From a virus, in IMG/VR virus record IMGVR_UViG_3300042868_013427, positions 1 through 63,269 of that record: a DNA stretch of 63,269 bases. One strand, written 5' to 3'. The translations under genes and the position numbers were made by a program. The notes beneath the pieces were generated by a model that was not told where the DNA came from, ran no database searches, and saw only the letters and a list, made by a program, of their open reading frames with translations. Positions 1 to 63,269 of this stretch are shown here, piece by piece (the stretch's first letter is position 1; each line of letters begins with the position of its first letter).

Positions 1-132
1 AAGTATTCCTATGTGATAGAGGACGTCAGCATCGTCCTTGTCAATTGCGTTTGCTTCAAAGAGAAGAGGCAGTGCCTCTCTGTGTTTGCCTTCTTGCCTT
101 GCGGCAAGGGCAAATTCTACGTATTGGTTCAA
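1..132 (-). CDS. Partial TPR-like protein (3' part outside window)
   Basis: Only the first 44 codons lie in the window. The frame is open from a TTG at 132 down to base 1 and reads as a helical repeat (EGKHREALPLLFEANAID), which looks like a tetratricopeptide motif. No ATG is available in the open stretch after the last in-frame stop. The TTG is chosen because AGAGGA lies seven bases upstream, a good ribosome binding site. It starts about 25 bases after the stop of the gene before it on the same strand, so it is probably in the same operon. The role is unknown. The start, and therefore the exact extent, is uncertain. Confidence 0.45.
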   Translation of the reverse strand, partial: MNQYVEFALAARQEGKHREALPLLFEANAIDKDDADVLYHIGIL

Positions 133-155
133 CTGTTGTTCCTCTGTATGCGTGG

Positions 156-422
156 TTAAATGCCGAGGCCGTATGGCTGGCGTGATACATCGTCGTCATT
201 CATCTTTGGATCAGGATGTGTGAACTTCCAGAAGCCCATGACCCTTCTTCCTGGCTTGTCACCGTTCTCAAGTGCTGTTGCAACCTTCATGAGTTGCTCC
301 TCTGTCATGTCATCGAGGTGCCTCTTTCCCGTTAGGTCATACGTCCACTGCATGAATTCCTTGTCTCCGTCCCAATTCACGCCCATTCTTTTTGCTATTC
401 TGTGTATGTTTTCAACGGTCAT
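156..422 (-). CDS. Small protein resembling GemA/Mu gp16 regulators
   Basis: This is an 88-residue protein with an ATG start that overlaps the end of the preceding gene by 11 bases. The central stretch (YDLTGKRHLDDMTEEQLMKV) recalls the GemA family of phage proteins, in which a TGKRS...LTxxEL motif precedes a helical DNA-associated region. That similarity is short and read by eye. The C-terminus is hydrophilic and ends in YGLGI. Nothing else indicates a function. It belongs to a run of small minus-strand genes. Confidence 0.6.
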   Translation of the reverse strand: MTVENIHRIAKRMGVNWDGDKEFMQWTYDLTGKRHLDDMTEEQLMKVATALENGDKPGRRVMGFWKFTHPDPKMNDDDVSRQPYGLGI

Positions 423-789
423 TTGGTTCCTCCTTCTTTAGTTTGTTACATGCCTTCTCAATCGCGTCGGCTGCCTTCTTTATTGGCTGCCATTGCTGCT
501 TTGGTCCAATGTTGATCTGGTGTCCATCTACCGTCACGATGAAAGATGCATTGTTCTTTATTATCACATGGACCCTCTCCCATCCCTTGATGCCCTTCCA
601 TTTAAGTGGCTTTGGTCTGACGGAGAACTTTGCAATGACTGACCCCTCTTCCATGTTTGGCCTTGCCTTTGGATCAAGGTTTACGCCGGCAAGATGTGCA
701 AACTGTCTGGAAATTCCCATGATCTGTTCCATTCCATCATCGTCTGACTTCCTCCATTTGTTGAAGCTGTGTATGTTGTTGGCACCCAT
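412..789 (-). CDS. Hypothetical protein, 125 aa
   Basis: The family is not recognised. The protein is basic. Residues 58-100 alternate hydrophobic and charged positions (KGWERVHVIIKNNASFIVTV), suggesting a small beta-rich domain, and the C-terminus is a charged helix. The N-terminus (MGANNIHSFNKWRKS) is like those of the phage's head-packaged proteins but lacks their LNE cleavage-like motif. A TAATATATAG motif lies four bases before the ATG. The stop overlaps the start of the next gene, so the two are probably co-translated. Confidence 0.7.
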   Translation of the reverse strand: MGANNIHSFNKWRKSDDDGMEQIMGISRQFAHLAGVNLDPKARPNMEEGSVIAKFSVRPKPLKWKGIKGWERVHVIIKNNASFIVTVDGHQINIGPKQQWQPIKKAADAIEKACNKLKKEEPNDR

Positions 790-793
790 GTGT

Positions 794-803
794 CTATATA
801 TTA
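794..803 (-). promoter_or_regulatory. Late-promoter-like AT motif (TAATATATAG)
   Basis: The minus strand reads TAATATATAG four bases upstream of the ATG at 789. It matches the GATATATAG-like element found before many virion genes here. A promoter role is inferred. Confidence 0.35.
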
Positions 804-807
804 CAGA

Positions 808-833
808 AAGAGGGTTCCATTAGGCACCCTCTT
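808..833 (-). terminator. Possible hairpin terminator
   Basis: AAGAGGGT pairs perfectly with ACCCTCTT across a ten-base loop. On the minus strand the stem is followed by only a short run of T, so termination downstream of the small membrane protein gene is plausible but weak. Confidence 0.35.
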
Positions 834-857
834 CACAAATAATCTTTTTGGTGGAAT

Positions 858-1100
858 CTATTTAATGACGTTAACGCCTGGAAGCCCTACCCAAACCATT
901 CCGCTTGTGCTATCCTGGAGGAGATAGATCCTTCTTGTGGTGTCACCATTGATCACCATTGTTGTTGCGTATTCTGTTGATACGCTTATCCTGTGCTCTG
1001 TCTGGTTTGATTCTTCTGTCATAAGCATGTAACCGTTTATGCACAGGCCAAGAACACCTATGACTATGATTCCTATTGCTGCAGCCTTTTGTAGTAACAT
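858..1100 (-). CDS. Small membrane-anchored protein, 80 aa
   Basis: Residues 7-28 form a hydrophobic segment (AAIGIIVIGVLGLCINGYML) after a short N-terminus with one lysine. A polar tail of about 50 residues with probable beta structure follows. This is either an uncleaved signal anchor or a type II membrane protein with its C-terminus outside the cytoplasm. It sits 18 bases downstream of the glycosyltransferase gene. The family is not recognised. Small single-pass proteins are common in this region of the window. Confidence 0.6.
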   Translation of the reverse strand: MLLQKAAAIGIIVIGVLGLCINGYMLMTEESNQTEHRISVSTEYATTMVINGDTTRRIYLLQDSTSGMVWVGLPGVNVIK

Positions 1101-1118
1101 TTACACGTTTCCTTTCTC

Positions 1119-1826
1119 TTATTTTGTTGGTCCTAACCTGTCTGTACTTCCTACAGGAGAGGACAAATTGTTAAAATAGAAGTTGAATGACTCGGTGTCA
1201 ATGACGGACCTTATCCAGCTTAGATCATCATCGCTGTTTCTGTATCCGTTCCATTTGTCGTTGTGTCCTATGCCACCAAAAAACTTCCCTTCACCGTATC
1301 CTTTTATTCCAACAGATATCGGAGGTTCAACAAAAAACGTCTTGCCTTCCAGCTGCTTCCACATCTCAAGGTCAACAAACGAGTAGTCATCGCTTGGCCA
1401 CATCATCCTCGATATTGCCGCTGTGACGCCTGTTGAGAACGCAGATGCACGCTCCTCATGCCTCTGGTGGTAGAACTTCCTTAGTCCGAGGTGGTAGTAG
1501 TACGTCTCTCCTGTTCCAAATATCTCGGGCCTTCCTGCTTCGTTCCATGCCTTGTAGAACACCTCTATGTACCCGTTTGAGTACCAGTCATCATCCTCAA
1601 TTATGAGAATGAGCTCAACATCAGGATGTCGTTCAATGACCCTCTTAAACCCGTTCCTATACCTCCATGTTATGTCCTTAACATGGGGGTCAAGCGGGGG
1701 ATCATTCATGAGAACGACCTCAGCAGGTTGAAGCGTCTGCTGTGACAGCATCTCAAGACACCTCTTCAGCATCCTTGGCCTGTCGCCCCTTGTTGGAACT
1801 ATGCAGACTATGTAGGGATCTTTCAC
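1119..1826 (-). CDS. GT-A (family 2-like) glycosyltransferase
   Basis: Probably transfers a sugar from an activated donor. The N-terminus YIVCIVPTRGDRPRMLKRCL is the nucleotide-binding start typical of family 2 glycosyltransferases, and LIIEDDDWY supplies the acidic DXD-like metal site. The frame stays open upstream to an ATG at 1892, but those residues (cysteine- and lysine-rich) overlap another small gene in a different frame. I therefore place the start at the GTG at 1826, which overlaps that gene's TGA as GTGA, giving 235 residues. The acceptor is unknown. Nearby genes encode a GalE-like epimerase and a PLP-fold protein, so a sugar pathway is a reasonable guess. Confidence 0.8.
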   Translation of the reverse strand: MKDPYIVCIVPTRGDRPRMLKRCLEMLSQQTLQPAEVVLMNDPPLDPHVKDITWRYRNGFKRVIERHPDVELILIIEDDDWYSNGYIEVFYKAWNEAGRPEIFGTGETYYYHLGLRKFYHQRHEERASAFSTGVTAAISRMMWPSDDYSFVDLEMWKQLEGKTFFVEPPISVGIKGYGEGKFFGGIGHNDKWNGYRNSDDDLSWIRSVIDTESFNFYFNNLSSPVGSTDRLGPTK

Positions 1827-1930
1827 CTTCTCTTGATCTTTCTCTTTACATCTTTGGACACTGCAAAGTACACAATCCAAAGCACAATGCATATTATCAT
1901 CATATCGGTTAGATCAATTCCTTTTGTCAT
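1823..1930 (-). CDS. Very small single-pass membrane protein (35 aa)
   Basis: An ATG at 1930 opens a 35-codon frame with a hydrophobic core (MMIICIVLWIVYFAVS, roughly residues 10-25) followed by a strongly basic tail (KDVKRKIKRR). This is the pattern of a one-pass membrane protein held by positive charges on the cytoplasmic side. It starts inside the end of the preceding gene (17-base overlap), and its TGA overlaps the proposed GTG of the glycosyltransferase. The hydrophobic-then-basic layout and the tiling with neighbours support a real gene. The function is unknown. Confidence 0.55.
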   Translation of the reverse strand: MTKGIDLTDMMIICIVLWIVYFAVSKDVKRKIKRR

Positions 1931-2123
1931 GGAGGTTCCTCTTTGCATACATGAATGCTGAAAGGAAGACAATAAACACCAGGAGCATCGATATGAAGTA
2001 CAATGCCCCTGATGTGTTCTTCATTATTCCCATGAGAACAGTGAGAGCGACAAAGAAAAGGCCAAACGTCAAACTATGCTTGACGATGTTCAACATCGTT
2101 TCTAAAAATCCTTCGTTTCTCAT
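1914..2123 (-). CDS. Small protein with two membrane segments
   Basis: The 69-residue protein has two hydrophobic stretches (around 13-31 and 40-60) separated by a short polar turn (MKNTSG), with basic residues at the C-terminus (AKRNLHDKRN). Both ends are probably cytoplasmic. The ATG at 2123 is preferred. A GTG at 2129 overlaps the upstream TGA and would add two residues. Size and topology fit a holin-like or small accessory membrane protein, but no family is recognised. Confidence 0.6.
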   Translation of the reverse strand: MRNEGFLETMLNIVKHSLTFGLFFVALTVLMGIMKNTSGALYFISMLLVFIVFLSAFMYAKRNLHDKRN

Positions 2124-2125
2124 AG

Positions 2126-2587
2126 TCACTTTGTGTTTGCCAAAACATCAAGCTCGATCCACTTTTCTTCATAGTATATCGATCTTGACATGTTATAGAT
2201 GTATGGATGCATGTTCTTTGCCCTCTTGAGCGCACTGACCTTTGACTCTATTCCTCTTATCTTGTAGTAGTTAGGCTCCATGAAGTCCTGTTTGAAGAGC
2301 TCAGCTCTTATGTTGCTCATCTCTTCAACGTGCTTTCGCCAGTCCTTCATTGATCTTTTGAACCTCTTCGATTGGGCTTTTGGCAGCATCCTTGCGACCT
2401 CTGTCTCTTTTCTATTTAATTCTTCCTGCCAGATGTCAAACAGCATCTTCGATGCAATGTTAAGATCCGCCTGCGTCTTTGCACTATCGATCATTGTCTG
2501 GACAATCTTCATCCTGCTCCTGTCCATTGAGTAGGAGTTGAATGACGAAAGAGTGAGGAATAGCAGTGCTATCAGTGTTGTTCTCAT
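2126..2587 (-). CDS. Exported protein resembling LprI-type lysozyme inhibitors
   Basis: The first 20 residues (MRTTLIALLFLTLSSFNSYS) form a typical signal peptide, so the protein should be exported to the periplasm or surface. The mature part is helical and charged. IWQEELNRKETEVARMLPK followed by a W-R-K-H stretch recalls the LprI N-terminal domain, in which a W-x-x-E-L-N pattern is followed by a helical hairpin. That match is short and lacks the usual cysteines, so it is tentative. The gene lies between small membrane protein genes. Exported phage proteins of this kind often act on the host envelope, but no function can be shown here. Confidence 0.6.
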   Translation of the reverse strand: MRTTLIALLFLTLSSFNSYSMDRSRMKIVQTMIDSAKTQADLNIASKMLFDIWQEELNRKETEVARMLPKAQSKRFKRSMKDWRKHVEEMSNIRAELFKQDFMEPNYYKIRGIESKVSALKRAKNMHPYIYNMSRSIYYEEKWIELDVLANTK

Positions 2588-2593
2588 GTTGTG

Positions 2594-2875
2594 TTATTTT
2601 GGGTTCTGCATTATTGTGCTCACCATGTTGTAGATGATGGCAATGAATGGTATTGATACCAGGGTTGCAATGAACAGCGTCTTGAACATCGCCTTCTTTG
2701 CATTTAGTTCGTTTATTCGATTCCACGTTGAAAGAGAGTTTGCCATCTCTTCACGGGTTATTTCCTTTCCGTATGAAGCGTATGAACCCGGCGTCGCGAT
2801 GTACACTGAGTGCACCCCTTCGCGGGACGGATTTCGAGACCAATCGAATCGCTGTGTTGTTTTTTCCCTCTTCAT
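2594..2875 (-). CDS. C-terminally anchored small protein, 93 aa
   Basis: The N-terminal 60 residues are polar and basic. Residues 64-87 (FKTLFIATLVSIPFIAIIYN) form one membrane span, leaving a short tail. AAGGAG lies nine bases upstream of the ATG, a good ribosome binding site. The topology suggests a tail-anchored protein with a cytoplasmic domain. The family is not recognised. Confidence 0.65.
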   Translation of the reverse strand: MKREKTTQRFDWSRNPSREGVHSVYIATPGSYASYGKEITREEMANSLSTWNRINELNAKKAMFKTLFIATLVSIPFIAIIYNMVSTIMQNPK

Positions 2876-2919
2876 ATGAGGAATCTCCTTGGTATGGATG
2901 AAAGGTTTATGCTACAAAT

Positions 2920-3882
2920 CTAATATATCTTCTCTGAAACAGAAAACTTTTTTTGGCCAATGTTTTCTTTTACCCAGTCCTCTATGTTCTTTGTTGGCTT
3001 CCAACCTATTGATTTGATCTTTGTGTTGTCTGCCAGGGTCTCCTTTGCTTCTCCTGGCCTGCTAGGAACAAACTCTATGTCCTCGCTTATTCCTCTTGCA
3101 AGCTCTACAACAGAGACATTCTCCCCTGTTCCTACATTGAAGATCTCTCCTCCTACTTCATAGTTGGACATTGCAGCAATGTAGTTTGCCTCTACGATGT
3201 CTCCGACCCAGGTGAAGTCCCTTCTTTGGGATCCATCTCCAACAACCGTCAGTGCCTCTCCATTCTCATGCTGCCTAAGGAACTTTCCAACGACAGGAGC
3301 ATACGTTCCTTTTATTGGCTGCCTCTCACCAAAGACGTTGAAGTAGCGAAGTATGACAGCATCAACGCTCCAAAGACTGTGGTACATCTTGCAGAAGTCT
3401 TCGGCTGATGCCTTGCTTATTGAGTATGGGTTCAGCGGGTTTCTCACAGCAGTCTCGAGAAGTGGCATCGCGTGTCCGTTTCCATAGACAGAAGACGTCG
3501 AAGAATGGACCATCCTTCTTATGTTCAGCCTTCTGCATGCCTCAAGAACGTTCACCGTTCCTGTGGTGTTTGCATCGATTGCCATCTTTGGGTTCCTTAT
3601 CATCGGCTGTATCCTTGCCTCTGCAGCAAAGTGGAACACAGCATCGATCACACCGTTGTCTGTTGAAAACACCATTTCAAATATCTGGAACAGCTTGTCA
3701 AAGTCTGTGACATCGACCGAATGGTAGTATGTCGCATTTGGTGATTCATTCTTATAGAAGAACTCATTAGACCTTGCAGAGAGGTTGTCTATGACAAAGA
3801 CCTTGTGTCCTAGCGATATTAGCTTGTCCACCATGTGTGAACCTATGAAGCCACACCCTCCTGTGACTATGTATGTTTTCAT
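2920..3882 (-). CDS. NAD-dependent sugar epimerase/dehydratase (GalE-like)
   Basis: Predicted extended short-chain dehydrogenase acting on a nucleotide sugar. The Rossmann dinucleotide site TGGCGFIGSH is at residues 7-16, the catalytic pair is YSISK (Tyr153, Lys157), and HSSTSSVYG before it supplies the active-site Ser/Thr. PYS, RYFNVFGERQ and the FNVGTGE segment near residue 245 are also family features. The length of 320 residues is normal. The exact substrate (UDP-glucose, UDP-GlcNAc or another) cannot be read. The ATG overlaps the stop of the PLP-like gene, so the two are translationally coupled and probably act in one pathway, perhaps feeding the phage's glycosyltransferases. Confidence 0.9.
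   Translation of the reverse strand: MKTYIVTGGCGFIGSHMVDKLISLGHKVFVIDNLSARSNEFFYKNESPNATYYHSVDVTDFDKLFQIFEMVFSTDNGVIDAVFHFAAEARIQPMIRNPKMAIDANTTGTVNVLEACRRLNIRRMVHSSTSSVYGNGHAMPLLETAVRNPLNPYSISKASAEDFCKMYHSLWSVDAVILRYFNVFGERQPIKGTYAPVVGKFLRQHENGEALTVVGDGSQRRDFTWVGDIVEANYIAAMSNYEVGGEIFNVGTGENVSVVELARGISEDIEFVPSRPGEAKETLADNTKIKSIGWKPTKNIEDWVKENIGQKKFSVSEKIY
2921..2929 (-). promoter_or_regulatory. AT-rich promoter-like motif (GATATATTA)
   Basis: A GATATATTA element overlaps the stop of the epimerase gene, 45 bases upstream of the ATG at 2875. It is a weaker variant of the repeated GATATATAG-type element. Confidence 0.25.
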
Positions 3883-4760
3883 TGCTGTTCATTTTTTGGC
3901 CAGTCCCTGTAGGACTTGACGCTATCGTATATTGTTTCATCCTTGAGGACCGGATCGGTTCCAACGTTCCACATGAGGATGTTCCTTCCTGTGTTCTTTG
4001 GAATGTACTTCCAGACCTTTGCATCGTATGTTGGCACCGTTGGAAAGGGAGGAAGGTTCTCCTTCTTCTCAGGCGTCTGAAACTCCATCGGCTCTGATAT
4101 GACAGATGCACGTCCAAGCTCGCCTTCCTTCAGGTTTCTTGCAACGGCGACACAGTTGAACTTTGCGTTTGGCCATGCTATCTGAAGAGCCCTTGAGAGA
4201 ACGCCGGTTGATATTGCAACCCAGACCTCCTCAGGCTCGGGTATCATTGATGCTGCATGAACTATCCCTGCTGTTGCAAGCTCATGCTTCAGTCCGAGAG
4301 GAATGAATGCATGCTTGTTCTTCATCGCCCATTCCTTTGCCTTTAGGTTCAGGTTTGGCATTGCAGCGATCCTCTCAAAGATTGGTTCGCATCCTTGCTC
4401 TATGCAACAAGCCTGGTGCTGTGATATCTTCTTTGCTGCAGGCATGAAGAGGACGACCTTCTTGTTGCGGTGCTTTGCAACGTCCATGAGCGATACTCCT
4501 GCAAGACCTGTCCTAGGCTGACAGTAGACAAGCGTCTCTGACTCCAGCTTTGATGCTAGCAAATCTCCTGCCCTGGTCTTTGTGCCAACTATGAGATCAT
4601 CTCTGAGAACCCTAACGCCCTCATGCTCAATGACAACAGGATCAGGATTGTACGGCGTCCAGCCATCACACAGGGAAAGGTAGTAATCCTTTGCTGCTTC
4701 AGGAGACATCAGACCGATGTCTTTGTTCTTTCCATCAAGAACGTGTACGTTGTGTGGCAT
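3879..4760 (-). CDS. PLP-dependent fold-type-II enzyme-like protein
   Basis: Resembles the tryptophan-synthase-beta / ACC-deaminase superfamily. VLRDDLIVGTKTRAGDLL (residues 51-68) matches the family pattern R-D-D-L-x-x-G-x-K-x-R, making Lys61 the likely Schiff-base lysine. VWVAISTGVLSRALQIAWPN further on sits where the family has its phosphate-binding glycine loop, but it is poorer in glycine than usual, so activity is uncertain. The 293 residues are slightly short for the fold. It is co-translated with the epimerase downstream. It could supply an amino-sugar precursor or a small-molecule group for modification. The reaction is not predictable. Confidence 0.7.
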   Translation of the reverse strand: MPHNVHVLDGKNKDIGLMSPEAAKDYYLSLCDGWTPYNPDPVVIEHEGVRVLRDDLIVGTKTRAGDLLASKLESETLVYCQPRTGLAGVSLMDVAKHRNKKVVLFMPAAKKISQHQACCIEQGCEPIFERIAAMPNLNLKAKEWAMKNKHAFIPLGLKHELATAGIVHAASMIPEPEEVWVAISTGVLSRALQIAWPNAKFNCVAVARNLKEGELGRASVISEPMEFQTPEKKENLPPFPTVPTYDAKVWKYIPKNTGRNILMWNVGTDPVLKDETIYDSVKSYRDWPKNEQQ

Positions 4761-4878
4761 CAGACAATCAGATTATTGGTGTAAATTACTTGATATTCTA
4801 TCAGAATTTGCCTAATTTGTTACTAGAGAGAACACTCATTATTTTCAATACTAGTAATTAAAAGCATTTCCTGGGCAT

Positions 4879-4887
4879 GATATATAG
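4879..4887 (+). promoter_or_regulatory. Late-promoter-like motif (GATATATAG)
   Basis: GATATATAG ends 20 bases before the ATG of the plus-strand fibre gene, in a 147-base divergent gap. No clear ribosome binding site follows it. The same gap holds a spaced inverted repeat TTACTAG/CTAGTAA (4820-4826, 4851-4857) of unknown role. Confidence 0.45.
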
Positions 4888-4907
4888 TTCAGAAAAAAAT
4901 CCAACCA

Positions 4908-6800
4908 ATGGCAAAGATAGATTCCCTCTATAAGTCTTCATTGTTGTTTAACGAAACGATACCAACAACGGAAACTTTCAATTCAGCGTTCAACTATTCC
5001 ATAGCAGAGAACCTGTATGGAAGCGACATACTGCTCTACACTGGGCAGATACCTGGAACAAATCCTCTTGCTTCTTCTGGAGATGGAGATAAGTATGCAG
5101 TAAATGGCGTAGACATAATAGAAAAGATTGAAGGGCAGGTCCTCTCAACAGTTGAAGATAGCTACTATGCATTCACAGATTCAAGGATGACCTATGTCAT
5201 ACCAAATGGGTTAAACTACCCAATAACACTGTTTTCGAAGGATGCTGCTGGAGACTATACAGTAGTTATACCAGCAAACTTCTACGATGTTTTTTACTAT
5301 CAATCAACTGGAACATACGTCATATACTTCAATGAGAAGTATTTTCCAATATACAATAATGGAGATCTGGACAACCCGGCGTATCCTCCTGCAATCACGT
5401 GCTACAGGTACTGTGGTCCAAAGGGGATAGAGAACATGCCAGCAGGAACAGATGAAAAGGCCAAGGTGTCATCCAATGACACAACTGCAGGGTATCTGAA
5501 TGGCAAGCTGGTTGCAGGGTCCAACATTACGCTTACAGAGAATAACAATGGTGGCAATGAGACGCTGACGATCAGCGCTGATGGTGGCGGTGGAGGACTA
5601 ACTGGATTTACTGGATCGCAGAACTCTACTGGCGTAAACATAACTGTTAATGCTTCACAGTTACTTGCAGATGCTGCGTCTGCTAATGCTGATATTGTCT
5701 TATCTCCTAAAGGCACTGGTGCAATTTTAGCTCAACTTCCTGATGGAACTACAACAGGCGGAAACAAAAGAGGTGATTATTCGGTAGATTTACAAAGATC
5801 TAGATCATCAAATCAATCAGTTGCATCGGCATTTTATAGCTTAATTGGAAACGGCCAAAACAACAGGATTACGGCAGATTCTGATAGATCTTCAATTCTA
5901 AATGGAACAGGTAACATAATTACTGCTTCAAACGACTCAGTTATTTCTGGTGGATCTACCAATAAAATTACTAAACAAGGATCAAATGTATCAAGGTACA
6001 ATACAATAGCAGGTGGACAGCAAAATGAAATTATACAGGTATTAAATAGCACACAAAATTCTACAATATCTGGAGGTACCGGCAATTACATAGAAGATTC
6101 TAATGGTGCAACTATTTCTGGGGGCAGCGGCAATTATATTGAGAGCGGCGGGCCTGCTTCAACCATTTCAGGTGGTGGTGGAAATTTAATTGGAGACTAT
6201 GATGGTTTACTTTCAGATGGTTATGCTACAATTGTAGGAGGGAATAATAACATAGCTACTGGTGCTTTTTCCGTCGTTCTTGGAGGAAACCAGGCATATG
6301 CATACAATAAATTCACAGTAGTATCAGGTTGGTATTGCCAGGCTACCCAATTTGGTCAACGCGTCCATGGAACAGGAGGATTTACTACAAATGGTGATTG
6401 CCAATATGAAACAATGGATGTTCTTGGCACTACCACCAGTGGAAGCCCAGTAGTTTTGACAGCAAATAGACTTACTGCTGCAAGTGGGAATGTCATGAAA
6501 GTAGACAATAATACATCTAAAGCATTCCAAGGCTTAATTTTAGCACGTAGAACAGATGCTGGAGGAGCGGGTCAAACAATTGCATGGAAAGTTGATGGTC
6601 TTATTGTAAACAATGGCGGGACAACATCGTTGCTTGGTACACCAACAATAACTCTTCTTGGAGACAGTACTACTTCTGGCGCAACTGTTACTGTTACAGC
6701 AGATGATACTTTGGACTGTTTGGCTATAACAGGAACAGGAGGGGTAGGAAAAACGTTTAGGTGGCATGCAACTATTAGCTTTACAACGCTCTCCAACTAA
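4908..6800 (+). CDS. Tail fibre/adhesin with YadA-like repeats
   Basis: Predicted trimeric virion fibre. Residues 1-175 are the N-terminal domain shared with three other fibres in the window (TGQIPGTNPL, GVDIIEKIEGQVLSTVE, AITCYRY). Residues 280-490 carry irregular repeats such as ISGGSGNYIE and TISGGGGNLI, which resemble the left-handed beta-roll of YadA-type trimeric adhesin heads. The last 130 residues (from DVLGTTTSG) are a Thr/Gly/Val-rich beta domain, probably the distal knob. Unlike its paralogues it has no collagen-like region. It stands alone on the plus strand with a small downstream partner. Host receptor binding is inferred from the architecture. Confidence 0.8.
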   Translation: MAKIDSLYKSSLLFNETIPTTETFNSAFNYSIAENLYGSDILLYTGQIPGTNPLASSGDGDKYAVNGVDIIEKIEGQVLSTVEDSYYAFTDSRMTYVIPNGLNYPITLFSKDAAGDYTVVIPANFYDVFYYQSTGTYVIYFNEKYFPIYNNGDLDNPAYPPAITCYRYCGPKGIENMPAGTDEKAKVSSNDTTAGYLNGKLVAGSNITLTENNNGGNETLTISADGGGGGLTGFTGSQNSTGVNITVNASQLLADAASANADIVLSPKGTGAILAQLPDGTTTGGNKRGDYSVDLQRSRSSNQSVASAFYSLIGNGQNNRITADSDRSSILNGTGNIITASNDSVISGGSTNKITKQGSNVSRYNTIAGGQQNEIIQVLNSTQNSTISGGTGNYIEDSNGATISGGSGNYIESGGPASTISGGGGNLIGDYDGLLSDGYATIVGGNNNIATGAFSVVLGGNQAYAYNKFTVVSGWYCQATQFGQRVHGTGGFTTNGDCQYETMDVLGTTTSGSPVVLTANRLTAASGNVMKVDNNTSKAFQGLILARRTDAGGAGQTIAWKVDGLIVNNGGTTSLLGTPTITLLGDSTTSGATVTVTADDTLDCLAITGTGGVGKTFRWHATISFTTLSN

Positions 6801-6852
6801 TTATAGCCACATTTAAATTGTGGTTAATTAAAAAATAAATTATAATATACAC

Positions 6853-7104
6853 ATGAATACGCAAATACAACAACCAATACAGCCTACAAATATTGTAAAG
6901 CCTGCAATAAAAGCACAACTCAAATCAGTTGATGTCAGATTTGGCCCAGGTGAAGAATATGCAACAATTAGCATTTTACTTTTAAATGAGGATGATAGAC
7001 ATGTCATAACAAGAATGGTTCAAATGACGGTTGAAGAATCTGAGCAATGGGGAACTGATGATTCATATTTACTTCAGTTTGCAATTGATAAGCTTGGGCT
7101 TTAA
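6853..7104 (+). CDS. Small protein downstream of the fibre
   Basis: An 83-residue acidic protein. A Pro/Gln-rich N-terminus (MNTQIQQPIQPTNIVKPAIK) leads into a compact alpha/beta segment (SVDVRFGPGEEYATISILLL) and a C-terminal helix. The family is not recognised. Its position 52 bases after the fibre and before a strong terminator suggests co-transcription and perhaps a role in fibre assembly or attachment. Confidence 0.65.
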   Translation: MNTQIQQPIQPTNIVKPAIKAQLKSVDVRFGPGEEYATISILLLNEDDRHVITRMVQMTVEESEQWGTDDSYLLQFAIDKLGL

Positions 7105-7130
7105 TTACTACAATACATTGTATTTAATAT

Positions 7131-7154
7131 AAGGAGGCACAGCCTCCTTTTTTT
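7131..7154 (+). terminator. Rho-independent terminator
   Basis: AAGGAGGC pairs perfectly with GCCTCCTT across a three-base loop and is followed by an uninterrupted T run. It ends the plus-strand fibre unit and separates it from the convergent minus-strand operon. Confidence 0.9.
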
Positions 7155-7210
7155 AAAAGGAAACGAACACATTTATTAAAATTCCAGTTGAATAACAATA
7201 TAGTCTAACA

Positions 7211-8371
7211 TTAAGATGTATAATGCAGAGCGGCAATCTTCCTGTACTCATCAGGGCTGATTCCGCTCTGTTTTATTATAGCATCGTCACTTGGGTGTGC
7301 CTTCATTCCATTGAACGTTTCAATCAGCCCAAGATCCAACATCGCCTTCTGCCTTCCAAACGGGTGGTTCTTTATCCTGCACGATGACCATATTGCATCG
7401 AGGTCAAGATGGTTGTAGTCTGCGCCTGGTCTGATGTAGTTCTCTACCCAACGTATGAAGTCACATGCAACATCCTCTGCGTTGTAAGGAAACGCTCCTG
7501 TGTCCTCGTAGATCTTCACCATGACCTCATCGAGGAACTGGTCCTTGTTCATCTTCTTTGTTGGCTTTGCAAGGTAAGAGATGCACTCAACTGCGTTTGT
7601 TCCGTAGTAGAACATTGATTCACGGTTCACGTACTGTGGGTACCAGTCTGCAATGTCTGCAACGAATGCAGCATACTGGAACTTGTATGCCCTCAGATCG
7701 TTCCTTCTGTTCCACTCAAACATCCACTCGCCCATCTCACGAAGGTCACGCTTTCCTCCAGACTCGAGCCATTCGGACATCTCTCTCGCAAGCCTTGGTG
7801 CGTACTCAGAGAGGTAGTAGTCTCCTCCTCTCTTGTACTGTTTACCAACAGGAACCTTTGGAAAGCTTGGAAACTGGTACCCTATCGATGTGTAGAACGG
7901 ATTAGGATGCCTGTTGACCATGCCAACCATCTCCTCTATCGTCTTTGCTTCGTGCAGGTAGAAGAGGAGCGTGTTATGGTAGCCTGAAGGCTTTGTTCCG
8001 TAGTTGATGGCTGATCCTGTCACCCGATGAAGCAGGAAGACGTACAGCCACTCAGGAAGAGAGAAGTCGTCGTGCTTCCCTGTCCAGTCCTTTGAGACCT
8101 GCTTCCTCTGCTTTGTGATGTTACCCTGCTGCATCTTTTCCCAGTAGGGATGTTCCTCTGTCCATCCATAGAACACGTCGTTCACTATCTGGGAGAATCC
8201 TGCATACTTCCTCTCAACGACATCATAGAGCTCAACGTTCTCCAGAAGGTCGTCTTCCATGTTGCTTTGAATGTGGGGTATGCTTCCGAGGTTGCTCTTT
8301 ACCTGTTGGTCGGACGCAAGCTTGAAGTACCTGATGTATTCATCGTAGTACTCGGTAGGTTCAATGTTCAT
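7211..8371 (-). CDS. Hypothetical protein, 386 aa, rich in Trp/Tyr
   Basis: The family is not recognised with confidence. The protein is predicted mostly helical and unusually rich in aromatic residues. Notable segments are SLPEWLYVFLLHRVTGSAIN, VNRHPNPFYTSIGY, and a C-terminal FPYNAEDVACDFIRWVENYI. The general look, with a helical domain and a late acidic D-F-x-R-W-x-E motif, reminded me of phage DNA-hypermodification proteins, but I cannot anchor that to a defined motif and do not assert it. It is the last gene of the operon that begins with IF-1, six bases after the small membrane protein. Confidence 0.75.
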   Translation of the reverse strand: MNIEPTEYYDEYIRYFKLASDQQVKSNLGSIPHIQSNMEDDLLENVELYDVVERKYAGFSQIVNDVFYGWTEEHPYWEKMQQGNITKQRKQVSKDWTGKHDDFSLPEWLYVFLLHRVTGSAINYGTKPSGYHNTLLFYLHEAKTIEEMVGMVNRHPNPFYTSIGYQFPSFPKVPVGKQYKRGGDYYLSEYAPRLAREMSEWLESGGKRDLREMGEWMFEWNRRNDLRAYKFQYAAFVADIADWYPQYVNRESMFYYGTNAVECISYLAKPTKKMNKDQFLDEVMVKIYEDTGAFPYNAEDVACDFIRWVENYIRPGADYNHLDLDAIWSSCRIKNHPFGRQKAMLDLGLIETFNGMKAHPSDDAIIKQSGISPDEYRKIAALHYTS

Positions 8372-8377
8372 TGGCTG

Positions 8378-8617
8378 TTATATGCCCTTACTTTTCTTTG
8401 GTTTACTGTTCAATAGGTATGCTACCACGCAATAGATTAAGGTGAGCACCCCTGATGATACAACAGACTTTATTGGCGATCCTGCATGGTACAAATAGAC
8501 TGTTGCTAAAATCTGCATCAGTATTGCAACGATCGATGGGAGGAGAGGATCTATCCTCTTCTTGTTTCTTTCTACCAGCTCAGGATCACCGGCACTGCTG
8601 ATCTTTTTGAGTTCCAT
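8378..8617 (-). CDS. Small two-span membrane protein, 79 aa
   Basis: There is a charged N-terminus (about 24 residues), then two hydrophobic segments (around 26-44 and 50-69) with a short turn containing Gly-Ser-Pro, and a lysine-rich end (NSKPKKSKGI). Both ends are predicted cytoplasmic. Size and topology would suit a holin, but that is a guess. The gene begins 46 bases inside the end of the glycosidase gene, implying translational coupling. Confidence 0.6.
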   Translation of the reverse strand: MELKKISSAGDPELVERNKKRIDPLLPSIVAILMQILATVYLYHAGSPIKSVVSSGVLTLIYCVVAYLLNSKPKKSKGI

Positions 8618-9177
8618 AACGACTTCCCGTTCTCAATGAACATTGTTGAACTTCCTCCGTCTACATTTATTGCAAAGACGGCACCATTGTCTGCAAATCT
8701 TTTGGCAAAGTCCTGCATGGTTGCACTCGTCGTGACAATAACCATCAGCTTGCCATCCTTTGTTATTCCAACACCTGTCCTTGGGCATCTCCTCTTTGTA
8801 AAGAAGGACCTCCTCTGCCTCAGTTCGATTCCTCCTCTGACAAGGACGTTGCTGCCCGCAAATCCAGTTTGCAAAGGACCTTCCTTGTATTCACCAAGGT
8901 ATGGACTTATGGACAGAACAGGCCATGAAGGCTTTCCAAATCCATTGTTGATGCCATCCACGTGAAGCTTTCCGATCGGGCCTCTGCTCCCCCAGAACGA
9001 TAGGTTGACAAAGTTCTTGTGGCCTCTAAGCTTCCAGGTCTCTATCTCAACGACCTTCTTGGTGTGGCTGATTGCTATGCTAACCGAGTCTGGGCTTAGG
9101 ATCCTTATCCACTCCTCTGCTGAAGATTGGGCTGTAAGAAGGACGAGACAAAGAACCAGTTGGATTATTGACTTCAT
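8572..9177 (-). CDS. Exported phosphodiester glycosidase-like (NAGPA-type) protein
   Basis: Residues 1-20 (MKSIIQLVLCLVLLTAQSSA) are a signal peptide with an AxA-like end, so the protein is exported. The C-terminal half carries the hallmarks of the phosphodiester glycosidase/NAGPA family: RTGVGITKDGKLMVIVTT, then the signature FAINVDGGSSTMFIENGK with its conserved Asp-Gly-Gly, then a final strand. Family members remove sugars linked through phosphodiesters. Here a target in host envelope polymers or exopolysaccharide is inferred. The gene overlaps the IF-1 stop as ATGA, so it is co-translated with it. At 201 residues it is close to the minimal catalytic domain. Confidence 0.85.
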   Translation of the reverse strand: MKSIIQLVLCLVLLTAQSSAEEWIRILSPDSVSIAISHTKKVVEIETWKLRGHKNFVNLSFWGSRGPIGKLHVDGINNGFGKPSWPVLSISPYLGEYKEGPLQTGFAGSNVLVRGGIELRQRRSFFTKRRCPRTGVGITKDGKLMVIVTTSATMQDFAKRFADNGAVFAINVDGGSSTMFIENGKSLWNSKRSAVPVILSW

Positions 9178-9413
9178 TCCTGGCTCTCCTGTTGCTTTTG
9201 TTTTGATAGTCTTCTTGATATTCTTCCCCTTGTCAGATCGTATGGAGACATCTCCATCTGGACCTGGTCTCCGACGATCACCTTTATTGAATTGATCCTC
9301 ATCTTTCCAGAGAGGTATGCAAGTATTAGAGATCCGTTTTCCAGCTTCACCCTAAAGTTTCCATTGGATAGTGACTCCTCAATGGTTCCGTTTACTATTA
9401 TGTTTTCCTTCAT
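9174..9413 (-). CDS. infA: Translation initiation factor IF-1 homologue
   Basis: The whole 79-residue protein reads as IF-1, a single S1-type OB fold. In order: VNGTIEESLSNGNFRVKLEN (strands 1-2), ILAYLSGKMRINSIKVIVGD (the conserved SGKMRxNxIxxxxGD core), VQMEMSPYDLTRGRISRR (the ExxPYDLxxGRI signature). Cellular IF-1 binds the ribosomal A site during initiation. About ten extra basic/Gln residues follow the domain. It heads an operon with the exported glycosidase-like protein, a small membrane protein and a 386-residue protein. The presence of a phage-borne copy suggests adjustment of host initiation during infection. Identification is by motif. Confidence 0.9.
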   Translation of the reverse strand: MKENIIVNGTIEESLSNGNFRVKLENGSLILAYLSGKMRINSIKVIVGDQVQMEMSPYDLTRGRISRRLSKQKQQESQE

Positions 9414-9482
9414 CAGAAAATACCTTGATTGAACATGTTGGAATATAAGAACATATCTCCTAGAATGAGAAATGTTTTTTGG

Positions 9483-9490
9483 TTATATAG
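9483..9490 (+). promoter_or_regulatory. Late-promoter-like motif (TTATATAG)
   Basis: A TTATATAG element ends three bases before the ATG of the small basic-tailed protein. It is a shortened form of the GATATATAG-type element, in the 80-base divergent gap with IF-1. Confidence 0.3.
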
Positions 9491-9493
9491 AAC

Positions 9494-9688
9494 ATGAAGA
9501 AGAACGAGAATGATGGAGGAGCAGCCCCTGCTGGCTTTGCAACGCTGGCTGACACGCCCGGAATGGGAGACGTTGTCATGCCTACCGCAACATCCGTTGG
9601 AAGCGGCGACATCTTTGGAAGCGTCATGGATTTTGGATCATGGAAGAAGACAAAGAGAAGAAAAAGGAAAAAGGCCAAAAGGTCTTAA
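9494..9688 (+). CDS. Small Gly-rich protein with a basic tail, 64 aa
   Basis: A low-complexity Gly/Ala/Thr segment with the pattern TPGMGDVVMPTATSVGSGD is followed by a tail of nearly pure Lys/Arg (KKTKRRKRKKAKRS). The pattern looks familiar from small proteins of T4-related phages, but no function is known to me. The basic tail suggests nucleic-acid binding. The stop overlaps the stop of a convergent small gene. An opposite-strand frame over the same bases is judged a shadow because it lacks this composition. Confidence 0.6.
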   Translation: MKKNENDGGAAPAGFATLADTPGMGDVVMPTATSVGSGDIFGSVMDFGSWKKTKRRKRKKAKRS

Positions 9689-9864
9689 CACACCCACTTG
9701 AATCGTACCTTCTTGCAGGCCTTCTTTTCTTCCTTGCTGTTATTATTGAAGTAGAAGTCCCAGCCCTTCTTTGGTTGCTCTGCTACCTCGGCTTGTGCAA
9801 ATGATGACCCCTGCTTTGAATCAAACATTCTCTCTTGATCAGCTTCAACTGATTTCTTCGGCAT
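9685..9864 (-). CDS. Small charged protein, 59 aa
   Basis: An ATG at 9864 opens a 59-codon frame ending in TAA at 9685. The N-terminus is acidic/polar (MPKKSVEADQERMFDSKQGS), the middle is aromatic (GWDFYFNN), and the end is rich in lysine with two cysteines (ACKKVRFKWVC). Codon use and composition look coding. It fills what would otherwise be a 250-base gap and overlaps the convergent plus-strand gene by four bases. The function is unknown. Confidence 0.55.
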   Translation of the reverse strand: MPKKSVEADQERMFDSKQGSSFAQAEVAEQPKKGWDFYFNNNSKEEKKACKKVRFKWVC

Positions 9865-9935
9865 CTATTCATTTTTTTATAATTGCCAACAGTGAATTAG
9901 AGAGCTCTTAAGATCACTTCAGATTCTTTTAGGTG

Positions 9936-10322
9936 TTACTTGAGGTTTAGGAGATAGAGGAGCTTGTTTGTCGCATTCTTCATGTCAAGGACGATGTCCT
10001 GAAGATCAAGGTCTCCCGTTGATTCAAACTCCTTGCAAACGCCGTCAAGGAACTCATTGAACTCTGTGAAGTAAGGTATCATTGTTTCTGCTGATACGTT
10101 TGGCTCTGACACAACAGAGAATGGAATCTTTGCCTTTCTTGTGAACATGTCTGGGTGCTTTCCCTTTGCAGCCTCAAACAGAGCATCGATGCTGTCGAGC
10201 AGAGAGTCGTAAAATCCTCCTAAAGCAACGTGTGCTGCATAGCTCTTCGTGTTCCAGTGGAACATGTGCGACTGGTCTCTTGTCTGAAGCAGCCTCTGTA
10301 TTGTGCCTTCTAGTTGTGCCAT
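9936..10322 (-). CDS. Ferritin/Dps-like phage protein (DUF5856-like)
   Basis: This is a helical protein whose first part (MFHWNTKSYAAHVALGGFYD, then LLDSIDALFEAAKGKHP) matches the helix-A/B layout of the Dps-like DUF5856 family seen in T4-related phages: H-W-N-x-x-S-x-A-x-H then Y-D-x-L-x-D-x-x-D. Histidines and acidic residues are spaced as for a ferroxidase-like site. Dps proteins store iron or protect DNA. The role in the phage is unknown and binding of metal is inferred. It is divergent from the next plus-strand gene and shares an AT-rich intergenic stretch. Confidence 0.7.
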   Translation of the reverse strand: MAQLEGTIQRLLQTRDQSHMFHWNTKSYAAHVALGGFYDSLLDSIDALFEAAKGKHPDMFTRKAKIPFSVVSEPNVSAETMIPYFTEFNEFLDGVCKEFESTGDLDLQDIVLDMKNATNKLLYLLNLK

Positions 10323-10345
10323 GGTTTTTGCTTGTTTTTGTTACC

Positions 10346-10358
10346 GTATATATAATAC
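10346..10358. promoter_or_regulatory. Divergent AT-rich promoter-like element
   Basis: GTATATATAATAC lies in the 51-base gap between divergent genes, 15 bases before the ATG at 10374 and 23 bases before the ATG at 10322. Being near-palindromic, it could serve both directions. Confidence 0.4.
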
Positions 10359-10373
10359 AACAATTACACGAAA

Positions 10374-11399
10374 ATGTTAAGGATTGAGTTCATATTCGAG
10401 GATGAAACAGTTGTTTTCACCAAGCATGGCGATGAGAGAAGGGTCATGAGAGATGGCCAGATGGTCGGAGTCTCAAGGGACAGAATAGAGAACATCATTC
10501 ACAACAATTTCAAGAGGATAAAGCCGTTCTGGGGTCGGTTCAACAAGTTCATATTTAGAAACCAGAAGGACGGTCTCAATGTTGTAGGAGAGCTTGTGAG
10601 AGACGGAGACGACTGGACTTTCAAGGTTGTGACTGTGATGTTCAAGCACAACTACAAGCCGTACTTCGGAGACTACGTTGTAAACGTCAATGAATCAAAG
10701 AACCTGATGATGTTTGAGTCCTTCATGGAAGCAGAGGATAGAATCATGGAGATTGCATCAGACGAAGGCGGTGTGTTTGACTACGAACAGACTGCAGCAG
10801 GAGATGAAGAAGGAATGTTCTCTTGGGTCATAAAGATCACAGATGAATCTGGGATAGATGATGAGATGGTTCTCAACATAGAATACATCAAGGATCCTTC
10901 AACAAAGCAAGAGATGGTGAAATGGTTTGAGAAGTTTGAGGATGTCATTGAATGCCTCGGGATGATTGACGGAAACGACATGAAACAGACAAAGTCCCTG
11001 AGAGAGAACCTTGATGCAAAGAAGTGGTCAAGCCTCATTGACATAGCAGAGGTTGAGATGATGAGCAAGAAGTGGAACTACGAGATCACAGGATACGGAA
11101 AGGCAATAGCTCTGAAGCTCCTGAGGACGAGGTTCAAGATCATAAAGGGCTGGGTCGATGCGTACAAGCCGGATGTTTTCCTCTCAAAGCCAAAGAAGGA
11201 GGATCAAAAGGATAACAGAAGAATGAGGATATATGAGCTCTACTTCAAGAAGTATCTGAGTGGTTATAGTGTGTTCACAAAGGACATGACTTATGCAAGG
11301 CCTTGGTTCTCAAGCGACATACTTGTGTGTCTAAACGAGAGGATAAACGGCAGAATAATCTCCTCAATTGAAGAAGATATAGAAAGGGCAATATACTAA
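10374..11399 (+). CDS. Hypothetical protein, 341 aa
   Basis: The first 45 residues (FTKHGDERRVMRDGQMVGVS) have the H-x-x-E-R-x-x-x-R-x-G pattern seen in DUF4258-like domains, which are related to RelE-type folds; this is only a suggestion. The middle is a mixed alpha/beta, acidic region. The last 130 residues are helical and basic (GYGKAIALKLLRTRFKII, MRIYELYFKKYLSGYSVF). It is a lone plus-strand gene inserted between minus-strand blocks and converges with the chaperone-like gene 12 bases away. No function is assigned. Confidence 0.75.
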   Translation: MLRIEFIFEDETVVFTKHGDERRVMRDGQMVGVSRDRIENIIHNNFKRIKPFWGRFNKFIFRNQKDGLNVVGELVRDGDDWTFKVVTVMFKHNYKPYFGDYVVNVNESKNLMMFESFMEAEDRIMEIASDEGGVFDYEQTAAGDEEGMFSWVIKITDESGIDDEMVLNIEYIKDPSTKQEMVKWFEKFEDVIECLGMIDGNDMKQTKSLRENLDAKKWSSLIDIAEVEMMSKKWNYEITGYGKAIALKLLRTRFKIIKGWVDAYKPDVFLSKPKKEDQKDNRRMRIYELYFKKYLSGYSVFTKDMTYARPWFSSDILVCLNERINGRIISSIEEDIERAIY

Positions 11400-11411
11400 A
11401 ATATGTATTGA

Positions 11412-11864
11412 TTAAGAAGGAATCTGTGGCCATACTACTAGTTTAGGATCAGCTACATTAGTAATATCTCTTAGCTTTTGACGATACTCCTTCCATTGTA
11501 CTATTTTAGACTCTTCTAGTGATACATCAGGAAGTTGTGTCCAATCGCATTCCAAAAGAAGTATGTTTCTTTTAGATCTTATTAGCTGCCATTCCATTTC
11601 AACAAATTGATTGATTTCATCGCTGGTCATATCTCTCACCTGCTGATATTCAATCCATTCTGTTTCTGTCAACTCATATGTTGATTCAATGATAACCTTA
11701 TTTTCCATTGGTCCAATGTAGGGAACAAATCTTGCAGGATACCACCCATATTCTCTTAATGTTTCATTTGGAAGTATCTTGAAATTTGAAATATTGAGCC
11801 AATTCTCAGGTAGGGGTCTTGGTTGTTCTACAACCGATCCAGATTCTATTCTAACGTAATTCAT
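11412..11864 (-). CDS. Tail fibre assembly chaperone-like protein
   Basis: The C-terminal half matches the phage tail assembly chaperone pattern: RNILLLECDWTQLPDVSLE, then WKEYRQKLRDITNV and a final VVWPQIP. The consensus is L-L-x-x-(S/T/C)-D-W-T-Q-L-P-D, W-x-x-Y-R-Q-x-L-R-D, V-x-W-P. The N-terminal half is a variable beta region that begins like tail fibre accessory proteins. It is the last gene of the cassette that starts with the large collagen-like fibre, as expected for a fibre-specific chaperone. Confidence 0.8.
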   Translation of the reverse strand: MNYVRIESGSVVEQPRPLPENWLNISNFKILPNETLREYGWYPARFVPYIGPMENKVIIESTYELTETEWIEYQQVRDMTSDEINQFVEMEWQLIRSKRNILLLECDWTQLPDVSLEESKIVQWKEYRQKLRDITNVADPKLVVWPQIPS

Positions 11865-11868
11865 GGTT

Positions 11869-11878
11869 CTATTTATTC
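11869..11878 (-). promoter_or_regulatory. T4-late-promoter-like motif (GAATAAATAG)
   Basis: The minus strand reads GAATAAATAG four bases before the ATG at 11864. It is close to the T4 late promoter core TATAAATA and overlaps the end of the methyltransferase gene. Confidence 0.3.
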
Positions 11879-12478
11879 TATTTTCTTAAATACTGCCATT
11901 TCACGAAGACCTAATAACTCCAATCTACCATTTCTAATGAAGGATTCTTTTATAAATTCAATTGAAATGTATGGAATGTTTTCAAGCCTAGCTTCATTTA
12001 GTCCCCATTGATAGTCGTCAAAAACAAGGATTCCTCCTGGTTTTAGAAGAAGGTAAGATAGGACTGCATCTATCATGACATTAGAAGATTCATGGCTACC
12101 ATCTATATAAATCATGTCAAACAGAAGCTGTTTAGAAAATAGCTTTGGGAGCTCAACTTCAGATTTTCCAGTGATTGGTATGCATTTACCCGAACTAATA
12201 TGTTCCCTGAGGTTAAATGAAAATTTACCATACAAATCATCTACATCAAGATCATTTATCCTGTGCTCGTTGCTTCCTTGCCATGTATCCACACAGTAGA
12301 TACATGAACCATCGTTCTGAAGAAAGTTTTCTATGAACCATAATGCAGACTTGCCCTCAAATGATCCTATTTCTAATATCTTCGGGTAGTCGATTTTTTC
12401 TAATTCTGGTTTTACGTGGCAAACAAACTCAGATATGTTTTTGTACAACCAGTCCTGCGTAAATTTATATTCTTCCAT
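11873..12478 (-). CDS. SAM-dependent methyltransferase
   Basis: A class I Rossmann methyltransferase. ILEIGSFEGKSALWFIEN (residues 34-51) is the SAM-binding motif I (E-x-G-x-x-x-G), CVDTWQGSNEHR gives the acidic end of strand 2, FDMIYIDGSHESSNVMIDA matches motif IV of the Methyltransf_24 group, and LLKPGGILVFDDYQWG follows. Relatives are often found in polysaccharide or glycan clusters. It lies four bases from the adjacent glycosyltransferase-type gene. O-methylation of a sugar added by the neighbouring glycosyltransferases is an inference from context. Confidence 0.85.
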   Translation of the reverse strand: MEEYKFTQDWLYKNISEFVCHVKPELEKIDYPKILEIGSFEGKSALWFIENFLQNDGSCIYCVDTWQGSNEHRINDLDVDDLYGKFSFNLREHISSGKCIPITGKSEVELPKLFSKQLLFDMIYIDGSHESSNVMIDAVLSYLLLKPGGILVFDDYQWGLNEARLENIPYISIEFIKESFIRNGRLELLGLREMAVFKKIE

Positions 12479-12479
12479 T

Positions 12480-13262
12480 CTAATTAAAATTTCTTGAAAT
12501 ACTGTCCCAAAGATCCTTCCAATTTATATATGGATCCTTTTGCTCCTCAAATTGCAGATGAAGTGCAAGCGATGGAATAGGATTAAATAACATCACACGG
12601 TTTCTCCATATGTTAGAGATTGTGGTATCTTCTGTTATATTGTTTTTAATTCCCCATTCAGTCATGTATTCTGTGGCCAACGTGTAAAAATCAGGCCAGT
12701 TCTCTCTAACAATCTTTGGATTACACATCAAGGTAAAGGGAGAAAATGTAACTGTCCTCCAATGCCTATTTTTACCATACACAACCAGTGAATTCTCAAT
12801 GAATGATCCTGTGTAATTTCGCGGTTCATCAAATGGGTATATCGCAACTTCATTTTGAACCAATGAAGATATGTTCCCATACTCATCAATCATTTCTTGT
12901 ATTGCATCTTCATAATGTAGATAGTCATCCTCGACGAAGTATATGAGATCAGATGAAGATTCTTTTCCCATCTCAAATTGTTTTAGCGCACTTTCATTCC
13001 ATCCACGCTTTTCCAGCTCTATGAATTTGTAGTTAATAACAAAGTGATTAAAGATGGAATGTATTTTTTGTATTGTCTCATGTCTGGAATGGTCATCGAT
13101 CCATATGACATTTATCTCATGGGTTGATTTTGATATAGAGTGTGCCAAAGATGATATGCATCTTAATACTATCTCTGACTTTTCAGCTTTAACATACCTT
13201 GGAAGTGGGTGTGTGTGTATATCTAAAAAATCATGTGTTCTTAATATAACATCAACCTTCAT
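12480..13262 (-). CDS. Glycosyltransferase (GT-A, family 2-like), copy B
   Basis: The N-terminus KVDVILRTHDFLDIHTHPLP, then a strand-helix pattern with INVIWIDDHSRHET and SDLIYFVEDDYLHYEDAI, shows a GT-A fold with an acidic E-D-D metal site. It is a clear paralogue of the next gene upstream: the same DVxLRTH start, the same EDDYLH, the same RHWRTVTFSPFTLMCNP/WRTNQYTTFTFMCNP region and a similar C-terminal H-x-Q-F/Y ending. It overlaps that copy by four bases. The two copies probably add sugars in sequence or to different acceptors. Confidence 0.85.
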   Translation of the reverse strand: MKVDVILRTHDFLDIHTHPLPRYVKAEKSEIVLRCISSLAHSISKSTHEINVIWIDDHSRHETIQKIHSIFNHFVINYKFIELEKRGWNESALKQFEMGKESSSDLIYFVEDDYLHYEDAIQEMIDEYGNISSLVQNEVAIYPFDEPRNYTGSFIENSLVVYGKNRHWRTVTFSPFTLMCNPKIVRENWPDFYTLATEYMTEWGIKNNITEDTTISNIWRNRVMLFNPIPSLALHLQFEEQKDPYINWKDLWDSISRNFN

Positions 13263-14074
13263 TTATTTTCTCCCGATACATAATCGATATTTATGCTATC
13301 CCATAATTTTTTCCAATCAATGTATGGGTCCATCTGATCTTTGTATTGCATATGCAGTGCAACAGAAGGAATAGGGGTGAATAGGCAAACACTCTCTCTC
13401 CATATTTTGTTTATAGTAGTTCCTTCGTGTATGTTAAATGCTTCTCCCCATTCTGTTCCATACTCTGTTGCAAGAGTATAAAAAATGCTCCAATTCTTCC
13501 TGATTATTTCAGGGTTGCACATGAACGTGAATGTTGTGTATTGATTTGTTCTCCATCTTCTACCATGCCCATAGACAATTTTTGTTGGAATTATCCATCT
13601 TGGCTTGTAATTGTCTGGATCATCAAATGGGTGTATGGCCACCTCATCATTTAATTTATATTTGAACAGCTCATATGCACTGACCATTTCCTTTATTGCT
13701 TCAGGAAAATGTAGATAATCGTCCTCTACAAAATACACAAGATCTGCATCTGAATCCCTTCCTCGTTCAAATTGTGCAAGCGCGCTGCTATTCCATCCCT
13801 CAATTTCAAGTGCAATATACTCATATGAACATTTAGACTCTGTAAACAATTTATGTAGTGCTTCTATGCAATCACTGCTTGAATGATCATCATACCAGTA
13901 ATATTTGGCCTTAATTTCACTGTTCTCTGATGTAAAGTTTTGTACTGAGTTTACTAATGATTGAATACACTTGTATATTAGGGTGCTTTTATCAGAACCA
14001 CAGTACCTTTTTTCCGTGGTGTGAGAGTGGATGTCCCTTTTATTGTGAGTTCTTAGAACTACATCTATCTTCAT
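13259..14074 (-). CDS. Glycosyltransferase (GT-A, family 2-like), copy A
   Basis: Paralogue of the gene that follows it. It starts KIDVVLRTHNKRDIHSHTTE. YYWYDDHSSSDC matches the other copy's IWIDDHS, and ADLVYFVEDDYLHFPEAI carries the E-D-D site. At 271 residues it is slightly longer. Divergence between copies is moderate along the whole length, so the duplication is not recent. It lies two bases after the TPR glycosyltransferase stop. Donor and acceptor are unknown. Confidence 0.85.
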   Translation of the reverse strand: MKIDVVLRTHNKRDIHSHTTEKRYCGSDKSTLIYKCIQSLVNSVQNFTSENSEIKAKYYWYDDHSSSDCIEALHKLFTESKCSYEYIALEIEGWNSSALAQFERGRDSDADLVYFVEDDYLHFPEAIKEMVSAYELFKYKLNDEVAIHPFDDPDNYKPRWIIPTKIVYGHGRRWRTNQYTTFTFMCNPEIIRKNWSIFYTLATEYGTEWGEAFNIHEGTTINKIWRESVCLFTPIPSVALHMQYKDQMDPYIDWKKLWDSINIDYVSGENK

Positions 14075-14076
14075 CG

Positions 14077-15090
14077 TTAAATCCTAGTTAGTTCAAGAAG
14101 TGCTTCTCTTATCTCAAAGAATGGTGTTTCCCATTCTCCGTATGTCTTTTGTCTAAACAATCGAACAGAGTCATACCATCTAGATGTATTTCCAGGCACC
14201 GCCCAACTATAGTATGGCATTATCGGTGCAACAACCCATGTAGGAATTCCCAATGCCCCAGATAGGTGGGCAATTGAGGTGCAGGAGGTTATAACGAGAT
14301 CCAATCCTGCTATAATTGCAGCTGTGTCCTCCCATGTCTTCAGTTGTTCTCTTAAATCACCAAAAGGAAGGCCATCAACAAGATTTTCATCCCTTTGAAG
14401 AGAATAGAATGTTGTTCTTGGAACATTGTAGAGATCTATCATCAATTGCGGGTCAAACCTTCGATGTTGTTCATCCTCAAATTCTGGGTTTCCGCTCCAT
14501 CTTATTCCAACCTTTAAGTTTCCTGGTTTAGAAAAAAGTTCTCTTTTTGCAATTTCTTTCATATATGGAGATCCATCAAGATCTTCATATTCCATGTTTA
14601 ATATGAATGCAGCAGACATTCCGGGTATCCAATAATCATAATATGCACCATAGATAACTTCATTGTCTATGCATACGTATCCATGGCGTGAGAATATCTG
14701 CTTTAATTCAGGAGAACAAGATATAATTACCCTTGCCCCCATCTCCTTAAACTTTTTAGCAAACCGAAAATTCATTATTTGATCACCATACCCTCCTTCA
14801 CATCTAAAGAGAAGTGTCTTCCCTTCAAGAGGTTCATCCTTCCATATTTTTCCAGGTATTGGAGGAAGGCCAAAAACATTGATGAACCTTCCATAATTGA
14901 AGTGCTCAAATGCCTTTTTCATGTTTCCATGGCGCATTTCATGCCACCCAAGATTGAAAAGAACTCGTAAATCGTCCTGTGGCTGGGATCTAAGTATCTC
15001 TTCGCTTATTTCGGGATGTCCATTAGTTGATGCCTCTAACGCAATATCTAAAGGGTGTGTCTTTTCTTTTGTAGTTAATTTATTTACCAT
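14077..15090 (-). CDS. TPR plus GT-B (family 9-like) glycosyltransferase
   Basis: Residues 10-75 form tetratricopeptide-like helices (LDIALEASTNGHPEISEEIL, LFNLGWHEMRHGNMKKAFEH). Then a GT-B fold: RCEGGYGDQIMNFRFAKKF resembles the donor-fold glycine loop of heptosyltransferase-like family 9, and SCTSIAHLSGALGIPTWVVA is the C-terminal domain's S-x-x-x-H-x-x-x-x-L-G-x-P signature. KVGIRWSGNP is another family feature. TPR plus GT-B is the architecture of protein O-glycosyltransferases, though the family here is GT9-like and not clearly GT41. The ATG overlaps the RCC1 protein stop by one base (TAATG), tying it to that protein. Confidence 0.85.
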   Translation of the reverse strand: MVNKLTTKEKTHPLDIALEASTNGHPEISEEILRSQPQDDLRVLFNLGWHEMRHGNMKKAFEHFNYGRFINVFGLPPIPGKIWKDEPLEGKTLLFRCEGGYGDQIMNFRFAKKFKEMGARVIISCSPELKQIFSRHGYVCIDNEVIYGAYYDYWIPGMSAAFILNMEYEDLDGSPYMKEIAKRELFSKPGNLKVGIRWSGNPEFEDEQHRRFDPQLMIDLYNVPRTTFYSLQRDENLVDGLPFGDLREQLKTWEDTAAIIAGLDLVITSCTSIAHLSGALGIPTWVVAPIMPYYSWAVPGNTSRWYDSVRLFRQKTYGEWETPFFEIREALLELTRI

Positions 15091-18000
15091 TATACAACAT
15101 ATGATTGTTTTGCTATTGAAAACCCATAACCTAGAGTTATATCATCCCATATTGATAAAGTTCCTATCTGAACAGGTGTGCTTCTGTTTGCAGTTGTTCC
15201 ATTTCCAAGATTTCCTGCCGTGTTTAATCCCCATGCCCAAAGCGTTCCGTTTGTTGTAATGGCCATCGTAGACCCCCATCCATTCGATACCTTGCTCCAA
15301 ATGGCAGCCCCTATTTGAATAGGAGAAAAAAAACTAGTTCCCGATCTATTATTTCCTAATTCTCCAAAATATGCTGATCCAAACCCCCAAAGCGTTCCAT
15401 CTGTTTTCAATGCCATTGTTGAACCCCACCAGGTTCCTCCTCCTGGATTTACAGGAGTCATGCTTAATGTTAAGCTTGACCAGTTAGTGTCTGATCCTAC
15501 CTGAATGGCAGATGATGCTATCCCGCCAGGAACATTACTTCCTAATTGGCCATCCGACCCAGCACCCCACATCCAAAGCGTTCCATTTGTTTTTATTGCG
15601 CCACCATATCTTTGCGGCGTTCCTTTATAAATGATTGAATAACCCATTCCTACCTGGACAGGGCTTGATATGTAAGTAACTGGGCTTAATGGCATTGCTC
15701 CAGTTCCATTTCCAGGATAAGTCATGGTATGTCCAAGACCTAGGCCTCCTCCCGAATTCTCCCCCCATGCCCATATCGATGTGTTGCTTAGTGCAAGTGT
15801 CATAGATGGAGATCCATAAGAATAATTACCGTAGTTTTGTCTAAGGGATAACCAATTATTACTTGTGCCAACCTGAACAGGTGAACTCATGGCAGTGCCC
15901 AAGAAATTATCTCCTCTGTAAACTGTGCCAGCAACCCCCCATCTCCATAGAGTTGAATCGCTTCTTACTCCAAATGAAACATTTAATCCTGTTGCTATAT
16001 CCAGCCATCCAGTCAATGCACCAACCTGAACAGGTGAACTTGCGTTCGTTGCGTTGTTTGTTCCAAATTGCCCACTTGAGTTTAATCCTACTGCCCACAT
16101 TGTTCCATTTGTCCTAGTAAATAATGTGTGGCTTACACCAGGTGCGGCCTTTGACCACACTGCTAATGCACCTATCTGTTGTCTTGTACTAAATGCAACG
16201 CTAGAATTATTCAATCCTAACATTCCAGATGCATTGCTTCCAACCGCCCATAGCGTTCCTGATGTTGTTAAAGAGAAAGAGGTTCTATTTCCAATAAATA
16301 TCTGGCTCCATGCATTTCCTGCTCCAGTTTGCACTGGGCTGCTTCTGTTTAGAGCATCGCCGTGGCCAAGCTGCCCGCTAGTGTTGTTTCCCCACATCCA
16401 CATTGTTGATGTGGATTTTATTGCGCCAGAAGAAAGGTATCCTGCAAAAACTTTAGACCAGTTTGTGTCAGCTCCAATTTGCACAGGTGAGCTTCTGTTT
16501 ATAACGGTTCCATCTCCAAGGCTACCTGATAAGTTATTTCCCCATGCCCACAGCGTTCCTCCGGATTTCAATGCAAGAACATATCCAGCTCCAGCTGCTA
16601 CATCAATCCAGTCAGTTGCTGATCCTACTTGAACAGAAGAGCTGTAAGTTGTTGTATTGTTCTGGCCAAGGCCGCCTCTTTGATTATCGCCCCATGCCCA
16701 TAGTGTTCCATCAGTTTTTATTCCTGCTGAAGTGTATCCAAGTGATATTTTAGTGTAATTGGATGGGGCACCAAAAATAAATGTCTTCGGCTCCACAGGC
16801 CAATCTGCACCAGTTTTTCCATTGGATATATCTCCCCATGCCCAAAGAGTGCCATCTGTTTTCAGTCCTAATGTACCAAACTCATATGTTGCAACATTCG
16901 ACCAATTTGTTGCGGAATCCATCTGCGTAGGAAAGGATCTATCATTATTGAAATTGTTTCCTAATTGCCCTTCACCCCCTCTGCCCCAGGTCCAAAGTGT
17001 TCCATTGGTCTTTACTGCAGCTGTGTGCGAAGTAAATTCTGATGATGTATATGGACCTGCTGCAACCTTGCTCCAATTTGAATCGCTTCCTACCTGTACA
17101 GGTTCTGCTATGAATGTGTAGTTTACTGAAGTTAGACCTATTCCAAATGCAGTAGATGCCCTTCCCCAAGTCCATAGGGTTCCATTGGTTCTTATTGCCA
17201 TCACATACGATCTTCCTGCACTTATTGTCTGCCAATTAACATTGCTTGATACCTGTATTGGCGACGAAAGAGAAGTCCTCCAGCCAAGCTGGCCAGATGA
17301 GAATGCACCCCATGTATAAAGATCTCCTGTGCTTCTAACACCCATAACATGAGACCTCCCAGGATACACGTTTGACCAGGACCCTGAAATTTGAACAGGC
17401 GATGATACAGCAGAAAGACCTGGAGAAATTCCCCAATACCAAAAGCTTCCATCAGTCTTTTTTCCAGTTGTTATGCTTTCATTCAATGTTAAGCTTGACC
17501 AAGATGATGGCACTTGGTCAAGCTGATGAAGATAAGTCGGGCCTCTGTATGTTGAACCGGCTCCAATCATTTGGGCCATAACGCCATTGGAATTTATTCC
17601 CCATAGATAGGCGGTTCCATTTGATTTCACGCCAGAAAAGTGGGTGAATCCTGCTGAAACATCCGTCCAATTTCTTCCGCCAAGCTGAACAGGAGAGCTC
17701 CTTGGAACTGTTGTAAGCACAGAGGCCCACCCAAGACCAAATTCACCGTTTAATGGTGATCCCCAACCATGAAGAACATTATCTGAATTTAATGCCATCA
17801 TGAATGAGGTCCCAACGTTCACATGATTTACAGATCCTGATATATCACTTGATATTTGAACAGGGGAACTTTTTGTCACAGCAGTTCCATCTCCTAATTC
17901 ATAGTTAGTATTTTGACCCCACATCCAGATGTTACCGCTTGTTGTTATTGCAGTGCTATTATTGAAACCTGCTGAAGCCTTAGACCAATTTGTTACGCCT

Positions 18001-21000
18001 GTTCCTACCTGTGTTGGAGAGCTTACATTTGTTGTAGAAGAAGATAGGGTGTTGTTTAATCCAAGTATTCCTCCTGAATTATCTCCCCATGAATAGATGG
18101 AATTTGCATTTACTCCAAATGTACATAAAGAACCTGCTGTTGGTTCTGACCATCCAGTAAGAGATCCTATTTGAACTGGTGAGCTCCTGGATATAAATAT
18201 TCCCTGTCCAAGCTGCCCGCTTGTTCCAAGTCCCCATGCCCATAAAGTTCCATTTGTTGTTGTTGCAACAACATGGTTGCCCGTTCCTCCAGAAACGTAT
18301 GCCCAATCACTCCTTGAACCTATCTGAACAGGTGAGCTTCTGTTTATAACGGTTCCATCTCCAATCTGCCCTGATGGATTTTCCCCCCATCCCCATAATG
18401 TCCCGTTGGTTTTTGTTGCAGTTACTGATGTGTTCGTTGATGTTATATTTGACCAATTTGTATCAGTTCCAACCTGTATAGGAGATACAGCTGCACCAAC
18501 TTCCTGTGTGGTTCCAATTCCCAGCTGACCTGCTCCATTTCCTCCCCACCCCCACAACGTCCCATTAGATTTTATGGCATGTGTAGAAAAATAAGAAATG
18601 GATATCTTTGAATTTGACCAGTCATTGCTTGTCCCTATTTGAATTGGAGAGCTTACATTTACAAGAGGAGCAAGTGCATTGTTGTGTCCAAGGTTTCCGT
18701 ATAAGTTATTATCGCCTCCCCATGACCAGATCTTTCCAGATGATATGACTGCGTTAAACCTTCCTCCGGTTGATATAGAGTTTGCTGTCGTTACTGTTAT
18801 TCCAGCCCATGGATCAGCACTAAAATTCCTTGCGCCCGCATCGTTTTGTTCTCCTATCGATGATGGGCTAACCTGTGCGTGAGAGTTTGACCCCCATGTC
18901 CAGATCCTTCCATCTGTTGTTAGGCCCATGCTATGGCTTCTTCCTCCCTTTGCATAGGACCATGTTAGTCCACCGCTAACAAGGAACGGTGCAAACTCAT
19001 TTGTTCCCTGGTTTCCATTTCCAAGCTGTCCATTCTGGTTTAGGCCCCATGCCCAAAGAGAACCATCACTTTTTCTCCCAAGAACATGAGTGTAACCTGC
19101 GTCTATCGTGGTCCAAGCGTTATCTGAAATTGTGCCAATTCTTCCTGGAGAGCTCCTCTGTGTGACTACAACAGTCACCCCCAATTGACCGGTTGCACCG
19201 GTGCCCCATGACCATATTGTTCCGTTACTTTTCAAAGCTATCGTGTATGATTGACCTCCTGATACCTTTGTCCAGTTGGTATCTACGCCAATCTGAACAG
19301 GTGAGCTTTTATTTACGACTGTTCCGTCTCCAAGCTGGCCTGATACATTTCCACCCCATGCCCACAACGTTCCATTGGTTTTTATTGCAATTGTATGCGA
19401 CACACCTGCTGCAGCATCCAACCAATTCGTGTCTGCTCCAATCTGTACAGGTGAGCTTCTGTTTATAACGGTTCCATCTCCAATCTGCCCTGTGGGATTT
19501 GCGCCCCAAGTCCAGAGCGTTCCATTGGTCATTATTGCAACAGTGTGCGTAGATTTCGTTGACACCTTGCTCCATGAAGTCAATGCTCCTATCTGAACAG
19601 GTGAGCTTTTATTTACGACTGTTCCGTCTCCAAGCTGGCCTGATGTATTTAGCCCCCATCCCCATAGTGTGCCATTGGTTCTGATTGCCATCATGTTATA
19701 TTCACCAGAGTCAATGATTGACCAGTTCGTATCGCTGCCAACTGCGGTGGGTATTGTTGGAACCCTAAGACCCATGACAGTAGCAATCGCAATGCCGGTC
19801 TGAGAATTTAACCCCCATGCCCAAAGTGTTCCGTCGGTTCTTACTCCAACGGTATAATTTAATCCTGCGAATACGTTCTGCCATGTGTTTAATGCTCCTA
19901 CCTGGACAGGTGAACTCTTAGTGACTGCGGTGTTGTCGCCTATTTGTCCTGATGTGTTCACGCCCCATCCCCATAGGGTGCCATTTGTTCTGACTGCCAT
20001 TGTATGGCTATGTCCTGTGTTAACAACGTTCCAATTGGCCAAGGATCCTATCTGGACAGGTGAACTCTTAGTGACTGCGGTGTTGTCGCCGAGCATCCCT
20101 GATGTTCCTATTCCCCATGCCCATAATTGACCGCTTGTTGCCAGTGCAAATGTGGTCTGGCTCTTTACTACGACCTTTGTCCAGGTTGGATTTCCCTGAA
20201 GAAGTGGATAATTAGGTATTGCAAATCCAATTTTTCCAGATGTGTTCTCGCCCCATGCCCAAAGGGTCCCATCCGTCTTTACAGCAATGGTGTGGTCTGT
20301 TGCGCAGTCTATACTTTGCCAATTAGTTAGCGAGCCAACCTGAACAGGAGAAGATCTGGACACAGTAGAAATGTGACCTGTTCTAAAATTTGTGCCAAGC
20401 CCCCAGGTCCATAAAGCTCCGTTTGTTCTAGTTGCGCCTGAGTAAGAAGAACCTGCAGAAATGTTTAACCACCCCGTTAAGCTACCAACCTGAACAGGCG
20501 AGCTCCTACTTACAACCGTGCCTGATCCTAGCTCACCAGTGGAATTACCACCCCAGGTCCACAGGGTTCCATCAGTCATTAGAGCCATTGTATGGCTAAC
20601 ACCGATGCTTATTTTTGACCATGTCGTAAGTGCTCCGATCTGGACAGGCGAGCTTTTGTTTACAACAGTCCCGTCTCCGAGCTGGCCCGATGAATTGTTG
20701 CCCCACATCCAAAGGGTTCCATTTGTTTTTATTGCACCTGAAGTTGTTCCAAAGTATGAAGTTTGAACAGATGCCCAGTTTGTATCAGTTCCGATTTGAA
20801 CTGGCGAGCTCCTGCTTATGATGGTTCCATCTCCAAGCTGGCCAGTTGTGCCAAGACCCCATGCCCATAAAGTGCCATCTGTTCTTATTGCAAGCACATG
20901 ATTCGTTCCTCTATTAGAAAAGCTAGACCAGTTTTTATCATATTGATTTAGCGGCAATGGCATACTAGGTGTTTGAAAGAATGCATTGCTTGTGTTTGAT

Positions 21001-21686
21001 GCACCCCATGCCCAAAGAGTTCCGTCGGTTTTTATTCCAATAGTTTGGGTGTTTCCTGCAACTACCTTTGTCCAATTGTTCTGGTTTCCAATTTGTATTG
21101 GAGAACTTTTTTGTACAACCGTTCCATCACCTAGTTGGCCATATGTATTGTCTCCCCATGCCCATAGGGTTCCATTGGTCTTTACTGCCATCACACTAGA
21201 GGTGAGATAGTTTATGCTGGACCAATTTGTGTCAGTTCCAACTTGAACAGGAGAATTACGTGTTGAGGCTGCAAGAAATCCAAGGCTTCCGTTTGTTCCT
21301 GTTCCCCAGCCCCAAAGCGTTCCATCAGATCTTATTGCATGGGTTGTATTTCCACCTGCTGAAACTTTTGACCAAGAAGTAAGGCCACCAATCTGAACAG
21401 GAGAAGATCTAGTAGTAGCGGTATTATCACCAAGCTGACCATTCGTTCCTAGTCCCCACGCCCATAACGTTCCATCATTTCTTAATGAAATAGTATGGGA
21501 CAGACCAACTGTTATTTGGCTAGGTAAAGTTGAATATACACTAGTTCCAACTAGAGAAGGGCTTACATATGTAAAACTATTGTCTAATTGCCCACTTTCT
21601 GCAGATCCTGCACCCCATAATGATCTTATGGTAACAGGTCCTGTTATCTTATTTCTAAGCTGTACTATGTTTTTCAGGAAAGGCAT
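15090..21686 (-). CDS. Giant RCC1-repeat beta-propeller protein, 2198 aa
   Basis: Nearly the entire protein is RCC1-type repeats of about 50 residues with the core (D/N)GTLWAWGxNxxGQLGDGT, then SSPVQIG, then NWxxVxAG and HTxAIK. I count about 42 copies by the WxWG motif, including a degenerate first one. This would make about six seven-bladed propellers, although blades may be shared. The first 20 residues (FLKNIVQLRNKITGPV) are unlike a repeat and may be an attachment segment. No signal peptide or membrane segment is seen. It lies directly after a fibre gene and a small virion-type gene, so a virion surface role in adhesion is likely but unproved. It is followed by glycosyltransferase genes. 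Confidence 0.9.
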   Translation of the reverse strand: MPFLKNIVQLRNKITGPVTIRSLWGAGSAESGQLDNSFTYVSPSLVGTSVYSTLPSQITVGLSHTISLRNDGTLWAWGLGTNGQLGDNTATTRSSPVQIGGLTSWSKVSAGGNTTHAIRSDGTLWGWGTGTNGSLGFLAASTRNSPVQVGTDTNWSSINYLTSSVMAVKTNGTLWAWGDNTYGQLGDGTVVQKSSPIQIGNQNNWTKVVAGNTQTIGIKTDGTLWAWGASNTSNAFFQTPSMPLPLNQYDKNWSSFSNRGTNHVLAIRTDGTLWAWGLGTTGQLGDGTIISRSSPVQIGTDTNWASVQTSYFGTTSGAIKTNGTLWMWGNNSSGQLGDGTVVNKSSPVQIGALTTWSKISIGVSHTMALMTDGTLWTWGGNSTGELGSGTVVSRSSPVQVGSLTGWLNISAGSSYSGATRTNGALWTWGLGTNFRTGHISTVSRSSPVQVGSLTNWQSIDCATDHTIAVKTDGTLWAWGENTSGKIGFAIPNYPLLQGNPTWTKVVVKSQTTFALATSGQLWAWGIGTSGMLGDNTAVTKSSPVQIGSLANWNVVNTGHSHTMAVRTNGTLWGWGVNTSGQIGDNTAVTKSSPVQVGALNTWQNVFAGLNYTVGVRTDGTLWAWGLNSQTGIAIATVMGLRVPTIPTAVGSDTNWSIIDSGEYNMMAIRTNGTLWGWGLNTSGQLGDGTVVNKSSPVQIGALTSWSKVSTKSTHTVAIMTNGTLWTWGANPTGQIGDGTVINRSSPVQIGADTNWLDAAAGVSHTIAIKTNGTLWAWGGNVSGQLGDGTVVNKSSPVQIGVDTNWTKVSGGQSYTIALKSNGTIWSWGTGATGQLGVTVVVTQRSSPGRIGTISDNAWTTIDAGYTHVLGRKSDGSLWAWGLNQNGQLGNGNQGTNEFAPFLVSGGLTWSYAKGGRSHSMGLTTDGRIWTWGSNSHAQVSPSSIGEQNDAGARNFSADPWAGITVTTANSISTGGRFNAVISSGKIWSWGGDNNLYGNLGHNNALAPLVNVSSPIQIGTSNDWSNSKISISYFSTHAIKSNGTLWGWGGNGAGQLGIGTTQEVGAAVSPIQVGTDTNWSNITSTNTSVTATKTNGTLWGWGENPSGQIGDGTVINRSSPVQIGSRSDWAYVSGGTGNHVVATTTNGTLWAWGLGTSGQLGQGIFISRSSPVQIGSLTGWSEPTAGSLCTFGVNANSIYSWGDNSGGILGLNNTLSSSTTNVSSPTQVGTGVTNWSKASAGFNNSTAITTSGNIWMWGQNTNYELGDGTAVTKSSPVQISSDISGSVNHVNVGTSFMMALNSDNVLHGWGSPLNGEFGLGWASVLTTVPRSSPVQLGGRNWTDVSAGFTHFSGVKSNGTAYLWGINSNGVMAQMIGAGSTYRGPTYLHQLDQVPSSWSSLTLNESITTGKKTDGSFWYWGISPGLSAVSSPVQISGSWSNVYPGRSHVMGVRSTGDLYTWGAFSSGQLGWRTSLSSPIQVSSNVNWQTISAGRSYVMAIRTNGTLWTWGRASTAFGIGLTSVNYTFIAEPVQVGSDSNWSKVAAGPYTSSEFTSHTAAVKTNGTLWTWGRGGEGQLGNNFNNDRSFPTQMDSATNWSNVATYEFGTLGLKTDGTLWAWGDISNGKTGADWPVEPKTFIFGAPSNYTKISLGYTSAGIKTDGTLWAWGDNQRGGLGQNNTTTYSSSVQVGSATDWIDVAAGAGYVLALKSGGTLWAWGNNLSGSLGDGTVINRSSPVQIGADTNWSKVFAGYLSSGAIKSTSTMWMWGNNTSGQLGHGDALNRSSPVQTGAGNAWSQIFIGNRTSFSLTTSGTLWAVGSNASGMLGLNNSSVAFSTRQQIGALAVWSKAAPGVSHTLFTRTNGTMWAVGLNSSGQFGTNNATNASSPVQVGALTGWLDIATGLNVSFGVRSDSTLWRWGVAGTVYRGDNFLGTAMSSPVQVGTSNNWLSLRQNYGNYSYGSPSMTLALSNTSIWAWGENSGGGLGLGHTMTYPGNGTGAMPLSPVTYISSPVQVGMGYSIIYKGTPQRYGGAIKTNGTLWMWGAGSDGQLGSNVPGGIASSAIQVGSDTNWSSLTLSMTPVNPGGGTWWGSTMALKTDGTLWGFGSAYFGELGNNRSGTSFFSPIQIGAAIWSKVSNGWGSTMAITTNGTLWAWGLNTAGNLGNGTTANRSTPVQIGTLSIWDDITLGYGFSIAKQSYVV
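15300..21500 (-). repeat. RCC1 tandem repeat array (about 150-bp unit)
   Basis: At the DNA level the gene repeats about every 150 bases with conserved blocks around the TTCCAT-rich WxWG codons and the TGAACAGGTGAGCT-like SPVQ codons. Units are similar but not identical, unlike the perfect repeat at the window's right end, so the array is older or under diversifying selection. Confidence 0.8.
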
Positions 21687-21689
21687 AAC

Positions 21690-22055
21690 TTATATGTTTT
21701 GTCCTCCATTAAAGCAATACCAGTTTGAGCCCCCATCTTCTGTGACAAAACAAAACACATCTTTTTTTCCATTGCTGTTTGTAAGAGTAGGAGGAGACCC
21801 ATTTGGCCAATCAAATGTCAATGGCCATGTTATGGAAACAGAAGTAGATGTATAAGTTAATATGAGGGTAAAATTCGTTACTATTCCGCTTGTTGGAACG
21901 TTATTTATAGTTATGCTAGATATGCTCTCTGTTAAAGAAACGCTGAATATATTCGCAACATTAAGATCTAACGTTAAAGCTCCGCTGGAAGAAGATGCTG
22001 TTGCCTTTTCTTCCAGAGAGAATGTTGCTACTCCTGCTGCAGTTATGAGTGCCAT
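21690..22055 (-). CDS. Small virion beta-domain protein, 121 aa
   Basis: The protein has a beta-rich pattern: ITAAGVATFSLEEKATASSS, then SLTESISSITINNVPTSGIV, a WPxxxxWPNGSPPT motif and a C-terminal EDGGSNWYCFNGGQNI. This layout (SGxxxxFTLxL, WP, WPNGxxPTLT, DGGxxWYxFxGG) resembles small beta-sandwich domains common in phage tail fibre proteins. It lies between the collagen-like fibre and the RCC1 protein, four bases before the latter, and is probably a fibre component or adaptor. The specific role is unknown. Confidence 0.75.
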   Translation of the reverse strand: MALITAAGVATFSLEEKATASSSSGALTLDLNVANIFSVSLTESISSITINNVPTSGIVTNFTLILTYTSTSVSITWPLTFDWPNGSPPTLTNSNGKKDVFCFVTEDGGSNWYCFNGGQNI

Positions 22056-22073
22056 GGCTTAGATTTTTATATC

Positions 22074-22083
22074 CTATATATTC
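22074..22083 (-). promoter_or_regulatory. Late-promoter-like motif (GAATATATAG)
   Basis: GAATATATAG lies 18 bases upstream of the ATG at 22055, in the short gap after the fibre gene. It may allow the small domain protein and RCC1 genes to be transcribed separately from the fibre. Confidence 0.45.
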
Positions 22084-22089
22084 TAGAGT

Positions 22090-25000
22090 TTACACTATGG
22101 TAAACGTGCCAATGGAGCTCAAGACATTCCAGTCTGAATCTGCTGTAACGCATACTATTTCTATGGAAGCTCTTGCTCCATTGTTAGTCACCTCAATGTA
22201 ACCCGCCAGTCCAGTTGTTGTTGCAAGCTGATCAAAGTACATCGTCTTTCCTACCGGCTGTCTTACCCTAAAGTAACCACCTGCGTTTTTGTTCGTTAAT
22301 CTAATGCTGGCTCCTACTGCAGATGTTGTTGGAAGGGTCATGTCAATTCTTCCAGCTCCATTTACTATGTAGTTGGTATTCACAGTCATGTTAGTAGCAC
22401 CAGTTGCAGTGGTCCATGAACCGCCTGCGCCAGAAGCACCTTGTAGACCCTGTATGCCAAGACCTTGCAGACCCTGAAGACCTTGTGTTCCCTGATTTCC
22501 TTGTGCACCTTGAGCACCTTGAGTTCCCTGAACACCTTGGTTTCCTTGGTTTCCTTGGTTGCCCTGTCTTCCTTGAAGACCTTGCAAACCTTGTGTTCCT
22601 TGAACACCTTGATTGCCCTGATTGCCTTGAGCACCTTGTGCTCCTTGCAGTCCCTGCAGACCCTGAACACCCTGATTGCCCTGAACTCCTTGTGTTCCCT
22701 GAACACCCTGATTGCCCTGAGCTCCTTGTGCACCTTGAACGCCCTGATTGCCCTGAGCTCCTTGTGGACCTTGAACGCCCTGATTGCCTTGTGCACCCTG
22801 CAGACCCTGAAGGCCTTGTGTTCCATTTGTTCCTGCAGTTCCCTGGGTCCCTTGGACCCCTTGGTTGCCCTGAGTTCCCTGTGTCCCTTGGACACCCTGG
22901 TTTCCTTGGTTGCCCTGAGCACCTTGTGCACCTTGTGTTCCCTGAACGCCTTGGTTTCCTTGTACACCCTGCAGACCTTGAAGGCCTTGTGTTCCATTTG
23001 TTCCTGCAACACCCTGTGTCCCCTGTGTTCCTTGGACTCCTTGATTGCCTTGATTGCCCTGAGAACCCTGTGCGCCTTGTGCTCCTTGTGCACCTTGAGT
23101 TCCCTGTGTCCCTTGAACGCCTTGGTTTCCTTGTACACCTTGTGCCCCTTGAACGCCCTGGTTTCCTTGTGCCCCTTGTGCTCCTTGAGCACCTTGCAGA
23201 CCTTGAGTTCCCTGAACTCCTTGAAGACCCTGTATTCCTTGAACACCCTGGAATCCTTGAAGACCTTGTGATCCTCTAGATCCAAGGGTTGTTACCAGGT
23301 ATGAGTAGTGTACCGTTCCTTCTGTGTAGAAGCTTATGGTCCTATTTTGGTTATCAAGGTTGTTTACATAAATATAGACGATTAACCTATCTGTTGCTGA
23401 CAATGATGCAGAGGTTGCAACAGCGTTTGTCTTTACTTCAACAGGGGTTGTATTGTTAACAGACCATTCAAGAGGTGCGACATCAGAAGTAAAGAGAAGC
23501 GTGGCTGTTGCTCCGTCATACTTTGAAACAGTGAAGTAGTATTCAAGGTTATCGTTCTCTGTGTTCTTTGTGAAATAGACATAGCTATGCCACAGACCGT
23601 TAGGGATGACCAAAACATTAGGATTTCCGACATCCGTTATCCATCCAGAATTGACTTGAACATTCTGCTGATTTGCAGTGAGATTGACCGTGATTGTGGT
23701 TTGACCAGCTGTTGTCGTACTTGTTCCAAGCTGTTTATATGGACTAGGGGTCTGTGAAACAGAATCATTAAAGAAGTAGTTAGCTCCTCCAGATATACCA
23801 TCAAGTCCTTGATTTCCCTGTCTTCCTTGTAAGCCTTGAAGACCCTGAAGGCCTTGCAGACCCTGAAGACCTTGAATTCCCTGTGAACCTTGAACTCCTT
23901 GAAGACCCTGAATTCCTTGAACTCCTTGAGCACCTTGCGTTCCCTGTGTTCCCTGAACCCCTTGATTTCCTTGATTGCCCTGAACGCCCTGAACCCCTTG
24001 TGCTCCCTGAGCACCTTGCGTTCCCTGTGTTCCCTGAACCCCTTGATTTCCTTGAGCGCCTTGTGCACCTTGGGTTCCCTGAACACCCTGATTCCCCTGG
24101 TTGCCCTGTGCTCCTTGTGCACCCTGCAGGCCTTGAAGACCCTGGGTTCCCTGAACGCCTTGGTTGCCCTGATTTCCTTGAGCACCTTCAGTTCCCTGAA
24201 CACCTTGGTTTCCTTGTGCTCCTTGTGTGCCTTGAGTTCCCTGAACGCCTTGTGTGCCTTGTGTGCCTTGAACTCCTTCAGTTCCCTGAACGCCTTGGTT
24301 TCCTTGTGCTCCTTGTGCTCCTTGTGTGCCTTGAGTTCCCTGAACGCCTTGTGTACCTTGTGTGCCTTGAGAACCTTCTGTTCCTTGAACACCTTGCATG
24401 CCTTGAACACCTTCAGTTCCCTGAACGCCTTGTGTGCCTTGTGTGCCTTGAGCACCTTCAGTTCCCTGAACCCCCTGGTTTCCTTGTGCCCCTTGTGCCC
24501 CTTGAACACCTTGCAGACCTTGAGTTCCCTGAACGCCTTGGTTTCCTTGAGCTCCCTGGTTTCCTTGTAGTCCTTGAAGGCCTTGAATTCCTTCAGTTCC
24601 CTGAACCCCCTGGTTTCCTTGTGCACCTTGCGGGCCTTGGTTTCCTTGTGTGCCTTGAGAACCTTCTGTTCCTTGAACACCTTGCATGCCTTGAACACCT
24701 TCAGTTCCCTGAACGCCCTGGTTTCCTTGTGTACCTTGATTTCCCTGATTTCCTTGAATGCCTTGCAGACCTTGTATTCCCTGCGCACCCTGGTTTCCTT
24801 GAGCTCCTTGAGCACCCTGAATTCCCTGTACGCCTTGTAAGCCTTGGACACCTTCAACACCCTGTGTACCTTGAACGCCCTGGTTGCCCTGCATTCCATC
24901 AAAGCCCTGAACGCCCTGAATTCCCTGGACGCCTTCAACTCCTTGGGTTCCCTGTGTGCCCTGACTTCCTTGGAATCCCTGCATTCCATCAAAGCCCTGA

Positions 25001-27060
25001 ACGCCCTGAATTCCCTGGACGCCTTCAACTCCTTGGGTTCCCTGTGGACCATCAAACCCCTGATCTCCCTGTGGACCCTGCGGACCATCAAGGCCCTGAA
25101 CTCCCTGTGTTCCTAATTCGCCCTGGTTTCCTTGCAGACCCTGAAGCCCTTGAATACCTTGTACGCCTTGAGGTCCCTGAAGACCTTGGAGCCCAACAGC
25201 AATTGGTCCTTGAAGCCCCTGTAATCCTACGTTTCCTTGGTTTCCTTGGTTTCCTTGTGTTCCTTGAGTGCCTTGTGCTCCCTGAGCACCCTGCAGACCC
25301 TGAAGGCCTTGTGTTCCTTGAATTCCTTGAATGCCTTGTGTTCCTTGAGTGCCTTGTGCTCCCTGGGCACCCTGCAGACCTTGCATTCCCTGTGTCCCTT
25401 GAACGCCCTGCGTGCCTTGTGCTCCTTGAGCACCTTGCGTTCCCTGTGTTCCCTGAACTCCCTGATTTCCCTGGTTGCCTTGAGCACCCTGAAGACCCTG
25501 AAGACCTTGAACACCTTGATTGCCCTGATTTCCTTGGTTGCCTTGTGCACCTTGTGCCCCCTGAACTCCTTGGTTTCCTTGGTTGCCCTGTCTTCCTTGC
25601 AGGCCTTGAAGGCCTTGTATTCCTTGGGTTCCTTGAGCTCCTTGAGTTCCCTGTGCCCCTTGAACTCCTTGATTTCCTTGGTTGCCTTGTGCACCTTGAG
25701 TCCCTTGAACACCCTGGTTTCCTTGGTTGCCCTGTCTTCCTTGCAGGCCTTGAAGTCCTTGTATTCCTTGGGTGCCTTGGGCTCCTTGCGCCCCCTGAAC
25801 TCCCTGATTTCCTTGAAGACCTTGCAGACCTTGAATTCCCTGAAGACCTTGCATCCCCTGTGTGCCTTGTGCACCTTGGTTTCCTTGAAGTCCCTGAAGG
25901 CCCTGAGCGCCATCAGATCCAGTTCCTTGGAAGCCCTGAAATCCTTGGAAGCCCTGATTTCCATCTAAGCCTATTCCTCCACTGAGGTTGACTATCCAGT
26001 AATCGTAGGTTCCACTACCCAAAGAAAAGTCAACGAATACTTCCAGATCTCCGGTTGCTTGGTTGTAAGAGACAACATCTCCAAGCATGTAATCAGTCAA
26101 GGAATTTGCAACAACGACCCTCTGTGCAACGGTGTATGAAAGACCGTCATCAACAGTAAGATTTATGGTTACACCGGAAGCTATTGCAAGAGATGTGCCA
26201 GAGCTTGTTTCATAGCGGTCTCCTGATGCACCAACTTTTCCCTGGATGCCTTGTGCGCCCTGTCTTCCCTGTAGGCCTTGAACTCCTGTGCCCTGATTTC
26301 CCTGATTTCCCTGCGCTCCTTGGGCTCCCTGTGTTCCTTGTCTTCCCTGTAGGCCTTGAACGCCTGAACCCTGGATTCCTTGTGTTCCCTGTGTCCCTTG
26401 AACACCTTGGTTGCCTTGGTTTCCTTGCCTTCCCTGTGCTCCTTGATTTCCTTGAAGTCCTTGAAGTCCTTGGCTTCCCTGGGGGCCTGATGCAGGCCCC
26501 TGGAATCCCTGAAGACCTTGGAACCCACCGCCGCCACCGCCGCCAGGAAGGTTCTCTATTCCCTTAAGACCGATGTATTTGTAACAGGTTATTGCAGGAG
26601 GGCTAGATGCCTCTCCTGTGCTTTGGTAGTTTAGTTCATCATATTTTTGATTGAACCTAACTACATAAGTTTCTGTGTTTGGATAGAAGAATATTGCGTA
26701 GTAGTCAGAAGGAACTGGGATCGTGTAGTTGCCAGAAGGGTCCTTGAACCAAACTATTATCTCATACTTCTCAGCACCGTTGTAGGGAAGAACATATGTG
26801 AGTCGCGCGTCGCTGAATGATACTGAGCTTCCCTCTACCGTCGATAGAACTTGCTTGTCTATCTTCTCGATTATGTCCATCCCGCTTGCAGCGTAGATGG
26901 CACCGTCCGGAAAGGATGGACCGTACAGGGGATTGATTGATGGTATCAGTCCAGTGTACAGAAGTATTGTGTTTCCGAAGAGGTTGTCAGAGTTGAATGG
27001 GTAGTTGAACCTCATCAACATCCGCTCATCCGGAATAAATTGGTCTACTCTAAGTGCCAA
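22090..27060 (-). CDS. Collagen-like tail fibre, 1656 aa
   Basis: Predicted trimeric fibre. Residues 1-172 are the shared N-terminal domain ([36 protein letters not shown]). A Gly stretch leads into long G-X-Q triplet repeats, a putative collagen-type triple helix with X variable (Leu, Asn, Ala, Val, Thr, Ile). Two globular insertions interrupt it, near residues 275-363 and 1087-1260, and the C-terminal 110 residues ([10 protein letters not shown] onward) form a beta knob. The start is a TTG at 27060; no ATG fits, and the same is true of one paralogue. It heads the RCC1/glycosyltransferase cassette. Confidence 0.85.
22430..26530 (-). repeat. Gly-Xaa-Gln collagen-like triplet repeats
   Basis: The 9-bp codon pattern for Gly-Xaa-Gln repeats over roughly 3.4 kb in three blocks, interrupted by two non-repetitive inserts at about 23,280-23,800 and 25,975-26,235. 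The repeat lacks stops in several frames and produces long antisense open frames that are not genes. Confidence 0.9.
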
Positions 27061-27077
27061 GGCTCAGTGGATTTTGA

Positions 27078-27086
27078 CTATATATC
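27078..27086 (-). promoter_or_regulatory. Late-promoter-like motif (GATATATAG)
   Basis: GATATATAG sits 17 bases upstream of the TTG start of the fibre at 27060 and directly after the stop of the preceding gene. It is the likely promoter of the adhesin cassette. Confidence 0.5.
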
Positions 27087-27335
27087 TTACTTCCCATACA
27101 TCTGTTCGTAGCGAACAGTGTGCTCACTCTTCTTCGTCTTCTTTCTTCCTTTCTCGTCTCCAGGAAGCTCCTTGTAAGCGCTTGGATCAGAATCACTCAT
27201 TGATGCCTGCTTCTTCATCTGCCTCTTCTTTGCCTTCACTGTGGATTTGGAGAGACCCTTGAAATAGGGATGCTTTGAGTCAGGCCTCTTCTTCCTTGCC
27301 TCATTTAGCAGGAAGTCTTCAAACTTCATTATCAT
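27087..27335 (-). CDS. Small basic virion-type protein, 82 aa
   Basis: The N-terminus MIMKFEDFLLNEA looks like a capsid-targeting sequence ending in the L-x-E cleavage pattern (after residue 12). The remainder is very basic: KHPYFKGLSKSTVKAKKRQM, MSDSDPSAYKELPGDEKG, KKSEHTVRYEQMYGK. These short blocks are familiar from small conserved proteins of T4-related phages. The start overlaps the stop of the previous gene as ATGA. Packaging with DNA in the head is inferred from the N-terminus and charge. Confidence 0.75.
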   Translation of the reverse strand: MIMKFEDFLLNEARKKRPDSKHPYFKGLSKSTVKAKKRQMKKQASMSDSDPSAYKELPGDEKGRKKTKKSEHTVRYEQMYGK

Positions 27336-27697
27336 TTCAGGAACTTCAATTTTTCTTGGGCCTTCTTGCTCTTTGCCACCCTTTTTGCAACATCAGAGTC
27401 TGCGCCTCCCTTTGGGTTCTTCTTCGGAGATCCCCAGGTTCCCTTTCCTCCTGTGAGGAATGAGTTTACCCGAGCATAGCCCCATTGCTCCTGGCCTGCA
27501 CCAGGACGATGCCCAGTCTTCCAGGCAGCCATGCCCCTTCGCATCACAGTCCTCAATGCAGCCATGGAAACGCCAGTCTTTTCAGACTTCTTCTTCAGGG
27601 CCTTTTCTATGTCCTGGTTGCTTATCTTCTTTTTTGCTTCGTTGATTGATTCCTCCTCTTTCAGCAGGAATTCGTTGTATTCTAACAAGTTTTTCAT
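27332..27697 (-). CDS. Conserved phage protein (DUF5824-like), 121 aa
   Basis: The N-terminus (MKNLLEYNEFLLKEEESINE, then A) is another likely capsid-targeting sequence with an I-N-E site at residue 20. The body carries VSMAALRTVMRRGMAAWKTG, HRPGAGQEQWGYARVNSFLT and GGKGTWG, the pattern of a small conserved family in T4-like phages (DUF5824 as I recall). The C-terminus is lysine-rich. It is co-translated with the next small basic gene. The molecular role is unknown. Confidence 0.75.
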   Translation of the reverse strand: MKNLLEYNEFLLKEEESINEAKKKISNQDIEKALKKKSEKTGVSMAALRTVMRRGMAAWKTGHRPGAGQEQWGYARVNSFLTGGKGTWGSPKKNPKGGADSDVAKRVAKSKKAQEKLKFLK

Positions 27698-27700
27698 TGG

Positions 27701-27710
27701 AGTATATATC
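27701..27710. promoter_or_regulatory. Divergent late-promoter-like motif
   Basis: AGTATATATC on the plus strand (GATATATACT on the minus) lies seven bases before the plus-strand phosphatase ATG at 27718 and three bases before the minus-strand ATG at 27697. It could serve both. Confidence 0.4.
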
Positions 27711-27717
27711 TAATATC

Positions 27718-28143
27718 ATGAATAAGCACACAGTAATAGTAGACCTTGACGGAACAATTTCCACAAAAGGAGACCGTGGATGGTATGAATACAGCAAGGT
27801 ATCAGGAGACATACCGATTGAAGCCATTATAAGGCTGGTTAGGATGCTGCACTCCAACGGCGTCAACCTTGTCTTCTGCACAGGAAGAGAGGATTCATGC
27901 ATGAAGAAGTCCATAGATTGGATAAGGAAGCATGTCTTCATGAGTGATCTTGCTCCGGTTGAGATATACATGAGGCCATCTGGAGATAGAAGGCCAGACT
28001 TTGTTGTGAAGAAAGAGATATACGCAAGGGACATAGAACCAAGACACAATGTTTGGTTTGTGCTGGACGACAGAAGTTCGGTCGTGAAGATGTGGAGGGA
28101 GATAGGGCTAACATGCCTGCAGGTTGCGGAGGGAGATTACTGA
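27718..28143 (+). CDS. HAD phosphatase like the 3'-phosphatase domain of T4 PseT
   Basis: A 141-residue protein starting at ATG 27718; longer upstream frames ignore the promoter-like motif. VIVDLDGTIS (motif I, catalytic Asp at residue 9), WYEYSKVSGDIPIEAII, FCTGRED (motif II), MRPSGDRRPDFVVKKEIYAR and VWFVLDDRSSVVKMWREIGL (motif III/IV) follow the phosphatase half of T4 polynucleotide kinase closely. The kinase half is absent, so it is a stand-alone phosphatase. It probably removes 3'-phosphates from nucleic acid ends during repair. The substrate is inferred from the family. The next gene's ATG overlaps its stop. Confidence 0.9.
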   Translation: MNKHTVIVDLDGTISTKGDRGWYEYSKVSGDIPIEAIIRLVRMLHSNGVNLVFCTGREDSCMKKSIDWIRKHVFMSDLAPVEIYMRPSGDRRPDFVVKKEIYARDIEPRHNVWFVLDDRSSVVKMWREIGLTCLQVAEGDY

Positions 28144-28721
28144 TGAAGTTTACAGGAGAAGAAACTAAAGAAGAACTCCTGTACAAGGGGATAGAACTCA
28201 TAGAAAGGTTCTCAGAAGACAACGGAATAAAGATGCCTAAGATCTTCGTAGTAGGTCCAAGCAGGATAAGTGCATACGGGCTTTTCTACCCTAACGACAT
28301 AATACACGTCAACATGAAGCTGTGCAGGCCGCCTGTAAAGGTTCCAGGATACGATTGGACGTTTCCTGGTTACATACAGGACCTCACGCCTTATGGAATA
28401 CTAGCACACGAATTTGGCCATTACATATCAGACATGCTGGGAAAGAAGTTTAGAAAGAACTTTGTCAACATAAGAAAGATAGAAGAGAATGTAACATCTA
28501 CTGATGATAGAGGCCTGGACGAAAAGATGGCAGAAGCGGCAAGACTTTTCATAACAAATCCAGACCTTCTCAGAATAGGAAGACCGTACAGGTATGAGAT
28601 ATTCAGCAGACACTATACACCTGTGGTGAAGCACAGGTGGAAGACGGTCCTCAAGAATGCACACCCAAAGATCATATCAGCTGCAGAAAGATGGATAGAA
28701 CGCGGTTATATAAAAAAATAG
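28143..28721 (+). CDS. Zinc metallopeptidase-like protein
   Basis: The ATG at 28143 overlaps the phosphatase stop (TGATG), giving 192 residues. LTPYGILAHEFGHYISDMLG holds an HExxH site (HEFGH, residues 89-93) typical of zinc peptidases. A downstream EKMAEAARLFITNP helix offers a third ligand candidate Glu. The N-terminal part (GPSRISAYGLFYPNDIIHVN) would be the substrate-side subdomain. Similar small HExxH proteins occur in phages without a known substrate. A role in processing phage or host proteins is inferred. Confidence 0.8.
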   Translation: MKFTGEETKEELLYKGIELIERFSEDNGIKMPKIFVVGPSRISAYGLFYPNDIIHVNMKLCRPPVKVPGYDWTFPGYIQDLTPYGILAHEFGHYISDMLGKKFRKNFVNIRKIEENVTSTDDRGLDEKMAEAARLFITNPDLLRIGRPYRYEIFSRHYTPVVKHRWKTVLKNAHPKIISAAERWIERGYIKK

Positions 28722-28728
28722 TTAAACC

Positions 28729-28905
28729 ATGAAGAAGTACTCAGAAGTTGCTCCGATTGTTAAGAGCAGCATAAAGAAGATAAACACAGAGACGGAAAGA
28801 AGCTTTGCAATAAAGGACATTGAAAATGTTCTAAGCAAGCACAATGCTTCTTCTATATCAGACCTTCCTCTCAGCGTTAAGGCTCAGCTGATGAATGGTA
28901 AGTAA
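28729..28905 (+). CDS. Small helical protein, 58 aa
   Basis: An ATG at 28729 opens a 58-codon frame with a basic helical N-terminus (MKKYSEVAPIVKSSIKKINT) and a second helix (FAIKDIENVLSKHNASS). It follows the peptidase stop by seven bases and ends shortly before a hairpin, so it completes a short plus-strand operon. The function is unknown. Coding is supported by composition and spacing. Confidence 0.6.
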   Translation: MKKYSEVAPIVKSSIKKINTETERSFAIKDIENVLSKHNASSISDLPLSVKAQLMNGK

Positions 28906-28927
28906 GTAACATATTTTACAACGACAT

Positions 28928-28963
28928 AAAAGGCATGGTTGATTATTTCAGCCGTGCCTTTTT
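28928..28963 (+). terminator. Rho-independent terminator
   Basis: AAAAGGCATGG pairs with CCGTGCCTTTT through one G:T wobble, across a thirteen-base loop, ending in a T run. It closes the phosphatase / metallopeptidase / small protein operon. Confidence 0.85.
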
Positions 28964-28964
28964 C

Positions 28965-28975
28965 GATATATAAAG
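28965..28975 (+). promoter_or_regulatory. Late-promoter-like motif (GATATATAAAG)
   Basis: GATATATAAAG directly follows the terminator and lies 13 bases before the ATG at 28989, giving the next plus-strand gene its own promoter-like element. Confidence 0.45.
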
Positions 28976-28988
28976 AAAATTTCAATTG

Positions 28989-29765
28989 ATGTCATCGACT
29001 ATAACAGACACACTTTCTTTCATAGAAAGAGTTGGGCCGATACAAGGTTTTGTTGTTCTTTCTCTTCTTTCTGCAATATTCATATTCACAAGGTACTTCA
29101 TGAAGAGGGTGGATTCTAACTTCTTTGAAATGAAGAATATGAATGAATCCCTGAAGAAAAAGATAGAGGAGCTTGAAAAAAAGAACGAAGATATAAAGAC
29201 ATCAATAGAAGATGCAACAAGAAAAAGGATGGACAAGAAGACGAGTTTCATGAGGAACCATCCATTCTTCTCAACGATTGATTATCTCATAGACGTGAAG
29301 ATACCAGGAATCCACTTCAAATCAGGGTTCAAAAAGACTGTGTTCACTGATATATTGACCTTCAAGCTTAGGGCTTCACAGGAAGTGTTCAGGACGTTTG
29401 TTGCAAATGAGTCAAACCTTAGCGTTGACTCAATTGAATTTAGGAACCATGTCACAAAAGCAATAAAGGATTCATACAACAGGTTCACAACCGACTGTGA
29501 GAGGGCAGCTGTGCCACCCATCGTCATTGAGTCGTTCAATTCTTGGGTGAACCCTCTTACAAGGTTTCTTTTTTCAACGGTGGAAAACGTATGCGATAGC
29601 AAGATGTATGAATTGAACGTTGATAAACTGAATGCCATACTCAGCATAAACCTTGCAGTGTTTGATGAGATGATATCAAACATTGAGCTTTATCTTGATG
29701 AGATAAACGGAGACTTTAATGAACTAGTCTACAGAGGGATAAAGTGTGAGGAAGAACACCACTGA
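28989..29765 (+). CDS. Membrane-anchored coiled-coil protein, 258 aa
   Basis: The ATG at 28989 is chosen over an in-frame TTG one codon earlier. Residues 18-34 (GFVVLSLLSAIFIFTRY) are a membrane span. Residues 45-80 are a charged coiled coil (NESLKKKIEELEKKNEDIKT). The rest is a mixed helical domain of about 175 residues ending in EEEHH. The N-terminus would be outside or in the membrane and the domain in the cytoplasm. The family is not recognised. It is convergent with the head-protein gene that follows, with stops one base apart. Confidence 0.75.
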   Translation: MSSTITDTLSFIERVGPIQGFVVLSLLSAIFIFTRYFMKRVDSNFFEMKNMNESLKKKIEELEKKNEDIKTSIEDATRKRMDKKTSFMRNHPFFSTIDYLIDVKIPGIHFKSGFKKTVFTDILTFKLRASQEVFRTFVANESNLSVDSIEFRNHVTKAIKDSYNRFTTDCERAAVPPIVIESFNSWVNPLTRFLFSTVENVCDSKMYELNVDKLNAILSINLAVFDEMISNIELYLDEINGDFNELVYRGIKCEEEHH

Positions 29766-31241
29766 TCAAACGTCGCCCATTCCTACAAACGATGTGATGT
29801 CCTCTGCCTGTATGTTGAGGCCTATTTCATCAAACGTTGAACCCTTTACGATTGAAGGATTTTTGACAGGTATTTCTGGTCCTTGTGTTTTTTGTGTCGG
29901 AGCGCCTTCCCTGTTTTTAAGGATTATGGAGCTTCCTCCTGTTGTTATGTTCTGAGTCTCAACTTCGTAGTTCTCTATTTCCTTTGAGTTTGCAAGGTAT
30001 ATCTCAAGCTCAAGAACAGATAGGTTTGATATCGAGCCATCAGGAAACTGAAGCGTTACCTCTCTTGTTGGATCTCCTTGGACTGCATCGTTTATTCCGA
30101 CAGGAGAAAGAGGTGAAAATGTTCCCTTCCTGTCCTTTGCAATGAACTCGGTCTTTGACACCGGTATGAACGAATACTTCTTGTAGTTATCCATCAGCCA
30201 CTTGTACCATCCAGAAAGAGGTATGGCCTTTGATTCTCCGTTGTCAAAGTTTACCCTAACGTTGTCTCCCGTGTAATAGAATGGAGAATTCTGGAACACG
30301 CTAGGATGCTTCATGTCATTTAGACACGCAGCCTTTAGCTTGTTCATGAACGTCACAAAGTTCGATTTTATGTCAGGATCTGACTCATAGAACTGCTTGT
30401 AGTATGCGCTTATGTAGTTGTTGCCGTTCTGCCATGACATTATTGGATTTTGGTTGTTGCCATACTTCTCCTGTCCCATGCAGAGGTTCCATGAATCATA
30501 CACAATCATCATCATTGTGTTGAACACGCTGACATACGTTGATATTATTGGATCATCTCCAACCAACCCCTTTACATCCGGAAGGTATGGAGTTGTCCAT
30601 GAAAACAGAAGATCATCTTCCAGCGACTCTTTTCCATACAATGCATACCTAGTTGTTGCAGAAAGAAGGCTACCAATTCCAATCTTTGTAAGAACTCCTG
30701 CCACTGCAGCCACTGCCCCTGCTTCGTTCAATGATGAGTTTGACTCTCCCATCCTAAACATCTTTGGGACCCAACTAAACAGCCCGCGTCCGCCTTTTGA
30801 TGCAGATTTTGTTATGACGTTTCCTGCCGATCTTAGCATCGATTTTCCAACAGATCCAAGGCCAGCAATCAGAGTTGGGTCTGACTGTAGGACCTTTCCA
30901 AAAGGAAGGCCCCATGCTGCAAGGTTTGATAGGTCATCGTCATTGTTTATGTATGAAATGATCACGCTTCTTGCTTCGCTCTGGCTTGGCCACTTGTACC
31001 AGTCATCTATGACTGCCTCGAGTATCTCAGCTGAGGTCCTGCCCGAAACGCCACGCATGAATGTTCCAAGGGGCTGTGTTGCCTTTGCATTCATGAAGTC
31101 CTGTACGCTTCTGGACGGCCTAACCGAAGGAGCTTTATCGTACGTCTGTATTATTCCGTTGATGTACTTTCCAACAAGCTTCGGCTCCGTAAGCTCATCA
31201 ACCTCATTAAGCTTCCCCCATTCTGAATAGCTCTTTATCAT
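29766..31241 (-). CDS. Putative head-packaged protein, 491 aa
   Basis: The N-terminus IKSYSEWGKLNE, then V, resembles a capsid-targeting sequence with L-N-E cleavage at about residue 12. A Gly/Ser-rich hydrophobic central region (AGAVAAVAGVLTKIGIGSLL) may insert in a membrane or be buried. A beta-rich C-terminus holds VTLQFPDGSISNLSVLELEI. The ATG at 31241 overlaps the upstream TGA (TGATG). No family is recognised. Neighbouring genes of the same class suggest an internal virion protein. Confidence 0.7.
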   Translation of the reverse strand: MIKSYSEWGKLNEVDELTEPKLVGKYINGIIQTYDKAPSVRPSRSVQDFMNAKATQPLGTFMRGVSGRTSAEILEAVIDDWYKWPSQSEARSVIISYINNDDDLSNLAAWGLPFGKVLQSDPTLIAGLGSVGKSMLRSAGNVITKSASKGGRGLFSWVPKMFRMGESNSSLNEAGAVAAVAGVLTKIGIGSLLSATTRYALYGKESLEDDLLFSWTTPYLPDVKGLVGDDPIISTYVSVFNTMMMIVYDSWNLCMGQEKYGNNQNPIMSWQNGNNYISAYYKQFYESDPDIKSNFVTFMNKLKAACLNDMKHPSVFQNSPFYYTGDNVRVNFDNGESKAIPLSGWYKWLMDNYKKYSFIPVSKTEFIAKDRKGTFSPLSPVGINDAVQGDPTREVTLQFPDGSISNLSVLELEIYLANSKEIENYEVETQNITTGGSSIILKNREGAPTQKTQGPEIPVKNPSIVKGSTFDEIGLNIQAEDITSFVGMGDV

Positions 31242-32113
31242 CACAGCAATATTTTGAAGTAGTTATACAAGGTAAACATGAATTGGTTCATCTTCAGAAG
31301 GTTGGAAATGCTTGTGCCTTTGAATATGTAGAACATGTTGTATGGATCAAAAGGCGCATTGTACTTCTTCTTTCTGTCCTCTATCTCTTCTATGCCATAC
31401 AGAGTTGACAGCATGAACGAAGATGTTGTTGGCACAACCAAATCCTCATTAGACACAAAGGTGTTGAATTGGGAAAGTTCTACATTGCCTGTTAGCTTCA
31501 TGAACTTGTATGATGAATCGAGTATCCCATCAAACCACTTAGGCTGTATGCTGTCTGCGTTGTTTATGAACACTTTGCTGTCAACGCCAATTTCATCAAA
31601 GAAATCACTGTCGTTGACTCCGCCGTACAGCTTTGAAAGGGTTTCCCAATCATCAAGATTTCCTTCAACTTTTGGTGGCACTGCTGAGCCAAATGCATCT
31701 GCAATGCTTCCCAAAAATTCCTCAGATTTTAACCTGTTGAACCATGTGGAATCGTACCACTTCACAAACTCGATTGCAACATTCACCTGCTCCTCTTTTG
31801 TGACCTTGTTCTTGCTCGTCTGAGAGTTTATGATCGAAAGCGTCATTGGCTTCAAAAAGAGGTCATTTATGCCAGAGGAAAATGAAGCTTTGTTCTTGTT
31901 GAATATTTCAGACGTTCTTGACATTGGACACAGAAAGTTTCCATTGTCCATTGTCTGTGCAGCATACTGCTTTAGGAGTATCCTCTGTGCAACGCATGCA
32001 AGGAACTGTGGGTATGTTATTTCTGAGTTTGAGAGGTTCTTCAGATTTGCAAATGAGAACGTTATGCCGTTATCCTCAAACACCTGGCCAACAAGAAGTG
32101 AATCCTTTTCCAT
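31241..32113 (-). CDS. Hypothetical virion-block protein, 290 aa
   Basis: No family is recognised. The protein is mixed alpha/beta and mildly acidic, with FAWYDSTW-like aromatic stretches (EFVKWYDSTWFNRLKSEEFL) and no membrane segment. Unlike its neighbours it has no LNE-type N-terminus (MEKDSLLVGQVFEDNGITF). It lies between two putative head-packaged proteins, two bases after one and overlapping the other, so it belongs to the same unit. It may assemble with them. Confidence 0.7.
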   Translation of the reverse strand: MEKDSLLVGQVFEDNGITFSFANLKNLSNSEITYPQFLACVAQRILLKQYAAQTMDNGNFLCPMSRTSEIFNKNKASFSSGINDLFLKPMTLSIINSQTSKNKVTKEEQVNVAIEFVKWYDSTWFNRLKSEEFLGSIADAFGSAVPPKVEGNLDDWETLSKLYGGVNDSDFFDEIGVDSKVFINNADSIQPKWFDGILDSSYKFMKLTGNVELSQFNTFVSNEDLVVPTTSSFMLSTLYGIEEIEDRKKKYNAPFDPYNMFYIFKGTSISNLLKMNQFMFTLYNYFKILL

Positions 32114-32115
32114 CG

Positions 32116-33453
32116 TTAGCCAACTAATTTTTTGAACATCGATACTGGGACTATTATTCTCGTGGATCCATCTGTGTAAAGCCCCTTGACATCAGGCTTT
32201 TCGGTCCTTCTGAATCCATGCCTGTTGCCCCAGCCAAGGACATCGTTTCTCACCGATCTTATTATAGATCTTGAGTCCTTCCTTGCTTCTATCCTGTTTG
32301 TGTATTCTTCATGCTTGTTCTGGCCTATTTGGCCATCAGAAAGAAGAGCTGATATTATGCTCTTGAATTCTGGTGCAAGGTAGCTTATCTTGTAGACCTT
32401 TACTCCATTGTATTCATCTTCCTGCATACCTGCATATGAAGATGAAGATGAAGAATCATCTGGCGTCTCTTGCTTAGGTGTTGGTATTCCTCCCTTTGTT
32501 GACATTATGTCTGTGTCACCTATGAGATCGTACACCCAAGCACAGCATCCTATTATTAGCATCCTCTGATAAAGGCCAAAAAGGTGTGTGTTGTAAAGAG
32601 CGCCCATCCAGGTTTCACGACCTTGCTCAGGCAGCGCCTTGCTCTTTTCTATTGCAAGCTTTGTAGCAGTCTTTATTGCTGACATTGCGCCTTCCATGTC
32701 AGGAACATTTGCCTCAAGGTCTGCATCAACCACAAAAGAATTAAATGCAGACATGACATCAGGATTTATTCCTGATGTTATCTTGTTTGGTTCATAGATT
32801 GTCGTGTTCAGCCACTTAACATATTGGTTGTTGTTTGCTATGTTGTTGATGAGCCATGCAAGCGACTTTTGCCATGTTGATTTTGTAAAGAACGATTTAA
32901 GGCTTGTGAACACCTTCGACATAGATCCAGCAGAAGGGTCTGCTGATTTTGACAGTATTATTGATCCTGAGTCAATCTGTATCGATGCACCAAGCTCTCC
33001 ATTTATCAAAAAATTCTCAAACTCCTGTATGAATTCCCTGAGGGATTCCTTCTCCTGATTATAGAGGTCAAGCTTCTTTTTTGTGCCCCAGTATCCTCTC
33101 AGTTTGGACTTTATCGCCTGTCTTTCCTTTTCTGATATTGCAGCATTGAATATCTTCTTTGTCTTTATTCCCTTCCATGCCTCAACCGCAAATGTGTTCA
33201 CGAGCTGTGCAGTAAAGATGGAAAGGTCCTCTTCTGGCTTTAGTATCTCATAGAAGAGGGATGCTCTTGGAAAGGACTTCTTTTCAATTCCAAAATCCCA
33301 CATCCAGTCAGAGACCTTAACACCTGAGAGGTTTTTTCCATCTAGATTTGTTCCATCTCCTATGGCCTCATTCAATGGAAGCAGTTCAGACATATCTCTC
33401 TTCTCGAATGTTCTTTCGGGAAGAAATGTTTCTATGTTCTTTATGTTCTTCAT
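32116..33453 (-). CDS. Putative head-packaged protein, 445 aa
   Basis: The first 29 residues (MKNIKNIETFLPERTFEKRD, ending LLPLNE, then A) have the form of a cleavable capsid-targeting sequence. The body is mostly helical. A low-complexity linker (DDSSSSSSY, near residue 340) separates a C-terminal basic domain (HEEYTNRIEARKDSRSIIRS, GWGNRHGFRRTEKPD). The enzymatic role is unknown. The gene has its own promoter-like motif only four bases from the ATG. Confidence 0.75.
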   Translation of the reverse strand: MKNIKNIETFLPERTFEKRDMSELLPLNEAIGDGTNLDGKNLSGVKVSDWMWDFGIEKKSFPRASLFYEILKPEEDLSIFTAQLVNTFAVEAWKGIKTKKIFNAAISEKERQAIKSKLRGYWGTKKKLDLYNQEKESLREFIQEFENFLINGELGASIQIDSGSIILSKSADPSAGSMSKVFTSLKSFFTKSTWQKSLAWLINNIANNNQYVKWLNTTIYEPNKITSGINPDVMSAFNSFVVDADLEANVPDMEGAMSAIKTATKLAIEKSKALPEQGRETWMGALYNTHLFGLYQRMLIIGCCAWVYDLIGDTDIMSTKGGIPTPKQETPDDSSSSSSYAGMQEDEYNGVKVYKISYLAPEFKSIISALLSDGQIGQNKHEEYTNRIEARKDSRSIIRSVRNDVLGWGNRHGFRRTEKPDVKGLYTDGSTRIIVPVSMFKKLVG

Positions 33454-33457
33454 GGTT

Positions 33458-33466
33458 GTATATATC
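33458..33466 (-). promoter_or_regulatory. Late-promoter-like motif (GATATATAC)
   Basis: GATATATAC is four bases upstream of the ATG at 33453 and overlaps the stop of the preceding gene. If it is a promoter, the transcript would be almost leaderless. Confidence 0.35.
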
Positions 33467-35684
33467 AGTCTTGTTTTGATGTGATCAGAGAAACAAGGTA
33501 CTCTTTCATCTTGGCAAGGGATTTATCTCCTGGCTTTCCTGTTGCAGGAAGACCAAGCTTCTCTTGGTATGACTTTATAGCGTCCTGTGTCTCATCATCC
33601 AAAGTCCCAGAAACAACAACGGTTGGTTCCTTTCCTTCCTTTCTCTGTATCTGGTTCAACACCTTTTGGTAGTCTTCGACCTCAGGTTTTGTGAATGCCT
33701 CTTGATAATCACCAGCCTCCGAAGATGCCACCATCTTGCATATCTTTTCCAGTGCATACAGATTCATCATGGACCTCATAACTATTCCAAACGTTGAATA
33801 TTCCATGACTCCGTATAATGTCCTCTGCTTGCCCATCTCTTTGTACACATCAGAAAACTCAGAATTTAAGGCCAGGTACATCCTTGACAGCTGCTTCTTT
33901 GATTGAAGATCAAAATCCTGATCTAACATTCTGTTTATTGAATCAACAGTTGAGTATAATCCATCTGAGTCGAATCCGTAGAAGAGTTTGAACGGGTCTC
34001 TATCGATGTTGTATGAGAGCACAAGGCCAGTCATGGCAACAAATGCTTCTTCCTTTTCGCTTAGTTGTTGACCGAGGTCCTTTTCAATCCTTCTTGACCT
34101 CTCCTCAAATTCTTCCTGTGTTATCACCCCTTCCTCTTTCAGAGATGATGTAACCTCATTCTGAATGAAGTCGTTCATCACCTTCCTCTTGAAGGTTGAA
34201 AACATTGTCAAAAACTCCTTCGATTCATCTATAAGATCTTGCATGTTGACAGGCTCGCTTGAGCCGAGAAGGATCTTCATGTTCGGATTTGAAAAACTGA
34301 TGTAACCGTACTCATCAAGTGATGTTGGCATTCCGTTATCAAAGAACGTCTCTTCTATTGCATCTGATGCCATTCCTTCTGCTTGGTTCACGACATCAAT
34401 GAGCTTTCTGATTCCGATCTTTTCATTCAGCTTCTCGGTGAATCCATAGAACAGAGATGACTTTTTCAGTTCATTCTCATTCTCCTTGAAGTACTTTTCT
34501 GGGTACTCAAAGCAAAGCTGTGAGGTCTTTGCAAAGAAGTCAGTCATGGTGCTTCCTGCCTTCAACATAGCATCTAGCTCCTTTGCATCATCGACCGGTA
34601 GATCGTCTCCGCTTCCTGCAAAGAATAGCTTGAATATCTCAGCAAAGCTTGCCTTGTTCATGTATATCTTTGTGAGGGTCACTCCCTCATTCATCAGCTT
34701 GTCCTTCATTTCATCCAAGCCCTGTGCAATAGTCTCAACGCCCTTGTTCTGCTGGTTGTTCTTGAAATAGTTCCATGCAACGCCACCGCTGTATACTGTA
34801 GCAGAGATAACGAGCAGCCTCTTTAGATTCCTTTTGAATCCGTTCCAAAGCCCGCCCTTTTCTCCGCTTGGCCTTGATCTTGATCCCTTTGAAATATCAT
34901 CAAGGTTGGACTTTCCATCGTCTGCCATCTCTTTTCCAAGAGTCTTTACAAGCCCATCTCTTCCCTTTGATTGAAGCGCTGCTGCAGCATCGTCAGACAG
35001 GTTTGCACCTGGCTCAAGGCCTCGTCCCAGTATTCCACTTCTTCCATAGAACCTGTTTGATGGCTTTGAATAGACGCTACCTCTTCCTGCATCCTTTATA
35101 AAATCGTCTGTGCTCTGTGCAGCCTTTCTTGCTGCTGATAGTTTGTCAAGGTCTCCTGTCTTTGCTGCATCATCTACAGAACTTTGCGCAGTCTTTAGAT
35201 CATCAGTGAACTTGGCCCTCATCTTCCTTGTTGGTATGTCATCGACCTTTGCTGTAAGGTCATCTATTGCCTTCTGTTCAATTCCGATCTTTCTGACCTT
35301 ATCAAGGTACTTCTGTGAAGAACCCCTTGCAGCGTTTATCAGTTCATCGCTTCCTGAGTGGTAACCAGAGATGTACTTCTTAGCAATCTCATCGCCTTCC
35401 TTTTCAAGTGCCTTTCTGGATTCTTTTGAAAGCGACTGCCACCATGGCTGCTTCTGTGTGTTTATGACATCTGCAAGGCCCTTTTCCATTTTTGATATGT
35501 CGTCCGCAGATGCACCAAAGAGCTTTCTGATTAAGCTGCCAACACCTTTGAAACCAGTTTTAACAAGATCATCAACAGTGCTTCCTGTTTGCCTTGCTAC
35601 AGCATTCAATGCACTGCTCCTTGCATCCTCATTGAGGCGCTGCATTGAGCTGCTTGTGTTCCATTGATTGAAGTTCTTTATCAT
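33465..35684 (-). CDS. Large virion protein with C-terminal peptidoglycan-binding-like domain
   Basis: The N-terminus MIKNFNQWNTSSSMQRLNE, then D, is another likely capsid-targeting sequence. Residues 20-300 are helical and basic with Gly/Ser segments (KGVGSLIRKLFGASADDISK). Around residue 280 lies a short hydrophobic stretch (RLLVISATVYSGGVAWNYF), possibly a membrane segment. The last 70 residues (VSGTLDDETQDAIKSYQEKL, then GLPATGKPGDKSLAKM) match a peptidoglycan-binding (PG_binding_1) fold. A head-type N-terminus with a cell-wall-binding end suggests a protein injected with DNA, though that is inference. No hydrolase motif is seen. Confidence 0.75.
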   Translation of the reverse strand: MIKNFNQWNTSSSMQRLNEDARSSALNAVARQTGSTVDDLVKTGFKGVGSLIRKLFGASADDISKMEKGLADVINTQKQPWWQSLSKESRKALEKEGDEIAKKYISGYHSGSDELINAARGSSQKYLDKVRKIGIEQKAIDDLTAKVDDIPTRKMRAKFTDDLKTAQSSVDDAAKTGDLDKLSAARKAAQSTDDFIKDAGRGSVYSKPSNRFYGRSGILGRGLEPGANLSDDAAAALQSKGRDGLVKTLGKEMADDGKSNLDDISKGSRSRPSGEKGGLWNGFKRNLKRLLVISATVYSGGVAWNYFKNNQQNKGVETIAQGLDEMKDKLMNEGVTLTKIYMNKASFAEIFKLFFAGSGDDLPVDDAKELDAMLKAGSTMTDFFAKTSQLCFEYPEKYFKENENELKKSSLFYGFTEKLNEKIGIRKLIDVVNQAEGMASDAIEETFFDNGMPTSLDEYGYISFSNPNMKILLGSSEPVNMQDLIDESKEFLTMFSTFKRKVMNDFIQNEVTSSLKEEGVITQEEFEERSRRIEKDLGQQLSEKEEAFVAMTGLVLSYNIDRDPFKLFYGFDSDGLYSTVDSINRMLDQDFDLQSKKQLSRMYLALNSEFSDVYKEMGKQRTLYGVMEYSTFGIVMRSMMNLYALEKICKMVASSEAGDYQEAFTKPEVEDYQKVLNQIQRKEGKEPTVVVSGTLDDETQDAIKSYQEKLGLPATGKPGDKSLAKMKEYLVSLITSKQD

Positions 35685-35691
35685 CTACTGT

Positions 35692-37857
35692 TTACTTTTT
35701 CTTTAGATATTCTTCTATTGCAGCCGAAAGCTCTTCAACGATAGGCTTCCACTCCTCATCCTCCATTGAATCCATCTTATGTGAATTCTTCACCCTGTCC
35801 CTTAGATCTTTTGATATCGCACCATCATCAAAAAGTGTGTCTTCTATCTCATTGACGTACGTCCTAAAAGAATACTTTATCACTTCCAACAGGAATGGAG
35901 TGACTAGGTACACAAATGGATAAGCTGGTGTTTGTAATGCCCTTCCTTTTCCGTATTCATCGAGGGAATTTACAAACCACGTAAGGACGTTAAAGTATTC
36001 TTTGTATCTGGAATTTTTATCTCCAGACTTACCGAACGCCACCTTTGAATGATACATGATGCTTCCCATCGAGACAGACATGACTTTGACATATTCCTTT
36101 AGCTGGTCAACATTATCAAATGTGTGTATCGTTCTTTTTGAAGCCTTTATTACGTACTTATCACCATCCTTTTCCATTGTGGCAAAATCAAACTCTTCTC
36201 CAAATGCATCATTGAATGATTTGACCCAATTATCAATACTTGTGGGGTTTTCAAAGATCTTTGAGAATGCTTCCTTTGTTGATTTAGCTATTTCTTTAAC
36301 TGCTGAGATGACATTGTCTGGCCGAATAGATGATGACAGGTTTGATAGAACATCCTTTGTAATCTCTGGAAGTATGAAATCTCCTACATTTGCCATTGCA
36401 TACTGTATTGCATCGTCATTCCTCTGGCTTATAGCGCCCTTTATGTTATACTCATTTCTAAAGAGTAGGGCGTTTATTTCAGCAACAGTATTATTAAAGT
36501 CTCGACCGCCAAGTTTTATGAGATCCGTCAGCTCCATTATGGTATTAAGAGACTCTTTTTCATCTGTCAGGTATTCTATGTCGGATGCTGCAAATGCTTT
36601 ATCGTAATTGACAAACATCACATTTATGAGTTCCTTGCCAGTCTTCGATTGGAAGTAGCTCGTCTTCTTTGCAACATTTGATATTGCTTTGTCAAGCCCA
36701 TCTATGATGTTCTTAAACTTTGGAACCCTGTCGGCTGCTTCAACGAAGGCCTGGTTGTTTACAAAGTAAACTCCGCCATCCTGCTCTCCAACATCCAACT
36801 TCTTCTGGTATACCGATTTCTCTTTCCTAAGTGTCTTTGCAGCAGCCTTTACCTTTGTTGACACCTCTTCTAGTGCAACTATTCCACAAAGCAGCTTTAT
36901 GTAAGGCTCCCATTCTGTTCCCTTTGCCCAATCCATCCCAAGTGAATCTATGTCCTCTATCGATGACAGCTCTGTTATCAGGTCGCTTGCTATAGGCTCA
37001 AGCTTTGTTGGAAAGTTTATTGGGCTCTGACCTGCAAGAAATGATGGATACTCTTTTGTGAGCTCTTGGAACCGCACAATGTCAAAGTCTGCTGTTGAAC
37101 CCTTTGTAAATTCAGACAACATCTTTATTGTCATCACCTGTCTGTTGCTCGTGTTATCAGGGTCGATGCTTTTTACTGCATTGAACATTGAACCAACAAA
37201 GTCTTTTACGTTCATAGTTCCTTCACGCTTCATGTACATGCTTAGAGGGTACTTAGTGAACATGTCTATGTTCTGGTTTGCAAAGTTCTCAAAGTATGAA
37301 ATCTGCATGGCTTTGTTTGAACCCATCTTACTGAGATCTGTTGATGGAGAACCAAACAACGAATAGAACGACCTGTATAGCTTTATTAGGTTCTCCTCCA
37401 TGTCAGGCTTTAGAGAATCTGGAACTGTTGCAACTATGTCCTTTGCATTCTTGATTGACTCTTTGTTCTTTGATATTATGATGTCCTGCTTGCTAAAAAG
37501 CTTTACAAAGAGCTGGTAGTAGAGGTATATGAAGAAGGTTTCGATGTACTCATCGTACTCTATGTTAACATCACCCTTTTCATCCTTGTTCCTTATAGGA
37601 TTTGCAAACTGTTCTATCTTTTTCCTGGCATCTGCACCAATTCCAAAAAGACCGCCCAGCGATGGTTTTATTATTGACTTAAACTTTTGGTATGTGAAAC
37701 CGCCCTCGCTCTCACCGAAGAACTTTGTTATGTCCGCATCCCTCCTTGGCATCTTCTCTTCAGGGGAAACAACGCTTGAAATCCCAAGCGGTTCAATGCC
37801 TGAGATCTCAGTTTTCTTAAAAAGCTTTGTGCTAAGTTCTTCTAATAGTAAGTTCAT
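35692..37857 (-). CDS. Large hypothetical virion-block protein, 721 aa
   Basis: No family is recognised. The protein is helical, charged and without membrane segments or repeats. Its N-terminus (MNLLLEELSTKLFKKTEISG) is helical but shows no clear L-x-E site. The C-terminus is acidic then lysine-rich (EWKPIVEELSAAIEEYLKKK). It lies directly downstream of the portal gene (13 bases) and upstream of the peptidoglycan-binding-domain protein, so it is expressed with structural genes. Size and place suit an internal head or neck component. Confidence 0.7.
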   Translation of the reverse strand: MNLLLEELSTKLFKKTEISGIEPLGISSVVSPEEKMPRRDADITKFFGESEGGFTYQKFKSIIKPSLGGLFGIGADARKKIEQFANPIRNKDEKGDVNIEYDEYIETFFIYLYYQLFVKLFSKQDIIISKNKESIKNAKDIVATVPDSLKPDMEENLIKLYRSFYSLFGSPSTDLSKMGSNKAMQISYFENFANQNIDMFTKYPLSMYMKREGTMNVKDFVGSMFNAVKSIDPDNTSNRQVMTIKMLSEFTKGSTADFDIVRFQELTKEYPSFLAGQSPINFPTKLEPIASDLITELSSIEDIDSLGMDWAKGTEWEPYIKLLCGIVALEEVSTKVKAAAKTLRKEKSVYQKKLDVGEQDGGVYFVNNQAFVEAADRVPKFKNIIDGLDKAISNVAKKTSYFQSKTGKELINVMFVNYDKAFAASDIEYLTDEKESLNTIMELTDLIKLGGRDFNNTVAEINALLFRNEYNIKGAISQRNDDAIQYAMANVGDFILPEITKDVLSNLSSSIRPDNVISAVKEIAKSTKEAFSKIFENPTSIDNWVKSFNDAFGEEFDFATMEKDGDKYVIKASKRTIHTFDNVDQLKEYVKVMSVSMGSIMYHSKVAFGKSGDKNSRYKEYFNVLTWFVNSLDEYGKGRALQTPAYPFVYLVTPFLLEVIKYSFRTYVNEIEDTLFDDGAISKDLRDRVKNSHKMDSMEDEEWKPIVEELSAAIEEYLKKK

Positions 37858-37870
37858 TTCCTTCTTTAGT

Positions 37871-39511
37871 TTATTCTACCGTCTCTTCTTCTGCGGTCTC
37901 TTCAGCTGCTGTTGCTTCCTCCTCTGCCGGCGTTTCGCCTGCTGCTTCTTCTGCTTCTGCCTCCTCAGCTCCTGCTGCTGCCTCTTCTGTTTCCCTAAGA
38001 AGCATCTTCCTGTTCTCTTCAAGCTCACTTGCAGTGAAGTCCAAGAACTGCTCAACGAGCCAGTTAACGGAGAAGAATGCCTTGTCTCCCTCGCCCTTAA
38101 AGTCCTTGAGCTTTGTGATGTGATCTATTTCCTTCTGGAGGATCTCCATCTTCTTTGACTTCTCAAAGAGGTTATCGCTGTTGAACCTTATGCCGATGTT
38201 GCTCTTTATGAGAAGATCGTCCTTCAGCTCTGGGTGCTTGAGGGTAAATGCAAGCCAGACAGGCTTGTACACAAGCTCTTGGAAGCTTGACCTCAGGCGG
38301 TTTATCAGCTTTGCAAACCTTATCTCTTCTCGCTCGGCGCCCTCTGCATTGAACGTTATGGTTCCTGCTCCGCCCTCTTGGTTGAATCGATTGAATGGAA
38401 TGCCAGACTCCATCTTAAGCTTGTCCCTGAAGTACTTGAGTGCATCCATGTTTGACAGGTCTGGCCCGCCGTTCTCAATCGCCTGAATGTCTACTGTCTC
38501 GCCATTCTTGTTTGGGAAGATGTAGTTCTTGTAGAACGGAATGTTTGGACGTCCCTGAACGTTCAGCTCGCCGCTGTCGTTATCAAGATAGAGGTCCTCA
38601 CGATAGATGGAAGCAAACTGTGAAAGGGATTGGACCCATCTCTGTGGAGACTTTGATCCAACAGGAACAACCATCTTCATTCGCCATTGGGCGTTCATGA
38701 TGTTCCATATGATCCTTGAGTTTTCAAGCACGCGAAGAAGGTTGAAGCTTCTAACAAGAGGCTCAACGTACGATATCGGGCCTACGCCTGATCTTGCATA
38801 TGATATGTAGATTATCTGTGAGTCGTAGAGAACTCGCCTCTTGTTGTAGTCGTTCTCATACTGATACCAGACCTTCTTTCTTACTCCGCCTTCAAGAACG
38901 ACATCTGGCCTAAGGCTGGCAGGATCAAGCTCCTTGAATCCTATGATGTCAGTTGCCTTATCGTTGTAGACGACCTCATATGCAAGAACTCCTTCGATGA
39001 GGAACTGCCTGAAGATAGAAAATGCCTGTTGGTCCTCATTGAACCTGAACGAAGTGTAAACTCTGTCAAATATTGCATTGAGATCATCTATGACCTCCTG
39101 TTCCTTATCATCTTTCACAACGCCTGGTATGCCCTTCGTGTCGATGTAACAGAACCTGTTCTTGTTGTCGTACACGATGGATTCATCAGCAACGATGTTG
39201 ATCATGAAGTTTATCTCACCATTTCTGGCAAACTTCCTGAGCATCTCTCTCTTTCCAACGTAGTCCTTATCAAAGTATGTGATGTACTTCTTTGGTCCAA
39301 CATCTTGGATAGCAAGTGCGTATTGGAGTTCGCTCTGTGTGAGAGCATCTGCGCCAGCAATGTGCGCAAACATGGATTCGGTCGATCCAACAGCCATTGA
39401 CTGCTTGATCACCATGTCATCATAGTTCATTCCTAGATTTGCAATCTTTCTTATGCTAGATGCAAGCCTTGAACTCAATGAATCATCTTTTCTATCAAAA
39501 AAACCTGCCAT
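37871..39511 (-). CDS. 20: Portal vertex protein (T4 gp20-like)
   Basis: The dodecameric portal through which DNA is packaged and ejected, and the head-tail joining point. The protein matches T4 gp20 over its core: INFMINIVADESIVYDNKNR, VYTSFRFNEDQQAFSIFRQF, DIIGFKELDPASLRP, then SYVEPLVRSFNLLRVLENSR and a clip/stem stretch with DNDSGELNVQGRPN, IFPNKNGETVDIQAIENGG and ALKYFRDKLKMESGIPFNRF. Its length of 546 is close to T4's 524. The last 45 residues are an acidic Glu/Ala-rich tail (EEAAAGAEEAEAEEAAGETP) unlike the T4 protein. It starts the structural operon running to 27 kb. Confidence 0.9.
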   Translation of the reverse strand: MAGFFDRKDDSLSSRLASSIRKIANLGMNYDDMVIKQSMAVGSTESMFAHIAGADALTQSELQYALAIQDVGPKKYITYFDKDYVGKREMLRKFARNGEINFMINIVADESIVYDNKNRFCYIDTKGIPGVVKDDKEQEVIDDLNAIFDRVYTSFRFNEDQQAFSIFRQFLIEGVLAYEVVYNDKATDIIGFKELDPASLRPDVVLEGGVRKKVWYQYENDYNKRRVLYDSQIIYISYARSGVGPISYVEPLVRSFNLLRVLENSRIIWNIMNAQWRMKMVVPVGSKSPQRWVQSLSQFASIYREDLYLDNDSGELNVQGRPNIPFYKNYIFPNKNGETVDIQAIENGGPDLSNMDALKYFRDKLKMESGIPFNRFNQEGGAGTITFNAEGAEREEIRFAKLINRLRSSFQELVYKPVWLAFTLKHPELKDDLLIKSNIGIRFNSDNLFEKSKKMEILQKEIDHITKLKDFKGEGDKAFFSVNWLVEQFLDFTASELEENRKMLLRETEEAAAGAEEAEAEEAAGETPAEEEATAAEETAEEETVE

Positions 39512-39527
39512 AGGGTCTAATGTTGTA

Positions 39528-39537
39528 CTATATATTC
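39528..39537 (-). promoter_or_regulatory. Late-promoter-like motif (GAATATATAG)
   Basis: GAATATATAG is 16 bases upstream of the portal ATG at 39511, in a 92-base gap. It is the probable promoter for the portal and downstream head-protein genes. Confidence 0.5.
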
Positions 39538-39603
39538 GAACTAAACTGGTTATACCCTCATGGAAAGCTAGATGTTTGATTCTATTTTCGCCAAAGGGGA
39601 CAC

Positions 39604-40233
39604 TTATGTGTCTTCTTTATACATCTCTACTGGGTTTGTGTTAACAAAGGTTGTTGGAAGATAGTATAGCAGGAACTTCCAATCCTCGTACCTGACAGCC
39701 TTTACAGAGTCTCTCATTATCTTTGATCGGTCTATCTTCATCAGCCTTGGCTTCATACCAATGAGATCAAAGAACTTCTTTCTGTACTCCTGATGTATGA
39801 ATGGAAGGTCCGTTTGGTCCCTAGTTCCATCCCTGATCTTTTCTATGTTGTCTGCTATCTGGTTTGGGAATGCCTTAACGATTCCCTTGAAAAGCCTGAC
39901 ACGATCCTTTGGATTGAGGTAGTTTATGTTTATTCCTATCTCAAACAGCCTGTCTCCCTTTTCTATGACGTTGGTTATGCTCATGAACATTGGGTGAAGG
40001 TCTGGTCCCTTTCCATCGTATCGAAAGCTGTATATCTTTCCTGAAAAGAGCCTGTTTCTGTTGAAGATAAGGTAGTCATCCAGGGTTTCTTCAAACCCGC
40101 TGTAGCTGCTTTTTATGTAATTCTTGCTGACCCAATCCTGGAGGCTCTTTACGTCTATTATGCCGTTCTTTAGAGATGATGGACCAAAGTTATAGATGTA
40201 CTCAAAGTCTCCAAACACTTCATTTAGGTTCAT
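39604..40233 (-). CDS. Hypothetical structural-block protein next to gp4, 209 aa
   Basis: The start is placed at ATG 40233, which overlaps the gp4 stop as ATGA, rather than at the longer frame nine codons upstream. The middle reads LFSGKIYSFRYDGKGPDLHP, then FMSITNVIEKGDRLFEIGIN and INYLNPKDRVRLFKGIV. This is reminiscent of a widespread T4-like family with the pattern GxxYxFxYxPK...P...GxNxHYLxPxxR. The function of that family is not known to me. The C-terminus (WKFLLYYLPTTFVNTNPVEM) is basic-aromatic. The position after gp4 suggests a neck or baseplate protein. Confidence 0.7.
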   Translation of the reverse strand: MNLNEVFGDFEYIYNFGPSSLKNGIIDVKSLQDWVSKNYIKSSYSGFEETLDDYLIFNRNRLFSGKIYSFRYDGKGPDLHPMFMSITNVIEKGDRLFEIGININYLNPKDRVRLFKGIVKAFPNQIADNIEKIRDGTRDQTDLPFIHQEYRKKFFDLIGMKPRLMKIDRSKIMRDSVKAVRYEDWKFLLYYLPTTFVNTNPVEMYKEDT

Positions 40234-40715
40234 AGAATGTTGAGATTTTCTTCCGTCCACACCTTGAATTCGTACCCAAGGTTTAACGCATACTCAGTCG
40301 CAGCAGCCCACTTTGCTTTATTTATCACAATGGTCTTCAGATGATCCATGTATCTCTCCTGCGTCTTGAACGTCTTTGGGTTCTTTGCCTCAAACACTGC
40401 CTGCTTCTTGGGCTTTATCTCAATTAGATACTTCTTTACTTCTCCTTCATTTGTTCTTATACTGCAAAAGAAGTCAACAAAGTATTTGTGCATCCTTTGA
40501 TCTATAGGTGAGAAGTAGTTTATTGCAACCGGCTCGCTTGACCAGTTTACTACGATCGGGGAGTTATCACACAGTGACATGAACTTCTTTTCCCATGACG
40601 ACCTGTATATTATCTTGGTCAGGTCTCCCATGTACTTTTCCGGATGAGCAGGAACAAAATATCCCTGTCTGAATCCTGATTTTGGGTTTGGGCGAAGATC
40701 CTTTATATTTTTCAT
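40230..40715 (-). CDS. 4: Head-completion nuclease (T4 gp4/50-like)
   Basis: Matches the T4 gp4 head completion family: GYFVPAHPEKYMGDLTKIIY then RSSWEKKFMSLCDNSPIVVN, WSSEPVAINYFSPID, then KYFVDFFCSIRTNEGEVKKY and LIEIKPKKQ. The E-x-K and D-F features suit a TnsA-like endonuclease fold. T4 gp4 is needed to complete filled heads. The length of 161 is normal. The downstream gene overlaps its stop by four bases. Confidence 0.9.
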   Translation of the reverse strand: MKNIKDLRPNPKSGFRQGYFVPAHPEKYMGDLTKIIYRSSWEKKFMSLCDNSPIVVNWSSEPVAINYFSPIDQRMHKYFVDFFCSIRTNEGEVKKYLIEIKPKKQAVFEAKNPKTFKTQERYMDHLKTIVINKAKWAAATEYALNLGYEFKVWTEENLNIL

Positions 40716-40719
40716 GTCA

Positions 40720-40732
40720 TAATATATATAAC
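40720..40732. promoter_or_regulatory. Divergent AT-rich late-promoter-like element
   Basis: TAATATATATAAC lies four bases from the gp4 ATG (minus) and 18 bases before the plus-strand small gene ATG at 40751. It may serve both. Confidence 0.4.
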
Positions 40733-40750
40733 CTAAATAACAACACTAAC

Positions 40751-40999
40751 ATGAAAGAAGTACTTAAGCAAATGAATAGCGACAGCGAAGCATTTGGAAA
40801 CAAGCCAGCAAAGAAGCTATCAACATACAGGATAGATGACGAAACAAAAAAGATCGCAGACCTTGTTGTTGTGACTAGATCTCTGATGAATGGTAGCAGG
40901 CCAGAATCTTACACAAAGCTCATTAAGAACCTGGTAAAGGAAGAATGGCTTAGGATAAAGCAAGACATCCACTTCCACCAGCTTTTGAAGGACTCTTAA
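40751..40999 (+). CDS. Small protein, possibly ribbon-helix-helix-like, 82 aa
   Basis: The ATG at 40751 is used because the longer frame has no better start and spans the promoter-like element. KKLSTYRIDDETKKIADLVV followed by two helices (YTKLIKNLVKEEWLRIKQDI) has the strand-helix-helix layout of ribbon-helix-helix DNA-binding proteins, but this is only a pattern reading. It lies alone on the plus strand among minus-strand genes and converges by four bases on gp55. A regulatory role is possible. Confidence 0.6.
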   Translation: MKEVLKQMNSDSEAFGNKPAKKLSTYRIDDETKKIADLVVVTRSLMNGSRPESYTKLIKNLVKEEWLRIKQDIHFHQLLKDS

Positions 41000-41346
41000 A
41001 TGTTTGAGAGGCCTTCTGTCTCATTGATGTTTATGATCTTGATGTTTTGAGTTCTTCCTCTGAGCTTCTTCCATCCCTTTGCAAGACCATTCTTTGCTAT
41101 CTGTGTGTAGTAAGCAAATGCATTGTTTGACCTCTCTGGATTGAAGTTTCTCCAGTAACGTATTAGGTCTTCTATTGCAAATGCTATGCAATCCTTTCGG
41201 TCTTCTTCGTACTTGAACTTTAGTACTTTGGATAGCTCATTTGCTATGAGTATGAGCATGTTTAATGCTTCTGGCGTAAGTTCATTCTTTTCTTTGGACT
41301 TTAATATCTCTTCGAAAAGCTTCTTTTGATCTATGTATTTGGACAT
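40996..41346 (-). CDS. 55: Late sigma factor (T4 gp55-like), short form
   Basis: Predicted to direct host RNA polymerase to late promoters. The 116-residue protein reads ELTPEALNMLILIANELSKV, then DRKDCIAFAIEDLIRYWRNF, NPERSNNAFAYYTQIAKNGL and AKGWKKLRGR. This is the pattern of gp55 (Y/F-D-x-x-K/R-S-N-N-x-F-A-Y-F/Y-T-x-I). At 116 residues it is much shorter than T4 gp55 (about 185), as in some marine relatives. Its presence supports late-type promoters such as the GATATATAG element. The clamp needed for late transcription in T4 is also in this window. Confidence 0.8.
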   Translation of the reverse strand: MSKYIDQKKLFEEILKSKEKNELTPEALNMLILIANELSKVLKFKYEEDRKDCIAFAIEDLIRYWRNFNPERSNNAFAYYTQIAKNGLAKGWKKLRGRTQNIKIININETEGLSNI

Positions 41347-41376
41347 AGTTTATTATAGCCCGAGGATGTTTTTTTG

Positions 41377-41676
41377 TTACGTCAATGATTTAATGTTTGC
41401 TGCTAGCCTGTAATAGACCTCTTGCAAGCCTTTTGTGCTTACTCCAATTTCATCTAGATCATGTATGACGTCGTTCATTGTCTTCAACACGTCATTCAAC
41501 TGATCCATCTTTGTGAATATTGTGAGCTTCTTTTGCTCACGCTCTACTTCTTTCTTTACGTTCATTATCTGACCGTGGTAGTCAATATCATCATAGTTGA
41601 TATTGCCTTCAAAAAAAGAAGACTGATCCTGAGAATCAGTCTTCAAGAAAGAATTTACATCCTTTAGGTTCTTCAT
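41377..41676 (-). CDS. Small hypothetical protein, 99 aa
   Basis: MKNLKDVNSFLKTDSQDQSS resembles the N-termini of head proteins in the window, without an L-x-E site. The middle and C-terminal parts are helical (DYHGQIMNVKKEVEREQKKL, LQEVYYRLAANIKSL). It lies directly after the acidic-tailed protein gene (10 bases) and 30 bases before gp55. No function is recognised. Confidence 0.65.
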   Translation of the reverse strand: MKNLKDVNSFLKTDSQDQSSFFEGNINYDDIDYHGQIMNVKKEVEREQKKLTIFTKMDQLNDVLKTMNDVIHDLDEIGVSTKGLQEVYYRLAANIKSLT

Positions 41677-41686
41677 ATGGTTTTAA

Positions 41687-44227
41687 TTAAGCTTCATCGA
41701 TTGCACCGCCGTATGATCCAAGAAGTTCTTCATCCTCTTCATTTTCTTCAAACTGGATTTCAACTTCTTCATCTTCTTCTGGATACTCATCAAGTTCGTA
41801 TCCATCAACATCATCAGGGTTTGTCATGATGACCTGACGGCTTCCATAACCTGGATTCATCCTTGATTCTTCTTCATAACGGTGGAGATCTTCTTCTCCT
41901 TCTTTTTCCATTTCCATCTCAGAAGATTCGATGTCCTCATCGATCTCTTCTTCTTCCATTTCCTCGTCTACCTCCTCTTCCATTTCCTCATCGATCTCTT
42001 CTCCTTCAATGTCGTCTGCTTCTTCGGCTTCTTCCATTTCTTCTCCAAACTCAGGAGCATTATCGACTTGAATTGGAACAATGATGTCATCATCCTCATC
42101 ATCCCAGAAGTCCTCATCAAAATCATCATCATCAAAGTCTTCGTCATCGTATGAATCGTAGTCTTCATCATCCATTTCATCCCAATCAGAGAAGTCATAT
42201 CCGTGTGATGCTTCTTCTACTTCCTCAGTCTCTACTTCCTCTTCTTCGATGTTTTCATCAAGCTCTGGATCATAATCATCATGACCCTTTGCTGCCATCT
42301 CATCAAAAGTATCAACGTCTTCTTCATACGTCTTTCCAAACTCTGTGTGCTTGACGACATTTGAAGGATTTGTTGTCATTCCCTTTACGTCATCAACTGA
42401 TATGCTAACGACATCGTCAAGGTTATCAACATCCTCATCAAGCTCCCTGTTTTCCTTTACCATCTTCTTTACATCGACGTGCTTTCCAAGTGGCTTTGCA
42501 TTTGAGCCTTGGATCATCTGAAGATCAACTTCAGGTGATGATGTTGCGCTCTTCTTTACCATTGTTTCAATCACATCAATGTCCTTGTCGATGCACTGGA
42601 TTGTTTCACCGTTGTTGAGAAGAACTATGAATTTTCTGTCTACACCATCAACAGAAAGAACTGTTCCTGTTCCCTTTGCCCTAACCTTTACGGTATCGCC
42701 AACAGCAGGGAGTGGAACGTTTGATGTTGCCTCATTGAGCTTCTTTGACACTGCAGAGTACTTCCTCTTGAGCTCCTTCAATTCTTCTTGGAGTGACTCT
42801 TCAAGCTGCATGATTGTCTTGCTCTCTCTGATGTCTTCATCGTTTGCCTTTTCTTGGGCTATCTTCTTCAGTTCCTTTTCAACAAGAACGATCTTATTGA
42901 AGAGGCTTGTTGAAATCTTTTGGAGCTTATTGATCTCCTTGTTCTCTTCTGAAAGCGTCTCAACAAAAGATTCAGATATGTCGTATGAAAGAGTGTCCCA
43001 AACGAAGTTCTTTAGCTGTGTTGCAGTTGTGAAGTTTGCTGTCTTGTTCTCATTCATTGAAGGGTTTACGTAGTTAACAACGTAGCTGTCACCCTTGAAA
43101 ACATTGATCTTGACACCTTCATAGATGTTTGATGTTATCGTCTTGGAGAAATCGATCTCCATGAGCTTGTCAATGTTCTCGTGGATTGTCAACACATCTA
43201 CAAGGCCTCTGCTGTAGCTAGGGTCAATTATAGAAGATACTGCTGCTTTGTGCTTGAGTTCATCCCTTGTGAGTGAAGTTCCATTGAGATCGATTGAACC
43301 GTTTTCATTGATCTTGATTGTATCACGACCCATGAACATCACAACATTGTCACCCTGTATTGTCATTCCCTTTGACTTTACAACATTGTTTATTGCAAAG
43401 AGTGAAGGCGATTCGCTCTTGATTTCTGATTCCTTGATGGAAATGATCCTGTTTCCGTCCTTCTTGTAGAAGGATCCATCCAAAAGGATGTAGTCGGCTG
43501 ATTCCTTTATGTCAACAAATCCAACAGAAGGCTTTACAGTGCACTTTGTGGTGTTTGCAAGCATGTTGAAACCACCGAATGAGTTCTCAATGAGCCTAAG
43601 GTTATTTGCAAGCTTGTTGATGTTTGTATCGAACTTGTACCTATCAAGCTCTTGGATGATCATCTTCCTTGAGCCTGTTGTCCTGTCCATGACATATGCA
43701 TCAAGCTTTTCAATGAGTGCTCCGTATATGAAGCTGTTCCTTGATGCCTTTATTACATCGATGGAAGACTTAACAAGTATGTCCTCGCTCAGGTCATTCT
43801 TTGTTGCCTCAAGAACCTCGTACTCACTCTTTACGACAGGGTCCCAAAGAAGTGGCTTAAGGTTATTGAGATAGTTCTCAATGATCAGGTAGTCGGCATT
43901 GGATTCGCTCAATCTCTTGAACTGATTGATTGGTCCCTTTAGATGTGGGTAGTTTGATACCCCGCTCTCTGCCAATATCCTGTCTGCAGACTTCTTAATG
44001 CCCATATCTATGAGTGAAAGAAGTCTCGACTCGTTTGAGACGAATGATTTTACCGCAATGTCTGATGTGTATGCCGAAAGCTTATCAATCGCAATCTGTG
44101 AAAGATTCTGATCAGGTATGCTATCTGCCATCTCAACGAGGGATTCGCATATGCGCCTAACGGCACCCTTTACGGTTTTATTGGACAATATAGCCAGACG
44201 TGATTTAGCTGTGTTCATTGGAACCAT
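41687..44227 (-). CDS. Large protein with long acidic tail, 846 aa
   Basis: The N-terminal two thirds are a mixed helical/beta protein. A central coiled coil (EENKEINKLQKISTSLFNKI) is followed by a KOW/SH3-like strand segment (VGDTVKVRAKGTGTVLSVDG). The final 250 residues are extremely acidic, built from Asp/Glu runs with Tyr and Met (DEDYDSYDDEDFDDDDFDED). No family is recognised. Such tails mimic nucleic acid or buffer basic partners, and acidic core proteins exist in T4 heads. A role as scaffold or DNA-mimic is inferred. It has its own promoter-like motif and a possible second start (ATG 44218). Confidence 0.75.
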   Translation of the reverse strand: MVPMNTAKSRLAILSNKTVKGAVRRICESLVEMADSIPDQNLSQIAIDKLSAYTSDIAVKSFVSNESRLLSLIDMGIKKSADRILAESGVSNYPHLKGPINQFKRLSESNADYLIIENYLNNLKPLLWDPVVKSEYEVLEATKNDLSEDILVKSSIDVIKASRNSFIYGALIEKLDAYVMDRTTGSRKMIIQELDRYKFDTNINKLANNLRLIENSFGGFNMLANTTKCTVKPSVGFVDIKESADYILLDGSFYKKDGNRIISIKESEIKSESPSLFAINNVVKSKGMTIQGDNVVMFMGRDTIKINENGSIDLNGTSLTRDELKHKAAVSSIIDPSYSRGLVDVLTIHENIDKLMEIDFSKTITSNIYEGVKINVFKGDSYVVNYVNPSMNENKTANFTTATQLKNFVWDTLSYDISESFVETLSEENKEINKLQKISTSLFNKIVLVEKELKKIAQEKANDEDIRESKTIMQLEESLQEELKELKRKYSAVSKKLNEATSNVPLPAVGDTVKVRAKGTGTVLSVDGVDRKFIVLLNNGETIQCIDKDIDVIETMVKKSATSSPEVDLQMIQGSNAKPLGKHVDVKKMVKENRELDEDVDNLDDVVSISVDDVKGMTTNPSNVVKHTEFGKTYEEDVDTFDEMAAKGHDDYDPELDENIEEEEVETEEVEEASHGYDFSDWDEMDDEDYDSYDDEDFDDDDFDEDFWDDEDDDIIVPIQVDNAPEFGEEMEEAEEADDIEGEEIDEEMEEEVDEEMEEEEIDEDIESSEMEMEKEGEEDLHRYEEESRMNPGYGSRQVIMTNPDDVDGYELDEYPEEDEEVEIQFEENEEDEELLGSYGGAIDEA

Positions 44228-44242
44228 ATATTTTTCTCTGAT

Positions 44243-44251
44243 TTATATATC
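44243..44251 (-). promoter_or_regulatory. Late-promoter-like motif (GATATATAA)
   Basis: GATATATAA lies 15 bases upstream of the ATG at 44227, in a 44-base gap after the preceding gene. Confidence 0.45.
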
Positions 44252-44271
44252 AGTTAGTTTTGAAAAGTTTG

Positions 44272-45777
44272 TTACATCGTTGAGCGATTGATGTTAGTAG
44301 AGCTAACATCCTTGAATAATCTTAGATTTACGTTCAATCCGTCGGGCATTGGAATGTTACTCCAGAAGTCCAGGACTATTATGCTGAAGTTGTCATCGGA
44401 TCCATACACTATCGTACAAAGATCATTTGCTGTTATCGAACCATTTCCTGAAACATACTGGACACTCCAAATTGAAGATGTCACGTTTCCATTAGAGTCC
44501 GTTTGATTGTTCACTGAAAGTATCTTAAATGTGACCCTTGCATCACCAGTCTTGTTCACTATGGTTGCAAACCGGCTGAATTGGCTCTCTGTCATGTAAA
44601 CGGACTTCATCCATTTTGTCAGGTTGTTGGAATTAAAGTCTGTTCCGCTCACAGTTATCTCAGTGACATTCTCAAAGAAGTTCGGTTCATCCTCTGGGTT
44701 TACAACGCCTGGAACATCAACATTGAACTTTATGTTTCCGTCTGAAACAGAAGAAGATGATGATACGTATTCAAAAACCTGGAAGTGCTCATCTGAAGTT
44801 AGGACCATGGCAGAAAAATCTGCTATGCGACTGTATATTATTGAAAGGTCATCACTGTCAACTATAGGAACCGTGACAGTATTGCCGGTTCTTTGAGCAG
44901 GGCCATCAGTTGTTATGATGAATGATTTTCCACTATCAGTATTCTTTATCGTCAGGTACTGGCCTGGCATTATCTTTGTTTCATCAATGTAGGAATCAAA
45001 GACTATCGTCATGGATCCTGGATCAATCGATGAGCTGGTGCTGAGCCTTGGATTATTGTCCTTTGCCTGTTCCCTCTGTCTGTAGATCTCTTGGCTTGAG
45101 CTGAACGTCTGGATGCTGTTTCCTTTGAAGAATTCAGTCGTTGCATCAATCACTGGAAGATACGTCTCGACCTCTATTGTGAATCCCATCTTTATCCTCT
45201 GATCATCACTGTAGCTGTATGAGTATGGTTTCTCTCCAGGAAGAGGTGCAGGTATCATTGCCCTTGCTGGTATTCTTATCGATTCATACCTAAAGCTGAA
45301 AGGAATGGTCTTGAAGAACTCTGAAAATGCAACCTGAGCGATTCTAAAGTAGTCAAGCAGGATGTCAACTATTATATCAACCTGGAAGCTTACCCTTAGA
45401 GGAACTGCTATTGCTTGGGCAGAGTACGTCTTCATTGCACCGTCCACCAACTTCTGATACTCAATCCTGACGTAGTTGTTCGTCAGGGAATCCTCTGGCA
45501 TCTCTATGCCAGCAATGCTTACAACTCCTCTTGGAATCGGATCATAGTTTCCATCTGCAAAGTCAAACTTGCAGTTGTCCATGTTTATGAAGTTGTCCTG
45601 AATGAACCTTCCATCGCCAACTATGCTAAAATAGAAGTCAAGGCTGAACGGCCTTGTCTCTGTTGGACTGACTATGACGTCGTACCTTATCCTGTCGTTG
45701 AGCGCATTTATGAACGCCACGACGAGGCCTCTAAAGAAGACGTTGTCTGAGTTGGTTTTGAAGTTAAATGGATTCAT
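44272..45777 (-). CDS. Putative tail completion / sheath stabiliser (gp15-like)
   Basis: The N-terminal half resembles the T4 gp15 layout: MNPFNFKTNSDNVFFRGLVV, then IPRGVVSIAGIEMPEDSLTN, VPLRVSFQVDIIVDILLDYF, FFKTIPFSFRYESIRIPARA and IKMGFTIEVETYLPVIDA. In T4 gp15 a similar strand-helix order ends in a dimer arm. The C-terminal 270 residues (MTIVFDSYIDETKIMPGQYL onward) are a beta-rich extension absent from T4. At 501 residues it is larger than T4 gp15 (272). The assignment rests on a loose pattern. It precedes gp46 directly and carries its own promoter-like motif, consistent with a late structural gene at the border. Confidence 0.6.
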   Translation of the reverse strand: MNPFNFKTNSDNVFFRGLVVAFINALNDRIRYDVIVSPTETRPFSLDFYFSIVGDGRFIQDNFINMDNCKFDFADGNYDPIPRGVVSIAGIEMPEDSLTNNYVRIEYQKLVDGAMKTYSAQAIAVPLRVSFQVDIIVDILLDYFRIAQVAFSEFFKTIPFSFRYESIRIPARAMIPAPLPGEKPYSYSYSDDQRIKMGFTIEVETYLPVIDATTEFFKGNSIQTFSSSQEIYRQREQAKDNNPRLSTSSSIDPGSMTIVFDSYIDETKIMPGQYLTIKNTDSGKSFIITTDGPAQRTGNTVTVPIVDSDDLSIIYSRIADFSAMVLTSDEHFQVFEYVSSSSSVSDGNIKFNVDVPGVVNPEDEPNFFENVTEITVSGTDFNSNNLTKWMKSVYMTESQFSRFATIVNKTGDARVTFKILSVNNQTDSNGNVTSSIWSVQYVSGNGSITANDLCTIVYGSDDNFSIIVLDFWSNIPMPDGLNVNLRLFKDVSSTNINRSTM

Positions 45778-45784
45778 TGATGTT

Positions 45785-45793
45785 CTATATATC
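45785..45793 (-). promoter_or_regulatory. Late-promoter-like motif (GATATATAG)
   Basis: GATATATAG is seven bases before the ATG at 45777 and overlaps the gp46 stop, marking the boundary between replication genes and the late block. Confidence 0.45.
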
Positions 45794-47462
45794 AGCCTAT
45801 CTTTTCTAGTTCTATGGAAGAGAAGCCATTGTTCTTACTGGTCCTGAGTATGTAGTCAAACTCCTCATGCGGAAGCGATGAGTGGTTGACAACAATCGTA
45901 TTCAGCTTCAACTCCCTTGTTATCTTTCCAAGGCTCCTGATCATGTGGTAAACATTGTTTGTATCCACAGATGAGAAGACCTCATCCAAGAAGAGTATGT
46001 TCAGCATCGGGAACTTCATCTTGACAAGCTTTATGAGGGACAGGAGGACAACTATATCGACCTTCTTCGTCTCTCCTGTTGAGAGAGATACTGGAGATAT
46101 TTCCTCTCCGAGGTGTGTCAGCACTGCATTGAACTCCTCGTCAAACTTGATGTCGTAGTCAATGTTCATCTCGATGGAAAGCTCCTTGATGTACTTATTG
46201 AACATTGGAAGTATGCTCTGTATTGCAAGCTGCTTCACGCCTTTCTCACCAAGAAGCTGATCAACGACCTTATTAAAGTTGGCCATGGATTCAGCCTTTG
46301 CCTTCTCTTTCTTCTTCTCAGACAGCGACTGCTCGTTCTCCTCTATCATCTCTCTGATCGCCTTTGTATCTTCGCTGACGTTCTGCTTCCTTGAAAGTTC
46401 ATCGATCTCCCTCTTCACAGAAGAGAGGGCTGCCTTTATCTCTGCTTCCTTCTTGTAGAAGGACCTTTCAACCGTCTGGACCTGCTCCCATTTCGAGAGG
46501 ACCTTTTCATAGTCTGGCATGATCTGATCGACCATTGATCTGATGGAAGTCATCTGTGTTGAAAGCTCTTCCTTTCTCGTCTCACTGAAGTCCTCTGACA
46601 TCTCACGCTCACATGTTGGACACGTCTTCTTGTCGAAAAACCTGATCTTTTCCTCGAGTGTTTTGATCTCATACTTTGATGTTCGTATGGTGTCTTCCAT
46701 CGTTGACTTCTTCTTCTGGATTGCATCCTTGACAGAGTCTATCTTCTCCTTCTCTTCTCTTGATGCAGATATAGATTCCTCAAGCTCCTTTGCTCTTTCC
46801 TTGAGCTCATTTGCTGTTGTCGTCTTCTGCTCATTGAGCTTTCTCTCTGTCTCTTTGAGCCTTGAGCTGTTCTTCTCTATCGACGATTCAAGCCAATCAA
46901 TCTCTGATGTGACAGAATCAAGCATGGACTTCACGTCCTTTGAATCAGACTTCAGAAGCTCTCTCATCTGGTTTATCACATCCAATGAAAACAGACGGTC
47001 TATTATGGCCCTCTTGTCTCCAGGAGACATGTTTATGAAGCTCTTGAAGTCATTGATGTTCAACGAGATGAGGTTGTCAAAGACGTAGTACGGCATTCCA
47101 TACAGCTCCTCTTCGAGGTAGTCCTGCACGTTCTTCTTTCCTGATTCATCGTACCTCTTTCCGTCAACAGTGACTTCAAGGCTGGTAGGTGCAACGCCAC
47201 GTTCTATGACTATCTGACGGCCCTTGGACTCAAGCTCAACACGGACCCATCCGTTCTTGTTCTTTCGATTAGCAAGATCCTTGAGCTTCTTGTTGTTCAC
47301 CTTTCCATAAAGGCCAAACGTTATGCATGAAAGAAAGCTTGACTTTCCTGTTGCATTCTCACCCATGAGCATGTAAAAGCCTGGGTTGTTCTCAAAGTCT
47401 ATAGTCTGGACCCTGTTTCCATAGGATGTTATGTTCCTCCATAGAACCCTTTTTATCTTCAT
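45792..47462 (-). CDS. 46: Recombination endonuclease subunit (T4 gp46/SbcC/Rad50-like)
   Basis: The ATPase of the DNA-end processing complex. Walker A is GENATGKS at residues 34-41. Coiled-coil halves flank a zinc hook CPTC at 281-284. The C-terminal ATPase signature LSTGETKKVDIVVLLSLI and Walker B NILFLDEVFSSVDT follow. The length of 556 matches T4 gp46 (560). Its partner gp47 lies immediately upstream with a four-base overlap (ATGA), so the two are co-translated. It resects double-strand ends for recombination-dependent replication. Confidence 0.95.
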   Translation of the reverse strand: MKIKRVLWRNITSYGNRVQTIDFENNPGFYMLMGENATGKSSFLSCITFGLYGKVNNKKLKDLANRKNKNGWVRVELESKGRQIVIERGVAPTSLEVTVDGKRYDESGKKNVQDYLEEELYGMPYYVFDNLISLNINDFKSFINMSPGDKRAIIDRLFSLDVINQMRELLKSDSKDVKSMLDSVTSEIDWLESSIEKNSSRLKETERKLNEQKTTTANELKERAKELEESISASREEKEKIDSVKDAIQKKKSTMEDTIRTSKYEIKTLEEKIRFFDKKTCPTCEREMSEDFSETRKEELSTQMTSIRSMVDQIMPDYEKVLSKWEQVQTVERSFYKKEAEIKAALSSVKREIDELSRKQNVSEDTKAIREMIEENEQSLSEKKKEKAKAESMANFNKVVDQLLGEKGVKQLAIQSILPMFNKYIKELSIEMNIDYDIKFDEEFNAVLTHLGEEISPVSLSTGETKKVDIVVLLSLIKLVKMKFPMLNILFLDEVFSSVDTNNVYHMIRSLGKITRELKLNTIVVNHSSLPHEEFDYILRTSKNNGFSSIELEKIG

Positions 47463-48532
47463 TTCTCAAGACCTCGTGTTTCCATAACTCGTGTGTGTAG
47501 AGCGTTCATGTACTTTTTAAGGGCATCTTTTAGCTTTGTTTCATAAGAAAGAGAATCTATGAACCTGCCTGCTATGTGCATCAGGTCAAGATCGTATCCC
47601 TCTTCCATGAGGTTCTCATCGGTCAATACGATCGATGACGTTGCCATGTTTGTTTTGAACGTCAGCTTTCGGTGGAACCCATCGAGGTGTGACTCCAACT
47701 CCTGGAATGGGAAATCAATCGCCTGGTTCTCATCGAGGTATATGTCAACAAAGTTGTTCTTGCACTTGCCTCTTAGATCCTCAAGCGTCATGTCAAGAAC
47801 TTCATCGACATTGAACCTTATGAACCTAGGAGATACTGGATTCTCCACAAACTCCTCTGTTCCTGCCTCAGTGTCAAGTATCCAGTAGCCCTTGTGGTTT
47901 CCTATGTCTGACCTCGTGAGCTCGTACGGGCAGCCAACAAAGTTGACGTTGCCCACCTTCTGCCTGTAGTGGATGTGTCCAGTGTAAACCTTCTTGTAGG
48001 TCTTGAACTCCTTGACCTCATTTCCGTGGTCTATCTTCGTCCACTTGTTGAACTCTGCTCCCTTGACATCTGTGTGGCAAAAGAGGTAGTCGGCCTTCTT
48101 GAACTGCTGAAGGCACTCTTTCTCCTTCTCTGGGTTTGCCCTCCATGGCATCATGAGCATGGATTTTCCACCCAACTCAATCAGCTCTGGCTCCTCATAC
48201 ACTGTCACGTTTGGAAGCCATCCCAGCGGCTTCACTGAGTTAACGCTGTTGCTGTTTAGATCGTGGCAGTCGTGGTTTCCAAGTATGACCCTGACAGGTG
48301 CAATCCTTGAAAGCGCCTCAAAGACCTCCATGCCAAGGTTCAGAACCTTCAGGTTTATGCTCTGCCTTGAATCAAAGACATCGCCTAGATGGAATATCTC
48401 ATCTCCTGGCTGCATCCTCTTCTTAACGTCTTCAATGAACCAGTCAAAGAAGAACGACCTTTGTATGTCCAGCCACTCAACAGAGTTGGATCTAACTCCA
48501 AAGTGTGTGTCTGATATCAAAAAAATCTTCAT
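47459..48532 (-). CDS. 47: Recombination nuclease subunit (T4 gp47/SbcD/Mre11-like)
   Basis: A metallophosphoesterase-fold nuclease. ISDTHFG at residues 6-12 (D8, H10), GDVFDSRQS around 50-58, GNHDCHD around 85-91, and later CHTDVKG and YTGHIHYRQK give the two-metal site. The length of 357 is slightly longer than T4 gp47. It works with gp46 and shares its start/stop overlap. The ATG overlaps the previous gene's stop by one base. Confidence 0.95.
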   Translation of the reverse strand: MKIFLISDTHFGVRSNSVEWLDIQRSFFFDWFIEDVKKRMQPGDEIFHLGDVFDSRQSINLKVLNLGMEVFEALSRIAPVRVILGNHDCHDLNSNSVNSVKPLGWLPNVTVYEEPELIELGGKSMLMMPWRANPEKEKECLQQFKKADYLFCHTDVKGAEFNKWTKIDHGNEVKEFKTYKKVYTGHIHYRQKVGNVNFVGCPYELTRSDIGNHKGYWILDTEAGTEEFVENPVSPRFIRFNVDEVLDMTLEDLRGKCKNNFVDIYLDENQAIDFPFQELESHLDGFHRKLTFKTNMATSSIVLTDENLMEEGYDLDLMHIAGRFIDSLSYETKLKDALKKYMNALHTRVMETRGLEK

Positions 48533-48993
48533 TAAAAAAGCTTCTTTATGTTCATTCGAGAGAATATGTGGTAGTCTTTATCCAGCTCGCTGAGGAGTTG
48601 TTCCTTGTATGATATGTTCATCTCTTTGAACATGTTCTCATAGTTGCATCCAAGGTACTCACACGTGCCAATGACAAACTCTATCATTGAATATGTTGTG
48701 TCGTCTCGTCTGACCTCCTCTACTATGAAGCAGAAGTAGTCATTGAGCTTTGCCTTTGGCAGTTTTCTCTTTGGATGGTCGTCGAGCTTGAAGTCAGATG
48801 ACTTTGTTATGAGCTCTATCTTTTCCAGGAGGCCCTTGAATCTTGCGTACTTCTCACTGTTGTAGTACTCATCAAGGTTTTGGTCTGCGTATTCGTCACT
48901 TATCCTCATGTCTCTTGCATGAAAGAACTCGTGGTCTACCTGACCGGTGTTGTATTTGTTGTCTAGGATCTTATCCCCGTGTCTTCTGCTCAT
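48532..48993 (-). CDS. Hypothetical protein between gp41 and gp47, 153 aa
   Basis: The family is not recognised. It is a charged helical protein: an N-terminal half rich in Asp/Tyr/Arg (RRHGDKILDNKYNTGQVDHE), then RFKGLLEKIELITKSSD and a C-terminal cluster YKEQLLSELDKDYHIFSRMN. Four-base overlap at the helicase end and a one-base overlap with gp47 show co-translation with replication genes. A role in replication or recombination is inferred only from position. Confidence 0.7.
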   Translation of the reverse strand: MSRRHGDKILDNKYNTGQVDHEFFHARDMRISDEYADQNLDEYYNSEKYARFKGLLEKIELITKSSDFKLDDHPKRKLPKAKLNDYFCFIVEEVRRDDTTYSMIEFVIGTCEYLGCNYENMFKEMNISYKEQLLSELDKDYHIFSRMNIKKLF

Positions 48994-50303
48994 ATGCTTG
49001 CACTAAATGGTGGTTCGTTGGTTTCTTTTATCGTCATCCTCTTGTAGTCGACTGAGAACTTCTTCTTTAGGTTTATCTCTTCAGAGTTTCTCAGAGCCAG
49101 GGCCTTTATGTTGTACTCATTCTCTGCTTTCATGATCTCAGTCTGGATTATGCCATACAGCGTGTCAACTGTTGCTGCAAGACCCATAGACTCAGATATG
49201 TCTGTCATGAATATGTCACTGTTTCCTAGATTGGTCCTGTTTATCTGCGTCGCTGATAGTATGGCCCATCTGTTTCTCATGGCCATAGCTCTTACGTCTT
49301 CTGCTATCTGCTTGATCTTTTGGTAGAGGTTCTCAGTGTTTGGGTTCCTCCAGTTCTTCATGATGTTGATGTAGTCAATGACCACAAGATCAAACTTTAT
49401 GCCTCTTGTTGTTTCAATCTTTCTGATGAACGTCTCAACGTCATTCACTGAAGCAGTCGATGCTGGATACGACTTGATGAAGAGGTGTCCAAACGGGTTG
49501 AACCCATCTCCGTAGTTTATCGTCTCCTGGATCTTCTTCTTCATCCAAACAGGATCGTCAATGTTGTTGCTGTACTCTGCTGTGGTGACGCCCATGAGGT
49601 TTGCTGAAAGCCTCTGAAGGTATTGGTAGTCAAGAAGCTCAAGCGTCACAATCATGACGTTCTTGTTTGACTTCACTGCATTTGCTGCCATGTTGAGGAG
49701 CCAAACAGACTTTCCTGATTTTGGACCTCCTGCAAGAACGTTCAATGTTCCTGGTATCCAGCCTCCGCCCATCGTCAGATCGAAGTATGAATACCCAGTG
49801 TTGAACGATTCATAGCTTATTGACTTGTGGCACAGAGGATCAGAGAAGTCAAGGAAGTTATCGTTTCCAACATCAACGTTGCCGCCGTCTCTGATCATAG
49901 ACACGACCTTATCAACAACATCCTTGACGTTCTCTGTGTCGACCTTCTGCGTCTTCATGAATGTGAAAGCATCGAACAGCGACGTGTTCAATGACCTCCA
50001 GTATATCCATGCCTCTACCGTTTCACCAAGCCATTCAGTATCATAGTCTTCAAGGTTGATGTTGAAAAGCCCATCAACGTAGTCAAGAGTTATGACCTCA
50101 TCCAGCTTGTTTGCCTTTATGAGGTGCTTCAGCTGCTCTCTTGACGGAGACTCCTTGTACTTAAGAAAGAACTGCCTCGATATCTCATACACCTTCTGGA
50201 TCTCTGCTATCTCAAAGAACTTTGTCTCAACAGCATCAAAAAGCTTTGAGTCGCTGAGTATCTTATTGAATACGATCTTTTCTGTGTATACGTCTGGTGT
50301 CAT
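48990..50303 (-). CDS. 41: Replicative DNA helicase (T4 gp41/DnaB-like)
   Basis: A hexameric helicase of the RecA-fold SF4 family. Walker A GGPKSGKS is at 192-199, TLELLDYQYLQRLSANLMGV carries the catalytic Glu region, Walker B FDLVVIDYINIM is at about 304-315, and the H3/sensor stretch is WAILSATQINRTNLGNSD. The N-terminal 150 residues are the helical collar region. The length of 437 is slightly shorter than T4 gp41 (475). It unwinds the phage fork. The start overlaps the end of the small upstream gene. No primase or helicase loader was recognised in the window. Confidence 0.95.
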   Translation of the reverse strand: MTPDVYTEKIVFNKILSDSKLFDAVETKFFEIAEIQKVYEISRQFFLKYKESPSREQLKHLIKANKLDEVITLDYVDGLFNINLEDYDTEWLGETVEAWIYWRSLNTSLFDAFTFMKTQKVDTENVKDVVDKVVSMIRDGGNVDVGNDNFLDFSDPLCHKSISYESFNTGYSYFDLTMGGGWIPGTLNVLAGGPKSGKSVWLLNMAANAVKSNKNVMIVTLELLDYQYLQRLSANLMGVTTAEYSNNIDDPVWMKKKIQETINYGDGFNPFGHLFIKSYPASTASVNDVETFIRKIETTRGIKFDLVVIDYINIMKNWRNPNTENLYQKIKQIAEDVRAMAMRNRWAILSATQINRTNLGNSDIFMTDISESMGLAATVDTLYGIIQTEIMKAENEYNIKALALRNSEEINLKKKFSVDYKRMTIKETNEPPFSASI

Positions 50304-50596
50304 TTGAACGGCGACTTTATTACTGTGTATGTTGTTTTCTTTCCTGATTCAGATGCATCAAAGTATGAGTTTGACACTGCCCAGCTCATCAGCTCTTCTG
50401 TGTACCCTGCATCGACCTTAAGCTTCAATGCATAATGGATGTTAGATGATGATATCGTCTGTGAGTCCTTCTCTTCCATGTATCTAAGAACGTCATACAA
50501 TGCATCCTCATAAGAGGAGTATCCGTTGGATTTAAGGTATGTTCCAAGAAGATGTTTGAGCTTCAGCTTTTCCTTATTCAAGTGTGTCTTCTTCAT
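50300..50596 (-). CDS. Small protein between uvsX and gp41, 98 aa
   Basis: The frame is open upstream to 50656, but those residues overlap uvsX. The ATG at 50596 is chosen because AAGGA lies seven bases upstream; the adjacent ATG at 50599 is the alternative. It still overlaps uvsX by 23 bases. The protein is basic and helical (KTHLNKEKLKLKHLLGTYLK, then YSSYEDALYDVLRYMEEK) with a C-terminal alpha/beta stretch. T4 has a small gene (40) at the same place, but I cannot recognise this one as gp40. The function is unknown. Confidence 0.65.
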   Translation of the reverse strand: MKKTHLNKEKLKLKHLLGTYLKSNGYSSYEDALYDVLRYMEEKDSQTISSSNIHYALKLKVDAGYTEELMSWAVSNSYFDASESGKKTTYTVIKSPFK

Positions 50597-51821
50597 CATC
50601 GAATCCTTCAAAGATTTCTGACATTGAATCGCCCTCAACGATGTTTGGAAGCTCAAACAGAGGCCTTATGACGTTGTCATCGATTTGTTTGAGGACATCA
50701 TCAGTGAAGACTTCTGATGTGAACAGCTGGCTTGACTTTATCGTCTTTCCAAGATGCTTTACAGCAAAGGTCTTTGGATTGGCTGAATCATCTGAGATGT
50801 ACTCAAACTCACCTGTTGGTACCCTCTCAACGACTGGCTTGCCCCTCTTTATCACCGGGTTTCCTTCTTCATCTAGGACTGGCCTTTCATCAATCCTCTC
50901 TTCCAGCTTTCCAGGCCCGATTCCGACTGCGTCCCATGATACGTACTTCTCAAGGCCAACGTAAGGATTCATGCCGTTGTAGAACGAGATGTGGAACTTC
51001 ACTGGGATTGGCTTTGCAAACCTGTTCTTGCTTGGCTTTGATGTCACAAGAACGCCAGTCTTTGTCATTCCGGCCTTCTCTGCCTGCTTGTTGTTCTCCT
51101 TGAGGTTTGCCTTTGAAAGCATGAGGATCATCGATGCTGCATAGATTGCACCGCCGCCGCCCGACATGATCTGAGTAGGAACGTATGCACCAACCGAAGT
51201 GTAGCTGTGATTTGTAAACACAAGGGGTATTTTCAGTTCAGCAAGATCTGTTGTGACAATGCGGAAGAGCGACCTGATGTCTCCTGCCCTCGTCATATCC
51301 TTCTTGTCGCTTCCAGAAAGTGCATCGCTTCTCTCCTTCTCTGTTGCAAGGTTTCCTATCGAGTCAACAATCATCATGATCTTTGGCGTCTCGTATCCCT
51401 TGTCTTTCTTCTCCTTCAATTGGTCGTATAGGTTTGCGCAGAAGTTCTTTAATGTCTTAATCGTATTGACTGGTTGATACCTGATCTTCTCTGGATCAAG
51501 ACCGAACTTCCTTGCAATGTCCTCATCTATGGCAGACTCAGAATCACAGTAGATGATGTAGTAGCCCATCTTCTGTGCCTCTCTTGCGATATTGAGACAG
51601 AGGAACGACTTTCCTACACCAGACTCGCCGCTAAGGGCAACGCTTCGTGTGTTTGGTATACCCCCAAAAAGTGAACCAGAAAGCTGTGCATTCAACACAT
51701 AGTTTCCTGTTGGGATGTATTCATCTATCTTTGAGAACTTGTTCTCTGTTAGTATTGAGCCAAGCTCACTGACCTTTGAAAGACTCTTATCGAGTTCTCC
51801 AAACGAGAATTGTTTTGCCAT
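50574..51821 (-). CDS. uvsX: RecA-like recombinase UvsX
   Basis: Strand-exchange protein. Walker A GESGVGKS is at residues 65-72, the catalytic Glu region is YYIIYCDSESAIDEDIARKF, Walker B-like KIMMIVDSIGNLATEKERSD, and FTNHSYTSVGAY is the T4 UvsX-type L1/L2 region. The length of 415 compares with 391 in T4. The C-terminus is very acidic (EGFDDEEDTLE), as in RecA relatives. AGAGG lies seven bases upstream of the ATG. It lies 19 bases downstream of the polymerase fragment. Confidence 0.95.
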   Translation of the reverse strand: MAKQFSFGELDKSLSKVSELGSILTENKFSKIDEYIPTGNYVLNAQLSGSLFGGIPNTRSVALSGESGVGKSFLCLNIAREAQKMGYYIIYCDSESAIDEDIARKFGLDPEKIRYQPVNTIKTLKNFCANLYDQLKEKKDKGYETPKIMMIVDSIGNLATEKERSDALSGSDKKDMTRAGDIRSLFRIVTTDLAELKIPLVFTNHSYTSVGAYVPTQIMSGGGGAIYAASMILMLSKANLKENNKQAEKAGMTKTGVLVTSKPSKNRFAKPIPVKFHISFYNGMNPYVGLEKYVSWDAVGIGPGKLEERIDERPVLDEEGNPVIKRGKPVVERVPTGEFEYISDDSANPKTFAVKHLGKTIKSSQLFTSEVFTDDVLKQIDDNVIRPLFELPNIVEGDSMSEIFEGFDDEEDTLE

Positions 51822-51839
51822 TTTAACCTCTATTGTTTT

Positions 51840-53030
51840 TTAGAATAATCTCTTGCTTGTTACAAGATTTCCTGGCACAGGAGGAAGACCTATGACCTCA
51901 AGAAACCTGTTGATCGGTGAAATGAGAGTCTTTTCAAACTGAACATCAAAGTTCATCTTTGGTGCAAACTCGTAAGGAAAGGCATCTGTGTGGTATGCAA
52001 AGACCTGGTCCTCTCCTTCTGCATAGTAGTACTTCACCTTGTCACCTGACTTTAACATTTCATACTTTGCTTTCCACTTTTTGTTCTGACCAAGCATGTA
52101 GTTGTAGTATCCTGCTGCACGAACGTGGACCGGACACTTGCTTCTCACTTCAAATGGCTTGCTAAAGTCTCTGTCGTTTGCGATGTATTTTTCATAATCG
52201 CTTATGCCCTTTGTTATCGATATCTTCTCGATCGGCTGTATCTTAAACTCTGCTTTGAGGTCCTTCAGTATCTTTACAAAGTCTGCATACTGTATGGCCT
52301 TTTTGTGTGTGAAGATGTACTTCATCAGGCCTCTCATCTTGTCTCTGATGAAAGGAGGAGTTGACCCCTGGACCATCTCAACACCCTTTGGCTTGATCTT
52401 TGTCATGCTCTCTATGTCGATCCCTGGATCCTTCCACACCGGGTTGAGGACGTACTTCTTCTTTGCAATGATTATTGCAGATTCTGATATCATCTCCATC
52501 TCAAAGTTCTGGAGGTTCTTTGTGTTGAACTTCTCGCTGTACTTGTCAAAGCACTTGTTGAGAAACAATTTCAGACGATTATCATAGAGGCTGAGTATGA
52601 ATGCCTTTGCATCTCCCTGCCAACCGCAGCTCCTGAGGACAGGTTCAAACGTCACATAGGAGGAATCTGTGTCATTGTAGAACGTCACCGTCTCTGTTAT
52701 AGGAGAGACTTCACCCTCTATTCCAAGCTGTTCATGGATGACGTGATCCTTGTGCCAAAACTCTTTGAAGTATAGATTGATGTACTTATCAGCGCTCTTG
52801 ATGATGTCCTGACCCTGCAGAGTTATTGCCTCTGCAATGTCAATGTTGTACATGATGAAGTACTTGCTTCCATATGCACCGTAGACAGAGTTGATGAGGA
52901 GCTTTATCGATTGCTCCTCATTCGTCTTCTGCATCTTGATTATCTCAAGCCTGTCTATCTCTTTTTGGATCTCATCATACGATTTTGAGGTCCAATCATC
53001 AAGGTTGAAAGATACGGAATCAATCCTCAT
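51840..53030 (-). CDS. 43: DNA polymerase C-terminal fragment (T4 gp43, family B)
   Basis: Contains family-B motif B (KLLINSVYGAYGSKYF, Lys43/Asn47/Tyr50 from the chosen ATG) and motif C (FYNDTDSSYV, Asp120/Asp122), then a KKKYVLNPVWKD stretch and thumb region ending in IGLPPVPGNLVTSKRLF. There is no exonuclease domain and no motif A (DxxSLYPS), so this is only the fingers-to-thumb portion, 396 residues, matching the end of T4's 898. The ATG at 53030 is preferred to an in-frame TTG at 53036. The rest of the polymerase is not in the window, so a split polymerase (two subunits) is likely. Confidence 0.9.
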   Translation of the reverse strand: MRIDSVSFNLDDWTSKSYDEIQKEIDRLEIIKMQKTNEEQSIKLLINSVYGAYGSKYFIMYNIDIAEAITLQGQDIIKSADKYINLYFKEFWHKDHVIHEQLGIEGEVSPITETVTFYNDTDSSYVTFEPVLRSCGWQGDAKAFILSLYDNRLKLFLNKCFDKYSEKFNTKNLQNFEMEMISESAIIIAKKKYVLNPVWKDPGIDIESMTKIKPKGVEMVQGSTPPFIRDKMRGLMKYIFTHKKAIQYADFVKILKDLKAEFKIQPIEKISITKGISDYEKYIANDRDFSKPFEVRSKCPVHVRAAGYYNYMLGQNKKWKAKYEMLKSGDKVKYYYAEGEDQVFAYHTDAFPYEFAPKMNFDVQFEKTLISPINRFLEVIGLPPVPGNLVTSKRLF

Positions 53031-53778
53031 TGACAACGCCTATTATTGATGTTGTGTCTGATTCTGTTGAGTATGTTATGACCTTGTCTTCTGATATGTT
53101 GAGCTTGAACGTGTCATCTCCTATGTAAGAGAGAAACTCCTTCTTCACCTTTATTGGCCTTTCAAGAGAGCCTGTGACTTCATCTGGAAGCTGGTAGTCA
53201 TAAAGGCTGTTGAAGACATGGATCTTTCCTGATGATTCATCCATCCTTATTGACACCGTCTTCTCTGCTGAATCGATGTCAAAGAGAGATGTGATCTTCT
53301 TCATCTGTGTCTTGTGTATCGACGTCTGTGCGCCCTTCTCTGCAGACTTGATGATGCCATCGTACACATGGTCTCCAAGTGCAACAACATAATCAAGCTC
53401 AGTGCAGGCATTTATGATAGTTAGGCTATCTGATACGAACTTGACTTGTGAACAAAGTAGCGCATCCTTCTGCTTCTCACAGACGAATACAATCTCTATC
53501 TCACCATCAGGCAGAAGATCGATGTTCTTCATCACACGATCGATGTTGAAGAACGGCACCTTTATCACACTAGGTGGTTCCTTCTCAAAGGATCCAAAGC
53601 CATCAAGATCGATCTGACTCCTCTTGATGAATCCTCTATCAGGGGTGTACGTCTTTGACACCATCCTGTCTGAGTAGACCTCTATGAGAAGAGACTGGCT
53701 CACCTTCTTGAACTTCTCAAGAAAGTCTCTGAATTTTTCTATGTTTTCTGCGGTTAGAGTAAAGTTAGCACTAGCCAT
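53020..53778 (-). CDS. 45: Sliding clamp-like protein (T4 gp45-like)
   Basis: A 252-residue protein of two similar halves, with FTLTAENIEKFRDFLEKFKK opening and IKVKKEFLSYIGDDTFKLNI closing. The latter resembles the T4 gp45 end segment in which a short helix is followed by a strand pair. VPFFNIDRVMKNIDLLPDGE follows the clamp domain's second strand-helix unit. Compatible with a PCNA-type fold and close in size to T4 gp45 (228). AAGGAA lies close upstream of the ATG. It directly precedes the polymerase fragment, with overlap, which supports the assignment. In T4 gp45 also helps gp55 at late promoters. Confidence 0.75.
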   Translation of the reverse strand: MASANFTLTAENIEKFRDFLEKFKKVSQSLLIEVYSDRMVSKTYTPDRGFIKRSQIDLDGFGSFEKEPPSVIKVPFFNIDRVMKNIDLLPDGEIEIVFVCEKQKDALLCSQVKFVSDSLTIINACTELDYVVALGDHVYDGIIKSAEKGAQTSIHKTQMKKITSLFDIDSAEKTVSIRMDESSGKIHVFNSLYDYQLPDEVTGSLERPIKVKKEFLSYIGDDTFKLNISEDKVITYSTESDTTSIIGVVNED

Positions 53779-53798
53779 TTAAGTTTCCTTTTTATTGA

Positions 53799-55157
53799 TT
53801 ATACTTCTGTTTCTTCTTCTGGTTCTTCTTCAATTTCAAAGACTTCTATACCATCAGCGCTTTCGTGTTCAAACAATTGCTCAGCTGGCTTTATTCTCTT
53901 TCCTCGGAGCTCAAACTTCATTGAATTGACAACCTTGTCCTGCTCCTTCTGCTGCTTTATGAAGTCCTTGAGCTTCTGCTCCTGGATCTTTATGAGTTCA
54001 ATCGTTCTTTCGACCTCTTCGTTTGAAAGCTGCCTGAGCTTTATTGAATCAAGCCTTGATGTTATTGGCTTCTCAAACTTTGTGAGGAACTGATCGATCT
54101 CATCGTCAGTCCTCTTCTTTGCAACCATGAACTTCAAGTACTCAAGCTTTGCCTTCAAATATGCAAGCTCAGCTGTTTCTTTCGACACCGTCCAATCAAG
54201 ATGGAAAAGCTTTGTCCTCTCTATCTCATCCTTGAAGTCAAGAAGATAGTCCTCAAGCCTCTCATACTCGATGACAGTCTTGTTTCTCACAAAGACTATT
54301 GACTCATGGACTATGATCTTTGATGCCTTCTCTATCTGGTCTCTCACCTCGATCCATAGGTCCTTGTCTTCCTTAAGTGATACTGTTATCGTCAGATCGA
54401 CCTCATCGGAACTGTTGTTGATGAAGTCAAAGTCAATGCCGTTGAGGATTCCACTGACCTTCTTGAGGAACGACTCAAACTTCACAAGAGGCGGAAGCGA
54501 TGCGATCTTGATCTCTCTCTTCTCTTCTGATACCTTGACATCACCTTCAACGAGCCAGGTCTTGCTGTCTCCGTGCTTTGTGACCTTTCCAGTGAATCCT
54601 TTGAAGTAGGGATTTACAGACTTTCTTTTTCCATCAAAGAAGTCCTGTATGTCCTCTATCTTTCTAGGAAGTATCGTTGACTTGTAGCCAACAGCAATTC
54701 CCATGATCCCGCTCGAAAGACCAAAAGGAAGATCAACGACCATCTCGTCATAGAGGCCTTCTTCGTTCTTCTTGTTGAGGTGGTAGTACTTGTCAACGAT
54801 CGACTTCATCTTTGGGTTCATCTTCACCGAAGTGTACCTTGCGCTTGCAGCGTTAGGAGACACCGGGCATCCAAAGAAACCGTCTCCTATCATTATCTGC
54901 TCTGAGCAATTGAATGGTCTTGCAAGCCTGTTGATCGTTGAAACAAGAGATGCATCTCCTGAGTGGTAGCCTGCAGATATGGCAGAGCCAACAACAGATA
55001 GGGTCTTGTTGAACGATGAAGGACAGTTGTCGATGAGTATCCTCTGGACGTTTGTCAGGGAATCATACCAGTTTGGAATCCCACGGGATTCAATGACGTA
55101 CAGCGCGTATCGCCTATACCTTTCGTCTATCTGCCTTTTTATTGTTATGTCTGCCAT
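53799..55157 (-). CDS. 52: Type II topoisomerase medium subunit (T4 gp52/GyrA-like)
   Basis: The DNA cleavage subunit. RGIPNWYDSLTNVQRILIDN matches the family's DGLKPVQRRIL region, GYHSGDASLVSTINRLARPF follows (YHPHG equivalent), FFGCPVSPNAASARYTSVKM holds the catalytic Tyr108 (A-x-R-Y-T), and GSGIMGIAVGYKST-like sequence follows. A charged coiled coil ends the protein. The length of 452 compares with 442 in T4. The start lies 44 bases inside the preceding gene. It acts with gp39 to relax or disentangle phage DNA. Confidence 0.95.
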   Translation of the reverse strand: MADITIKRQIDERYRRYALYVIESRGIPNWYDSLTNVQRILIDNCPSSFNKTLSVVGSAISAGYHSGDASLVSTINRLARPFNCSEQIMIGDGFFGCPVSPNAASARYTSVKMNPKMKSIVDKYYHLNKKNEEGLYDEMVVDLPFGLSSGIMGIAVGYKSTILPRKIEDIQDFFDGKRKSVNPYFKGFTGKVTKHGDSKTWLVEGDVKVSEEKREIKIASLPPLVKFESFLKKVSGILNGIDFDFINNSSDEVDLTITVSLKEDKDLWIEVRDQIEKASKIIVHESIVFVRNKTVIEYERLEDYLLDFKDEIERTKLFHLDWTVSKETAELAYLKAKLEYLKFMVAKKRTDDEIDQFLTKFEKPITSRLDSIKLRQLSNEEVERTIELIKIQEQKLKDFIKQQKEQDKVVNSMKFELRGKRIKPAEQLFEHESADGIEVFEIEEEPEEETEV

Positions 55158-55683
55158 GTGCTTTCTCTTTGGGTTTTTGTTTCTTATTCTTTTCTTCTCT
55201 GCCTGTTATGATATCGACAGCTTGCTTTGCAGTTATCTCTTCTCCAGAGATCGTGCCTCTTTTGAAGATGATGTTGCTAATTTTTCCATCAAGCGGAAGA
55301 TCAATCCCTCTCTCGTCCTTTTCTCCATTCCATGCAAATGTAACGAATATCGATTCATCTCCTAGTATGCTGTAGTCATCTCCTTCAATGTAACCTGTCA
55401 CAAGGTGCCACTTTGAGTCTCCGCCTGCATATTGGTTTGATGTCTTTGCCTTTAAGAGCACCTTTCCCTTTGGCTTCATTCTCAGATCTTTGAATCCATC
55501 ATCAAGGTCTTTGTTGCTGTCTACTTCTCCAACTGCTTCAGTCCTTATCTTCTCAAGAACTTCATCTATGTCATTCGTTGAATAGATGCAATCAGGACCA
55601 CGGACAACATACTTTGTTTTGTTCTTTTTTGGAACATCATAGATGTCAAGACTCAATACTCGTTTGTTTCCTTTTGTTCTCAT
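55114..55683 (-). CDS. Hypothetical protein between topoisomerase genes, 189 aa
   Basis: The family is not recognised. The N-terminal 130 residues look beta-rich with LSLDIYDVPKKNKTKYVVRG and IFVTFAWNGEKDERGIDLPL. The C-terminal 45 residues are extremely basic (REEKNKKQKPKEKAHGRHNN), suggesting nucleic-acid binding. It starts 10 bases after gp39 and overlaps gp52 by 44 bases, so it is translated with the topoisomerase. It could be a topoisomerase partner. This is inference from position. Confidence 0.7.
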   Translation of the reverse strand: MRTKGNKRVLSLDIYDVPKKNKTKYVVRGPDCIYSTNDIDEVLEKIRTEAVGEVDSNKDLDDGFKDLRMKPKGKVLLKAKTSNQYAGGDSKWHLVTGYIEGDDYSILGDESIFVTFAWNGEKDERGIDLPLDGKISNIIFKRGTISGEEITAKQAVDIITGREEKNKKQKPKEKAHGRHNNKKADRRKV

Positions 55684-55693
55684 TCATTGGCTT

Positions 55694-57511
55694 TCATTCG
55701 TATGACGGAGTTGTTTGTAGCCAATCTTTTCTCTTTTGGGCAGATGGTCCGAATGCAATGTCAAGATACCTAAGCGCCTGCGAATCCTCTCTGAACAGCT
55801 GTATGTCTATGTTCTTGAATATCCACTCCCAGTCCTGTATGTCGTTGCTACCAAGGCCCTTAAGGTATCTGACGTTCCTTGCCTTCTTTCCAGATGCAAC
55901 GATCTTCTTGTACTGATCTATGCTGTATGCATAGCTTCTTCCCTTCCTGCCTTCTGTCTCATAGGATATGAGGGGCTTGACGAGAAGCCCAAGCTTCTTC
56001 TGCTTTATGACATATGGGAACCATCTGTAGAACAGGTTCAGGAGAAGTGATGCAATGTGCTCACCGTCAACGTCCTGGTCCGTTGCAATGATGATCTGCT
56101 TGAAGTCACATGTCTCCTTCTCTATGTCAAGGCCGAGGATGTTGATGAGGTCCATGATCTCCTGGTTTGATGTCAGGTCAGAAAGGCTCTGTGTGTTCTT
56201 GACCTTTCCTCTGAGGGCATAGACTGCATCGCCTTCCTTGTCCCTCTTCTGTGCAAGAGATCCTGCAGCAGATAGGCCCTCACAGAGGAAGATCCTGTTC
56301 TTCTTCTTTCCTGCTGGAAAGTACTTCTCACTGAACTTGATCGTGTTGTCCCTCTTTGCAGTCCTGATCTTCTTGAGCTCTCCCTTGTGCTGGTACTCTT
56401 CGATCGCCTTCTTGATCTTCAACTCAAGGTCGCTCTTTGAGAACTCCCTCTTCAGCTTCTTGATCAAAGGCTCAACGAAAGGCATGAGCTCCTCTCTCGT
56501 TGTGACGAACCTAGTCTTGTTCTGGTCTCCGAACCTCATGATCCTTGGTGGTACATTCAGTGTTATCACGGTCTCATAGAAGTTGTGTGCCTGCTCGTAT
56601 CCTAGGATCTCATTCAGCATCTCGTGCATCACAAGCTCATGGATCTGCCTCTGTCCAGTGCTTGATGCCTGCGTTGCATTGACGAAGGATGCCCTTATCG
56701 ATCCTGGGAACTTTGGATAGAGGCACACAGTTCCGACCTTGTGGGAAACGACCATTGCATCCTTTGGCATGAATGACTTCGGAAGGCTGACTTCCTTTCC
56801 GTCCCATTTGACTATGAACGGAACATCCTTCAGGACAGGATCAAACGAGAGGATCCACTTCCTGAATGCCATCTGTGTGATGATGTACTCCTTGTCCCAT
56901 TTTGCACCCTTGAACACGTCCTTTCTTGGGATGAACTTTATTGTCGTTCCGGTGTCTGATCCCTTCTTTGTAGGCTTGTGGTCCTTTGACTTCGATGAGA
57001 AGTTCTCCCAGGTCTGTGTGTATGTGATGCTTGGGTTCACTGTCTCTATGCTGAACATGGACGAAAGCATGTTTGTCAGGGATATTCCCATCCCATTTGT
57101 TCCAACGATGTTCTCTTCGATGCCATCGTTGTTGAAGTTGCTACCAGCACGAAGCATTGAGACTGCGGTCTCAACCATTGACATTCCAGACTTTGGGTGG
57201 ATCTTCTCTGCGTTCTTGAATCCTCCTCCTGTGTCTATTATCGTCGCACTGTTCTCCTTTGAGTTGAACTCAACGGTGATGTGCTTGACCTTTCCAGACT
57301 GCCTCTTTGCCTCATCAAACGCATTGTCTATTGCCTCATTGAGGATCTTATAGAATCCAACAGAAAGCATCTTTGTTTCCTCAACAATGAGGCCAGATTT
57401 TATGATTGGAACCCTTTCCTCAGATGGCTCAACGGAACCAACATATATGGTTGGTTTCCTCAAAACGTGCTCAAAATCTGAAAGAACTTCTATCTCTTTG
57501 TTGACTGACAT
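55694..57511 (-). CDS. 39: Type II topoisomerase large subunit (T4 gp39/GyrB-like)
   Basis: The ATPase and TOPRIM subunit. GHKL motifs: KILNEAIDNAFDEAKRQ (N-box), ATIIDTGGGF, and EENIVGTNGMGISLTNMLSS (G2 loop). TOPRIM: FLCEGLSAAGSLAQKRDKEG and IIIATDQDVDGEHIASLLLN, with the acidic D-x-D-x-D. The length of 605 corresponds to one uninterrupted subunit, whereas T4 splits it into gp39 and gp60. It starts the minus-strand replication operon, 73 bases from the divergent fibre gene. Confidence 0.95.
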   Translation of the reverse strand: MSVNKEIEVLSDFEHVLRKPTIYVGSVEPSEERVPIIKSGLIVEETKMLSVGFYKILNEAIDNAFDEAKRQSGKVKHITVEFNSKENSATIIDTGGGFKNAEKIHPKSGMSMVETAVSMLRAGSNFNNDGIEENIVGTNGMGISLTNMLSSMFSIETVNPSITYTQTWENFSSKSKDHKPTKKGSDTGTTIKFIPRKDVFKGAKWDKEYIITQMAFRKWILSFDPVLKDVPFIVKWDGKEVSLPKSFMPKDAMVVSHKVGTVCLYPKFPGSIRASFVNATQASSTGQRQIHELVMHEMLNEILGYEQAHNFYETVITLNVPPRIMRFGDQNKTRFVTTREELMPFVEPLIKKLKREFSKSDLELKIKKAIEEYQHKGELKKIRTAKRDNTIKFSEKYFPAGKKKNRIFLCEGLSAAGSLAQKRDKEGDAVYALRGKVKNTQSLSDLTSNQEIMDLINILGLDIEKETCDFKQIIIATDQDVDGEHIASLLLNLFYRWFPYVIKQKKLGLLVKPLISYETEGRKGRSYAYSIDQYKKIVASGKKARNVRYLKGLGSNDIQDWEWIFKNIDIQLFREDSQALRYLDIAFGPSAQKRKDWLQTTPSYE

Positions 57512-57561
57512 GTGCTTTTATCTTTTTGATTGATGATTGAACAAATATACCAAAAGTCGGC

Positions 57562-57571
57562 AAATATATAC
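57562..57571 (+). promoter_or_regulatory. Late-promoter-like motif (AAATATATAC)
   Basis: AAATATATAC lies 13 bases before the ATG of the plus-strand collagen-like fibre. No strong ribosome binding site follows. Confidence 0.4.
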
Positions 57572-57584
57572 AAAAAAATTCTGG

Positions 57585-60500
57585 ATGTTAACTACCGAGC
57601 AGATCATAAACGCCCTTCAGAAGAAGCTCCTGGGCAGAGTAGCAGACACAGACCCAAACGCACAAGTATTTGAAGAAACAATATCATCGGCAATACGTGT
57701 TGATATTGGTCAGGTTTGGGCAAAGTCCGATCTCATACCTTCAACAAATCCGCTCAGCGCTCCATCTTTTGGAGATGGAAGCATATACTCTGATGATGGA
57801 TACGACATCATACAGAAGAAGGAAAAGGCACCGCTGGACTTCATTGAAGGCTCTGCGTATGCATTTCAGTCTCCATCCATATCAAGGATCATATATCAGC
57901 CTGGATACGAAGTTACCCTTTGGGCGCTTTCTGATTCAAGCCTTGATCCAAACAATCCAAACAACTACACAGTTGAGATAGCCCAGGGGGTAAACACTGA
58001 CTACATAATAGACCCTGACAGCGGCGTCATACTGTTTCTAAATGGACTTCCTGACAACGTTGATGCAACTCATCCTCCAAGGATAAGCTGCTACCTTTAC
58101 ATAGGCCCATTGGGATTTGAGATTGCTCAAGGTCCAACCGGTCCGTCAGGGGGCCCAACAGGACCTGTAGGATCGACGGGCGTCACAGGACCTATCGGTC
58201 CTACCGGACCTACAGGAGCAGGAATAACGGGTCCAACTGGCGCTGGAGCACAGGGTTCACAAGGACCTGTTGGTCCTTCAGGAGGACCAACAGGATCATC
58301 TGGAACACAGGGGCCTCAAGGAGCACAGGGACTACAGGGAGCAAAGGGTGTTCAAGGGCTCCAAGGGCTTCAGGGACTTCAAGGCCTTCAGGGAAGACAG
58401 GGACTGCAAGGCACACAGGGCACACAGGGAACCCAAGGCTTCACAGGAAATGCAGGCGCGCAAGGCCTTCAAGGACGCCAAGGCGTGCAAGGGCCTGAAG
58501 GTGACATAGGACCTACTGGATCAGATGGTTATCAAGGCTCACAGGGACTGCAAGGCCTTCAGGGCCAAACAGGAATCCAAGGCATGCAAGGCCTTCAGGG
58601 ATTCCAAGGCGCGCAGGGAATAACAGGAGACCAAGGAGCGCAAGGGCTTCAAGGGCTTCAAGGACAAACAGGACCACAGGGACTTCAGGGAATAACTGGA
58701 GCAGGCAGCGATGGTGCGCAGGGCCTTCAGGGCCTTCAGGGACGACAAGGAACACAAGGTACACAGGGAACGCAGGGCTTTGGCGGGGCTATAGGATACT
58801 ATGGATACTTCTTGGATCTAAACGATCAGCCAAACAACAGTGTGCTTAGCCCAAACGTTATCACTTATGACACAACAATAGACTCGAGCGGTATCTCAGT
58901 GCAGAACAACTCTGAGATCACATTCAGCTATCCTGGGGTATACAATGTTCAATTCTCTTTCCAGGTAGATAAGACCGACGGTGGAGTTGATTCAATAGAC
59001 ATATGGCTTTCACAGAACGGAAGTAATGTTAGTAACTCTAATACAAGGTTGAGTCTTACCGAGGCAAATGATAAGAAGGTTGCTGCATGGAACTTCATTG
59101 TCACAACCACGACAGAAAATGAATACGTTGAAATATACTGGTATTCTGCAGATGTTGACATGCGACTGCATTATCTAGGAGCGCAGTCAACTCCTACAAG
59201 GCCAGCAACTCCTTCAGTCATACTCAGTGCACAACAGATCATGTACACACAGGTAGGACCGCAAGGACTACAAGGCGTTCAAGGCCTTCAGGGTCTTCAA
59301 GGAGTTCAAGGTGCTCAAGGTGCTCAAGGTGCTCAAGGCAACCAGGGAAATCAAGGCGTTCAAGGGGTGCAAGGAAACCAAGGAAACCAAGGAAACCAGG
59401 GGGTTCAAGGGGTGCAAGGCCTTCAGGGTTTAACTGGAGCAGGCGTACAAGGCATGCAAGGTCTTCAAGGTAATCAAGGAGCTCAAGGCATTCAGGGTTT
59501 AACCGGTGCTGGTGTTCAGGGCATGCAAGGAAACCAAGGAATTGACGGTCCACAAGGACTTCAAGGAACGCAAGGACTGCAGGGTCGTCAAGGAGCATCT
59601 GGCTCAAATGGTCTTACTGGATCTCAAGGTATGCAAGGCATGCAGGGATCACAAGGAACGCAAGGCCTTCAAGGAAGACAAGGTGGAGTTGGTGATTTTG
59701 GTCCACAGGGATTCCAGGGACTTCAAGGTCACCAAGGTATACAAGGCATTCAAGGAGTTCAAGGCCTTCAAGGAAACCAAGGTTTGACTGGAGCTGGAGT
59801 TCAAGGTATGCAAGGCTTACAAGGAAACCAAGGAGTACAAGGAAACCAAGGAAATCAAGGTGTTCAGGGAACACAAGGCATTCAAGGAATTCAAGGCCTA
59901 CAAGGAAACCAGGGGGCACAAGGAGCACAAGGAGCACAAGGTGTTCAGGGTCTTCAAGGCAACCAAGGAAATCAAGGAGTTCAAGGCACACAGGGGACTC
60001 AAGGTGCTCAAGGTGTTCAGGGTCTTCAAGGCAACCAAGGAAATCAAGGCATTCAGGGAACGCAAGGCGTTCAAGGTGCTCAAGGCAACCAAGGAAATCA
60101 GGGAGTCCAAGGAACACAAGGAACACAAGGTTTACAAGGTCTTCAAGGAAGACAGGGCAACCAAGGAAACCAAGGCGTTCAAGGCACACAGGGGTCACAG
60201 GGTCTTCAAGGCAACCAAGGAAATCAAGGCGTTCAGGGAACGCAAGGTGCTCAAGGCAACCAAGGAAATCAAGGAGTCCAAGGGACACAAGGCGTTCAAG
60301 GTGCTCAAGGCAACCAAGGAGTTCAGGGAACACAAGGCCTTCAAGGTCTTCAAGGAAGACAGGGCAACCAAGGAAATCAAGGCGTTCAAGGCACACAGGG
60401 GACTCAAGGTGCACAAGGTGTTCAGGGTCTTCAAGGCAATCAGGGTGTTCAGGGTGCACAAGGTGCACAAGGTAATCAAGGAGTCCAAGGGACACAGGGA

Positions 60501-61604
60501 ACGCAGGGGACACAGGGATTGCAAGGCAACCAAGGAAATCAAGGCGTTCAGGGAACGCAAGGTGCTCAAGGCAACCAAGGAAATCAAGGAGTCCAAGGGA
60601 CACAGGGAACGCAGGGGACACAGGGATTGCAAGGCAACCAAGGAGTTCAAGGTGCACAAGGCGTTCAAGGTCTTCAGGGCAACCAAGGCGTTCAAGGTCT
60701 TCAGGGCAACCAAGGAGTTCAAGGTGCACAAGGTACACAAGGAGTTCAAGGTAATCAAGGCGTTCAGGGCACACAAGGAGTACAAGGACTTCAAGGTACA
60801 CAAGGCACACAAGGAAATCAAGGAAACCAGGGCGTTCAGGGAATGCAAGGAAACCAAGGTACACAAGGCGCTCAAGGTGTTCAGGGTCTTACGGGTGCAG
60901 GCGTCCAGGGCATGCAAGGTGTTCAAGGAAACCAAGGCGTTCAAGGTCTTACTGGCGCAGGCGTGCAAGGCATTCAAGGCCTACAAGGCAATACGGGAAT
61001 CCAAGGTCTGCAAGGCCTACAGGGATCACAAGGTCTTCAAGGATCAAACGGAAACATTGGTCCTCAAGGCCTACAAGGATTCCAGGGCAGACAGGGAACA
61101 CAAGGAACACAAGGCCTACAAGGATTCCAAGGCCTGCAAGGCCTACAAGGATTCCAAGGAATACAGGGTTATCAGGGTCTTGGAACACAAGGAATACAAG
61201 GTATACAGGGATCTCCTGGCACAGTTCTCACTCTTGCCGCAGGAAGTTATGTTCCTACAGTAGCAGCAACAGGTCTATGGGTTCCAGATGCCATAGCTGG
61301 ACAATGTTTCCAATACATGAGAGTGGGAAATGTGGTAACAGTAAGTGGTGAAGTCTTAATTGATGCAGCAGCTGCAGGAGAAGCAAGATTTTATGTAACT
61401 TTACCTGTTGCTTCTGATCTATCAGGCTCATGTCAATTGGCTGGAACTGCAGCTACTGAATATGGCTATGTTCCTGGAGGAAATGGTGTAACTCCAGCAA
61501 GAGTATACGGAGACGCAGCAAACGATAGAGCATTGGTTGAATTTTATAACCCAGGAAATTTAACATATAGAATGTCACTTCATTTTACTTATCTCGTATC
61601 TTAA
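57585..61604 (+). CDS. Collagen-like tail fibre with C1q/TNF-like insert, 1339 aa
   Basis: The ATG at 57585 is chosen over an upstream TTG because the earlier residues ([15 protein letters not shown]) cover the promoter-like motif. Residues 1-180 are the shared anchor domain ([30 protein letters not shown]). The collagen region begins with Pro-rich GPTGPTG triplets, then G-X-Q triplets. An insert (58.79-59.25 kb) reads [33 protein letters not shown] and [20 protein letters not shown], the jelly-roll pattern of C1q/TNF-like domains. A long second collagen region leads to a C-terminal beta knob (from about 61216). It is a probable trimer. Confidence 0.85.
58120..61215 (+). repeat. Collagen-like triplet repeats (GPT then GXQ)
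   Basis: The nine-base periodicity encodes Gly-Xaa-Yaa triplets. The first 200 bases use Pro/Thr-rich triplets; the rest uses Gln almost everywhere at the third position. The jelly-roll insert at about 58,785-59,250 interrupts the array. Confidence 0.9.
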
Positions 61605-61621
61605 TAAAAAAATCATAGAGC

Positions 61622-63269
61622 TTGTCTGCTGTAGATCTATTTAGGTCGGGACCAATAACAAACCCGCAGCCTGTAAAGGTTCGATTGGATTATCCAAACT
61701 TTGGAGATCTTTCCGGGGGTGCCGTCCTAGTCTACTTTGGATACGTGCCAGAGACAAACCCACTTTCTTCCGGATCTTTCGGCGACGGTTCAATATATCA
61801 ATACAATTCTCTAGATATAGTAGAGAAGATAGAACTACAGGAACTTTCAACAGTTGAAACGAGCCCGTACGCATTCACTGATGCTAGGCTGACACATGTC
61901 ATACCAAATAACTATGGAACAGGATACGACCCCATAGTTTACCTTCCTGATGCGAATGACAACTACACGATCGTGATGGATCCGAGGTTGTACACGCTAT
62001 TCTACTACCCCGATGAGGATAGCTTTGTGCTCTACTTTAGCATGAAGCCTTCCGAGCTTGCATACGATTCTTCAGGCATGCCAACAAAGATGCCAAAGAT
62101 AACGTGTTACAAATACGTATCGATAGTTGGTTTAGAAAACTTCATCCCAGCAGGATCAGGACTTCAAGGCTTTCAGGGCATCCAAGGTCTACAAGGTTCT
62201 GGCGTTCAGGGCAATCAAGGAAATCAAGGGGTTCAGGGAACACAGGGAACGCAAGGCAATCAAGGTGCGACGGGCGCAACAGGCGCTGGCGTTCAGGGCA
62301 TGCAGGGTCTTCAAGGAAGACAAGGGAACCAAGGCGTTCAGGGAACACAAGGTGTAACAGGTGCAGGGTTCCAGGGATTTCAAGGAAACCAAGGAAATCA
62401 GGGCAACCAAGGTGTTCAGGGGGAAATAGGCGCTGGCGTTCAGGGCATGCAGGGAACACAAGGCCTCCAAGGACTGCAAGGTTCAGGCGTACAAGGTGTC
62501 CAGGGCACACAAGGAGCACAAGGAAACCAGGGTAACCAGGGAGTTCAAGGAACGCAAGGTCTTCAAGGCCTTCAGGGAAGGCAAGGCAACCAGGGTAACC
62601 AGGGAGTCCAAGGGGCACAGGGTGTTCAGGGAACACAAGGTCTGCAAGGTGTTACAGGTTCAAATGGAACACAAGGCATTCAAGGTCTTCAGGGAACCCA
62701 AGGAACACAGGGCACACAAGGCCTTCAAGGCAATCAGGGAGTCCAAGGGACACAGGGAACTCAGGGAACTGCAGGAACAAATGGAACACAAGGCCTTCAG
62801 GGTCTGCAGGGTGCACAAGGCAACCAAGGAAATCAAGGTGTTCAGGGAACTCAGGGAACTGCAGGAACAAATGGAACACAAGGCCTTCAGGGTCTGCAGG
62901 GTGCACAAGGTGCACAGGGAGTTCAAGGAACACAAGGTGCCCAAGGAAATCAGGGAGTTCAAGGAACACAAGGCCTTCAGGGTCTGCAGGGTGCACAAGG
63001 CAACCAAGGAAATCAAGGTGTTCAGGGAACTCAGGGAACTGCAGGAACAAATGGAACACAAGGCCTTCAGGGTCTGCAGGGTGCACAAGGTGCACAGGGA
63101 GTTCAAGGAACACAAGGTGCCCAAGGAAATCAGGGAGTTCAAGGAACACAAGGCCTTCAGGGTCTGCAGGGTGCACAAGGCAACCAAGGAAATCAAGGTG
63201 TTCAGGGAACTCAGGGAACTGCAGGAACAAATGGAACACAAGGCCTTCAGGGTCTGCAGGGTGCACAAG
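61622..63269 (+). CDS. Collagen-like tail fibre, 5' part (runs off the window)
   Basis: A TTG at 61622 opens a frame that continues to the end of the window (549 codons). The residues after it (SAVDLFRSGPITNPQPVKVR) align with the first residues of the other fibres. The anchor domain follows ([56 protein letters not shown]). Collagen-like G-X-Q repeats start near 62157. No ATG suits, so a TTG start is likely, as in the 22-27 kb fibre. It lies 17 bases after the preceding fibre, so the two may be co-transcribed. Its 3' end is not seen. Confidence 0.8.
   Translation, partial: MSAVDLFRSGPITNPQPVKVRLDYPNFGDLSGGAVLVYFGYVPETNPLSSGSFGDGSIYQYNSLDIVEKIELQELSTVETSPYAFTDARLTHVIPNNYGTGYDPIVYLPDANDNYTIVMDPRLYTLFYYPDEDSFVLYFSMKPSELAYDSSGMPTKMPKITCYKYVSIVGLENFIPAGSGLQGFQGIQGLQGSGVQGNQGNQGVQGTQGTQGNQGATGATGAGVQGMQGLQGRQGNQGVQGTQGVTGAGFQGFQGNQGNQGNQGVQGEIGAGVQGMQGTQGLQGLQGSGVQGVQGTQGAQGNQGNQGVQGTQGLQGLQGRQGNQGNQGVQGAQGVQGTQGLQGVTGSNGTQGIQGLQGTQGTQGTQGLQGNQGVQGTQGTQGTAGTNGTQGLQGLQGAQGNQGNQGVQGTQGTAGTNGTQGLQGLQGAQGAQGVQGTQGAQGNQGVQGTQGLQGLQGAQGNQGNQGVQGTQGTAGTNGTQGLQGLQGAQGAQGVQGTQGAQGNQGVQGTQGLQGLQGAQGNQGNQGVQGTQGTAGTNGTQGLQGLQGAQ
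62157..63269 (+). repeat. Collagen-like repeats of the truncated fibre
   Basis: Continuous Gly-Xaa-Gln coding repeats with occasional GATGATGAG-type triplets (Thr/Ala at the third position) and recurring [10 protein letters not shown] blocks. Confidence 0.9.
62821..63269 (+). repeat. Perfect 180-bp tandem repeat
   Basis: Bases 62821-63000 recur exactly as 63001-63180, and 63181-63269 begins a third copy before the window ends. Each unit is 60 codons in frame, so copy number changes would not break the gene. Confidence 0.95.

What the first reader, a model, noticed from the sequence alone, without database searches (positions are those of the whole stretch)
11412..27060. Possible glycosylated adhesin system: collagen fibre, RCC1 propeller, three glycosyltransferases, methyltransferase and chaperone
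One tight minus-strand unit contains a fibre, a small virion domain protein, a 2198-residue RCC1-repeat protein, a TPR glycosyltransferase that starts in the RCC1 stop, two paralogous family-2 glycosyltransferases, a methyltransferase and a fibre chaperone-like gene. Gene order and coupling suggest the modifying enzymes act on the adhesin made just before them. TPR plus GT-B is the layout of protein O-glycosyltransferases. A virion adhesin decorated with methylated glycans would be a new type of receptor engagement or immune/neutralisation shield. The alternative is that the enzymes alter the host surface.
Basis: partly seen in the sequence, partly recalled or inferred. Interest (0 to 1): 0.85.

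Follow-up and report, generated by a model that had tools for sequence, protein, structure and literature searches.

The report
Phage propeller adhesin with dedicated glycosyltransferase
A fragment of a large phage carries a gene for a giant string of six beta-propellers, probably on its tail, followed directly by a sugar-adding enzyme, and the same pairing recurs in most related phages checked, which suggests these phages sugar-coat their own attachment protein.

Summary
11412-27060 (-) encodes a collagen-like fibre, a fibre-tip-type protein, a 2198-aa RCC1 protein (42 blades, six seven-bladed propellers), a TPR-like/GT-B enzyme starting in the RCC1 stop codon, two GT2 paralogues (51% identical), a class-24 methyltransferase and a tail-fibre chaperone. 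A scan seeded with RCC1 alone found the enzyme in 49 of 74 new loci; most negatives are truncated. GT2 and methyltransferase are optional. AlphaFold (pLDDT 93.5) plus Foldseek put TibC, which heptosylates autotransporter adhesins, first among solved structures. Phage RCC1 blades carry a Ser-Ser-Pro signature (114 of 115 clusters with the enzyme; 2 of 71 non-viral blades) at a loop-strand boundary: a candidate acceptor. RCC1 proteins of other phages are in virions by published MS. Relatives add sulfotransferase, APS-kinase-like, HldE-like and 2OG-oxygenase genes. Best reading: phage-encoded glycosylation of a virion propeller adhesin, with variable tailoring. No modification was observed; published accounts assign comparable phage gene clusters to host-surface modification.

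The parts
22090..27060 (-). collagen-like (G-x-Q-G repeat) tail fibre, 1656 aa (TTG start)
   Evidence: Pfam Collagen 532 bits; 175 G-x-Q-G matches. Start codon not proven.
21690..22055 (-). 121-aa fibre-tip-type protein (SD121)
   Evidence: PHROG tail-fibre families to 8.6e-18; a homologous stretch upstream of RCC1 in many relatives
15090..21686 (-). RCC1 propeller protein, 2198 aa, 42 blades = six seven-bladed propellers; about 25 blades carry S-S-P; proposed virion adhesin and glycan acceptor
   Evidence: Pfam, blade count, AlphaFold/Foldseek of propeller 1, PHROG 4219 1.6e-182
14077..15090 (-). TPR-like + GT-B (GT9/TibC-like) glycosyltransferase, 337 aa; G100-x-G102-D103 invariant
   Evidence: AlphaFold pLDDT 93.5, Foldseek top hit TibC, alignment A2
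13259..14074 (-). family-2 glycosyltransferase GT2a, 271 aa
   Evidence: Pfam 8e-4, sub-threshold; 51% identical to GT2b
12480..13262 (-). family-2 glycosyltransferase GT2b, 260 aa
   Evidence: Pfam PF00535 2.1e-7
11873..12478 (-). class-24 SAM methyltransferase, 201 aa
   Evidence: Pfam PF13578 5.2e-18; a class-24 neighbour in other phages also hits the rhamnosyl O-methyltransferase family
11412..11864 (-). tail-fibre assembly chaperone, 150 aa
   Evidence: Pfam PF16778 1e-16; PHROG tail-fibre assembly
2920..3882 (-). nucleotide-sugar epimerase, possible donor-sugar gene (association inferred only)
   Evidence: GalE-like 169 bits, below equivalog cut-off

Best explanation
The locus encodes a tail-associated receptor-binding apparatus and its own modification enzymes. 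The RCC1 protein is a virion adhesin of six beta-propellers, carried by or near the fibre/fibre-tip proteins and assembled with the chaperone. The TPR/GT-B enzyme binds the newly made RCC1 protein through its helical N-terminus and transfers a sugar from a nucleotide donor to Ser/Thr hydroxyls repeated once per blade, most likely at the conserved Ser-Ser-Pro between the long A-B loop and strand B. GT2 enzymes extend the sugar and the methyltransferase caps it; other phages use sulfotransferases, GT25 or hydroxylases instead. The result is a repetitively decorated propeller surface that changes receptor binding or hides the adhesin. Shown: gene content, pairing, fold models, the blade signature. 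Inferred: activity, acceptor, donor, location in this virion, benefit.
For: RCC1 directly upstream of TPR-GT in 71/71 readable loci. 23 of 25 assessable TPR-GT clusters at 60% identity lie within 10 kb of RCC1. Pairing persists at 25-42% TPR-GT identity, in cyanophages BUCT-ZZ01 and S-SRM01 and marine virus AG-345-E08. RCC1-seeded scan: 49/74 loci have TPR-GT. Minimal loci hold only RCC1, TPR-GT and chaperone (7 loci). Foldseek: TibC first, then GT9 heptosyltransferases. TPR-GT fused to a sulfotransferase domain in many phages, with an APS-kinase-like neighbour. HldE-like kinase/adenylyltransferase downstream in L158 and RfaE-II-like genes elsewhere, fitting an ADP-sugar donor. S-S at the blade site: 75-91% of blades in linked phages versus 2.8% non-viral; 114 of 115 TPR-GT+ clusters have it, 7 of 23 TPR-GT- clusters lack it (Fisher 1e-5, clusters not independent). 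RCC1 apparently fused to fibre modules in L100, L194. RCC1 virion proteins by MS in W70 (PMC11370258) and GAP32 (PMC5259590).
Against: No glycan or activity measured. Virion location is extrapolated from distant RCC1 proteins. S-SRM01 has the enzyme but mostly x-T-P instead of S-S-P blades. Sixteen S-S-P clusters show no TPR-GT; most are short or cut near RCC1, but L227, the L194 group and L296 have several kb on both sides. S-S-P could be a structural clade signature; W32 and K46 are phage-specific too. TPR-GT relatives in Azospirillum and Burkholderia, three neighbourhoods checked, are not beside annotated RCC1 genes, so the family is not RCC1-specific. TPR-GT queries were all seeded from RCC1-linked members.
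Confidence: 0.6

Rival explanations
1. The enzymes modify the host surface polysaccharide during infection, blocking superinfection, and sit in a host-interaction island next to fibre genes only because that island is variable.
For: This is the published reading for comparable tail-fibre/glycosyltransferase islands of pelagimyophages (PMC7029224) and cyanophage and jumbo-phage clusters (PMC7824862). GT2, GT25, epimerase and HldE/RfaE-like genes also serve LPS synthesis.
Against: It does not predict RCC1 as immediate neighbour in 71/71 loci or TPR-GT placed between RCC1 copies. Nearest solved fold is a protein glycosyltransferase. No clear membrane segment in TPR-GT, GT2a, GT2b or MT by a simple hydropathy scan (maximum 1.7), unlike Gtr-type O-antigen converters (own knowledge).
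Confidence: 0.2
2. The enzymes modify another virion protein (the collagen-like fibre or SD121) and RCC1 is only a syntenic neighbour.
For: Fibre and SD121-like genes are in the same unit; animal collagens are glycosylated on hydroxylysine (own knowledge), and 2OG oxygenase genes occur in some relatives.
Against: No match to the collagen gene was seen next to many RCC1/TPR-GT pairs; the window fibre has 0.8% Lys. RCC1, not the fibre, is the constant partner.
Confidence: 0.12
3. The glycosyltransferases modify phage DNA bases.
For: Phage glycosyltransferases often do so; stated in PMC12619734.
Against: None of the neighbours scanned is an enzyme typical of base hypermodification such as a nucleotide kinase; linkage is to tail genes.
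Confidence: 0.05
4. RCC1 packages or condenses phage DNA, as its name suggests, and the enzymes are unrelated.
For: Proposed for RCC1-like virion proteins in the Vequintavirinae literature (PMC11370258).
Against: RCC1 genes lie among fibre genes and appear fused to fibre modules; RCC1 is a generic propeller name.
Confidence: 0.03

Closest known systems
Bacterial autotransporter heptosyltransferases (BAHT: TibC, AAH) with TibA/AIDA-I
   Same: soluble GT-B enzyme acting on a repeat adhesin; best solved-structure match of the phage enzyme; TibC modifies Ser residues spread along TibA (PMC4358343)
   Different: TibC has an N-terminal beta-barrel, a four-cysteine iron finger and a dodecamer; the phage enzyme has helical TPR-like hairpins and lacks the cysteines. 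The proposed acceptor is a propeller, not a beta-helix autotransporter.
GT9 LPS heptosyltransferases (WaaC, WaaF)
   Same: GT-B fold, next best Foldseek hits
   Different: act on LPS core; no TPR region; about 11-13% identity
TPR-fused protein O-glycosyltransferases (OGT, SPINDLY; GT41)
   Same: TPR plus GT-B; SPY is a weaker Foldseek hit (5.6e-4)
   Different: short TPR region, GT core closer to GT9/TibC
Mycobacteriophage virion glycosylation (Freeman et al. 2023, cited in PMC12619734; the paper itself not available here)
   Same: phage-encoded glycosyltransferases decorate virion proteins
   Different: capsid and tail-tube subunits; no RCC1 propeller known to me
RCC1-like virion proteins of W70 (Septuagintavirus) and GAP32
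   Same: RCC1-type propeller proteins in virions by MS
   Different: no neighbouring glycosyltransferase annotated in W70, no S-S-P
Pelagimyophage host recognition cluster
   Same: island with tail fibres, glycosyltransferases, rfaE
   Different: interpreted by its authors as host O-antigen modification; the passages read do not mention an RCC1 pairing

Membership tests
BAHT (TibC) family | GT-B/GT9-like catalytic core | tested here: met
   Foldseek top hits 4rap/4rb4, E 6e-6, TM about 0.5
BAHT (TibC) family | iron finger, four conserved Cys in the C-lobe | tested here: not met
   only Cys 97, 125, 140, 270 in the window enzyme, none in the C-terminal 67 residues; feature from PMC4358343
BAHT (TibC) family | N-terminal beta-barrel | tested here: not met
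   N-terminus is four helices in the model
BAHT (TibC) family | catalytic Asp (D110) | tested here: inconclusive
   D103 in G-x-G-D invariant in 48 sequences; residue equivalence not mapped
BAHT (TibC) family | acts on a repeat adhesin | tested here: inconclusive
   propeller neighbour constant, activity unknown
GT41 (OGT/SPY) | TPR superhelix fused to GT-B | tested here: inconclusive
   short TPR-like region; relatives with Pfam TPRs; structure nearer TibC/GT9
RCC1-like seven-bladed propeller | seven four-stranded blades per propeller | tested here: met
   42 blades; about 28 strands in propeller 1; UVR8/HERC2 TM 0.81-0.87
Gtr-type O-antigen conversion | membrane GtrA/GtrB/Gtr module | tested here: not met
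   no clear membrane segments by hydropathy; only a weak GtrB-like PHROG hit for GT2b, E 0.012
Phage virion glycosylation systems | glycan on purified virion protein | not testable with these tools
   needs mass spectrometry

The most novel reading that the evidence does not exclude
A widespread, previously undescribed class of aquatic phage adhesins: RCC1 propellers carrying one Ser-Ser-Pro (or Thr-Pro) glycan acceptor per blade, modified by a dedicated TPR/TibC-like enzyme and diversified by swappable sulfation, methylation, hydroxylation and GT2/GT25 modules, so that phages vary the chemistry rather than only the sequence of their attachment protein.
Probability: 0.4. Interest if true: 0.85.

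Novelty: new variant of a known kind. Interest (0 to 1): 0.66.

Why it matters
Glycosyltransferases in aquatic phage tail islands are usually explained as host-surface modifiers. A fixed pairing with a tail-type propeller across very divergent phages points to the phage's own adhesin instead, gives a concrete acceptor motif to test, and makes post-translational diversification of receptor binding testable in two cultured cyanophages.

Tried and rejected
N-glycosylation sequons: 77 N-x-S/T versus 40 expected from composition in RCC1, but the RCC1 consensus itself supplies many (NGT and the like), so this was not used. Pfam/NCBIfam naming of the TPR enzyme failed. PDB sequence search of the TPR-GT profile gave mainly TPR proteins. 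GT2a has no phage relative in the annotated collection by tblastn. The bacterial-genome scan of the TPR-GT gave only two MAG contigs. Strict translational coupling as a conserved feature was rejected. Promoter/terminator scans were at chance level. A strict S-S-P requirement was rejected because of S-SRM01.

Full report
What is there. The record is a 63-kb virus contig; its portal is closest to huge metagenomic phages (42% to a 462-kb genome), and it carries T4-like topoisomerase and SbcC-like genes, so the window is probably a fragment of a large myovirus. The RCC1 protein has 42 blades, six complete seven-bladed propellers. Propeller 1 models with about 28 strands and matches UVR8 and HERC2.

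Eighty viral loci with a close TPR-GT relative were fetched. Wherever upstream sequence is readable, 71 of 71, RCC1 is the immediate upstream gene. Between TPR-GT and the fibre chaperone the content varies: GT2 alone, methyltransferase plus GT2, other genes, or nothing (7 loci). So RCC1 and TPR-GT are the fixed pair, and GT2 and methyltransferase are optional. A scan seeded with RCC1 only gave 74 new loci, 49 with TPR-GT. Among TPR-GT clusters at 60% identity, 23 of 25 assessable lie within 10 kb of RCC1. The pairing holds at 25-42% enzyme identity and in named phages. A caveat is that the enzyme queries were taken from linked loci.

The enzyme. The TPR-GT has no Pfam or NCBIfam family. With a 48-sequence alignment AlphaFold gives pLDDT 93.5 and pTM 0.91, with two N-terminal helical hairpins before an alternating strand/helix core. 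Foldseek ranks TibC first, then GT9 heptosyltransferases, which makes it GT-B; SPINDLY, OGT homologue and HMW1C are weaker. TibC transfers heptose to Ser of autotransporter adhesins (PMC4358343). The phage enzyme lacks the TibC iron finger and beta-barrel, so it is not a BAHT member, but it may work like one. G-x-G-D is invariant.

A possible acceptor. Each phage blade tends to carry Ser-Ser-Pro where non-viral RCC1 has Thr/variable-Pro: 75.5% of blades in the window clade, 90.6% in other linked phages, 2.8% in non-viral proteins. S22 and S21 rank first and third among phage-specific conserved columns. In the model, S94-S95 sit at the start of strand B after the long A-B loop. A scan seeded with a phage RCC1 lacking S-S-P recovered both types: every locus with TPR-GT had S-S in more than half of its blades, and the low-S-S loci had no TPR-GT. 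Over 138 k-mer clusters: 114 TPR-GT+/SS+, 1 TPR-GT+/SS-, 16 TPR-GT-/SS+, 7 TPR-GT-/SS-. The single exception, S-SRM01, keeps a hydroxyl as Thr-Pro in most blades. Clusters are not independent lineages and many contigs are fragments, so this is correlation.

Tailoring genes. In one large clade the TPR-GT is fused to a sulfotransferase domain, with an APS-kinase-like gene nearby. BUCT-ZZ01 carries what looks like a C-terminal methyltransferase fusion (sub-threshold). Other neighbours are GT25, methyltransferases, 2OG oxygenases, UDP-galactopyranose mutase, and an HldE-like bifunctional protein (HldE-like at 199 bits against a cut-off of 521, so subfamily level only). HldE and RfaE-II homologues beside a TibC-like enzyme fit an ADP-heptose-type donor, in some phages at least.

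Is RCC1 on the virion? Not shown here. In E. coli phage W70 three RCC1 proteins of the PHROG family that our protein matches were found by MS in purified particles (PMC11370258), and GAP32 has one (PMC5259590). In marine loci RCC1 appears fused behind tail-fibre-type modules (judged by eye), and in Clostridioides phage LIBA6276 it sits next to annotated tail-fibre genes.

Known or new. Virion glycosylation is known from mycobacteriophages (cited in PMC12619734). Comparable glycosyltransferase islands are published as host-surface modification systems. I therefore call it a new variant of a known kind.

Noticed in passing
window 57537-61604 (+) and 62652-63269: second collagen-like G-x-Q-G fibre gene and more such repeat sequence at the contig end, including a perfect 180-bp tandem repeat; possible assembly break.
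   Followed up: no
window 1119-1892 and 2920-3882 (-): another GT2-like gene and a GalE-like nucleotide-sugar epimerase, possibly feeding the same pathway.
   Followed up: partly
window 8572-9177 (-): NAGPA-type phosphodiester glycosidase domain with a hydrophobic N-terminus.
   Followed up: no
window 9936-10322 (-): Dps-like starvation protein, PHROG 858, 1.3e-14.
   Followed up: no
L175 1-10400: Contig in a Patescibacteria MAG with S-S-P RCC1, sulfotransferase/TPR-GT protein, GT2-like and SD121-like genes: perhaps a phage of that group or a misbinned contig.
   Followed up: partly
L164-L171: Group of near-identical phages with a TPR-GT relative but no RCC1 nearby; a gene of about 1700 aa lies upstream. 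Its possible substrate was not examined.
   Followed up: no
L098, L102-L156: Sulfotransferase/TPR-GT fusion, often set between single-propeller RCC1 genes, with an APS-kinase-like neighbour: possible sulfated virion proteins.
   Followed up: partly
L099, L100, L180-L186: Loci with several 2OG oxygenase-like, sulfotransferase-like and glycosyltransferase-like genes interleaved with RCC1 genes.
   Followed up: partly
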